A DNA stretch of 64,000 nucleotides, from positions 9,648,746-9,712,745 of the forward strand of contig OX328126.1 of NCBI GenBank assembly GCA_946811695.1. Reading direction: 5' to 3'. The DNA is from Gonocerus acuteangulatus. Taxonomy: Eukaryota > Arthropoda > Insecta > Hemiptera > Coreidae. Positions within the stretch are counted from its first letter, which is position 1; each line of letters begins with the position of its first letter. Below are positions 1 to 64,000 of this stretch, in pieces. A model generated the notes under the pieces. The model had not been told where the DNA came from, ran no database searches, and worked only from the letters and a program-made list of their open reading frames with translations. Position numbers and translations under genes: made by a program.

Positions 1-1380
1 GATTTTGTCAACAAAAAAAATGATGAGAGTTCGGGATTTTGCATTGATAGTCACACAGGGGATATTGAGAGACAGCTGTTCGACACCCCCCTCCCCACCT
101 AGAAAGGGCTGCACTTATTTTTTGATGGGTTCTTTGTATAAGGGGCGGAAACAAGTTTTTTGACGATGTAAATGAATATAAAATCGCAATGAACATACAA
201 TTATCATTGTGCAGTTTTATTTTACACCATCAAGCAATGCCAATAAAAGAAATTGTTAAACTAATCGAAGAATACCTTTTCAACAGGATTTGAGGATTAT
301 GAAAGTTGAGAGGAGATTAAATGAAATCTATCAGATAAAAACGATAGACTCTGAAATCCCCCGTAGAATTATTGCCTTCCAACCTTTTAGTGAAACTGTT
401 CTATATCCCCCTTCAACAAAACCCATAACCCTTCAGATGAAGTATCCCGGTATTTCCGAGGGCTTGGATGTGCTGAACAGAAACTACAGCTATCTGCTAA
501 TGTGAAATAGGAAGTTCTGAATGTTTGTTTCCGAATGGAAGCTTGTTCACAACTCGATGCTATTATCGTTTCAGCATTAGTGAGCTGTTTTTATAAACAG
601 GTCGATAAGCTGTGTGCAAAGCTTGACACGCTATACAAAGTTCAGTAGCAACTTCATGATTAACCTGCAGTTTAAAACTGTACAAAACAATAATAAAAAT
701 TATTCTTTTTAGGCTCGGCGCACAGTGGTGCCGAGAGGGAAAAACTCCTAAACCGAAGGCGTCCAATCGCGTTTAACATTTTTGCTTTTCCATTATATTA
801 ATAGTTATGATCACGAAAAACCTCTTTTCTGGCCGTTTTCTTGCAGAGTAAAAATCTCACAGTTTTTAGTGAAAAGTAAAACAATATTTTATTCCTGAAA
901 AATTGCTATTAACCAGCAAGTCTCATGTGTATATGTAGCTTTTAAACAATTTTTTTTTTATTTTTGCCAAACGTACCATGTGCATTTGTGTTATGAAGAT
1001 ATCTGTAATGTACCTCAATTATCCTTAGTTTATTTAGTGTAGGTTAAAAAGTGGTACTTAGCTATCCTCTTTGCTTAGTTTTACCTAAAAGTGCATGTTT
1101 TGAAGTTGTTCTATAAATTTCATCGCCGTACTCGGCTGTATGTGTGCACAGCCTAATAAAACGTAGGTGTCAATAAGTGATGCGATTATTTTACGAAAAA
1201 CGACCTTACCGTTATTATTTTCTGCAAAGAGGTGTTGAACATTTTGTACTAGCACGTAAATATTAACAATGAGAAACACTTAATATTTCGTGTGAAAATC
1301 ATTCGTGTCGTTAAAATCATTCGTTATAAGAGCAAATTTTAATAATGATGAATACAACCAGAACAGATAACAGTATCAAA
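1..1380. other. Unassigned AT-rich sequence
   Basis: No coding region, RNA gene or repeat family was recognised. An open frame of 71 codons at 290-505 (+) has no recognisable motif, and other short frames are no longer than expected by chance in AT-rich DNA. Confidence 0.5.
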
Positions 1381-2007
1381 GTAATTTTCATGGGCAAGAA
1401 TTTTTTCTTTATTTTTCAGGTAAGTTGGTTGTTAGGAGGAATTTCAAAGTCCTTGGCAATTTCAGATTTTTTCTTTAATACTTTTTGAACTTCTTTAATC
1501 GCACCTATTTTCTCGGACAACGTTAAAGTTTTATAACTTCTAGGCTTCGACATCTTAAATCAACAACTCACTGAGCTGCACTGTACACCAAAAATTCAAG
1601 GCACAAACAACAACAAGAGATCTAGGCGCTGACTAAATAAGAAATGAAGATGAGAGGGAATTCAAGGATAAAGTGGCGCGACCCACCACTTTGCAGAACT
1701 CCTAGAGTCCAAGAACTAGACTATGAGACCGCCACGCTTCTTGTAACGGAACCCCTACATCCGTATCTTACTATCCTTCTTACCCGAGGGGAGAATATTT
1801 TCACAAGATTTAAGATCGACCGCCTCTCTGTCCACTTCCCATTGGAGGTACAGACTCGTAAAAAAATCGAATTATCCGAAATTTTATTCGAATTAAACAC
1901 GACTTTTTTACATTTTTTCTGTCCTTAATTCTAGGGACCGAGAGAAATATTCGAATTAAAAACGATTTCGAGTTATCGAAGTTCGAATTATCCATGTTCC
2001 ACTATAC
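1380..2007 (-). mobile_element. Tigger/pogo-type DNA transposon, 5' part
   Basis: On the minus strand the frame from 1551 to about 1421 begins MSKPRSYKTLTLSEKIGAIK and continues KKKSEIAKDFEIPPN before a stop. This is the N-terminal CENP-B/pogo helix-turn-helix of Tigger transposases (the KSLTLxEK...SEIAxxFGIPP pattern). About 450 bp upstream, 1855-2007 holds repeated TTCGAATTATCC-like motifs and a possible terminus reading TATAGTGGAACATGGATAA on the minus strand, the usual layout of a Tigger end. The catalytic DDE domain is absent, so this is a dead 5' fragment. Domain identity is fairly secure; the outer boundary is approximate. Confidence 0.7.
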
Positions 2008-2009
2008 TT

Positions 2010-2560
2010 GCTGTCCCAAGATTTTCTTAATATAAAACCCGCGTATCTTCAAAAATAATTGTTCTATGGAATTGATAGTGGTCTCATTCGATTTAGAACA
2101 TAAAAATACTTCTGAAATAATACCAAAATCATAATGATTTAAGTTCTTTGAGGTTTTTCCCCAAAATCGGGTGTTTGGCACTACTATGCGGCGGCGTTTG
2201 GCACTACTATGCGGCGGCGTTTAAATTAGTAGAACTTTCTTTTACTTTTTATAATACGTCAATCAATATTTTTTCACGACATGTGAGGCATGAATAAGGC
2301 ATCTTCAGGGAAAATTTTATTTGTTGTAGGTAATCATGTCAATAATATACAGTTATAGCATTTCTAGACTAACGAAAATGGGTACTTACTTATTAGCCAC
2401 AGGTACGCATAGCGAATATGCCATTAACATAAAAGCTACGCGTTACCGCTCGCTCAAGATTGTATCGAATCTCCAGTCAACCGAACTCGTTGATAATATG
2501 CACAAATGGTCTTTCCGCGGCCACGTCGGCCAAAATTCAGTTGACTTCTGAGCACGTGCT
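2010..2560. other. Unassigned sequence with a short direct repeat
   Basis: No gene is seen. At about 2170-2220 the unit GTTTGGCACTACTATGCGGC occurs twice head to tail. The 71-codon frame at 2336-2551 shows no recognisable domain. Confidence 0.5.
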
Positions 2561-2565
2561 GGTGG

Positions 2566-2796
2566 TCCAGACCCCTTAACCTTTAACCTGTGGGCATACG
2601 TGATATGCGCTTGCGCTCGCCTCGCTCGCTCAAGAAGAAATAAAAACACTAGTCAATCATACTCGTTAAAATTAACAGAATTCTATTAATTTTAACGAGT
2701 TGGATTGAAAAGAGTTTTGTATCTTCTTGAGCGAGCGGAAAAACAACGCACGTATGCCCATAAGCGACAGGTTACGACGGGTTAGGAGGCCCTTAA
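2566..2796. mobile_element. Palindromic foldback/MITE
   Basis: The left arm (CCCCTTAACCTTTAACCTG, GGGCATACGTG, CGCTCGCTCAAGAAG, ACTCGTTAAAATTAA) is repeated in inverted order on the right (TTAATTTTAACGAGT, CTTCTTGAGCGAGCG, CACGTATGCCC, CAGGTTACGACGGG), with the centre near 2683. Arms are about 110 bp and imperfect. No clear target duplication was found and no coding sequence is present. Confidence 0.6.
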
Positions 2797-3120
2797 AATT
2801 TAAAATTATTTTTGAATAAATATTTTATCGACATTTCAAATGTGAGTTCTTTGTTTCTCAATTTTACATCCCTGCGCATACGCATGTTTACAAATACGTT
2901 GTTTACGCCAACTTTTATAACCCGCATAAAAGTGAAATTTAGTGCTTTATAACTTCTTTCCTAGTTGAGAGCGACTTTTTTCTTTTTTAACGGATTCGTG
3001 TTTAGTGCATTAAAATACGCTATATTGCAAAATTTAAAAATAATCGCTTCCGAGGAGGCTAAAGTTCAAATTTACCTATATCAAAATACAAAAAGCCAAC
3101 GCAGTTCCGAAAATTCGGAC

Positions 3121-3296
3121 TTTTTTTTTTTTACGGCGCTTCGACAACTAGGACATTAGCGCCGACATCCAAGGTGCAGCGAGGAATTTTTCCAATGAGC
3201 CGTGGGATGAGAAAATTCCTGCCGCCGGTGGGGATCGAACCCACCATCTCCCGCTTATGAAACTAAGGCGCCAGTCACTAGACCACGGGAGACCCC
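3121..3296 (-). mobile_element. tRNA-derived SINE, family 1, copy 1
   Basis: On the minus strand the head reads GGGGTCTCCCGTGGTCTAGT with an A-box-like segment, then GGTTCGATCCCCACCGGCGG (B box), then a body with CGGCGCTAATG, and ends in an A-run (the T-run at 3121-3133). Three other copies lie at 16959, 39757 and 44157. Non-autonomous and Pol III-type; probably mobilised by a LINE. Confidence 0.85.
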
Positions 3297-3299
3297 TCG

Positions 3300-3860
3300 G
3301 TCTTGTTATCCGTATATTTCCAAAGCCGGAGTAAGCCACCATCAACCCTTGATGACACTCTAATTACTGGTGCACTCTTCAAGATCAATGCATTCTAATG
3401 ATCCCCCTGGAAATGATTACTTTGCAATCTAGAGCTTGCCTCATGCATTATGCATCCTGTTCTGCATGGAATAGAACGGCCCACACGCTAAATCTGTGTG
3501 CGAAAACATGCTCCATTATGTCAGAACGAGGACTGGACGATGTCGCTTCAAACATTGAGTATCAACCAAGGCATACATACATTAACCATTACCAACATAG
3601 CAAATAAATGACCTAGGAATTAATAGAGGAATATGTCATCTTATTTGAATAACTGTGTCCAATGTTTTCCTCTTCCTGTTTTATTTGAGGCCCAAGTTAG
3701 AACCATACAGAATTGCTGGATAAACACACATATACTTAACCAAAATCGTTTCTTCACCCAAATATAATTGAACATATGAAATAAAGGAATTCAAGTAATG
3801 TGCAATGGTATTATTTGTTTTTAATTTTTATTTATTTATTTTTTTATTTATTTATTTGGG
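3300..3860. other. Unassigned sequence
   Basis: No gene or repeat family recognised; the 69-codon frame at 3398-3607 has no recognisable motif. Confidence 0.4.
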
Positions 3861-4085
3861 TATCGTCCCAACCATGTCAAACTATCGAATATGCAAATCG
3901 TAGCAAACTAGAGAACTAGAATATAGAAAAAATGGTCTTATTCGATACTTTATTTAAGGGGTTAAAGCCTATTCTAAAGGGGTTAGAGTTGCGACAAGCC
4001 GTATCCTCCACAATCCAAGAGCAAAGTCTCGAATCTAAAATAAGAAATTTTTCATATTCGATAGTTTGACATGGTGGGTACGATA
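3861..4085. mobile_element. MITE family M, copy 1
   Basis: Inverted terminal repeats TATCGTCCCAACCATGTCAA (left) and TTGACATGGTGGGTACGATA (right), continuing inward as CTATCGAATATGCAAA. A second copy at 30700-30958 lies inside a Jockey element, where the flanks suggest a TA target, so Tc1/mariner-type mobilisation is inferred. Confidence 0.8.
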
Positions 4086-4263
4086 TGTATAAAAGAGCAT
4101 TTATGAATGAATACAATTATAAACATTGATAACAACAATTTTGGCTGTTGAATACTTCAACTTAATCCTACCTCATGGACCCAATTTTTTTTCTTTGCAT
4201 TTCCTTTAAGTTATTTTGGGGTAACGATGGTTCAGTGCATTAACGACTATAGATGTTTAATAA

Positions 4264-4509
4264 TATCGTTGCTACAAATGCAAAGTATCGAATGTGAAAA
4301 TTACCACTTTTCAGAGTGGAAAAGCATTTATTCATAACTTTTTTTTTGGACAGTCAAATATTCGACAGATTTGACCTTTTGATAGTGGAATAGTTTCCCT
4401 TTAATAGATTCAAGAATTTGCCGTACATAAGTCCAGCAGAAATTAGTAAAGATTGACAATGAAAGATGTATTTTTTCACATTCGTTACTTTGCATTTGTA
4501 TCGACGATA
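4264..4509. mobile_element. MITE family N, copy 1
   Basis: Inverted ends TATCGTTGCTACAAATGCAA and TTGCATTTGTATCGACGATA, extended by AAGTATCGAATGTGAAAA. The interior (CACTTTTCAGAGTGGAAAAG, TTTGACCTTTTGATAGTGG) is conserved in the 17207-17454 copy. No coding capacity. TA-type target is inferred from the flanks only. Confidence 0.8.
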
Positions 4510-4571
4510 TGTAATATATAAATGGTCTAATAGAACCATTGGAATGAGCCCTTCAGTACTATGCTCCAACC

Positions 4572-4741
4572 GCCTCATTTTACTCTTTGCAGGTATTCGT
4601 TAAATTAATTAAATGCTGGGTGGCTATAGGGACAGTCTGGGACTCCGAATCCAACCCTCTGACGACGACACTGGAAGATAAAGTCTCTAGTTCGTGTCCG
4701 AGATTTGAACTCAGGTCCTCCAGCATTAGCCCTGTCGTAAA
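4572..4741 (-). mobile_element. tRNA-derived SINE, family 2, copy 1
   Basis: Read on the minus strand it contains a B-box-like GAGTTCAAATC and matches the copies at 10991 and 44898 through the body (GGGACAGTCTGGGA, GGCAGGTATT). The A-box end is truncated or diverged in this copy. Confidence 0.65.
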
Positions 4742-4820
4742 AACAAGCCTAAAATTTTAACATGTCAATGTCCTTATCATTTAACTGTCAAACTTGTTCA
4801 AATTACTTTTACAATAACTG

Positions 4821-5085
4821 AATTGAAGGGGTCGGGGCGAAATAGTTCCAAGCAACATTTATAACCAAACTTAACTGTAGCTGCTATATGTTGGATATTA
4901 TGTGGGACTATCAGTTGAAATGGTTAGGAGCAACAAGATTAAGTAGCATACAGAGCTTGTAGTCATATTTTAGTAGCATTTGCATCATAGACTCATAGTC
5001 CCACATAATATCCAACACATAGCAGCTATGGTTATGTTTTCTTAAAAATGTTGCTTGGCACTATTTTTCCCCTACCTCTTCAATT
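4821..5085. mobile_element. Long-TIR MITE family P, copy 1
   Basis: Ends AATTGAAGGGGTCGGGGCGA and its inverted form (TACCTCTTCAATT) with arms of about 95 bp containing GCTGCTATATGTTGGATATT and ATGTGGGACTATCAGT. Copies at 7611-7872 and 24058-24269. AATT at both outer edges may be part of the TIR or a 4-bp target duplication. Confidence 0.85.
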
Positions 5086-5089
5086 GAAA

Positions 5090-5628
5090 TTTTCTAATCA
5101 CGTTAAGATTTTCATGTGGAATATTATAGAATCCCTCTTCCTTTCTTTAATGTTTCTTGCATTCTTGAGATTAAGAATTCCTTCTCCCTTACATCCCCCA
5201 CTAGAAGAGCCTAATATCTGACTATAATTAGAGGCTTTGTAATGTAATGATCCCTTTGTCCCTTCCCTTCCTGTCCCTAATCCGTTTCCTCCCCCTTGAG
5301 GGTGTTTACATCCACACCACTGCTTCTCTACTATTCATGCTTCAGCTGTACCACGCCCAGTATTCACCCTAAGGGTAGGACCTCTGTATTTCTGGTCTCT
5401 TGGAAGTATGCAATCTTTTACCACATTCATACCTCAAATTTAGGCTGCACTCATGACAATTTTTGAAAATGTCTTCTAATTCCATGGATTCTATCAACTA
5501 GTTATTAAATATGACCCCACATTAAAAATAAAAGATACATCTATATTCTGCTTAAGGGTTCTTTGTTGGGTATTTTTGTTATTAATATAATCACTCCAGC
5601 TGTTGGCTGTTTTTTTTTTTTTGCAGTA
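5090..5628. other. Unassigned sequence
   Basis: Pyrimidine-rich and AT-rich DNA with no recognised coding, RNA or repeat signal. Confidence 0.4.
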
Positions 5629-5631
5629 ATT

Positions 5632-5681
5632 AAATCCAGACATTCCAATCCAAAGTCCTAAGAACAGTAGTCAATAGCCAA
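5632..5681 (+). mobile_element. Short Jockey-like ORF fragment
   Basis: ACATTCCAATCCAAAGTCCT matches 21971-21991 of the Jockey element at 21757-22589 with one mismatch at the left, where it encodes the FQSKVLR motif. It abuts the 5S-headed SINE directly. Very short, so placement in the Jockey clade rests on that one match. Confidence 0.45.
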
Positions 5682-5850
5682 CGGCCATAGTTATGTTGAA
5701 TGCACCGGTTCCCCTAGATCACCAAAGTTAAGCAACGTCGGGCGTGGCCAGTACTTGAATGGGTGACCGACCACGTGCTGTTGGCATTAGAAAAAGGTGG
5801 CAACCTGTAGATAGCCCGGTGCTAATAGTCAAATAGTTGATCCGCCGTTA
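5682..5850 (+). mobile_element. 5S rRNA-headed SINE, copy 1
   Basis: 5682-5795 is a diverged 5S rRNA gene: GCCAACGGCCATAG, CACCGGTTCCC, AAGTTAAGCAACGTCGGGCG and GGGTGACCGACCACGTGCTG follow the 5S order, including the internal Pol III promoter region. It is followed by a tail module AAAAAGGTGGCAACCTGTAG then ATAGCCCGGTG. The same head-tail pair is at 18231-18390 on the minus strand. SINE3-type by definition of a 5S head. Confidence 0.8.
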
Positions 5851-6180
5851 GAAAAAAAGAAAAGAAGAGAAAAACATTTTCTTTACTTTATATTGCCCTG
5901 ATGTGATGAAACAGACCTCGGATTCGAATTCAGCGACCCTAAAGAAGATGGAAGCTCTTGTTATTACTTCTTTAGCAACTTCATACGAAATTTGACATTC
6001 AAATGCTCTTAAACCTGACGTGCTGAGGTGAAACGGACTCCGGATTAGGACTCATCGTGTCGAAATATATAAGAATATATGTGTCTTGGGAAAATATCAC
6101 TTTTTTGTGTGTGTGCCTTTGTTATCAAATTACACAATACATATGAATTGTTGGTTCTAATATATGTCTAAATAAGTAAA
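5851..6180. other. Unassigned sequence
   Basis: No recognised gene or repeat; AT-rich. Confidence 0.4.
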
Positions 6181-6181
6181 A

Positions 6182-6617
6182 ATTCCGTCACGCAGGAGCT
6201 GCATAACTAAGCAATTTCCTCAGAATTTTTGTAGTGTAGACTACATTATAAATTTTGTAAATAATTTGATTCCAGATTGCTGTTAATACATGATACTGTA
6301 CTACTTATAAATACACAAAAACTTCAGTTTCTGTCTTTTGATCTGAAGCAGGAAGAGGATACAGTTCCCTTAGTGGGCGATAGCGCTCCTCGCGGCGCCT
6401 TTGGGAACCTACGTCTGGCCAGCTAATTCTAATGAAACAGAGTTTAAAGTAAACCCTCCTTTCCAATAGACCGATTTACTTCTTTTTTACAACACTTTTT
6501 TCTAGAGAGATGCCCACGACGTATACCGCGTTTCGTTACAATACAGCAGAAATTACGACCGGTATGAGTATATTAGTACTTTAGGTCCGGAGTAAACCCC
6601 CCCCTCCAAATAACTAA

Positions 6618-6701
<84 letters not shown>

Positions 6702-6825
6702 TTTAACGGGGGTCATTTTTGGTGTCTACTAGGTAGGATCGATAAAGAATTGAAGACATTTTTCAAAAATTTCGTCATGAGTGCAACCTCAATATCTACT
6801 TTCCTTCGGAGGAAAGTGCTAAAAA
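6182..6825 (+). mobile_element. Helentron-like family A, copy 1 (short)
   Basis: Starts TTCCGTCACGCAGGAGCTGC, then ATAACTAAGC; has the CCGGAGTAAACCCCCCC/ACCGATTTA body, a (TA)n block at 6621-6698, and ends with the hairpin ACTTTCC-TTCGGA-GGAAAGT followed by GCTAA. Non-coding. It shares both ends with the copies at 8226, 20964, 35762 (-) and 41450 (-). Assignment to Helentron/HINE rests on structure: subterminal inverted repeat, microsatellite, 3' hairpin, T/A-run target. Confidence 0.65.
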
Positions 6826-6889
6826 TGTACTTTAATTCATTGATAGAAATTACGAATGATTTAAGTTCGGTACTAAGAAGGAAGATATT

Positions 6890-7092
6890 AGAAATCAGAT
6901 TAAATACAGCCAGTAGCTGATTGAGCAAGATCTGTCGAATTTCAATTTCACAAATACAAGCTACAAGCCTTAGTATAAAATACTGTAACTACTACAGGTA
7001 TAATGCAAGGACATTTTACAGACAATCGGTTTAAGTGCTAAAAAATTAGAAATCAGATTAAATACAGCCAGTAGCTGATTGAGCAAGATTGC
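6890..7092. repeat. Local direct repeat plus dispersed repeat
   Basis: ATTAGAAATCAGATTAAATA followed by CAGCCAGTAGCTGATTGAGC occurs at about 6890 and again at about 7046. Between them, 6930-7046 (ATCTGTCGAATTTCAATTTC to CAATCGGTTTAAGTGCTAAA) is nearly identical to 11236-11352, so it is a dispersed repeat flanked here by a direct duplication. Confidence 0.7.
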
Positions 7093-7205
7093 AAGATGAA
7101 TGGCTAGTGACATTAGAAGGGTCCTAAGTATTGTGCTAATGAATACTTCATAGACTACACAATACAATGAGAAGCAGTCGGTAGATATATTGTGATTGGG
7201 TATTC

Positions 7206-7525
7206 ATGTATATCGGTGTGTTGCAACATTCCGTGCACGTTGGGAGCTTGTTCATGTAAAGGACGAGTCCTTTGGTGACTAGATCACAAGAGGTTTTTCT
7301 TCGGGCCCAGTGTCGTGACTAGATCACAAGAGGTTTTCAATCGAGCCCAGTGTCGTGGCATATGCGTCCGAGAGATGGGTATCGGAGTGTTGCAATATTC
7401 CGTGCACTTTGGGAGCGACTTCATGTAGAGGATAAGCCCTTTGGTGACTAGATCACAAGAGGTTTTTCTTCGGGCCCAGAGTCGTGGCATATGCGTCCGA
7501 GAGATGTGTATCGGTGTGTTTGCCA
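7206..7525. repeat. Partial tandem duplication, unit about 135-170 bp
   Basis: GACTAGATCACAAGAGGTTT occurs three times (7277, 7318, 7446) and GGCATATGCGTCCGAGAGAT twice; ATTCCGTGCAC occurs at 7228 and 7397. Open frames here on the minus strand only reflect the duplication. Confidence 0.7.
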
Positions 7526-7610
7526 AAATAACTATACAAAAGGAAGACTTGGGCCTTGATGGAAATTTTTGTCGAAGCCATCGGTCCTGAAAGTGTTAAT
7601 GCAAACCAGG

Positions 7611-7872
7611 AATTGAAGGGGTCGGGGCAAAATAGTGCCAAGCAACATTTTTAACAAAACTTAACTGTAGCTGCTTTATGTTGGATGTTATGTAGGACTA
7701 TCAGTCTATGATGATGCCACTAAGATGTGACTACAAAGTGCTCTGTATGCTACTTAATCTTGTCCCTAACCATTTCAACTGATAGTCCCACATAATATCC
7801 AACATATAGCAGCTATAGTTAAATTTTGTTAAAAATGTTGCTTGGCACTATTTTGCCCTGAACCCTTCAATT
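7611..7872. mobile_element. Long-TIR MITE family P, copy 2
   Basis: The cleanest copy: AATTGAAGGGGTCGGGGCAA at the left and TTGCCCTGAACCCTTCAATT at the right, 262 bp, arms about 95 bp. The unpaired centre holds GATGATGCCACTAAGATGTG. No coding capacity. Confidence 0.88.
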
Positions 7873-8222
7873 AAACCCCCGTGACTTCATAGCCACAAAC
7901 ACACACACACACACACTTCGAATGCGGAACTACACAAATAAGCTAGGATTCCCACGGTTGATGACTGCAATTTCGCTGAAACCTGGGATGTGTATAGTCA
8001 CTTCTCAATGGCATCATATTTTTATGACTATTTAAAAATATCCGGTAGTTAGTTTGCAATTAATGCAGATTTATCACTGAAATGAAGCGGAAAATATGAC
8101 TCAAAATGAATCCCAGACCACAAGGATATATTCTTACAGCAACACAGTCATTTCTGTATAAGAATGTTTCACATGGGTTTTTTCTACATAGGGGAAAAAC
8201 ATTAAATCTCAATTACAATCTC
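7873..8222. other. Unassigned sequence
   Basis: Contains a short (CA)n run at 7899-7914 and otherwise nothing recognised. Confidence 0.4.
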
Positions 8223-9268
8223 AAAAAGTCCGTCACGCAGGAGCTGCATAACTAAGCACTTTCCTCAGAATTTGGGTAGTGTAGATTGCTTTCCAGAACA
8301 ATTTGCTTAAAATATCCTACATAAATAAAATAAAAACATGAATAGTTCTCTTTTAAATTTGTAATGAGTAACTGATCAATTAATAATTTGCTTCCAGAGT
8401 TATGTTTACACATGGTACCTATTACACTACGTAATAAATACAAAAAACCTCACATTATCGTGTTTTGATCTAACGCAGGAACAGGATACAGTCACTCTAG
8501 TGGTAGAAAGCGCTCCTTGCGGCGGCTTTGTGAACCTACGTCTGACGGGCTTTTCTATTGAAATATATTACAAATTAAACCCCCGCTTTCCGATTGACCG
8601 ATTCAGCTCATTTTTACAACACTTCTTTCTCATGAGTTACCCACGACGTATACCGCGTTTCGTTACAATACAGCAGAAATTACGACCGGTATGAGTATAT
8701 TAAGAATTTGGGACCCCCCCTTCTAATGAACCGATTTAGTTTATTTTTACAACACATATTTACCTGTAGATTACCACTACGAATACCGAGTTTCGTCGAA
8801 ATATACCAAAAATCACGGCTGATAGTGGCGAATTGGTATTGTGGGTCCGGAGTAAACCCCCCCTCCTAATGAACCGATTTAGTTTATTTTTACAACAGTT
8901 ATTTACCTGTGGATTACCACTACGAATACCGAGTTTCATCGAAATATACCAAAAATCACGGCTGGTAGTGGCGAATTGGTATTGTGGGTCCGGAGTAAAC
9001 CCCCCCCCCTTTTAATGAACCGATTTAGTTCATTTTTATATCTCACTTTTCTCACTATATTACCACTACGAATACCGAGTTTCGTTGAAATATAACAAAT
9101 ATTAAGGCTGACATAGTCAAATTAGTGTTTTGGGTTCGGGGTAAACCCCCCCTTCCGGTGGACCGACTTTGGTGGTTAACGAACTCGTTCAATCGTTTGC
9201 TAATTGAATGCTATATACCAAGTTTCGTGACGAAAAAACAAAAACTCTGGCCGCTATCGTGTTAACAG

Positions 9269-9340
<72 letters not shown>

Positions 9341-9343
9341 ATA

Positions 9344-9378
<35 letters not shown>

Positions 9379-9499
9379 TTTAACGGGGGTCATTTTCGGT
9401 GTCTACTAGGTAGGATCGATAAAGATTTGAAGAAATTTTTCAAAAATTCCGTCATGAGTCCAACCTCAATAGCTACTTTCCTTCGGAGGAAAGTGCTAA
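8223..9499 (+). mobile_element. Helentron-like family A, copy 2 (reference copy)
   Basis: 5' end AAAAAGTCCGTCACGCAGGA. A subterminal GCACTTTCCTC (8256-8266) is perfectly complementary to GAGGAAAGTGC (9486-9496) next to the 3' end. The 3' hairpin is ACTTTCCT-TCGG-AGGAAAGT (9475-9494), followed by GCTAA. Inside are four units of about 145 bp containing CCGGAGTAAACCCCCCC, AACCGATTTAGTTTATTTTT and ACCACTACGAATACCGAGTT (8700-9170), then a (TA)n block 9271-9374. No Rep/helicase coding is visible, so it would be non-autonomous. Confidence 0.7.
8700..9170 (+). repeat. Internal ~145-bp tandem repeats of family A
   Basis: Successive units share TGGGTCCGGAGTAAACCCCC, a poly-C tract of variable length, GAACCGATTTAGTTTATTTT, TACCACTACGAATACCGAGT and a GAAATATA(A/C)(C/A)AAAAAT segment. 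The number of units differs between family A copies. Open frames through it are short and not conserved. Confidence 0.75.
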
Positions 9500-9520
9500 A
9501 AAATGACATAGTAAAAGAAA

Positions 9521-10167
9521 GTCCGACTCGCTGGACGGAACTGCGTCATCATAGCGTGGGTAAGTCCGACTCGCTGGACGGAACTGCGTCATCATAGCGT
9601 GGGTAAGTCCGACTCGCTAGACGGAACTGCGTCATCATAGCGTGGGTAAGTCCGACTCGCTGGACGGAACTGTGTCATCATAGCGTGGGTAAGTCCGACT
9701 CGCTGGACGGAACTGTGACATCATAGCGTGGGTAAGTCCGACTCGCTGGACGGAACTGTGTCATCATAGCGTGGGTAAGTCCGACTCGCTGGACGGAACT
9801 GTGCCATCATAGCGTGGGTAAGTCCGACTCACTGGACGGAACTGTGTCATCATAGCGTGGGTAAGTCCGACTCGCTGGACGGAACTGCGTCATCATAGCG
9901 TGGGTAAGTCCGACTCGCTCGACGGAACTGCGTCATCATAGCGTGGGTAAGTCCGACTCGCTGGACGGAACTGTGTCATCATAGCGTGGGTAAGTCCGAC
10001 TCGCTGGACGGAACTGCGTCATCATAGCGTGGGTAAGTCCTACTCGCTGGAAGGAACTGTGTCATCATAGCGTGGGTAAGTCCGACTCGCTGGACGGAGC
10101 TGCGTCATCATAGCGTGGGTAAGTCCGACTCGCTGGACGGAACTGCGTCATCATAGCGTGGGTAAGA
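9521..10167 (+). repeat. 43-bp minisatellite, about 15 copies
   Basis: Unit GTCCGACTCGCTGGACGGAA + CTGCGTCATCATAGCGTGGG + TAA; starts at 9521 and 9564 give the period of 43. The unit aligns with the 5' terminus of the Helentron-like family B (GTCCGACTCGCAGGAACTGC, GTCATCTTAGCGCGG at 44113-44152), with a 4-bp insertion. The array starts 21 bp after the 3' end of family A copy 2. Confidence 0.9.
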
Positions 10168-10815
10168 TAATAATAATTATTTATTTTATTTTTAAGTTTT
10201 TTGAATAAACTGAAGAAAAAATAATAATTTTCTTTCCTCAGACCCATGTTTTTTTGTTGTTTTTTTTAAACTTTTAATAACTAAATCTTTCACATAGTAC
10301 TTCAACTATACAAGGTTGGGATACATGAATGGAAAGCTGGTTAATGAGAAAGTTTTCCTGAAACCCGGAAATCACTTCCCATTAATGAGTAAGGGTGGGT
10401 TTACACTTGCTAGTTATTGCAGGATATTTATATCAGAGAGAAATTGCGACTATTGAAACCCATGTAAAATGATATGTCTGCAATAAATTGCTCATGGTAG
10501 AATTTATTGCAGACATACATTTTACACGGGGTTTCAATAGTCGCGATTTCTCTCTGATATAAATATCCTGCAATAACTAGCAAGTGTAAACCCACCCTAA
10601 CGTTGGTAAGAAATATCAAGAAAATGTCAGGAAATTTAGAATAGCTTTCCTTTGGTAAGATAGACATACTTAAAGACAATCATTTTTTTTAATCATTTTT
10701 CCTAGTCTTATAGTAAGTTTACTCAGCTTTCGATTGGTTTCACTCCAATACTAGTAGTACCACCTGCGACGGAGCTACAACGATTATTCTTCTAAAAACC
10801 AAGTTCGTCTTGAAA
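10168..10815 (-). mobile_element. Family X repeat, copy 1, interrupted by a MITE
   Basis: The reverse complement of this region aligns with 38890-39300: ATCGTTGTAGCTCCGTC, GGTGGTACTAGTA, CTGAGTAAA(T/C)TTACTATAAGAC, AGCTATTCTAAATTTCCTGAC, AACCAGCTTTCCATTCATGT. The terminal CAGGGTGTCCCG block of the 38764 copy is missing here. A MITE at 10393-10597 interrupts it. No coding function recognised. Confidence 0.75.
10393..10597. mobile_element. MITE family Q with TAA target duplication (Harbinger-like)
   Basis: TIR GGGTGGGTTTACACTTGCTA to its inverted form TAGCAAGTGTAAACCCACCC, arms about 90 bp; TAA flanks both sides (10390-10392 and 10598-10600). The paralogous family X copy at 38764 has a single TTA at the matching spot (39105-39107 on +), so the empty site is present in the window. 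A 3-bp TWA target duplication is characteristic of PIF/Harbinger. A left-end fragment is at 24017-24058. Confidence 0.88.
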
Positions 10816-10857
10816 AAACAATAAATCGAAATTTCAGTTAACCCTGAAACAACCTAA

Positions 10858-10858
10858 G

Positions 10859-10919
<61 letters not shown>
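10858..10919. repeat. (TA)n(TG)n microsatellite
   Basis: A run of TA dinucleotides followed by TG dinucleotides at the edge of the family X copy. Confidence 0.95.
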
Positions 10920-10920
<1 letters not shown>

Positions 10921-10990
10921 TTTGTCTGTATCTGATTAATGGCCATATGACATACTAGGGAGATAATGAGGTCAGTACTACGATCCGGCC

Positions 10991-11172
10991 ACCTGATTTT
11001 CCCCTTGGCAGGTATTATTTAAAGGCTGGCTTGGTCTAGGGACGGTCGGGGACGCCAATTCCAATCCACGAACGAAGACGGTCGAAATATCCTTAGTGGT
11101 TGGGATGTGAACTCAGATCCTCCAGCATATTAGTCCAGAGCTCTCTCTATGTCTGAGGTAACCTCGCCCCCA
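10991..11172 (-). mobile_element. tRNA-derived SINE, family 2, copy 2
   Basis: On the minus strand GGGGGCGAGGTTACCTCAGA is the tRNA-like head and a B-box-like GAGTTCACATCCC follows. The body (GGGACGGTCGGGGACGCC on +) matches copies at 4572 and 44898. Confidence 0.75.
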
Positions 11173-11231
11173 AAATATATATAAAGATACCTTGAGGCAC
11201 TCTCCTGAAACATATTACGTTAAGAACTCTC

Positions 11232-11352
11232 GCCAGATCTGTCGAATTTCAATTTCACAAATACAAGCTACAAGCCTTAGTATAAAATACTGTAACTACT
11301 ACAGGTATAATGCAAGTACATTTTACAGACAATCGGTTTAAGTGCTAAAAAA
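11232..11352. repeat. Dispersed repeat, second copy of 6930-7046
   Basis: ATCTGTCGAATTTCAATTTC through CAATCGGTTTAAGTGCTAAA is nearly identical to 6930-7046, with one substitution noticed (GCAAGTAC versus GCAAGGAC). Family unknown. Confidence 0.85.
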
Positions 11353-11840
11353 TTCTTTATTTATAAAAAAAATTAGGACATTTCGAAAGTTGTTAATAAT
11401 AAACAATAATTAGTAAGAAATTACCAACTAAAATTAAATGAAACCTTTAAAGAAACTTACTAATTTAAAATCTCACTGCAAGTTTAAATAATTAAAACTT
11501 AACATAACTAAAAACTTTTAATTAAAGAACTAACAACAAATGAGATAATTAATTATTAAACTCATTTTGAACGGATGGAAAGGAATTTCCAAACTACTCC
11601 GAATAGTTTCTACTATAAAAATAGTTCCAAGGAATTCTTCTCCAAAGTTCTCCGTGTCGGGAACTAAAACATAACTCTCTTAAAGTTACAGGCTATTCAA
11701 TGGATTTAGTAACTAGGTTCTCATAACTAACATAACTCTCTTAAAGTTACAGGCTATTCAATGGATTTAGTAAGTCGTGTGGTAAGTTGTCAAGTAGTCT
11801 GCATATAACCTTCGTTAGTCTGCGCCCGTGCTTCGTCACA
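11353..11840. other. AT-rich sequence with a 45-bp direct repeat
   Basis: AACATAACTCTCTTAAAGTT + ACAGGCTATTCAATGGATTTAGTAA occurs at about 11668 and again at about 11728. No gene recognised. Confidence 0.7.
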
Positions 11841-11936
11841 GCAGATAAGTAGTTATTGCGTTAAATAATGTATCGTCAAAATTAACGCTACTACAAAATA
11901 TTGTGCAGTTTATTGTAGCACGATTCCTGTCCTACT

Positions 11937-13245
11937 ATTAGTCCGAGAGCCAGCAACGCACTTTTCATGAAGTGTTTTATGCATCCTGAAATTTTGCTAT
12001 AATATACCTCTTGGGTAGGTAAGAAGGTATATATATTAGACCGAGAGCCAGCAACGCACTTTTCATGAAGTGTTTTATGCATCCTGAAATTTTGCTATAA
12101 TATACCTCTTAGGTAGATAAGAAGGTATATAAATTAGTCCGAGAGCCAGGAACGCACTTTTCATGAAGTGTTTTATGCATCCTGAAATGTTGCTATAATA
12201 TACCTCTTGGGTAGGTAAGAAGGTAAATATATTAGACCGAGAGCCAGCAACGCACTTTTCATGAAGTGTTTTATGCATCCTGAAATTTTGCTATAATATA
12301 CCTCTTGGGTAGGTAAGAAGGTATATATATATTAGTCCGAGAGCCAGCAACGCACTTTTCATGAAGTGTTTTATGCATCCTGAAATTTTGCTATTATATA
12401 CCTCTTAGGTAGATAAGAAGGTATATATGTGTTTCCTGGACATATCTTGGAACACCAAGTACTGCGCATAGAGGAAGGTACGAAAATATATTTTCCAAAA
12501 ATAGAGTTTTATTTAGAAGGCAACTATCTTTAATGTAAAATTAAGACAATTTTACAATGAATAATAAATATGGCAGACACTTTTAAGGGGTATAACACGT
12601 ACAAAAAAAATAATTGTTTTTATTCTAATATTAAATGAGAGTTTTATTTTCGCTGTCATTAAAACCGGAACAGCTGTACAAGATTATGTGAGCAAGAACC
12701 AATGAGAGCACAGAAAACAACCAACACTGCGCAGTCGTGGCATACACTCTTACGGTTACGCGCAGTGTATTCCAGTCTATCATAAGCAACATTTATTTTC
12801 ATGTTTCCTGATAATTAAACCCCACAAAAGTGTCTGCCCTTTTGCAATTATTTTCAAATATGTTTATTGAAAACGCTGTTTAAATCGCAGCGTAAATAAA
12901 GCACTTCATTAATTATTAAAAATAAAAACTAGGTACTTAGTTGTTTTTTTTATTATTATCATTTTAACCCCCTTAAAAGTGCCTGCCTTATTTATTATTA
13001 ATTTGAAAATTGCCTTAATTTGCCATTTATTTCATTAATAATAGTTGGCTTCTGAATAAAGCTCTACTTTTAGGCAATATTGTTTTGCACCTTTCCCCTA
13101 TGCACAGTACCTGGTGCACCAAGGTATGTCCAGGAAACACATATATACCTTCTTATCTACCCAAGAGGTATATTATAGCAAAATTTCAGGGTGCATAACA
13201 CACTTCATGAAAAGTGCGTTGCTGGCTCTCGGTCTATATATGTTA
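11937..13245. mobile_element. Foldback element F, copy 1, with reiterated left end
   Basis: The left end carries five tandem 98-bp units (11941-12430); the right end has a single inverted unit (13145-13237). Inside these, 12430-12615 and 12945-13140 are further inverted arms (GTGTTTCCTGGACATA / ATGTCCAGGAAACAC; GGCAGACACTTTTAAGGGG / CCCCTTAAAAGTGCCTGCC). The middle (12616-12944) has no coding sequence. The 37-kb copy of repeat G lacks the whole element. Resembles foldback transposons, whose ends are built of subterminal tandem repeats. Confidence 0.82.
11941..12430. repeat. 98-bp tandem repeat, 5 copies
   Basis: Units start at 11941, 12039, 12137, 12235 and 12335 with GTCCGAGAGCCAGCAACGCA and contain CTTTTCATGAAGTGTTTTAT, CCTGAAATTTTGCTATAATA and TACCTCTTGGGTAGGTAAGA. 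Frames translated from it (MHKTLHEKCVAGSRS) are repeat artefacts. Confidence 0.95.
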
Positions 13246-13800
13246 TTCATCAATTGATAAGTAATCAAAGAATAATGTTTCCTGACACTGGGGCGCTCCG
13301 GACCAGTGTGAAGGAACAGATAACCTAGAGATAACCCGTTATCTATAGGTTAGCAGTAACAGAGTTTAACCGGTACAGGTTAAAATCCATTATCAAAACT
13401 AAATGGACGTTAAAATTTAACACTTTATGTTTCCAAAGTGCCAAGAAGTGTTCTGACTGGGGATGCTGATGGGTGAGGAGGCTGTGCAAGGGTTCGGAAT
13501 ATTATTACCTCGGATGGACCATCACCAGGTATAGCGTAAACTCCATGAGGGACAAAATCACAGTTTATTTCTAGTAAATCAAGGTCTGCCATCATAGTTG
13601 AAATTAACCGCAAATAAAAATAATATTATGAAATAGACACAGTGCGGTAACAGCATTCTTTCTTTAAAACCAACTAAAAATTCAAACCCTCCTAAAATAC
13701 TTTAATTTGAATAATAAAATTTGAATATAAAAAAAAAAAAAACTTTTCTTAGCGAGTGTTTACATCCTAAAGGGAGTGTCCAAGCAAAATTTTAAATTTT

Positions 13801-14000
13801 NNNNNNNNNNNNNNNNNNNNNNNNNNNNNNNNNNNNNNNNNNNNNNNNNNNNNNNNNNNNNNNNNNNNNNNNNNNNNNNNNNNNNNNNNNNNNNNNNNNN
13901 NNNNNNNNNNNNNNNNNNNNNNNNNNNNNNNNNNNNNNNNNNNNNNNNNNNNNNNNNNNNNNNNNNNNNNNNNNNNNNNNNNNNNNNNNNNNNNNNNNNN
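13801..14000. other. Assembly gap (200 N)
   Basis: Exactly 200 N bases, ending in a TA run directly before the first 115-bp unit. The true array length on the left is therefore unknown; the round number suggests a placeholder gap. Confidence 0.99.
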
Positions 14001-14008
14001 ATATATAT

Positions 14009-14108
14009 ACTAGCTGTGCCAGCGACTTCGTCCGCGCGGATAGTGACAGGGCAGCATTTCGTCGGTCCCTTGGAGGACGCTATAGACGATTTCTACAGTG
14101 TTTGTATA

Positions 14109-14159
<51 letters not shown>

Positions 14160-14391
14160 TAGCTGTGCCAGCGACTTCGTCCGCGCGGATAGTGACAGGG
14201 CAGCATTTCGTTGGTCCCTTGGCGGACGCTATAGACGATTTCTACAGTGTTTGTATATATATGTATATATATATATATATATTATATACTAGCTGTGCCA
14301 GCGACTTCGTCCGCGCGGATAGTGACAGGGCAGCATTTCGTCGGTCCCTTGGCGGACGCTATAGACGATTTCTACAGTGTTTGTATATATA

Positions 14392-14431
<40 letters not shown>

Positions 14432-14530
14432 CTAGCTGTGCCAGCGACTTCGTCCGCGCGGATAGTGACAGGGCAGCATTTCGTCGGTCCCTTGGAGGAC
14501 GCTATAGACGATTTCTACAGTGTTTGTATA

Positions 14531-14600
<70 letters not shown>

Positions 14601-14705
14601 CTAGCTGTGCCAGCGACTTCGTCCGCGCGGATAGTAACAGGGCAGCATTTCGTCGGTCCCTAGGAGGACGCTATAGACGATTTCTACAGTGTTTGTATAT
14701 ATATG

Positions 14706-14756
<51 letters not shown>

Positions 14757-15203
14757 TAGCTGTGCCAGCGACTTCGTCCGCGCGGATAGTGACAGGGCAG
14801 CATTTCGTCGGTCCCTTGGAGGACGCTATAGACGATTTCTACAGTGTTTGTATATATATGTATATATATACTAGCTGTGCCAGCGACTTCGTCCGCGCGG
14901 ATAGTGACAGGGCAGCATTTCGTCGGTCCCCTGGTGGACGCTATAGACGATTTCTACAGTGTTTGTATATATATGTATATATATACTAGCTGTGCCAGCG
15001 ACTTCGTCCGCGCGGATAGTGACAGGGCAGCATTTCGTCGGTCCCTTGGAGGACGCTATAGACGATTTCTACAGTGTTTATATATATATGTATATATATA
15101 TATACTAGCTGCGCCAGCGACTTCGTCCGCGCGGATAGTGACAGGGCAGCATTTCGTCGGTCCCTTGGAGGAAGCTATAGACGATTTCTACAGTGTTTAT
15201 ATA

Positions 15204-15235
<32 letters not shown>

Positions 15236-15334
15236 CTAGCTGTGCCAGCGACTTCGTCCGCGCGGATAGTGACAGGGCAGCATTTCGTCGGTCCCTTGGC
15301 GGACGCTATAGACGATTTCTACAGTGTTTGTATA

Positions 15335-15385
<51 letters not shown>

Positions 15386-16241
15386 TAGCTGTGCCAGCGA
15401 CTTAGTCCGCGCGGATAGTGACAGGGCAGCATTTCGTCGGTCCCCTGGTGGACGCTATAGACGATTTCTACAGTGTTTGTATATATATGTATATATATAC
15501 TAGCTGTGCCAGCGACTTAGTCCGCGCGGATAGTGACAGGGCAGCATTTCGTCGGTCCCCTGGTGGACGCTATAGACGATTTCTACAGTGTTTGTATATA
15601 TATGTATATATATACTAGCTGTGCCAGCGACTTCGTCCGCGCGGATAGTGACAGGGCAGCATTTCGTCGGTCCCTTGGAGGACGCTATAGACGATTTCTA
15701 CAGTGTTTGTATATATATGTATATATATACTAGCTGTGCCAGCGACTTCGTCCGCGCGGATAGTGACAGGGCAGCATTTCGTCGGTCCCTTGGAGGACGC
15801 TATAGACGATTTCTACAGTGTTTGTATATATATGTATATATATACTAGCTGTGCCAGCGACTTCGTCCGCGCGGATAGTGACAGGGCAGCATTTCGTCGG
15901 TCCCTTGGAGGACGCTATAGACGATTTCTACAGTGTTTGTATATATATGTATATATATACTAGCTGTGCCAGCGACTTCGTCCGCGCGGATAGTGACAGG
16001 GCAGCATTTCGTCGGTCCCTTGGAGGACGCTATAGACGATTTCTACAGTGTTTGTATATATATGTATATATATATACTAACTGTGCCAGCGACTTCGTCC
16101 GCGCGGATAGTGACAGGGCAGCATTTCGTCGGTCCCTTGGAGGACGCTATAGACGATTTCTACAGTGTTTGTATATATATGTATATATATACTAGCTGTG
16201 CCAGCGACTTCGTCCGCGCGGATAGTGACAGGGCAGCATTT
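14009..16241 (-). repeat. 115-bp (variable) tandem array of Helitron-like ends, 18 units
   Basis: Units begin ACTAGCTGTGCCAGCGACTT at 14009, 14157, 14288, 14431, 14600, 14756, 14870, 14985, 15104, 15236, 15384, 15499, 15614, 15729, 15844, 15959, 16077 and 16191. Each has a conserved core of about 90 bp (CGTCCGCGCGGATAGTGACA ... GACGATTTCTACAGTGTTTG) and a TA tract of variable length; the minimum period is 115. On the minus strand each unit ends GCGGACGAAGTCGC (imperfect hairpin), then a CTAG followed by T, which is the canonical Helitron 3' end. The last unit breaks off at 16241. Confidence 0.85.
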
Positions 16242-16944
16242 TTGGATATATCTATTGGTTTATTTTGGATTATAAGGCTGAGCGAAAGGACAGAATCTAT
16301 ATTAAACAGTTTTCTTTAGTTTATTGTCAGTATTATAGACCAATATACCCAATCTCTTATTTAAGGTAGCTGTTTCAAAGGCACATCAATGTTAGCACAA
16401 CTTATTTCAAACCATCTTAATACCTTTCACATAAATAGAATCTTTACATTACAAGAAAAGTGGGGGCGGTGATCCTTGAAGTATTTCAGGATCCATTACC
16501 AAGATATCTAATAAACTAAATGTTAATGTCCTAATGAATCCTTTCTGTTTCCCAATCAACATTGAGTGGGATTGATCTTCAATAGGAATAACCTGGAATA
16601 GAATTGATTGAAAGTGGATTAGGTTTGGTAGGCAGATATACAAACAGTTTCATCCTGCTTTGTAGGTTCGCAGTCTGATGGAGTTCCGTCAAGAGGTATT
16701 TATACTAAACAGATTTACCTTTAAGAAAACTTTAAAAGGGAACATCATCATGTCTTGAATTTCTAGAAGGATTTAAAACCCTATTGCATGAATCTAGTTG
16801 CGATGGTATTTAAAAGAAGTATACAAAATGATTTAAAAACAATGTCCATCCTGCAGGAGTTGCCAATACTCACTGAAGCAAGCAATAAACTAAATAAAAA
16901 CTTATAAAATTTGGTCTTCCTCCATCCCCTGCGCATTTATTGGT
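16242..16944. other. Unassigned sequence
   Basis: No recognised coding sequence, RNA gene or repeat. Confidence 0.4.
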
Positions 16945-16958
16945 ATTAATTACACAGG

Positions 16959-17122
16959 GGTCTTCCGTGGTCTAGTGGCTAGCGCGCTGGATTCATAAGC
17001 GGGAGATGGTGAGTTCGATCCCCACCGGCGCCAGAAATTTTCTCATCCCAGGGCTCGCTGAGAAAGTTCCTGGCTGCACCCTGGACGTCGGCGCTAATGG
17101 CCAAGATTTATGTCGATGCGCC

Positions 17123-17151
<29 letters not shown>
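16959..17151 (+). mobile_element. tRNA-derived SINE, family 1, copy 2 (complete, with target duplication)
   Basis: Head GGTCTTCCGTGGTCTAGTGG (A box), GAGTTCGATCCCCACCGGCG (B box), body GTCGGCGCTAATGGCC, and an A-tail at 17125-17151. The flanks ATTAATTACACAGG (16945-16958) and ATTAATTATACAGG (17152-17165) form a 14-bp target duplication with one mismatch, so both ends are fixed. LINE-type target-primed insertion is inferred. Confidence 0.92.
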
Positions 17152-17157
<6 letters not shown>

Positions 17158-17206
17158 TATACAGGCACACAAAATAAAAATGTGGTATTTTCCGAAGACT
17201 TGTACA

Positions 17207-17454
17207 TATCGTCTATACAAAAGGAAACTAACGAATATGAAAATCAACACTTTTCAGAGTGGAAAAGTATTTATTCATAACTTTTTTTTGGACAGTCAAA
17301 TATTCGGCAGATTTGACCTTTTGATAGTGGAATACTTTCCCTTTAATAGAGTGAAGTCAGATTGAAGAATTTGCCGTACATAAGTCCAGCAGAAATTATT
17401 AAAGATGGACAATGAAAGATGCATTTTTTCATATTTTCTTTTGTATCGACGATA
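17207..17454. mobile_element. MITE family N, copy 2
   Basis: Ends TATCGTCTATACAAAAGGAA and CTTTTGTATCGACGATA; interior nearly identical to copy 1 (CACTTTTCAGAGTGGAAAAG, TTTGACCTTTTGATAGTGGA, GAATTTGCCGTACATAAGTC). It lies 40 bp beyond the SINE target duplication. Confidence 0.82.
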
Positions 17455-17607
17455 TATTCGAATGTATTTCGACACGCCGAATCCAGAGTCCTTTTCATCC
17501 CATCACGTCACGTTCAAGAGCATTTGAAGGCCACATTTCGTATGAAGAAATAAATAGAGCTTCCGTGGTTTTGAAAGTCGCTGAATTCGAGTCCGAATCC
17601 GAACACA

Positions 17608-17618
17608 TATCCGGATAC

Positions 17619-17695
<77 letters not shown>

Positions 17696-17700
17696 AGTGC

Positions 17701-17748
<48 letters not shown>

Positions 17749-17763
17749 GAGTGTGTGTGTTTG
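17608..17763. repeat. Compound (TA)n/(TG)n microsatellite
   Basis: Long TA runs broken by TGTG and GAGTGCG segments. Open frames on both strands of YIYIYI type are artefacts of this run. Confidence 0.95.
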
Positions 17764-18230
17764 TGTTTCTTGACTAATGGATTAAGAATTACCAATATTT
17801 CTCGTCAGCGAATCCGGATTATATTATCGAGCCAACGCCATAGGCGGAATTTATATGACTGAATAAAAAGAAGAAACACACTAAAAGATGGCCCCAATAG
17901 ACAGCCTAGGAATTAGTGGCCTTGAAAGTTAATGGCACCAAAAAAAAAGTCGACATTAAAAAAAAAAGTATAAACCACATGACTATTTGACGATTCCTTA
18001 AAGGCATTTCCGTTGGCGGTGTAGTTTTGTTGAATGCAGAAATTAGAAGATCCGGACAAGCGAGGCCCAATTGGTGTACAGACCGAGGAAAAAGTGATTA
18101 ATGTAGTTTTTGTTTTTTTCTCAAATCTCAGCAGTACACTCTCTCAACGTCAACCAGCAAAAAATAGCACACGAACACAAACATTTTACAATCTTTTGTG
18201 CATGTGTGTGTGTGTTTAAGAGCGTATCAA
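17764..18230. other. Unassigned sequence
   Basis: Nothing recognised apart from A-runs at 17939 and 17959. Confidence 0.4.
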
Positions 18231-18390
18231 CAATTGGGATATTAACGCCAAGCTATCTACAGGTTGCCACCCTTTTATAATGCCAAGAGCACGTGGTCGG
18301 TCACCCATTCAGGTACGCCCGACGTTGGTTAACTCCGGTGATAAACGAGAACCGGTGCATTCAACATGGTTATGGCCGATAGCCATTTTA
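18231..18390 (-). mobile_element. 5S rRNA-headed SINE, copy 2
   Basis: On the minus strand the 5S-like head (TATGGCCGATAGCC, GAACCGGTG, ACGTCGGGCGT and GGGTGACCGACCACGTGCTC seen through their complements) is followed by AAAAGGGTGGCAACCTGTAG + ATAGCTTGGCGTTAATA. The tail is the same module as at 5790-5830. The 5S head has a short internal deletion near the GTCGGGCGT segment. Confidence 0.8.
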
Positions 18391-18884
18391 CCTATTAATA
18401 CAATTTTTAAAAAATATATATTACGTCGATTATTAAAAAAATAAAGTAATTTGATCCGAATTAATTTGCTCTTCGCCTGGGAGACAACCAAATAGAATAC
18501 CAGGTTTCGTTTTACGCCATGGCAAGTTAATCCATCTAATAAAGTCATGCTTCAGATAGACGATGAAGAGTCATATTTACCTAACGTCTTGTAGAACTCA
18601 GAAGTAGGTATATCTACTAACATCTAAAAGCATAACTCATCAGTATTTCATACGGGCCAAATAAAACATCAGATAATTAATTTTCAAGTCGTAATCTGTA
18701 AATAAATTACAAAATTTAATGAAACGTTAACATTTTTCAACTACTATGTAACCGCAAAACAGTAAATACTAGCTATACACAAAAAACTACTTGTTTTAAA
18801 TTTGTAGTTGTAACTACTGAGTATAATTAATGCATGTCCAAGATTGGGTTAAGAATTCCAGATAGTGGTACAATGGCAATAGTC

Positions 18885-19080
18885 CGAGAGCCAGTAACCG
18901 CACGTTTCATGAAGTGTTTTGAAGCACCTTCAAATTTTGCTATAATGTACCACTTGGGTAGATAAGAAGGTATACATACAATACCTACACTATTTATGGG
19001 CAATATTTTTTTGCACCTTTTCCCTATGCGCAATACCTGGTGTTCCGCGGTAAGTCTAGCCAACAGATGACTAGGTGTTC
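18885..19080. mobile_element. Foldback element F, copy 2 (fragment)
   Basis: GTCCGAGAGCCAGTAACCGC, TTTCATGAAGTGTTTT, TTTTGCTATAATGTACCACT, TGGGTAGATAAGAAGGTATA, then TTTTTTGCACCTTTTCCCTA and CAATACCTGGTG. This is one 98-bp terminal unit fused to part of the inner arm; the rest is deleted. Confidence 0.75.
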
Positions 19081-19182
19081 AATTTCAGGTTACCAGCTCT
19101 TGAACTACAATTTAAAAAATGCATGCCAATGCGAAACAGCATTTTCGCAGGGATGTTGATGTTTCATCGCACATTTCACCGG

Positions 19183-19680
19183 TGTTAGCGCGTTTCTTAC
19201 CATTCTCCATAGGTAGGAAACCCGCTTATGTCATGACGCAATCCGGAAGCGCCGACTTGAAAATTGAATCTTCACTTTTCAGAAGAAAATAACGGTGGTT
19301 CGAATTTGTGTGTGTGTAAATATACCTAATCAGGGGCTTTCCTTGTTAGGAAGTCCTCCCGTCATGCCCTCTAGTAGGATGCCTGACTGAAACGAGGCAA
19401 TACAACGAGAGGACTTTCTAACAAGGACAGCCCTTCAATAGGTGCACAACATGTCGGGATAAAGATTTCCAATAAAGTAGTTGAAGCAAACGTATGGTGT
19501 ACTACATTATCGACCCCCTGCCGTAGAAAGAAATAAGAAGAAGTGAAATATATATATTTGTCTGCTCGCTGTCTCAAAAGCTCAAAAATGGACCGATTTT
19601 GATGAAATTTGGTATAAAAATACATTGTCTAATTTCAAAGGCCAACTTCATTAACCAGCAGAATTCGTCTACAGGAACAC
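19183..19680 (-). mobile_element. Helentron-like family B, copy 1 (3' portion)
   Basis: Matches the 61961-63961 copy in the same order: a 3' hairpin region with GGTAGGAAACCCGC, GCAATCCGGAAGCGCCGACT, AAAATAACGGTGGTTCGAAT, a microsatellite-like stretch, then GACCGATTTTGATGAAATTT and AAAGGCCAACTTCATTAACC. Between 19333 and 19433 is a separate inverted repeat. The 5' half is missing, ending near the mariner fragment. Confidence 0.7.
19333..19433. repeat. Inverted repeat, about 25-bp arms
   Basis: GGGCTTTCCTTGTTAGGAAG + TCCTC (from 19334) is complementary to GAGGACTTTCTAACAAGGAC + AGCCC (19408-19433). The loop is about 50 bp. It lies where the TA microsatellite of family B would be, so it may be a small insertion. 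Confidence 0.8.
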
Positions 19681-19744
19681 TGTTTGGCCTAGTTTTACCC
19701 CCTGGAGTATTGTCATCTATTTACGATGCACCGTGTATATTCTA

Positions 19745-20098
19745 TCATGCTGTACCGTATGAAATGTCAGTTTTGGACTTGCCGATTTCCTTCAAATGTC
19801 TTGAAACTGTCGTGGCTCCTACTCCGAGTTCTTTGGCATATTCCCTAGTGATTTTTGAGGGATAAGCTTCAACCCTTTCTTTCAGGTGGTCATTGTCAAG
19901 CTTGGTCTCTGGCCTTCCTCGCTCCTCGTTGTCAAGGTAAAAATTTCCACATCGAAACCTGGAAAACCACCGGTAAACAGTTCGTTCATTCACCGTTGCC
20001 TCCCCGAAAGCCGTGTTAATGTTCATACACGCCTCAGCAGCGCTATGACCGAGCTTAAATTCATAACGAAAAATAATACGGATTTCCGTTGAAGTCAT
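19745..20098 (-). pseudogene. mariner transposase, N-terminal fragment
   Basis: 117 codons from ATG at 20098. The N-terminal helix-turn-helix of mariner transposases is clear: FRYEFKLGHSAAEA, NINTAFGEATVNERTVYRWF, RGRPETKLDND, and a second HTH region ending GVGATTVSRHLKEIGK. The family's usual transposase is about 345 residues with a D,D34D catalytic triad; only the DNA-binding third remains here and the catalytic domain is missing. The frame is intact over the fragment, so loss was by truncation rather than slow decay. Subfamily (cecropia/mori-like versus Hsmar1-like) is uncertain. Confidence 0.93.
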
Positions 20099-20109
20099 AA
20101 TTTAAGTTT

Positions 20110-20960
20110 TATTTTTTTCTCAGAGGATCGTTCTCACAACACAGTGCGCAAGTTACTGATTAAATAATAGGAATAAAAGAGCTTTAATTCCATATGTATA
20201 ACAATGATGTTTGTAAATAATGAAATAAAAAAGAGAAAGGATTAAATCGCAAAGTAAACAAAACTGGCATTTCTTACGGTGCAGCCTGATACAATCAGCC
20301 AGCAGTTATGTAATCGTTTTATTCATATACACATTTTATATAGTATTAATATCGCTAATCGTGACATGCCTAAGCAATTCATAACATAAATACTGAAATA
20401 AATACATAAAAGAAACCAGAGATGATAGGAAATATTAAAATTAAATATGAAAGCTAGCTTCTTAAATAGAATCTAATTATTGTATTAGTCATAAAACCCT
20501 CATTATTTACTCAATCCAGAGATTTTTTTATATAATTGCACACTCGATTCACGTTTATTTTACTTATTTATTTTTCTTTATATAAATAAAAAAAAATCAC
20601 AATAAAATAAAAATGAAGATAAGCCCCCTTGTTTATTTCCAGTGCTTATTCAATTTGTATGAAATGCCAAGTTCGGATTCCCTTGGTAATTTACTGCCGT
20701 CTCCAGATGTATGTGTGTGTATTATCCTTGACTTAGGCCCCAGGATGATCTCATCCAGGACCTCCTTGTTGGATGGAGAGTGGGGGTATCATCAACCACA
20801 TGCAGTAATCATACGTTCATTCCTTCGTCCTTCCTCGCAGGATATTCTTCATTAATGTCCTTAAACGGACATAGATTCAAATTCGGCTGCCTTTTTTTGC
20901 AACAGTCAGTAATGAATTTTATTGTGCAGTTTTTTTTTAAAATTGTTTTCGATACAAAAT
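20110..20960. other. Unassigned AT-rich sequence
   Basis: The first ~150 bp may be the 5' untranslated part and end of the mariner copy, but no TIR was recognised. The 80-codon frame at 20613-20855 has no recognisable domain. Confidence 0.4.
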
Positions 20961-20961
20961 A

Positions 20962-21528
20962 AAAAGTCCATCACGCAGGAGCTGCACAACTAAGCACTTT
21001 CCTCAGAATTGGGTAGTGCCGAGTGCATTCCTGAATAATTTGCTTAAAATAACCTATATAGATAATTAAAATTAAAATTAGTTCATTTTCACAAGACTTC
21101 TTTCTTATTAGATAGCCTGGACGTATAAAGGGTTTCGTAAAAATACAACAGAAATTACGACCGGTACGAGCAAATTAGTAATTTGTGTCCGAAGTAAACC
21201 TCCCCCCCTCCTATTGAACCAATTTAGTTTACTTTTACAAGACATTTTTCACTTCTGTTGACCACAACGAATACCAAGTTTCGTTGAAATATAATAAAAA
21301 TTATGACTGGTATTGGCAAATAAATACTATAGTTCCGGATTAACCCCCCCCCCTAACGAACCAATTTAATTTCTTTTTACAACACATTTTTTTATTCGGT
21401 TGACCACAACGAATACCGAGTCTCGATGTCTAGTAGGTAGGATCGATAAAGATTCGAAGACATTTTTCCAAAAAGTCCGTCATGAGTGCAACCTCAATAG
21501 CTACTTTCCTTCGGTGGAAAGTGCTAAA
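20962..21528 (+). mobile_element. Helentron-like family A, copy 3
   Basis: 5' AAAAGTCCATCACGCAGGAG, subterminal GCACTTTCCTC, poly-C units, and 3' CTACTTTCCTTCGGTGGAAA + GTGCTAA. One change in the 3' hairpin loop-side stem (GGTGG for GGAGG). It lacks the long TA run, being fused internally from a poly-C unit to the 3' block at about 21425. Confidence 0.7.
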
Positions 21529-21756
21529 AGTACCCTGGTAGAGGTTTCACCACAACATGTTCATACCTTTTATTGAAATATTCACAACCAATCTGTCAAT
21601 CCAACAATCAAAAAACTTCTATTAACAACCAACTTGAAATATAAATCAGTAAGACAGGTAAACAAGGAGTAGGGATTCACTGGAGACCCAAATATAAATT
21701 TAATTGTAGCGGCCGTTATTTTTATTTATTTATAATGAAACTCGGTGGAGATGATC

Positions 21757-31187: not shown

Positions 31188-34100
31188 TTTTCATACTAAC
31201 AGAACACTGAACTACAATCTCAGAATACGTCTGCTGAATAACCTGGGGCTTCCAGGCATATTTTCTTACTAACAGAACACTGAAGTATACAATATCAGAA
31301 GACGTCTGCTGAATAACCTGGGGCTTCCAGGCATATTTTCTTACTAACAGAACACTGAAGTATACAATATCAGAATACGTCTGCTGAATAACCTGGGGCT
31401 TCCAGGCATATTTTCTTACTAACAGAACACTGAAGTATACAATATCAGAAGACGTCTGATGAATATCCTGGGGCTTCCAGGCATATTTTCTTACTATCAG
31501 AACACTGAACAATACAATCACAGAAGACGTCTGCTGAATAACCTGGGGCTTCCAGGCATATTTTCTTACTATCAGAACACCGAACTACAATCTCAGAAGA
31601 CGTCTGCTGAATAACCTGGGGCTTCCAGGCATATTTTCTTACTATCAGAACACTGAACAATACAATCTCAGAAGACGTCTGCTGAATAACCTGGGGCTTC
31701 CAGGCATATTTTCTTACTATCAGAACACCGAACTACAATCTCAGAAGACGTCTGCTGAATAACCTGGGGCTTCCAGGCATATTTTCTTACTATCAGAACA
31801 CTGAACAATACAATCTCAGAAGATGTCTGCTGAATAACCTGGGGCGTTCAGGCATATTTTCTTACTATCAGAACACTGAACAATACAATCACAGAAGACG
31901 TCTGCTGAATAACCAGGGGGCTTCCAGGCATATTTTCTTACTAACAGAACACTGAACTATACAATCTCAGAATACGTCTGCTGAATAACCTGGGGCTTCC
32001 AGGCATATTTTCTTACTAACAGAACACTGAACTATACAATCTCAGAATACGTCTGCTGAATAACCTGGGGCTTCCAGGCATATTTTCTTACTAACAGAAC
32101 ACTGAACTATACAATCTCAGAAGACGTCTGCTGAATAACCAGGGGGCTTCCAGGCATATTTTCTTACTAACAGAACACTGAAGTATACAATCTCAGAAGA
32201 CGTCTGCTGAATAACCAGGGGGCTTCCAGGCATATTTTCTTACTAACAGAACACTGAACTATACAATCTCAGAAGACGTCTGCTGAATAACCTGGGGCTT
32301 CCAGGCATATTTTCTTACTAACAGAACACTGAACTATACAATCTCAGAAGACGTCTGCGGAATAACCTGGGGCTTCAAGGCATATTTTCTTACTAACAGA
32401 ACACTGAAGTATACAATCTCAGAAGACGTCTGCTGAATAACCAGGGGGCTTCCAGGCATATTTTCTTACTAACAGAACACTGAAGTATACAATCTCAGAA
32501 GACGTCTGCTGAATAACCAGGGGGCTTCCAGGCATATTTTCTTACTAACAGAACACTGAACTATACAATCTCAGAAGATGTCTGCTGAATAACCTGGGGC
32601 TTCCAGGCATATTTTCTTACTAACAGAACACTGAACTATACAATCTCAGAATACGTCTGCTGAATAACCTGGGGTTTCCAGGCATATTTTCTTACTAACA
32701 GAACACTGAACTATACAATCTCAGAATACGTCTGCTGAATAACCTGGGGTTTCCAGGCATATTTTCTTACTAACAGAACACTGAAGTATACAATCTCAGA
32801 AGACGTCTGCTGAATAACCTGGGGCTTCCAGGCATATTTTCTTACTAACAGAACACTGAACTACAATCTCAGAAGACGTCTGCTGAATAACCAGGGGGCT
32901 TCCAGGCATATTTTCTTACTAACAGAACACTGAAGTATACAATCTCAGAAGACGTCTGCTGAATAACCAGGGGGGCTTCCAGGCATATTTTCTTACTAAC
33001 AGAACACTGAACTATACAATCTCAGAAGACGTCTGCTGAATAACCTGGGGCTTCCAGGCATATTTTCTTACTAACAGAACACTGAAGTATACAATCTCAG
33101 AAGACGTCTGCTGAATAACCTGGGGCTTCCAGGCATATTTTCTTACTATCAGAACACCGAACTACAATCTCAGAAGACGTCTGCTGAATAACCTGGGGCT
33201 TCCAGGCATATTTTCTTACTATCAGAACACTGAACAATACAATCTCAGAAGACGTCTGCTGAATAACCTGGGGCTTCCAGGCATATTTTCTTACTATCAG
33301 AACACCGAACTACAATCTCAGAAGACGTCTGCTGAATAACCTGGGGCTTCCAGGCATATTTTCTTACTATCAGAACACTGAACAATACAATCTCAGAAGA
33401 TGTCTGCTGAATAACCTGGGGCGTTCAGGCATATTTTCTTACTATCAGAACACTGAACAATACAATCACAGAAGACGTCTGCTGAATAACCAGGGGGCTT
33501 CCAGGCATATTTTCTTACTAACAGAACACTGAACTATACAATCTCAGAATACGTCTGCTGAATAACCTGGGGCTTCCAGGCATATTTTCTTACTAACAGA
33601 ACACTGAACTATACAATCTCAGAATACGTCTGCTGAATAACCTGGGGCTTCCAGGCATATTTTCTTACTAACAGAACACTGAACTATACAATCTCAGAAG
33701 ACGTCTGCTGAATAACCAGGGGGCTTCCAGGCATATTTTCTTACTAACAGAACACTGAAGTATACAATCTCAGAAGACGTCTGCTGAATAACCAGGGGGC
33801 TTCCAGGCATATTTTCTTACTAACAGAACACTGAACTATACAATCTCAGAAGACGTCTGCTGAATAACCTGGGGCTTCCAGGCATATTTTCTTACTAACA
33901 GAACACTGAACTATACAATCTCAGAAGACGTCTGCGGAATAACCTGGGGCTTCAAGGCATATTTTCTTACTAACAGAACACTGAAGTATACAATCTCAGA
34001 AGACGTCTGCTGAATAACCAGGGGGCTTCCAGGCATATTTTCTTACTAACAGAACACTGAAGTATACAATCTCAGAAGACGTCTGCTGAATAACCAGGGG

Positions 34101-35618
34101 GCTTCCAGGCATATTTTCTTACTAACAGAACACTGAACTATACAATCTCAGAAGATGTCTGCTGAATAACCTGGGGCTTCCAGGCATATTTTCTTACTAA
34201 CAGAACACTGAACTATACAATCTCAGAATTCGTCTGCTGAATAACCTGGGGTTTCCAGGCATATTTTCTTACTAACAGAACACTGAACTATACAATCTCA
34301 GAATACGTCTGCTGAATAACCTGGGGTTTCCAGGCATATTTTCTTACTAACAGAACACTGAAGTATACAATCTCAGAAGACGTCTGCTGAATAACCTGGG
34401 GCTTCCAGGCATATTTTCTTACTAACAGAACACTGAACTACAATCTCAGAAGACGTCTGCTGAATAACCAGGGGGCTTCCAGGCATATTTTCTTACTAAC
34501 AGAACACTGAAGTATACAATCTCAGAAGACGTCTGCTGAATAACCAGGGGGGCTTCCAGGCATATTTTCTTACTAACAGAACACTGAACTATACAATCTC
34601 AGAAGACGTCTGCTGAATAACCTGGGGCTTCCAGGCATATTTTCTTACTAACAGAACACTGAAGTATACAATCTCAGAAGACGTCTGCTGAATAACCAGG
34701 GGGCTTCCAGGCATATTTTCTTACTAACAGAACACTGAACTATACAATCTCAGAAGACGTCTGCTGAATAACCTGGGGCTTCCAGGCATATTTTCTTACT
34801 AACAGAACACTGAACTATACAATCTCAGAATACGTCTGCTGAATAACCTGGGGCTTCCAGGCATATTTTCTTACTAACAGAACACTGACCTATACAATCT
34901 CAGAAGACGTCTGCTGAATAACCTGGGGCTTCCAGGCATATTTTCTTACTAACAGAACACAGAACTATACAATCTCAGAAGACGTCTGCTGAATAACCTG
35001 GGGTTTCCAGGCATATTTTCTTACTAACAGAACACTGAACTATACAATCTCAGAATACGTCTGCTGAATAACCTGGGGCTTCCAGGCATATTTTCTTACT
35101 AACAGAACACTGAACTATACAATCTCAGAATACGTCTGCTGAATAACCTGGGGCTTCCAGGCATATTTTCTTACTAACAGAACACTGACCTATACAATCT
35201 CAGAAGACGTCTGCTGAATAACCTGGGGCTTCCAGGCATATTTTCTTACTAACAGAACACAGAACTATACAATCTCAGAAGACGTCTGCTGAATAACCTG
35301 GGGTTTCCAGGCATATTTTCTTACTAACAGAACACTGAACTATACAATCTCAGAATACGTCTGCTGAATAACCTGGGGCTTCCAGGCATATTTTCTTACT
35401 AACAGAACACTGAACTATACAATCTCAGAATACGTCTGCTGAATAACCTGGGGCTTCCAGGCATATTTTCTTACTAACAGAACACTGACCTATACAATCT
35501 CAGAAGACGTCTGCTGAATAACCTGGGGCTTCCAGGCATATTTTCTTACTAACAGAACACAGAACTATACAATCTCAGAAGACGTCTGCTGACTAACCTG
35601 GGGCTTCCAGGCATATTA
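31188..35618. repeat. 75-bp satellite, about 59 copies, with higher-order repeats
   Basis: Monomer TACGTCTGCTGAATAACCTG + GGGCTTCCAGGCATATTTTC + TTACTAACAGAACACTGAAC + TATACAATCTCAGAA. Rare variants show nested periods: GGGGCGTTCAGG at 31841 and 33418, and GGCTTCAAGG at 32371 and 33948, both 1577 bp apart; and ACACTGACCTATAC recurs every 300 bp (4 monomers) at about 34880, 35180 and 35480. The monomer length is a multiple of 3, which creates the minus-strand frames of VRKYAWKPQ type; length variants (72 and 76 bp) break them. Confidence 0.97.
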
Positions 35619-35761
35619 CACTATGAAATCTATATTTCTGGAGATTAATGGATATTTTGATCTAAATAATTCATAAGGTAATAGAGGTAGGTTAACATCG
35701 ATGTGGAATCAGCGATCCAATATTTATTCTCTAAGTAACTAACGAATCAGTAGCTTCTTTT

Positions 35762-35881
35762 TATCACTTTCCTCCGAAGGAAAGTAGCTATTGAGGTTGC
35801 ACTCATGACGGAATTTTTGAAAAATGTCTTCGAATCTTTATCGATCCTACCTAGTAGACACCGAACACGACCCCAGTTAAA

Positions 35882-35963
<82 letters not shown>

Positions 35964-36566
35964 ATATTTATATGTTCGTTAACACGATACAGGCCAGAGT
36001 TTTGTTTTTTTCGCAACGAAACTTGGATTGTGGTATTCCCCCATCAAACGATTGAACGAGTTCGTTAACCACCGAAATCGGTCCATCCGGAGGGGGAGTT
36101 TACTCAGGAGCCAAAGGTATTTATCAATACCAGCCATAATGTTTGTTATATTTCAACGAAACTCTGTATTTCTTGTGGTCAACTGAAGAGAAAAATCCGT
36201 TGTAAAAATAAAGTAAATCGGTTGACTAGAAGGGGGGGGGGGGGTTTACTTCGGACAGAAATTACTAATTTCCTTATACTGGTCTTAATTCCTGTTGTAT
36301 TGTTGCGAAACTCTTTATAAGTCCTGGCTATCTAATAAGAAAGAAGTGTTGTGAAAATGAACTAAATCGGTCTATTGGAAGGAGGGAGGGGGTGTTAATT
36401 TGTGCTATGTTTGAATTGGATTCTCCCGCCACACGTAGGTTCGCGAAACTCATCAAGATCAATAGATGAATATGTTAAGCTTTGTGTATTTAGTACGTAG
36501 TGTAGTACCACACATACCCAATTCTGAGGAAAGTGCTTAGTTATGTAGCTCCTGTGTGACAGACGT
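35762..36566 (-). mobile_element. Helentron-like family A, copy 4
   Basis: 3' hairpin ACTTTCCTCCGAAGGAAAGT (35766-35786), TCGATCCTACCTAGTAGACA, (TA)n(TG)n 35887-35958, the block AACGATTGAACGAGTTCGTT, poly-C units, and the 5' end GCTCCTGTGTGACAGAC (complement). It starts 140 bp beyond the 75-bp satellite. Confidence 0.7.
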
Positions 36567-36638
36567 TTTTTTTTATGGCGAATGAACAAGTGAGCTATTA
36601 GCTACGGGTTGTTAACGTTTTAAAATTCCCATTCAGGT

Positions 36639-36712
36639 CCATGCCCAACGTTGCTTAACTTCGGTGATGGCCGGGAGCCGGTGTATTCAACGTTCTTATG
36701 GCCGTTGGCTCA
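36639..36712 (-). pseudogene. 5S rRNA-like fragment
   Basis: On the minus strand: GCCAACGGCCATAAGAACGT, ACCGGCTCCCGGCCATCACC, GAAGTTAAGCAACGTTGGGC, then TGAATGGGAA. The 3' half is absent and no SINE tail follows. Confidence 0.75.
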
Positions 36713-37264
36713 TCATATCGACTTCTAAGGCTAGTACTCGACAAAGGACCGAAAGACTATTTTCATGACAATCATTTTTATTTATTGAAGTTCTGCATTA
36801 AAAAAAAAAAACATTTAAGAATTTGTGTCCCTTTTTATCAATACAAAAAACTAATAGACTTATCTCATTTAATTTTTGTTTTAAAAGGCTAACTCAAAGT
36901 ACCGGCTTTGATTTTTGGAGACTTAAACGACTTGGGGATCCTTTAGGGTTAGTTTCCTGCAGTAAGGATTAAGAAACTAAGAAGTCTAAGCATACAGCCG
37001 AAGTCTTGACACAACTCCCGATCTGAAGAATGTGACCTCGCACCCAGATAGACCTTCATCCAGAATATACTGGTCGATGATAGGACTTCTAGAATATTTA
37101 CATTATTCAGATATTCAGATGATATTCAGTTCAGAAATAGATAAGTGTCATATTCCACTTATATGCTATAGTTGACCTGAGTTTATAGATATTTATAAAT
37201 AGTGATTGCGATACAAATTTTTAAAAATTGCAAATATTACCAAATAAATTCGAAGATTTATTTT
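36713..37264. other. Unassigned sequence
   Basis: No recognised gene or repeat. Confidence 0.4.
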
Positions 37265-37705
37265 AAATTTACTTAGGTGGATAAGTAGTTATTTTATTGC
37301 GTTAGATAATGTATCATCAAAATTAACGCTACTATATAATTTTGTGTAGTTTATTGTAGCACAGTTCCCGTCATACTACAAGGTAGTCATAAATTGATAA
37401 GTAATGAAACTAGAATATTTCTTGACTCTGAGGCGCTCCGGACCAGTGTCAACAAACAGATAACGTAGAGATCTATAGGTTACCAGTAATAGGAGTTTGA
37501 CCAGTACAGGTTAAAATTCGTCGTCAATAATAAATGGACGTTAAAATTTGTTTCCAAGATGACATTTGGAAACACCAGTTATATTTGCGAATTACCAAGA
37601 ATTGTTCTGATTGGGGGATGCTGATGGGTGAGGAGGCTGTGCAAGGTCATAGTTGAAATTAACCGCAAATAAAAATATTATGAAATAGATACAGTACGGT
37701 AACAG
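37265..37705. repeat. Dispersed repeat G, copy 2 (without foldback F)
   Basis: Aligns with 11841-13640 but continues uninterrupted from GTAGCACAGTTCCCGTCATA to AATTGATAAGTAATGAAA, where copy 1 carries the 1.3-kb foldback element. It lacks about 90 bp between GCTGTGCAAGG and TCATAGTTG. Confidence 0.82.
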
Positions 37706-37964
37706 CTGACCTGTTATCATCCTAGCAACGCATGCTGACTAGTGCATGCTATCTTTAAAACGAACTAAAAATTCAAACCCCTCTAAAAATTTGAATATCA
37801 AGTAGGTAAGTGATAAAACTTGAGTGAAAGAGTGGTATTTGGCAAATATAGAGTAGATTATGTCATCAGCATAGCAACGTTTCAGAAATATGGACCTCAA
37901 TCTGTTTTTAATCTCTAGAAAATATTTTGTAGTTGTTCTCGGCAATGCAGTTAACGTTCTATTG

Positions 37965-38698
37965 AAAAAAGGCCGTCACGCAGGAGCTGCATAACTAATC
38001 ACTTTCCTCAGAATTTGGGAAGTATTATGCTTTCCAGAATAATTTCTCTCTCTCTTCAGTGGTAGAAAGCGCTCCTTGCGGCGGCCTTGCGAACCTACGC
38101 CTGGCGGGCTATTCTATTGAAATATATTACAAAGTAAACCCCCCTTTCCGATAGACCGATTTAGATCATTTTTACAAAACGTCTTTCTCATGAGTTACCT
38201 ACGACGTGTGCCGCGTTTCGTTACAATACAGCAGAAAGTACGACCGGTATGAGTATATTTGTAATTGGGGTCCGGTGTAAACCCCCCCCCCCTCCTAATA
38301 AACCGATTTAGTTTATTTTTACAACACATATTTACCTGTAGATTACCACTACGAATACCGAGTTTCATCGAAATATAACAAAAATCACGGCTGGTAGTGG
38401 CGAATTGGTATTGTGGGTCCGGAGTAAGCCCCCCCCCCTCCTAATGAACCGATTTAGTTTATTTTTACATCTCACTTTTCTCTTTATATTACCACTACGA
38501 ATACCAAGTTTCGTTGAAATATAACAAATATTACGGCTGGCATGGTCAAATTAGTTTTTTGGGTTCGGGGTAAACCCCCCCTTCCGGTGGACCGATTTTG
38601 GTGGTTAACGAACTGTTCAATCGTTTGCTAATTGAATGCTATATACCAAGTTTCATGAAGAAAAAACAAAAACTCTGGGCGCTATCGTGTTAACAGAC

Positions 38699-38763
<65 letters not shown>
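37965..38763 (+). mobile_element. Helentron-like family A, copy 5, 3' end lost
   Basis: 5' GGCCGTCACGCAGGAGCTGC, GTGGTAGAAAGCGCTCCTTG, poly-C units, CGAACTGTTCAATCGTTTGC, CGCTATCGTGTTAACAGACA and a TA block 38699-38763. The 3' hairpin is missing; family X begins right after the TA block. Confidence 0.7.
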
Positions 38764-38766
<3 letters not shown>

Positions 38767-39300
38767 GGTGTCCCGTAAATGTCTAGTCATATTGTGAGGG
38801 GTGATAGAGGACCTTTAGGGGAACAAAAAATGTTCTATGACGATTTCCCGAATTCTCGCCCATAAGGGAGAAAACGTCGTTTTATTGTTTTTTCGAGACA
38901 AACGTGTTTTTTAGAAGAATAATCGTTGTAGCTCCGTCCTAGGTGGTACTAGTAGAAAGGGGGTGAAACCAATCGAAAGCTGAGTAAATTTACTATAAGA
39001 CTAGTTGGGAGTAAATGTAAAAATGAATGAATGTAAGTATGTATATCTTACCAAAAGAAAGCTATTCTAAATTTCCTGACATTTTATTGATATTCCTTTC
39101 CAGCGTTACTCCTCAATGGGCAGGATCTGTGATTTCCGGCTTTTAGAAAAACTTCCTCATTTAACCAGCTTTCCATTCATGTATCACAACCCTGTGTTAT
39201 TGAAGTATTTGAACGATTTAAGAACAAAAGTTTTAAAAAAAACATGGATCTGTGAAAAGAAAATTATATTGTTTTCTTCAATTTATTCAAAAAGCTGAAG
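38764..39300 (+). mobile_element. Family X repeat, copy 2
   Basis: Starts ACAGGGTGTCCCGTAAATGT directly after TA repeats and matches the reverse of 10168-10815. It carries the empty site (GCGTTACTCC at 39103-39112) for MITE Q. A 60-codon frame at 39116-39298 has no recognised domain. A CAGGG-YGT-like start also occurs at 57031. Confidence 0.7.
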
Positions 39301-39756
39301 TGAAATATTTTTTTTATAAATGTTTACATAAATATTAAGTAAATATTTACTTAAAGGAATAAAAAAAATTACTTCCACGGATATAAAAAAAAAATCTTAA
39401 AACAGTAAATAAATAAAATACACATTTATTTTGAATTTATTAATTCAGGTAACTAATACTGGGTCCAGGAGGCGGCCATTAAGGAACCCCAACCATACAT
39501 TAACCTCAAAAATTACTATTTTTACCTATATCACGCATATATTCTTAAGCTCTTAAAGCCTAGATTATTTTTACTATTAAAAATAGTAAGTAACGATGTC
39601 ATCCTGATATACCAGAATTGCCCACAAAAATGTAAGGACATTTCTATAGAATTAAAGAAAAGTTACCACTGGCCTCGAAATTAGAGAAATGTCAACCCAA
39701 TTTAAGAAGAGTTTCAAATTTAAAGAAACAGAAATGTAATGAATAAAAGTAAGTTT
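39301..39756. other. Unassigned AT-rich sequence
   Basis: Nothing recognised. Confidence 0.4.
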
Positions 39757-39879
39757 GTTTTTTTTTACGCCAGTAGCACTGAAATCTATGGAGCACTAGG
39801 AAATTTTCTCAACGGCCACTGAGATGAGAAAAATCCTTGCTGTAGGAGGGACTCATCCTACTAGACCACGGGGAGACCC
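39757..39879 (-). mobile_element. tRNA-derived SINE, family 1, copy 3 (degenerate)
   Basis: TGGGTCTCCCCGTGGTCTAG (minus) and the body AGAAAATTTCC remain; the B-box segment is largely deleted. T-run at 39759-39767 marks the tail. Confidence 0.7.
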
Positions 39880-40600
39880 AGTGAGTGCTAATATTCCACA
39901 ATTGGTAAATTTAAATTTGTTGAGATAACAGAATTTTATTGAAAAATTTATTTTCGCAAGAACATAAATAAATTCCTAGTAAACGTCAAACATTTTAAAC
40001 AGGAATTATTTGAAGTAGTTTTCTGATATTTCCAAGCTTATAATTCTGCTTAGCGAAAGGGTTACGGAGGAACTCGGCATATAGGAACTCAGTCAGGTGG
40101 ATCTTTCAATTTCCGCTCCAACGACCTACGTCAGATTGAAGGAAGAGAGAGATAGAGGGATGGAGAGAGAGAAAGAAAGAGATGTCTACATCTCTCACGA
40201 CCAAGAAATCCAAAGGTTTAAAAAATAAGATTGGAAGGAAAATCATTAGTTATAACATACTTTTTTTATTTATTTGTTTCAGACCCGTAACTTAGGCGAT
40301 GGTCTCTTTTCATAAGTCTATAATATTAAAAATCAGTCAGTCTGGAAAAAAAATTAAATAAAAAAAAATAATAAATAAATAAAGAAAAAATAATAATAAT
40401 AATAACTAAAAAAAATAATAAAAAAAAATAAAATAAAAATAATAAAATATATAATCAACAATATGAAAAAATAAACAAAAATCAGATAAAACAATAAGCA
40501 ATAAGATAATATAACAAAGTTAAAAAATAAGTGCCTAAAAATAAATAATATACATACAAATTTTACTTTTGTTCAGGACAAATGTTAATTTAAAGGATGT
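39880..40600. other. Unassigned, A-rich low-complexity sequence
   Basis: Includes AATA/AAAT-rich DNA at 40340-40530. No gene recognised. Confidence 0.5.
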
Positions 40601-40666
40601 TGTTGAATTTAAGATTTAAATCGAGATTTTATTATATTTAAATTCAGGTTGTTTAAATTCTAGTCT

Positions 40667-41020
40667 TTAAATGTTGTTAGTCTTTAAATGTTGGAGTATT
40701 GTGTAGATGTAAGGGCTACCTGGTGATAATATGTCAATTAAGTTATGTGGTATTTGCAAGTTGTTTCTCAGTCTACAGTCTATAAGTATGTGTTTTACTG
40801 TAAGATCCTCATTACAATGCCTACATCTTGGTCTGTCTGTCTTTTGCATTAGATATCCATGGGTCAGTAAGCAGTGTCCAATTCTAAGCTAGGTTAATAC
40901 TACTTGTTCCCGTCTTGTGAGGTTTTCGTTTAACAAGGCTCTTGATGTGTTTTTAACCTGTCTTAACTTGTTTTCAGATTTAGTCCATTCTTTTTGCCAG
41001 TCGTCCATGGATGTTTTGTG
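40667..41020 (-). mobile_element. I-clade/Jockey-group LINE ORF2 C-terminal fragment
   Basis: On the minus strand: WQKEWTKSENKLRQVKNTS, NLTRREQVVLT-stop-LRIGH, LLTHGYLMQKTDRPRCRHCN, EDLTVKHILIDCRL. The LRIGHxxLTHG and CxxCxxxLTVKHILxxC motifs are those found after the RNase H-like region of I/Jockey-group elements. One in-frame stop; no catalytic RT remains. Confidence 0.85.
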
Positions 41021-41049
41021 CTATGATACATAAATCTGATGAAGTTATG

Positions 41050-41448
41050 GTTTATACGTCTGTTGAGGGTCTCTGTGTTGCTAACGTAACATACAATCAT
41101 AGGAATAGTAAAAGAGAGCTTATATTTTAAGCTATACGAGCTATAAGAATATTAACCACATCAATAACACCGATATGCATGATTCTGGGGTTTCCTCCAA
41201 AATAGGTCTACTTTACTAAATTTGATTTTTTAATGTAGTTCTGTGCATATGGAACTGAAAAGAAATCAGAAAACGAAGAAATCATATTGTTCGCATTGTT
41301 GAAATGAATGTGCTTCATAACAATGTAATAGACAACAATAAACGTCTTATTTTAAGTCCAATCCCTGCAAATTTAGCTTTAGGAAACATACAAAAACTTA
41401 GAATTGCTTCTAGAAAAAGTAGAAATATGAACATAAGTGGCAGGTTTT
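41050..41448. other. Unassigned sequence
   Basis: Possibly more LINE-derived DNA at 41090-41400 but no motif could be read with confidence. Confidence 0.3.
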
Positions 41449-41449
41449 T

Positions 41450-41583
41450 TTAGCACTTTCCTCCGAAGGAAAGTAGCTATTGAGGTTGGACTCATGACGG
41501 AATTTTTGAAAAATTTCTTCAAATCTTTATCGATCCTACCTAGTAGACATCGAAAATGACCCCCGTTAAAATTTATATATATA

Positions 41584-41650
<67 letters not shown>

Positions 41651-42563
41651 CTGTTAACACGATAGCGGCCAGAGTTTTTGTTTTTTCTTCGCGAAACGCG
41701 GTATATAGCGTTCAATTAGCAAACGATTGAACGAGTTCGTTAACCACCAAAATCGGTCCAAGGGGAGGGGGGGTTTACCCCGGACACAAAACACTAATTT
41801 GATCATGCCAGCCGTAGTTTTTGTTATATTTCAACGAAACTCGGTATTTGTAATATTTATCTAATGAGAGAAATATGTTGTAAAAATAAACCAAATCGGT
41901 TCATTAGGAGGGGGGGGGGGTTACTCCGGACCCACATTACCAATTTGCCACTACCAGCCGTAATTTTTGTTACATTTCAATGAAACTCGGTATTCGTAGT
42001 GGTAATCTACAGGTAAATATGTGTTGTAAAAATAAACTAAATCGGTTCATTAGAAGGGGGGGGGTTTACTCCGGACTCAAATTCCTAATATACTCATACC
42101 GGTCGTAATTTCTGCTGTATTGTAACGAAACGCGGTATACATCGTGGGTAACTCATGAGAAACAAGTGTTGTAAAAATGAGCTGAATCGATCAATCGGAA
42201 AGCGGGGGTTTAATTTGTAATATATTTCAAGAGAAAAGCCAGCCAGACGTAGGTTCACAAAGCTGCCGCAAGGAGCGCTTTCTACCACTAGAGTGACTGT
42301 ATCCTGTTCCTGCCTTAGATCAAAATACGATAACATGAGGTTTTTTGTATTTATTACATAGTGTAATAGGTACCATGTGTAAACATAACTCTGGAAGCAA
42401 ATTAATAATTGATCAGTTACTCATTACAAATTTAAAAGAGAACTATTCATGTTTTTTATTTTATTTGTGTAGGATATTTTAAGCAAATTGTTCTGGAAAG
42501 CAGTCTACACTACCCAAATACGGAGGAAAGTGCTTAGTTATGCAGCTCCTGCGTGACGGACTT
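41450..42563 (-). mobile_element. Helentron-like family A, copy 6
   Basis: 3' hairpin at 41454-41473 preceded by a T7 run, TCGATCCTACCTAGTAGACA, TA block 41576-41635, poly-C units, GTTCACAAAGCTGCCGCAAG, then GCAGCTCCTGCGTGACGGAC + TTTTT at the 5' end. Subterminal GGAAAGTGCTTAG (42530s) is complementary to the hairpin arm, as in copy 2. Confidence 0.72.
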
Positions 42564-42711
42564 TTTGTTTGTGTTTTTTAAGGCGTGCCAACCTTAGGTG
42601 GCATTTTTACCACATTTCTATTGAATTTAATAATTGATTGAGTCAGCTTTCGGATTTTATTGAATTATTGTCATTATTTATTATTGATCCTGATTTATTT
42701 GGCTTACTTAA

Positions 42712-43727
42712 CCCCTTCAGTTCCGTTGTCCAGCCGGCTGGACATAACTTCTTTACTTTGTATCACACTGCCTATGGTCGATAGATGTTTACTACCACTT
42801 TGGTTTGAAGCTCTATGTATTTCTCTTCCACTTGACATCTAATATAAATTGATTCCATTCGATTTTGAAAGGTTATGTGTAAAATCTTCTCTGCTCCACC
42901 AAGAGCAGTCATGGATTCTAAAAGTTATTGACTTTTCTTTACTTATTTAGTCCAAATGGTTTCTTTTTAGTGAATAAAACTCCTTCGAATTTAATGTACA
43001 TGATATTTTTAAAGGTTGGAAGTTCAATTTTATCAATAAAGTTTGTAATAAGGTGTCTAAGAATTTTTGAAAATCCATGACCAGTATACTGCACATGGGA
43101 AGTCAACCGTCATATTTGATGTAACAATATTTTTTATCTATTTTTCAAATATTTACTGATATATTTTGTTTTTATGTTGTCAGAATTGTTTTTTTTTTTA
43201 GTACCATAATAATCCATAACTTTTTCTGAATGGTATGGGCTAGAAGGCGCCCAAACTATTCAAAAATATCATCTGTCCGTTCACATGATTTTCAAAAAAT
43301 ATATTCTTATTAGTTTTATGTTTTGTTTTTTTAAATAATCAAATAATCATTAATTTTCATTATTACTGTGCACTGACAAAAATTTCATGTCTAAAATTCT
43401 AATATATTTTTACAATACCTTTTTATATTTGAGCTTTTACAATAATATTTACTAATAATTTTTCAAATTTATTTTTTCTGAATTAATTTCTTTTAAATTG
43501 TTAATAAATTACTGCTTTAATTATATATTTTTTTAATATTTCAAAATTTTGGTTTTCATCCACAAATCGCATTACCAATGTCCAGTATACTGGACATTAC
43601 ATAACTCATGTCAGGTAAACCATAAAATTCTGAAAAAAAAATCAGGAATCTTCACAAGAGCAATACACAGCTATGGCAGGAAAATACAAAATTTTTATCA
43701 GGAAATAAAAATTCGGACCTGAAGGGG
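42712..43727. mobile_element. piggyBac-like non-autonomous element, 1016 bp
   Basis: TTAA flanks both ends (42708-42711, 43728-43731), the obligatory piggyBac target. Terminal repeats CCCCTTCAGTTCCG and CGGACCTGAAGGGG match at 13 of 14 positions. Next to each end lies a palindrome with the same arms: GTCCAGCCGGCTGGAC near 42729 and GTCCAGTATACTGGAC near 43580, both followed by AT and ATAACT. A degenerate third (CCAGTATACTGCAC) is at 43081. No transposase frame is visible. Confidence 0.82.
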
Positions 43728-43905
43728 TTAAATTACTTCCACGTAATATTTATCTGCGTAACTGTACACACAAACAAATGTAAATACACGCATTCACTCA
43801 CTCACACTCTCCCATTTCCATGCAACCTCACTCACATATTCTCTAACACAGACAACACACACACTCACCATGCGCTTTCCTGCTTATTTAATTAATCTTA
43901 TGTCT

Positions 43906-44112
43906 TTAGATTTTATTTATTAGTTCCGTTTTGTCTATAAAGTTTAATAGATTTCTAACGTTATCAGCATCATCTCCAAGTATTTCATCCATAATGTCTG
44001 ATAACATTAGCTCTTCACTAATTGACTGATATATTCGGCATTCTGTAAGTAGATGTTTCACTGTTACTTGAACGTTGCATGATTCACAGATTGGGGGTGG
44101 TTCTTTAGAAAA
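43906..44112 (-). mobile_element. I-clade/Jockey-group LINE ORF2 C-terminus
   Basis: LFSKEPPPICESCNVQVTVK + HLLTECRIYQ, with the CxxCxxxxTVKHLLxxC motif, then an acidic C-terminus to a stop at 43906. The first eight residues of the longer open frame come from the adjoining family B end and are not part of the LINE. Confidence 0.82.
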
Positions 44113-44153
44113 AAGTCCGACTCGCAGGAACTGCGTCATCTTAGCGCGGTTCC

Positions 44154-44199
<46 letters not shown>

Positions 44200-44897
44200 G
44201 GCACATCTACATCTAGGTCATTAGCGCCGACATCCAGGGTGTAGCGGGGAATTTCACCAGCGAGCCGTGGGATGATAAAATTCCTGCCGGAGGTTGGGAA
44301 TCGAACCCACCATCTCCCGCTTATGAATCCAAGGCGCTAGCCATTAGACCACGGGAGACCCCGGTTCCTGTTCATATCCCTATTCTCATTTGAAAAGCAT
44401 AGAATAGAAACAGATAATATTTTCCTCGGCCTTTGTTCAAAGGGTTTTATGGCTGGCTATACCTGGGGTCAGGTCCGCAAGACCCTAGAATCCTCTTCTA
44501 CCGATACTTCATTTCATACGTTTCAATGAATTGGAAAATATCAAATATTTTCACACATTCCTGTGTTCTTTTACTATAGTAATAATTCTACAGATAAAAT
44601 CAATTAAAAAATAAAATAAAAAAACCAACAGCATAAAGGCAATTGAAAATATTCAAAAGACGTCAACGAATCTTTTTCTCTTGGCAAGCTATATTTCTAA
44701 CAATGAATTGTTTTTCTTATTTTGCCTAATCTGTTTTATTGTAAAATACATTATCCAACTATAAGCAATTAAAAAATAACAAGGAATAAAAACAGACAAA
44801 AAGAAGAGTTCGAATAAGCAAAATCAATTACTTTAATGTTTTAAGCACTTATTTCTCCGATTGACATCGCCTAATCAAAACTTTCATCAGAACCTTT
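44107..44897 (+). mobile_element. Helentron-like family B, copy 2 (5' portion, SINE inside)
   Basis: 5' AAAAAAGTCCGACTCGCAGG + AACTGCGTCATCTTAGCGCG + GTTCC, SINE at 44157-44362, then GTTCATATCCCTATTCTCAT. From 44740 it matches the complement of 63480-63640 (CATTATCCAACTATAAGCAA, AAAATAACAAGGAATAAAAA, TTCTCCGATTGACATCGCCT). It is cut at about 44897 by a family 2 SINE. Confidence 0.78.
44157..44362 (-). mobile_element. tRNA-derived SINE, family 1, copy 4
   Basis: Long T-run (44157-44197, the A-tail), CATTAGCGCCGACATCCAGG, GGGAATCGAACCCACCATCT, CACGGGAGACCCC head. Flanks GGTTCCAG and GGTTCCTG form an 8-bp target duplication with one mismatch. The 63.9-kb copy of family B shows the empty site (GCGGTTCCGTTCATATCCC read on the minus strand). 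Confidence 0.9.
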
Positions 44898-45054
44898 TTG
44901 TAGAGCATTTAGTAAGCTTGGCCTAGGGACGGTCAGGGAGGCCGAATTCAATCCATGAACGAAGACACTAGAAGAAAAAAAGCTTTAGTGCTTGATCGGG
45001 ATTTGAACTCCAGTCCAGTGCCACTGAGCTAACCTCGCCCCCTGGCAACACTAA
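44898..45054 (-). mobile_element. tRNA-derived SINE, family 2, copy 3 (best copy)
   Basis: On the minus strand: GGGGGCGAGGTTAGCTCAGT + GGCACTGGACT (A box), GAGTTCAAATCCCGATC (B box), body TCGTTCATGGATTGAATTCG. Its head lies directly next to the pseudogene starting at 45053. Confidence 0.82.
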
Positions 45055-45213
45055 AATGCCATGTTTTATTTGTGAATGGGATAGTACAGCCCGATCCGAT
45101 CACTGGACAAGAAAACATTTGAAGCAGAGGGACAGCCTCGTGCGAGGAAGGACAAATGTAATTCATGAGTGTCTTGTGGACACCAATTATTATCTTTTAT
45201 TACCTTGCGCATA
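45053..45213 (+). pseudogene. Degenerate uncharacterised arthropod multicopy protein, upstream part
   Basis: One frame without a stop until 45209 reads KMPCFICEWDSTARSDHW, then RKHLKQRDSLVRGRTNVIHE, CLVDTNYYLLLPCA and a stop; the next codons GLIKQYLKPLNKDGN already belong to the first satellite monomer. The order C-x2-C-x-WDS-x-A, W, NVxxExLVD, LLP, (HIKL)GLxKQ is one I associate with uncharacterised, highly repeated proteins in insect and other invertebrate genomes, possibly transposon-derived. A small indel removes the HIKL step. Family recall is from memory and needs a search. Confidence 0.7.
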
Positions 45214-48200
45214 AGGCTTAATAAAGCAATATTTGAAGCCTTTGAATAAAGACGGCAATTGCTACAACTATATTAGGCTTAATAAAGCAGTATTTGAAGC
45301 CTTTGAATAAAGACGGCAATTGCTACAAATATATTAGGCTTAATAAAGCAATATTTGAAGCCTTTGAATAAAGACGGCAATTGCTACAAATATATTAGGC
45401 TTAATAAAGCAATATTTGAAGCCTTTGAATAAAGACGGCAATTGCTACAACTATATTAGGCTTAATAAAGCAATATTTGAAGCCTTTGAATAAAGACGGC
45501 AATTGCTACAACTATATTAGGCTTAATAAAGCAATATTTGAAGCCTTTGAATAAAGACGGCAATTGCTACAACTATATTAGGCTTAATAAAGCAATATTT
45601 GAAGCCTTTGAATAAAGACGGCAATTGCTACAACTATATTAGGCTTAATAAAGCAATATTTGAAGCCTTTGAATAAAGACGGCAATTGCTACAACTATAT
45701 TAGGCTTAATAAAGCAATATTTGAAGCCTTTGAATAAAGACGGCAATTGCTACAAATATATTAGGCTTAATAAAGCAATATTTGAAGCCTTTGAATAAAG
45801 ACGGCAATTGCTACAAATATATTAGGCTTAATAAAGCAGTATTTGAAGCCTTTGAATAAAGACGGCAATAGCTACAAATATATTAGGCTTAATAAAGCAG
45901 TATTTGAAGCCTTTGAATAAAGACGGCAATTGCTACAAATATATTAGGCTTAATAAAGCAGTATTTGAAGCCTTTGAATAAAGACGGCAATTGCTACAAA
46001 TATATTAGGCTTAATAAAGCAATATTTGAAGCCTTTGAATAAAGACGGCAATTGCTACAAATATATTAGGCTTAATAAAGCAATATTTGAAGCCTTTGAA
46101 TAAAGACGGCAATTGCTACAAATATATTAGGCTTAATAAAGCAATATTTGAAGCCTTTGAATAAAGACGGCAATTGCTACAAATATATTAGGCTTAATAA
46201 AGCAGTATTTGAAGCCTTTGAATAAAGACGGCAATTGCTACAAATATATTAGGCTTAATAAAGCAGTATTTGAAGCCTTTTAATAAAGACGGCAATTGCT
46301 ACAAATATATTAGGCTTAATAAAGCAATATTTGAAGCCTTTGAATAAAGACGGCAATTGCTACAAATATATTAGGCTTAATAAAGCAATATTTGAAGCCT
46401 TTGAATAAAGACGGCAATTGCTACAAATATATTAGGCTTAATAAAGCAATATTTGAAGCCTTTGAATAAAGACGGCAATTGCTACAAATATATTAGGCTT
46501 AATAAAGCAGTATTTGAAGCCTTTGAATAAAGACGGCAATTGCTACAAATATATTAGGCTTAATAAAGCAATATTTGAAGCCTTTGAATAAAGACGGCAA
46601 TTGCTACAAATATATTAGGCTTAATAAAGCAATATTTGAAGCCTTTGAATAAAGACGGCAATTGCTACAAATATATTAGGCTTAATAAAGCAATATTTGA
46701 AGCCTTTGAATAAAGACGGCAATTGCTACAAATATATTAGGCTTAATAAAGCAATATTTGAAGCCTTTGAATAAAGACGGCAATTGCTACAAATATATTA
46801 GGCTTAATAAAGCAATATTTGAAGCCTTTGAATAAAGACGGCAATTGCTACAAATATATTAGGCTTAATAAAGCAGTATTTGAAGCCTTTTAATAAAGAC
46901 GGCAATTGCTACAAATATATTAGGCTTAATAAAGCAATATTTGAAGCCTTTGAATAAAGACGGCAATTGCTACAAATATATTAGGCTTAATAAAGCAATA
47001 TTTGAAGCCTTTGAATAAAGACGGCAATTGCTACAAATATATTAGGCTTAATAAAGCAATATTTGAAGCCTTTGAATAAAGACGGCAATTGCTACAAATA
47101 TATTAGGCTTAATAAAGCAGTATTTGAAGCCTTTGAATAAAGACGGCAATTGCTACAAATATATTAGGCTTAATAAAGCAATATTTGAAGCCTTTGAATA
47201 AAGACGGCAATTGCTACAAATATATTAGGCTTAATAAAGCAATATTTGAAGCCTTTGAATAAAGACGGCAATTGCTACAAATATATTAGGCTTAATAAAG
47301 CAATATTTGAAGCCTTTGAATAAAGACGGCAATTGCTACAAATATATTAGGCTTAATAAAGCAGTATTTGAAGCCTTTTAATAAAGACGGCAATTGCTAC
47401 AAATATATTAGGCTTAATAAAGCAGTATTTGAAGCCTTTGAATAAAGACGGCAATTGCTACAAATATATTAGGCTTAATAAAGCAGTATTTGAAGCCTTT
47501 GAATAAAGACGGCAATTGCTACAAATATATTAGGCTTAATAAAGCAATATTTGAAGCCTTTGAATAAAGACGGCAATTGCTACAAATATATTAGGCTTAA
47601 TAAAGCAGTATTTGAAGCCTTTTAATAAAGACGGCAATTGCTACAAATATATTAGGCTTAATAAAGCAATATTTGAAGCCTTTGAATAAAGACGGCAATT
47701 GCTACAAATATATTAGGCTTAATAAAGCAGTATTTGAAGCCTTTGAATAAAGACGGCAATTGCTACAAATATATTAGGCTTAATAAAGCAGTATTTGAAG
47801 CCTTTGAATAAAGACGGCAATTGCTACAAATATATTAGGCTTAATAAAGCAATATTTGAAGCCTTTGAATAAAGACGGCAATTGCTACAAATATATTAGG
47901 CTTAATAAAGCAATATTTGAAGCCTTTGAATAAAGACGGCAATTGCTACAAATATATTAGGCTTAATAAAGCAATATTTGAAGCCTTTGAATAAAGACGG
48001 CAATTGCTACAAATATATTAGGCTTAATAAAGCAGTATTTGAAGCCTTTTAATAAAGACGGCAATTGCTACAAATATATTAGGCTTAATAAAGCAGTATT
48101 TGAAGCCTTTGAATAAAGACGGCAATTGCTACAAATATATTAGGCTTAATAAAGCAGTATTTGAAGCCTTTGAATAAAGACGGCAATTGCTACAAATATA

Positions 48201-51200
48201 TTAGGCTTAATAAAGCAATATTTGAAGCCTTTGAATAAAGACGGCAATTGCTACAAATATATTAGGCTTAATAAAGCAGTATTTGAAGCCTTTTAATAAA
48301 GACGGCAATTGCTACAAATATATTAGGCTTAATAAAGCAATATTTGAAGCCTTTGAATAAAGACGGCAATTGCTACAAATATATTAGGCTTAATAAAGCA
48401 ATATTTGAAGCCTTTGAATAAAGACGGCAATTGCTACAAATATATTAGGCTTAATAAAGCAATATTTGAAGCCTTTGAATAAAGACGGCAATTGCTACAA
48501 ATATATTAGGCTTAATAAAGCAATATTTGAAGCCTTTGAATAAAGACGGCAATTGCTACAAATATATTAGGCTTAATAAAGCAATATTTGAAGCCTTTGA
48601 ATAAAGACGGCAATTGCTACAAATATATTAGGCTTAATAAAGCAATATTTGAAGCCTTTGAATAAAGACGGCAATTGCTACAAATATATTAGGCTTAATA
48701 AAGCAGTATTTGAAGCCTTTGAATAAAGACGGCAATTGCTACAAATATATTAGGCTTAATAAAGCAATATTTGAAGCCTTTGAATAAAGACGGCAATTGC
48801 TACAAATATATTAGGCTTAATAAAGCAATATTTGAAGCCTTTGAATAAAGACGGCAATTGCTACAAATATATTAGGCTTAATAAAGCAATATTTGAAGCC
48901 TTTGAATAAAGACGGCAATTGCTACAAATATATTAGGCTTAATAAAGCAATATTTGAAGCCTTTGAATAAAGACGGCAATTGCTACAAATATATTAGGCT
49001 TAATAAAGCAATATTTGAAGCCTTTGAATAAAGACGGCAATTGCTACAAATATATTAGGCTTAATAAAGCAATATTTGAAGCCTTTGAATAAAGACGGCA
49101 ATTGCTACAAATATATTAGGCTTAATAAAGCAATATTTGAAGCCTTTGAATAAAGACGGCAATTGCTACAAATATATTAGGCTTAATAAAGCAATATTTG
49201 AAGCCTTTGAATAAAGACGGCAATTGCTACAAATATATTAGGCTTAATAAAGCAGTATTTGAAGCCTTTTAATAAAGACGGCAATTGCTACAAATATATT
49301 AGGCTTAATAAAGCAGTATTTGAAGCCTTTGAATAAAGACGGCAATTGCTACAAATATATTAGGCTTAATAAAGCAGTATTTGAAGCCTTTGAATAAAGA
49401 CGGCAATTGCTACAAATATATTAGGCTTAATAAAGCAATATTTGAAGCCTTTGAATAAAGACGGCAATTGCTACAAATATATTAGGCTTAATAAAGCAGT
49501 ATTTGAAGCCTTTGAATAAAGACGGCAATTGCTACAAATATATTAGGCTTAATAAAGCAATATTTGAAGCCTTTGAATAAAGACGGCAATTGCTACAACT
49601 ATATTAGGCTTAATAAAGCAATATTTGAAGCCTTTGAATAAAGACGGCAATTGCTACAAATATATTAGGCTTAATAAAGCAGTATTTGAAGCCTTTGAAT
49701 AAAGACGGCAATTGCTACAAATATATTAGGCTTAATAAAGCAATATTTGAAGCCTTTGAATAAAGACGGCAATTGCTACAACTATATTAGGCTTAATAAA
49801 GCAATATTTGAAGCCTTTGAATAAAGACGGCAATTGCTACAAATATATTAGGCTTAATAAAGCAATATTTGAAGCCTTTGAATAAAGACGGCAATTGCTA
49901 CAAATATATTAGGCTTAATAAAGCAGTATTTGAAGCCTTTGAATAAAGACGGCAATTGCTACAAATATATTAGGCTTAATAAAGCAATATTTGAAGCCTT
50001 TGAATAAAGACGGCAATTGCTACAAATATATTAGGCTTAATAAAGCAATATTTGAAGCCTTTGAATAAAGACGGCAATTGCTACAAATATATTAGGCTTA
50101 ATAAAGCAATATTTGAAGCCTTTGAATAAAGACGGCAATTGCTACAAATATATTAGGCTTAATAAAGCAATATTTGAAGCCTTTGAATAAAGACGGCAAT
50201 TGCTACAAATATATTAGGCTTAATAAAGCAATATTTGAAGCCTTTGAATAAAGACGGCAATTGCTACAAATATATTAGGCTTAATAAAGCAGTATTTGAA
50301 GCCTTTGAATAAAGACGGCAATTGCTACAAATATATTAGGCTTAATAAAGCAATATTTGAAGCCTTTGAATAAAGACGGCAATTGCTACAAATATATTAG
50401 GCTTAATAAAGCAATATTTGAAGCCTTTGAATAAAGACGGCAATTGCTACAAATATATTAGGCTTAATAAAGCAATATTTGAAGCCTTTGAATAAAGACG
50501 GCAATTGCTACAAATATATTAGGCTTAATAAAGCAATATTTGAAGCCTTTGAATAAAGACGGCAATTGCTACAAATATATTAGGCTTAATAAAGCAATAT
50601 TTGAAGCCTTTGAATAAAGACGGCAATTGCTACAAATATATTAGGCTTAATAAAGCAATATTTGAAGCCTTTGAATAAAGACGGCAATTGCTACAAATAT
50701 ATTAGGCTTAATAAAGCAATATTTGAAGCCTTTGAATAAAGACGGCAATTGCTACAAATATATTAGGCTTAATAAAGCAATATTTGAAGCCTTTGAATAA
50801 AGACGGCAATTGCTACAAATATATTAGGCTTAATAAAGCAATATTTGAAGCCTTTGAATAAAGACGGCAATTGCTACAAATATATTAGGCTTAATAAAGC
50901 AATATTTGAAGCCTTTGAATAAAGACGGCAATTGCTACAAATATATTAGGCTTAATAAAGCAATATTTGAAGCCTTTGAATAAAGACGGCAATTGCTACA
51001 AATATATTAGGCTTAATAAAGCAGTATTTGAAGCCTTTGAATAAAGACGGCAATTGCTACAAATATATTAGGCTTAATAAAGCAGTATTTGAAGCCTTTG
51101 AATAAAGACGGCAATTGCTACAAATATATTAGGCTTAATAAAGCAATATTTGAAGCCTTTGAATAAAGACGGCAATTGCTACAAATATATTAGGCTTAAT

Positions 51201-52103
51201 AAAGCAATATTTGAAGCCTTTGAATAAAGACGGCAATTGCTACAAATATATTAGGCTTAATAAAGCAGTATTTGAAGCCTTTGAATAAAGACGGCAATTG
51301 CTACAAATATATTAGGCTTAATAAAGCAGTATTTGAAGCCTTTGAATAAAGACGGCAATTGCTACAAATATATTAGGCTTAATAAAGCAATATTTGAAGC
51401 CTTTGAATAAAGACGGCAATTGCTACAAATATATTAGGCTTAATAAAGCAATATTTGAAGCCTTTGAATAAAGACGGCAATTGCTACAAATATATTAGGC
51501 TTAATAAAGCAATATTTGAAGCCTTTGAATAAAGACGGCAATTGCTACAAATATATTAGGCTTAATAAAGCAATATTTGAAGCCTTTGAATAAAGACGGC
51601 AATTGCTACAAATATATTAGGCTTAATAAAGCAATATTTGAAGCCTTTGAATAAAGACGGCAATTGCTACAAATATATTAGGCTTAATAAAGCAATATTT
51701 GAAGCCTTTGAATAAAGACGGCAATTGCTACAAATATATTAGGCTTAATAAAGCAATATTTGAAGCCTTTGAATAAAGACGGCAATTGCTACAAATATAT
51801 TAGGCTTAATAAAGCAGTATTTGAAGCCTTTTAATAAAGACGGCAATTGCTACAAATATATTAGGCTTAATAAAGCAATATTTGAAGCCTTTGAATAAAG
51901 ACGGCAATTGCTACAAATATATTAGGCTTAATAAAGCAGTATTTGAAGCCTTTTAATAAAGACGGCAATTGCTACAAATATATTAGGCTTAATAAAGCAA
52001 TATTTGAAGCCTTTGAATAAAGACGGCAATTGCTACAAATATATTAGGCTTAATAAAGCAATATTTGAAGCCTTTTAATAAAGACGGCAATTGCTACAAA
52101 TAT
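45214..52103 (+). repeat. 61-bp satellite, about 113 copies
   Basis: Monomer AGGCTTAATAAAGCAATATT + TGAAGCCTTTGAATAAAGAC + GGCAATTGCTACAAATATAT + T. Period 61 is seen as a one-base drift per 60-base line over the whole array. Variation is confined to a few sites (CAATAT/CAGTAT, CTTTGAA/CTTTTAA, CAAATAT/CAACTAT, one CAATAG). The first ten copies carry the CAACTAT variant more often. Because 61 is not a multiple of 3, the array is not coding beyond the first monomer. Confidence 0.98.
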
Positions 52104-52330
52104 GTTTGCAAGGTTCCCTGGAATATTTGATGATAAAGGTAAAGAGGGAGTACTCACATTTGGAATCTTTTTCCAAAAACTCTCAGCTGTGTCAGCGGAA
52201 AGATTTTATCAGAACATAAAGGAAATGGAAGGCGCTACCAGGGAAAGTGGAAAATAAATATGATAGCTGATTATTGCCGGGTGCTGAAAAGAGATGTATC
52301 AAATTCTTTCCACAGTAGGAACACTATACA
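52087..52330 (+). pseudogene. Degenerate uncharacterised arthropod multicopy protein, downstream part
   Basis: After the last monomer the frame ARFPGIFDDKGKEGVLTF is followed by FFQKLSAVSAERFYQNIKEM + E; a frame change then gives QGKWKINMIADYCRVLKRDV and a stop. FPGxxDxKxKEG, (G)AVSxERFxQxIxxME and KWxxxMxADYCxxLKRD are, as I recall them, successive blocks of the same family as the upstream piece. About 90 residues expected between KEGVLT and FFxxxxAVS are missing. Polyadenylation-like AATAAA and an A-run follow at 52528-52556. Confidence 0.7.
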
Positions 52331-53955
52331 CCATTCATTTCAAAGTAGGTTTTAAAAAACTGGTCAAATGTTCAAATTTTAGCGATAATGCGAATTAGTT
52401 ACCTTTGAAGATTGTTGTGCTGATAATTATGGATTTATTAACTCATATTTAATAATATAACATAAATTCAATAGAGGCTAGTCGATGTTTGTACGAGATG
52501 AATTCTTGTAAAAAATTTAATAACCAATAAAGAAATAAAACTAAAAAAAAAAAAAAGAAAAGGATAATAAAAACTGTTGTGGACATTTGTGGAATCTTAA
52601 TTGCCATTATAAAGTTCATATTCCACCATCGAGCAATTCCAACAAAGAATTTTTAATCATTCTTCAACGATCCTTTTTCATCTTGAGTAATATCTTGGCG
52701 GTGGGTAGATGGGCAGGCCAAGTTCCGGCCTAAGCATACTGTGTGTATATTACAGGCGGTCTTAGAGCCGATTTTTACCTTCTCATAACTTGCAACCAGG
52801 TAAAGATAAAGTTATGAAATTTTACGCAGGTATTATACTACTAGATGTGAGTAAAACTGGAAATTTTCATAATTCTACCTGGAATAGTTTCTGAGATATA
52901 AGCGATCGAAAATCGGGATTTATAGGACTCACTCACTCACTCACTCATCAAAATTATTAGGCACTTCCCATGATGCTAGAGACTGGAAATTTTGAATGAA
53001 GATAGATATGAAGACATTATTAAAGGAAAAAATCGAAAAATCGCGAAAAGTTGTGGCAATGTTTAGTTTTTCTCTAAAGATAATTTCGGCACAAAAAAAA
53101 AATTGTCAAGTTTAAGAATATACCTGGTTGAGGAAAGTGATATTTTAGTAACTGGATATAAGTATTTCTATTGTTGTTTTTAAAGGTCAGTTGAAGTGTC
53201 TTTACTGTTCATAGTAAGTAACTATGAGGTCTTCCAAGTAATGAACTTGGACATTTCTTTCTTGTATCATCTCTTGTATTGGCAAATATGTTTGGTTGAA
53301 AATATGGTGCACTTAATACACTAACTCATGCTACTTTTTTGGAGTGTAGGATGGTTAGGCGTTTTGGGGGGGTTTTAGGAGGGATATTTTTGGGGAAGGG
53401 AGTGTTTCTTTGTGGGGGGAGGAACTTGGCCTCTATTTCACATTTATGTTTTTTTGGGGGGGGGGTTCATTAAAAACAAGTTACAGAAATTTATGACGTA
53501 ATACAATAGCTATTATTAACACGATGCCTTTTAATTACACCTCATTACCGGGACTTGGGGGAGGGGGGTTTCCATGACGAGAATCTACCCCATATCCTGC
53601 CGGCGTATTTCATTCCGAAACAGTAAGCTACATGACATTAACGAAGGTTATATCGGAGAGCGGTTATTCTGCCCGTAATTGGACAGGACTGAGTACCACC
53701 AAACACACCGCCAACACCTCTAATAGTCCTGTCAGTCTGTTCTCGGTCCTACTCTTTCCTCATTATGGCGTCATATAATGGATGAGACATTTTATCTACT
53801 CGCTGGAAATACGGATAATTTCAAAGGAAAATTAATTAATTAATACAAAATCATTGGAATAAATATTGTACAGTTATTCAGCGAACACTTAGAATGTCGC
53901 CAGCGGATCAATTTTCTTTCTAGCCGAATTAATACTTAGATGAAGTTTTCATAGG
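52331..53955. other. Unassigned sequence with possible 3' tail
   Basis: 52527-52556 has AATAAAGAAATAAAACT followed by an A-run, which may be the 3' end of a retrocopied transcript of the preceding pseudogene. G-rich tracts at 53360-53470 and 53555. No gene recognised. Confidence 0.45.
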
Positions 53956-53957
53956 CT

Positions 53958-54706
53958 GCACGTGCGTGTTAGTATCGTGGTGAGAGCGTCTTTATCAGCC
54001 CGCACCAGTGTGTGAGTAGCATTCTGAGAGCGTCATTATCAGCCCTCACCAGTGTGTGAGTGCGTCTGCATCAGCCCGCACGAGCATGTGAGAAGCGTGG
54101 GGAGAGCGGCTTTATCGTCCCGTAGTAGTGTTGTCGTAGCGTGGTGAGAGCGACTCTATCAGCCACAAAAAGTGTGTGAGTTTCGTGGCGAGAGCGTCTT
54201 CATTAGCCCGCACAAGTGTGTGAGTAGCGTAGAGATTGAGTCATCATCAACCCGCACCAGGGTGTGGGTATCGTGGTATGTGTCTTCATCAGCCCACACC
54301 AGTAGGTGAGTAGCGTGGTGAGAGCGAATTCATCAGCCCGCACAAGTGTGCGAGTATCGTGGTGAGAGCGTCTTCATCAGCCCGCACAATTGTGCGAGTA
54401 GCGTGGTGAGAACGTCTTCATCAGTCCGCACCAGTTGTGAGTAGCGTTGTGAGAGCGTATTCATCATCCCGCATAAGTGTGTGAGTACCTTAGTAAAAGC
54501 GTCTTTATCATCCCGCACCAGTGTGTGAGTAGCTTTTGTGAGAGCGTCTTCATCAGCCCGCACCAGTGTGTGAGTAGCGTGGTGGGAGCGTCTTCATCAG
54601 CCCGCACCAGTGTGTGAGTATCGTAGTGAGAGCTTCTTCATCAGCCCTTACGAGTGTGTGAGTAGCGTGGTGAGAGCGTCTTCACCAGCCCGCACCAGTG
54701 CGGTAT
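53958..54706. repeat. 44-bp minisatellite, about 17 degenerate copies
   Basis: Unit AGCGTGGTGAGAGCGTCTTC + ATCAGCCCGCACCAGTGTGT + GAGT; period 44 from 54567 to 54611. Copies differ by substitutions and small indels, so it is older than the other arrays. GC-rich relative to its surroundings. The minus-strand open frame here is an artefact. Confidence 0.93.
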
Positions 54707-55574
54707 CATTGGTGAATGGGTTAAGCAGCCACAAACCATTTCATGTAATTCTGAGATCATTGAGCGACTAATTAACAGATCTATGCATTTAAGGCTATTG
54801 GTCTATCGATGACTTAACTACAAAGCAGTTATTTTATTCTTAGACTAAATTTAACCTAGGGGACAAACAAACTTTATATATTAGACAAACTGTAGAAGGT
54901 ACATTCCCAATCGTGAAGAAATATTCAACTTCAAAATAATGGTGGCCCTCATAATGAAGAACTCAACTCCTCAAGTATAGGACGGTGATTATTGAAGCGG
55001 AGTTCATTACAGGCTTGGGATTAACAGCAAAGGGAACACAGGAAAAGAGGCCGAAACGGAAACCCACCCTCTCACTAATCCAGGGGGAAAAATAAATAAA
55101 AAAAAATTTAGGTCTCAATAAAAGGCGAGCTAAGAGGAAATCCACGCCTCCTAATGACGATAGCACATTTGCAGAGCACACTTCCCCAGCGTTAAAGATT
55201 CAACGGAAGGTTGGCTACCTGTAATTAAGGGAGTCTGCCTTACTTCCTTCTTGTTAAGACGGGGATTTTAGAGCGCTTAATTCCACTCTCAGTTCTCATC
55301 TCCTCCAATTCCAGTACAGGCCTTGAAGGGTTCGCATTAAAGCGAGTAGACCGCTAAGACTTGTTGGGATTAACAAACCATGAAATACTCGGGATTTCTG
55401 ACCCCCTCCCCTCGAGACTACTAACAGAATAACGACTTGTTATCAGGACGGCCTGGGGAATTAGTAATCAGCAAGTACTAATGGATCTCGAGGTTTGGTT
55501 AAACCAGATTCCCAAAGAAGCCAGAAATCTAAATACCATTCCGGGTTGCTGAGGCATTTTAGTCAGCTACTAAG
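54707..55574. other. Unassigned sequence
   Basis: No recognised gene; the 72-codon minus-strand frame at 54963-55181 shows no motif. Confidence 0.4.
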
Positions 55575-55820
55575 CATGGGCTTATATAAGGGGGGAGGCT
55601 GCAGCCCCCTCCCCTCGCAATTTCGCTTTCATCGGTAAAAATGTGTCATAAAACCTTTAAAAATAAATTAAATAAGGTTACTTAGTTCATAAAACATATT
55701 TTATATTAGGTGTTTGCCTAAAATTGTTCCAAGTTCTAAATTATTAGTATTCCATATCCCGGAAATAGCCCCCCCCCCCCCCGAAATTCGTCCAGCCCCC
55801 CTCAAAATTACTCCTTAGTA
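55575..55820. mobile_element. MITE family H, copy 2
   Basis: CATGGGCTTATATAAGG, GGCTGCAGCCCCCTCCCCTC, AAAAATAAATTAAATAAGGT, ATTCCATATCCCGGAAATAG. The right terminus is lost after AAAATTACTCCTTAG. Confidence 0.8.
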
Positions 55821-55835
55821 AGAATTAGCCCCTCG

Positions 55836-56187
55836 AAAGGCCAACGCTCCTTAGTTAGACAGTGACTGTTGAAATAAACTGCATTACATGATTATATAAT
55901 GATGTAAAGTCATCAATGAGTTCGAGTTATTCTAATTATCAAGAACATCGACAAATAAATTTGAGACATTATTCAAAATGGCTGTCGATTCGAAATGGCC
56001 GTCAGAATCTCAATGGTTTAGTGTAGGCAATTTTTCTTGAACAAAACTTTTGACTAAATTTCGAAATTAAGACCATTTTGACCTAGCCTAGGAGATTTCC
56101 AGTATCAAGACCTACCTGTGTGCCAAATTTGGTCAAAATCGGTCAAACGGTGTAGATTTGTATAAGGAACAAACAGAAAAACATGTG

Positions 56188-56190
<3 letters not shown>
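55836..56190 (-). mobile_element. Helitron-like element, 5' part, copy 2
   Basis: CGCTCCTTAGTTAGACAGTG, GATTATATAATGATGTAAAG, TTTTGACCTAGCCTAGGAGA and GTCAAAATCGGTCAAACGGT match 23137-23504. The minus-strand 5' end runs into the TA microsatellite. Confidence 0.6.

Positions 56191-56254
<64 letters not shown>
56190..56254. repeat. (TA)n microsatellite
   Basis: Uninterrupted TA dinucleotides at the minus-strand 5' edge of the Helitron-like copy. Confidence 0.95.
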
Positions 56255-56255
<1 letters not shown>

Positions 56256-57252
56256 ACACAAATTAGAAAAACCTTTTTTCGTGGTCTAAAGGTAATGGAA
56301 CTTCGACATTCTCGCGAATACTTGGGGAGGGGATGTTAAAATTGCCAAAACAATACAAAATTGTACACTTAATGAGAGATTAAACCTATTAGATATATTT
56401 TAAATTCTCTCCCGAAATGATCAAAGCTAACACATTCACCCCGAACTATTTCCATCCTCGCTCAAACGCCCTCAAAACTAATGCTACATAATTTGTACAG
56501 CATATATTTCCACTAATAGCACCACTATATAGCACCATTAAGCAGTCAATTTATCCACCTGACCCAAATATCATACCACAGTTCTCGTAAGCGTGTCAGC
56601 TCTTTAGCTAAATTGTTCCAGGAGCAGGAAATATTGTCGAGAAAAATGAATTGCTAAAACAATTTTGTATATGTTTGTTCATAAATTATCTCACTTTTTT
56701 TTTTTATTTTCATGCGGTGAATAATATTTAAGTAAGACAAGTCAGGAAATGCGTGCCGACTAAAACTCATAACTACATAGCATGATATCGGATAGCTGAA
56801 CTAAAAACTTTCAGCTCACTTCATTATAACTCACGGTCACGTGCTAAGCGATAAAACTTCAGAAGATGGGAAAACATTTTTCAAAGTTCAATTAACGGCG
56901 GAAAATAACACAATTACTTGGAGCAGAGTATAATAATTACTACGAAAAGATTTTATCTATTCGGAGTAAGTAATTTTTCTCAGTCATCCACGCGATAATT
57001 GGGGATTTAGTTAGTAGTACAAAATAATATACAGGGCGTATCCGAAAATTTAGTAAAATCCTGCCAACCGCACGTTTTTACTTGTTTTTGCTCCAGACAT
57101 ATGCCCTCCTAAAAACTATTAAAAAAAGAAAAAAAAAAGTGTCATACCCTCTGCTTGTACACATGAGGAGGTGAGGTTCAAAAACTCTTTCAGTTTTCGT
57201 TCAATTTTTTAAAACATTTAGATTGCGTTAGATTCTATAAGATATTTCAATG
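56255..57252. other. Unassigned sequence
   Basis: At 57030 the string TACAGGGCGTATCCGAAAAT resembles the start of family X. Nothing else recognised. Confidence 0.4.
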
Positions 57253-57450
57253 CTATTTCAACATATCGCACTAGTATTTCTAAAGTGACACAACTCAAAA
57301 ATCGGTTTTATTCACACCGTCATAAGCGTATGTCAAAGGGTTAATGACTAAAACGGAAACATCTAAAAGCAAACTATAAAACACCGAACTAACCATGAAA
57401 CAGATTCTAAAGCGGCCCCTACACGGTGAGTAATAATGACATTATGAGTA

Positions 57451-59590
57451 ATGTCATTACTATTCAACTCTCGTCATTCCATATCATCATTACAATATAC
57501 ACCTTACACCGTCATTCCACGGATCATTTTTAATGTCATTACTATTCAACTCCCGTCATTCCATATCATCATTACAATATACACCTTACACCGTCATTCC
57601 ACGGATCATTTTTAATGTCATTACTATTCAACTCTTGTCATTCCATATCATCATTACAATGTACACCTTACACCGTCATTCCACGGATCATTTTTAATGT
57701 CATTACTATTCAACTCTCGTCATTCCATATCATCATTACAATGTACACCTTACACCGTCATTCCACGGATCATTTTTAATGTCATTACTATTCTACTCTC
57801 GTCATTCCATATCATCATTACAATATACACCTTACACCGTCATTCCACGGATCATTTTTAATGTCATTACTATTCTACTCTCGTCATTCCATATCATCAT
57901 TACAATATACACCTTACACCGTCATTCCACGGATCATTTTTATTGTCATTACTATTCAACTCTCGTCATTCCATATCATCATTACAATGTACACCTTACA
58001 CCGTCATTCCACGGATCATTTTTAATGGCATTACTATTCTACTCTCGTCATTCCATATCATCATTACAATATACACCTTACACCGTCATTCCACGGATCA
58101 TTTTTATTGTCATTACTATTCAACTCCCGTCATTCCATATCATCATTACAATGTACACCTTACACCGTCATTCCACGGATCATTTTTAATGTCATTACTA
58201 TTCTACTCTCGTCATTCCATATCATCATTACAATATACACCTTACACCGTCATTCCACGGATCATTTTTAATGTCATTACTATTCTACTCTCGTCATTCC
58301 ATATCATCATTACAATATACACCTTACACCGTCATTCCACGGATCATTTTTATTGTCATTACTATTCAACTCTCGTCATTCCATATCATCATTACAATGT
58401 ACACCTTACACCGTCATTCCACGGATCATTTTTAATGGCATTACTATTCTACTCTCGTCATTCCATATCATCATTACAATATACACCTTACACAGTCATT
58501 CCACGGATCATTTTTATTGTCATTACTATTCAACTCCCGTCATTCCATATCATCATTACAATGTACACCTTACACCGTCATTCCACGGATCATTTTTAAT
58601 GGCATTACTATTCAGCTCCCGTCATTCCATATCATCATTACAATGTACACATTACACCGTCATTCCACGGATCATTTTTAATGGCATTACTATTCAACTC
58701 CCGTCATTCCATATCATCATTACAATGTACACCTTACACCGTCATTCCACGGATCATTTTTAATGTCATTACTATTCTACTCTCGTCATTCCATATCATC
58801 ATTACAATATACACCTTACACCGTCATTCCACGGATCATTTTTAATGTCATTACTATTCTACTCTCGTCATTCCATATCATCATTACAATATACACCTTA
58901 CACCGTCATTCCACGGATCATTTTTATTGTCATTACTATTCAACTCTCGTCATTCCATATCATCATTACAATGTACACCTTACACCGTCATTCCACGGAT
59001 CATTTTTAATGGCATTACTATTCTACTCTCGTCATTCCATATCATCATTACAATATACACCTTACACCGTCATTCCACGGATCATTTTTATTGTCATTAC
59101 TATTCAACTCCCGTCATTCCATATCATCATTACAATGTACACCTTACACCGTCATTCCACGGATCATTTTTAATGGCATTACTATTCAGCTCCCGTCATT
59201 CCATATCATCATTACAATGTACACATTACACCGTCATTCCACGGATCATTTTTAATGTCATTACTATTCAACTCCCGTCATTCCATATCATCATTACAAT
59301 GTACACCTTACACCGTCATTCCACGGATCATTTTTAATGGCATTACTATTCAACTCTCGTCGTTCCATATCATCATTACAATGTACACCTTACACCGTCA
59401 TTCCACGGATCATTTTTAATGTCATTACTATTCTACTCTCGTCATTCCATATCATCATTACAATGTACACCTTACACCGTCATTCCACGGATCATTTTTA
59501 ATGTCATTACTATTCTACTCTCGTCATTCCATATCATCATTACAATGTACACCTTACACCGTCATTCCACGGAGCATTTTTAATGTCATT
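57451..59590. repeat. 82-bp satellite, 26 copies, with a 12-mer higher-order unit
   Basis: Monomer ATGTCATTACTATTCAACTC + TCGTCATTCCATATCATCAT + TACAATGTACACCTTACACC + GTCATTCCACGGATCATTTTTA. 57451 to 59583 is exactly 26 x 82. The variant pattern starting at 57779 recurs at 58763 (984 bp, 12 monomers), and 57943 resembles 58353 (410 bp, 5 monomers). Since the monomer has no stop in the frames used and three monomers equal 82 codons, a spurious 218-codon frame runs through it. Confidence 0.97.
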
Positions 59591-60022
59591 ACTTTTCTTC
59601 AGTATGCATTGTCATCTCCGTGACAGAAGCGTTTTGTTGATAATGGATCCTCGCAAAGTCGCCTGTGTAGCTATAATTGCGACACTAGCCACAAAAAAAA
59701 ACATGTGAAACGTTCGTAAAAGCCTTAATATGACACATATCCTTCCAATCGGGGCGTTTCCAAGTGTTCTGGGACCGGGGTTATGTGCAAAAAAGTTTAC
59801 ATTGTATTTTTATTTGGATAACCATTTTTCGCAAGTACCTTTTGAGATGATACAATAGTCATTTATATGGTTAGAAAAAGGAGTCTTTCTTCTTTTGAAA
59901 GATTTCAATGACGTAAATCTCGGATTATCTCAAGGGGAGATATTGAATTTCAAAACGTCACATTACTTTTTCGCTTACAAATTTTTATTCTCTTCCAGAC
60001 TGGGAAAAATCATTATTTTTTG
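59591..60022. other. Interior of TIR element R, unassigned
   Basis: No gene or known repeat recognised. Confidence 0.4.
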
Positions 60023-60290
60023 TTTTCAATATTATTCACCACGTTAAGGTTTCTTGGGGTGCTGATTTTAAATCTATTATTATTTTTGGTGTAAAAAAAT
60101 GTATAATACTAGTTTACTTGAAAACGTAAGCATATTTTTGAATATATTTGACGAAATATAAATTACAGTTTAACGATTATATTTTCTTCTAATCTACTCT
60201 ATAAGACAAATGAATTGGTAAAAGAATCATGTCAAAATTATTTTCTAAAGTCGATATAAAAAATAAAGCACTTCCAACCTATTTTATATC
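60023..60290 (-). repeat. Dispersed repeat J, copy 2
   Basis: Inverse of 28500-28770 (GGTTTCTTGGGGTGCTGATT, AATACTAGTTTACTTGAAAA, CGTAAGCATATTTTTGA, AGACAAATGAATTGG). Lies within TIR element R, so it was probably inserted or captured there. Confidence 0.85.
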
Positions 60291-60405
60291 GTCGATACAA
60301 ATGCAAAGTAACGAATGTGAAAATTTGTTGGTACCTTATAGATGACTTTATATATATATTATTCTATGATATATTTTAATTAGACTTGATGCGGATTCGT
60401 TACTT

Positions 60406-60408
<3 letters not shown>
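60287..60408. mobile_element. MITE family N, remnant
   Basis: TATCGTCGATACAAATGCAA + AGTAACGAATGTGAAAA is the N terminus; GATTCGTTACTTTGATA at 60393-60409 is part of the opposite end. The interior is replaced. Confidence 0.6.

Positions 60409-60453
<45 letters not shown>
60409..60453. repeat. (TA)n microsatellite
   Basis: TA dinucleotide run next to the MITE N remnant. Confidence 0.95.
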
Positions 60454-60455
<2 letters not shown>

Positions 60456-61194
60456 CTTTTATAACTATAATGTTACCAAGGTAGAGTCATACATTTCAAT
60501 TAATCTTATTTTTTGCCCTTTCTACTCAATCTAGTTTAACCTTTACATCTCTTTCACCTAGTTACAGCTCGAGATAGACTGAGTAATGACGGATTAATGA
60601 TGTAGCGCTCCCTACACCATCATTACTAATGACAGTATCCCCTCCACTTTCAGTAATGATGAAGCCGAGATCAGAAAATCCGGATTCACATAATTACTGT
60701 TCGTCATTCCAACTTTGTCCACCTTACACTATCATTATTACTGTCATTTTGATAAGGTAATGTCATTATTACTGACCGTGTAGGGGCCGCTACAGTTGAC
60801 TGTGAAAGACATGGTAAATATTTCTTTATCAACCATCAGAACTGTATGTGTGTGTGGCTTCAGAGCTTCTACACCAGAGGGCACTTGTATAACCCTTCCT
60901 GTTTTACTCCTGAGGCTCCTACATAGGCAAGAGTGACACATTTTCAGTTGAGTTTTATTTTGAGTTGTGTCACTTTAGAAATACTAGTGCGGTATGTTGA
61001 AATATAACATAAATCTGTAAACTTAAAGATGTACCTTTCGAAGGCAAAAAAAAACAAAAAACATTTTAATCTGGCCACTCTACAAGACGTGATTTTGTGT
61101 TTTTTGAGCTCCCTGAAAAACATATTCCTGTGGAACGAACGAGTTTTGCATCTCATCTACTCACATAATCTTTCATCGTAATATAACTTTTAAA

Positions 61195-61280
61195 CACTTT
61201 CATCCGAAGGAATTTTTGAAAAATTTCTTCAAATCTTTATCGACCCTTCCTAGTAGATATCAAAAATGACCCCCATTGAA
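61195..61280 (-). mobile_element. Helentron-like family A, 3' end fragment
   Basis: CACTTTCATCCGAAGG, TTTTTGAAAAATTTCTTCAA, TCTTTATCGACCCTTCCTAG + TAGAT, AAAATGACCCCCATTGAAAT. The hairpin arm is decayed and the fragment runs straight into foldback element F. Confidence 0.65.
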
Positions 61281-61757
61281 ATTTTGCTATAATGTACCTC
61301 TTGGGTTGATAAGAAGGTAAATATGTGTTGGCTAGAAAAAAAAATAGAGTTTTATATAGAAGCCAACTATCTTTAATGTAAAATTAAGACAATTTTACAA
61401 TGAATAATCAATAAGGCAGACACTTTTAAAGGGTGTAACATGTATTGTAGTCTATCATAAGCAACATTTATTTTCACGTTTCCTGATAATTAAACCCCAC
61501 AAAAGTGTCTGCCCTTTTGTAATTATTTTCAAATATGTTTATTGAAGACGCTGTTTAAATCGCAGCGTGAATAAAGCACTTCATTTAATATTAAAAATAA
61601 AAACTAGGTACTTTGTTTTTGTTTTGTTTTTTTATTTACATTTTAATCCCCTTAAAAGTGTCTGCCTTATTTATTATTCATTGTAAAATTGCCTTAATTT
61701 GCAATTTTTTTTTTACATTAATGATAGTCGGCTTCTGAATAAAACAATATTTTTGGG
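61281..61757. mobile_element. Foldback element F, copy 3 (fragment)
   Basis: TTTTGCTATAATGTACCTCT, GAGTTTTATATAGAAGCCAA, AAGGCAGACACTTTTAAAGG, CCCCACAAAAGTGTCTGCCC, CCCCTTAAAAGTGTCTGCCT follow copy 1 from 12380 to 13070, with a deletion near 61440. Inner arms are kept, outer ends mostly lost. Confidence 0.82.
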
Positions 61758-61758
61758 C

Positions 61759-61960
61759 CTTGGGCGTATATAGGAAATAATTTCGGAGGGGGCTGAGAAA
61801 ATTTCGGGAGGGCTGAGACCATTTCCGGGGTAAGAAATACTAACAATTTAGAACTTGAAATAGTTTTAGGCAACTAAAACCCTATTACACCTAAAATAAA
61901 ATATTTTTTATCAACTAAAAGATCTTATTTAATTTATTTTTAAGGGTTCTATGACACATT
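61759..61960 (-). mobile_element. MITE family H, copy 3, left half (interrupted)
   Basis: CTTGGGCGTATATAGGAAAT, GGGAGGGCTGAGACCATTTC, ATCTTATTTAATTTATTTTT + AAGGGTTCTATGACACATTT. The other half resumes at 63962 with ACCTTCAAATCAAAATTTCG + GGGGCTGCAGCCCCC, which continues the H consensus seen in copy 1. Confidence 0.88.
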
Positions 61961-61967
61961 TTAGCGC

Positions 61968-61996
61968 GGTTCCTCCCTACCCCATAGGGAGGAACC
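61968..61996. other. 12-bp-stem hairpin at the family B 3' end
   Basis: GGTTCCTCCCTA and TAGGGAGGAACC pair perfectly around CCCCA. Confidence 0.97.
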
Positions 61997-62096
61997 CCGC
62001 TTATAAGGTTGATACAATGAAACAATCCGGAAGTGCCGACTAGAAAATTTCGCGTTTCAGAACCCCTAGAGACCGAAAATAACGGTGGTTCAAATT

Positions 62097-62156
<60 letters not shown>

Positions 62157-62287
62157 TTTTTTTTTTTTTTTTTTTTCTCAGCCATAGTAACCCTATGGTA
62201 GAGCCGTTTATTCGTTAAAGCGTGCCCCATATCTTATGATATACTGCACGCATGTCTTTACATATTTAAAGTGAGTATACAATGTTA

Positions 62288-62936
62288 ATTTTTTTTTTTT
62301 TTTTTTTTTTATAATATTGATTTAATAATATATACACATATACATAATAACCTAAATATATGAACTATACAAGAATAAAATAATCATTGATAATTTATAA
62401 ACAGTGAGAGTACAAGATAAATAAGGAAGATAATTTATTATTATAATTTAAGCTTCTTCTCGTTCTTGGTTTCTCTAGATGTTTATTAGTTCATCAAAAT
62501 TTATGGATAGAACAAAGTTCATGAGTTCTTCCTTATGATCTTCGAACAACTTTCTTTCCGACTCAGGCCAGCTACCTCCTTGTAGTATGATGTTTTTCAT
62601 GAGTCTTAGTCTTTGTCTGTCGTAAGTCTTGCAATCATAGAGTATATGTGTAAAAGTTTGTATCTGTCCGTCTATTGTACATTTATCGTCATCGGTTATT
62701 TTAAAACGTTTTAAGTAGCTTTTGGTGTGTCCGTGCTCTGTCAGGAATTGAGTAAGTTTGTAATTTCTACTTTTAAGAATGTCGTGATTTTTTGCATTTA
62801 TTTCCGGTATAAATTTATGGCAACTAGGGGATTTTGTGCTTATTCTCCACCTATTGTTCCATGTTGAGATGTTATTTATTTTAACTTGAGACTGGACCCA
62901 ACTTAGCGGTGATTTGGCATAGCTTATCGGGCATAG
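62288..62936 (-). mobile_element. R1/I-group LINE ORF2 C-terminus with A-tail, inserted in family B
   Basis: ORF to a stop at 62475; from about 62936 it reads SPLSWVQSQVKINNISTWNN, RWRISTKSPSCHKFIPEI, NYKLTQFLTEHGHTKSYLKR, and FTHILYDCKTYDRQR. W-x-NRW...S-x-KGR-like, LTQxLTGHGxFxxYLxR and the (E)HxLxxC block are typical of R1-type ORF2 C-termini. The second cysteine of the zinc-like motif is missing (CTIDGQ). A T-run at 62290-62310 is the A-tail. Residues upstream of 62936 come from the host element. 5'-truncated. Confidence 0.85.
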
Positions 62937-63961
62937 CTTATATATATGTCTGTTCGCTCTGTCCGATTTTGATGAAATTTGGTACAAAAATCTTTCGTCT
63001 AATTTGAAAGGTCAAGTTCGTTAAACAGCAAAATCCGCCTACTGGAAGATGGCGTTTGGGGCGAAATTCGCGCAAAAAAAAATCGTAACGCTTACGTTTT
63101 TGAGTTCATAAGCTTGTAAATACTTGTTTCATATGCTTCCTGGGCTAGGAAAACGAATGAAACCATTTTCAAGGCGATAGCTTAAACCGTTTTCGAGAAA
63201 ATTGGAAAAATAGTTTTTGAATACCGTTTTTGGTTTGGGTACTTAGAATCATGGGATTAAGTTGAAACATTTTCTGCATGTTCTACTTTCATCAAAACTA
63301 ATATGATGAAATTTTGGTTACGTTTGGAGTTAAGGAAGGGTTAGAATAAAATATTTTATTAACAGACATAAAAAGTTTTAGTAACTTTGTTTACTTTCCT
63401 TAATATCTCGAAAAAGGTTGAGAATCTTGGGAAACGGAAGAATACCATTAGAAAGCTTATTAAATGCTCTAAAAAAAAGGTTCTAATGAAAGTTTTGATT
63501 AGGCGATGTCAATCGGAGAAATAAGTGCTTAAAACTTTAAATTAATTGATTTCGTTTATTCGAATGGTTCTTTTTGTCTGTTTTATTCCTTGTTATTTTT
63601 TAATTGCTTATAATTGGATAATGTATTTGACAATAAAACTGGCTAAGTAAAATAACAAAAACAATTTATTGATAGAAATATAGATTTCCAGGATTCCAAG
63701 ACCTTGTCACTAGCGGGTCCGTTTCTAGTGTTAGCGGACCCTTCCAGGTAAGATTGTAAATCATGACCTTTCAAGACTTTACTACACACAGGAATGGTGT
63801 TAATGACCTTAAGGGTTGACACGCCATTCTAATAATTATTTAAAAAAAAAAACTGGTGGAACCAAAATAATAACTGCTTCTATTTTAATCTTTCCAAATT
63901 AGACTAGGGATATGAACGGAACCGCGCTAAGATGATGCAGTTCCTGCGAGACGGACTTTTT

Positions 63962-64000
63962 ACCTTCAAATCAAAATTTCGGGGGCTGCAGCCCCCCACC
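63962..64000 (-). mobile_element. MITE family H, copy 3, right half
   Basis: ACCTTCAAATCAAAATTTCG + GGGGCTGCAGCCCCCCACC matches the complement of 26080-26120 in copy 1. It runs off the window edge. Confidence 0.8.

Follow-up and report, generated by a model that had tools for sequence, protein, structure and literature searches.

How did 113 head-to-tail copies of a 61-bp unit come to stand between pieces of a protein-coding sequence? The question is raised by a stretch of 64,000 nucleotides of the coreid Gonocerus acuteangulatus (assembly GCA_946811695.1, contig OX328126.1, positions 9,648,746 to 9,712,745 of the forward strand), which we call the window. The initial annotation had described a 113-copy, 61-bp satellite born inside a protein-coding sequence and placed at 45053-52330. 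TRF reported a tandem repeat at 45214-52103 (period 61, 113.0 copies, 98% matches), and cutting in phase confirmed the copy number and unit length at 45214-52106; the longer span takes in flanking sequence related to a large animal protein family. The flanks were assigned with a profile built from 115 of 120 listed family proteins and applied to the six-frame translation of the window. The features are as follows.

~45035-52343, plus strand: whole flanking pseudogene, array included (profile match)
45035-45205, plus strand: left remnant, profile positions 75-131, GNTKMPCFICEWDS...NVIHECLVD...LLLP (hmmsearch, six-frame)
45206-45213, plus strand: damaged joint left of the array, CA-stop, three codons against the family's five residues LHIKL (translation)
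45214-52106, plus strand: tandem array of 113 units of exactly 61 bp, head-to-tail (TRF and in-phase cutting)
52046-52106, plus strand: last array unit, continuous with the right remnant, with T at position 31 and G at position 59 against the consensus
52111-52164, plus strand: right remnant block 1, RFPGIFDDKGKEGVLTFG, profile positions 159-176 (forced-position ungapped score)
52174-52233, plus strand: right remnant block 2, KLSAVS..ERFYQNIKEMEG, profile positions 252-274 (profile)
52227-52343, plus strand: right remnant C-terminal block, RYQGKWKINMIADYCRVLKRD..., profile positions 273-311 (profile, BLASTP)
52526-52556, plus strand: two AATAAA motifs, at 52526 and 52534, then A14 at 52543-52556

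The two outer remnants are the clearest matches. Among six-frame segments searched with hmmsearch, the left remnant scored 52.8 bits (E 6e-15), and its BLASTP matches covered 54 residues with identities of up to 55.6%; no profile homology upstream of position 75 was found in the left flank. The right C-terminal block scored 39.7 bits (E 5.7e-11) against the profile and was 67.7% identical to family member P0092 over 31 residues. With the array removed, the reversed window gave 5.3 bits at best, as did the remaining true window. One array unit encodes GLIKQYLKPLNKDGNCYKYI, which corresponds to profile positions 136-157. A single unit alone scored 15.5 bits (E 1.3e-3) and two-unit segments 18.5 bits (E 1.7e-4), and the segment holding the last unit (52017-52127) matched profile positions 136-158 at E 2.6e-4. 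Right block 1, which is shifted by one frame and lies two bases short of the family spacing, was unreported by HMMER unless its position was forced; its ungapped score of 18.3 bits at position 159 was matched by none of 38878 other 18-mers of the window (best 10.3), and none of 4000 sampled 18-mers reached it at any position (best 17.2). Right block 2 is weak by itself (7.7 bits, E 0.32), and its assignment is supported by its order and its adjacency to the C-terminal block. Ahead of it about 75 residues, profile positions ~177-251, are missing.

These matches show in which state the parent copy survives. The left flank and first unit read in one frame, as had been proposed, when the TAA of the damaged joint is read through; the last base of this TAA is the first base of the array. 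On the right side the frame shifts behind the last unit and later returns: ARFPGIF...ERFYQNIKEME, which had been taken as part of one continuation, lies one frame over, and RYQGKWKINMIADYC is once more in the frame of the last unit. The parent copy is a pseudogene, truncated and internally deleted, with a stop and two frameshifts. Hence the claim of a birth inside a protein-coding sequence stands insofar as the array is gene-derived, and the place of birth is better called a dead copy of the gene. Neither flank contains internal repeats of at least 14 bases. The AATAAA motifs and A14 run would fit the tail of a processed copy, which is possible; a search for a target-site duplication around this putative processed copy gave a longest shared word of 9 bases, AT-rich. 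By reading, the pseudogene is bordered by the head of a minus-strand tRNA-like SINE, which ends at ~45042, at profile position 75.

The parent family is very numerous. Used as a query, a consensus sequence for the family matched 4840 of 4961 candidate proteins (E up to 10), and a long family member matched 3769 proteins at E up to 1e-3. When the window's own left piece was compared with the protein collection, no candidate shared three common 5-residue words with it. A pseudoscorpion was the source in 9 of the 120 listed rows of the consensus search, and other sources among the matches listed were spiders, flies, moths, a firefly, a wasp, a sea slug, a tunicate and a frog. The tunicate and frog members show that the family, which the initial annotation had called an invertebrate one, is not confined to invertebrates. 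Full-length members have ~550-568 residues, and the consensus of two alignments gives the conserved blocks of the ~555-residue family as CFxCEWDSRA, LLPPLHIKLGLMK, KEGIFVGPQI, DEHGERFH and YQGKW..MLADYCW. The pieces in the window match these conserved blocks, and those between KEG and GERFH are deleted here.

What this family encodes is less plain. Among the matches listed, no scanned member exceeded a Pfam cut-off; zf-AD matched weakly in one of 49 members (E 0.0017; 19 bits, cut-off 28), and weak matches to RNase H models below cut-off occurred in a few of the 49 (RT_RNaseH in 3, RT_RNaseH_2 in 2). PHROGs and NCBIfam gave no convincing match to the family, and a literature search on a family motif found nothing. 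The predicted structure of member P0044 has a pLDDT of 86.6, and a sequence search of solved structures returned chance-level matches only (best E 0.97 and 0.64). All 49 aligned members have D255, D309, E504 and E507, but six further H/D positions that were tested (five H and D531) are just as invariant, and no catalytic residues could be assigned from the alignment. The many copies per genome, the patchy occurrence in distant animals and the D-D-E pattern together make a transposase the reading that we favour, with some reserve, for the parent family. A viral or prokaryotic origin of the family was considered and rejected: none of 59 pattern matches in viral contigs or 35 in contigs of prokaryote genomes was confirmed as a family member, phage records held no relative, and the 61-bp unit sequence was absent from the viral contigs.

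Whether the array arose where it lies depends on what relatives carry at this position. In a set of 239 fetched family members, searched permissively (E up to 100), 146 were matched by all four pieces; in 133 of these the matches ran from left through unit and right 1 to right 2, and in the other 13 they did not. The unit-equivalent block was found once in 118 of 120 members scanned and twice in one (P0001); the remaining one gave no match at threshold. In P0058 the left piece extends to residue 88, the unit-equivalent occupies residues 94-113 after a 5-residue gap, and the right block starts at residue 116, so that a single unit takes up the space between the flank blocks. As judged from these alignments, all the pieces come from one family and lie in its order, the unit supplies what the flanks lack between them, and the array takes the place of a single block native to that spot. 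Because the matches are in order and the block is single in relatives, the array appears to have been made in place. The initial annotation had predicted each of these points, namely a single family colinear across the left flank, unit and right flank, one monomer-equivalent in relatives, a unit block lying between the flank blocks, and amplification in place, and the comparison upheld them.

The units themselves differ little. Only 5 of the 61 positions vary, giving 6 distinct unit sequences, and 71 of the 113 units have the consensus sequence. Position 16 is A in 80 units and G in 33, position 31 is G in 103 and T in 10, position 55 is C in 8, and positions 47 and 59 are each changed in one copy. 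The mean pairwise difference between units is 0.75 of 61 positions (1.2%), as read from the assembled sequence, in which part of the homogeneity could stem from assembly or polishing.

Taken together, these results make it very probable that the array arose in place from a decayed copy of a transposase-like animal gene. A copy of this multicopy gene would have landed here and decayed, leaving nothing left of profile position 75, losing ~75 residues on the right and gaining a stop and two frameshifts. A 61-bp stretch spanning the GL(I/M)K...KDG...KY(I/L) block would have been duplicated head-to-tail and would then have grown to ~113 units. Decay would have preceded expansion, with the first tandem duplication falling in a neutral, dead copy, and growth would have proceeded by slippage or unequal exchange with homogenisation. 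We take the array to be non-coding, and it probably has no function of its own.

Four other explanations were weighed against origin in place by these steps. The first is that the 61-bp unit was amplified because it can form a hairpin. Single-strand folding of the unit did beat shuffled sequences (z -3.0, -2.5 and -3.2), but other phases of the unit gave z of -1.9 to -2.5, and -2.5 was reached by 7% of 300 random 61-mers from the window; the folding is thus undistinctive against random segments, we rejected hairpin-driven amplification as a candidate, and we consider it quite unlikely. A search of 43500-54000 against Rfam gave no match. Microhomology at the breakpoints was likewise set aside: an AAGG direct repeat occurs at both unit boundaries, and 26% of random sites have a 4-nt match.

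A second explanation is that a ready-made 61-bp satellite, formed elsewhere from a different family copy, entered the pseudogene by insertion or converted it. An insertion would normally keep the local copy of the block too, or land elsewhere, whereas this array stands, correctly oriented, exactly where the encoded block should be and in its stead. We regard a transferred satellite as highly improbable, and amplification of the resident block remains the preferred reading.

There is also a slim chance that copy number and homogeneity are mostly an artefact of assembly or polishing around a shorter or more varied array. That single-copy changes occur at only 2 of the 5 variable positions would fit an artefact. 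Against it, the 75-, 82- and 43-bp arrays of the same window are more varied (95-96% matches, compared to 98%), and the variants are structured and non-random along the array. In 2000 shuffles of the variant pattern, with 112 of the 113 units taken in, the 60 pairs of identical neighbouring units were equalled in 0.85%, the four occasions on which the position-55 variant stands beside itself in 0.05%, and the recurrence of a ten-unit variant pattern at a lag of 11 units in 0.75%; the commonest lag of shared variants was within chance (12% of shuffles). Clustered variants are the pattern expected from local duplication and exchange, and the clustering suggests that the array is young or strongly homogenised.

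That the array is the coding repeat domain of a working gene, as its encoding of a conserved protein-family block might suggest, is practically excluded, because 61 is not divisible by 3, so that the array cannot encode a long protein, every frame runs into stops (the stop-free stretches among the rows listed are 40-41 residues), the flanks are broken by a stop, frameshifts and a large deletion, and the block is single in nearly all relatives, as counted above.

The window contains several other repeats and features. A 75-bp array occupies 31184-35617 (59 copies, 95% matches; its translated edges gave no source), an 82-bp array 57449-59597 (26 copies, 96% matches), and a 43-bp array 9519-10166 (15 copies). 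Judged by its 1.2% difference between units against TRF matches of 95-96% nearby, the 61-bp array may be the youngest of these. In the 43-bp unit, 38 bp match (86.8%) a remnant at 44113-44146, left of the 61-bp array, whose minus-strand translation resembles the tail of a non-LTR retrotransposon ORF; the 43-bp array may therefore be a second array from the coding sequence of a transposable element. A 98-bp array of 5 copies lies at 11936-12428, and its unit also occurs singly at 13141-13241, 18880-18978 and 61277-61324. An array at 14001-16241, whose ~115-bp units are separated by AT-rich spacers of unequal length, adjoins a 200-base N gap (13801-14000), and a degenerate 44-bp array (53966-54700; 17 copies, 76% matches) lies 1.9 kb right of the 61-bp array. 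Dispersed repeats are present at 44682-44919, with an inverted copy at 63453-63690 (90%), and at 44916-44966, with a copy at 11029-11079 (88%). On the minus strand, a 117-residue ORF at 19745-20098 resembles the N-terminal part of a mariner-like transposase, and a tRNA-Leu (aag) is predicted at 26651-26732.

The closest precedent that we found is CficCl-61-40 of Chenopodium, a ~40-bp satellite whose arrays begin with a fragment of tnp2, the transposase of the CACTA-like element Jozin (PMC7320549). Its arrays have 94.4 units in one contig and ~125, 48 and 105 units in nanopore reads, and the identity between the parent fragment and consensus monomers is 82.1-94.9%. In both systems a short piece of transposase coding sequence (transposase by prediction here) is the start monomer of the adjoining array, the parents are deletion derivatives, the array sizes are comparable, and the orientation is the same. 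CficCl-61-40 has a ~40-bp unit, belongs to a plant, descends from a named CACTA element and is a major satellite throughout its genome. The present locus differs in its 61-bp unit, in a parent family of animal type that has no Pfam model and in the parent remnants on both sides, and it may be either a satellite of the genome or a single-locus minisatellite. Satellites related to the ORFs of transposable elements have also been described for L1 ORF2 and PROsat in Phodopus, CR1 ORF2 and HinfI in chicken, and gag and E3900 in rye (review: PMC9659126). As in those cases, the tandem unit here overlaps the coding sequence of a mobile element, which in our case is predicted. Unlike here, their parents are retroelements, and the relevant passages of that source describe similarity between unit and ORF and no array bracketed in place. 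A review of the tandemisation of transposable elements states, in the sections bearing on this point, that their parts expand into arrays and that tandem repeats can begin from virtually any sequence (PMC12692304); this is a general statement, and the present parent family is absent from those sections. Thus, we conclude that the locus is another case of a known route of repeat birth, to which it adds parental remnants flanking the array, a family of animal type and near-complete legibility. The unusual legibility that had been noted at the outset holds for the two preserved parental junctions, and the kind of event has a close precedent in CficCl-61-40 (PMC7320549).

Few tandem repeats can be seen at their birth with parent, unit and both junctions together, and here the unit, the source gene and the exact joints can all be read within one 7-kb stretch. 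This legibility makes the order of decay, first duplication, expansion and homogenisation testable in other individuals and related species. The locus also draws attention to an animal protein family with very many members and no curated Pfam match above cut-off. It is conceivable, though we think it rather doubtful, that this is an animal-wide, uncurated transposase-like family, with a zinc-finger-like N-terminus and a D-D-E core, whose decayed copies seed arrays in place, as CACTA tnp2 does in Chenopodium. If this were true, the locus would be a snapshot of array seeding with both parental junctions intact, and coding segments of transposases would be recurrent nurseries of new satellites in animals and plants alike.
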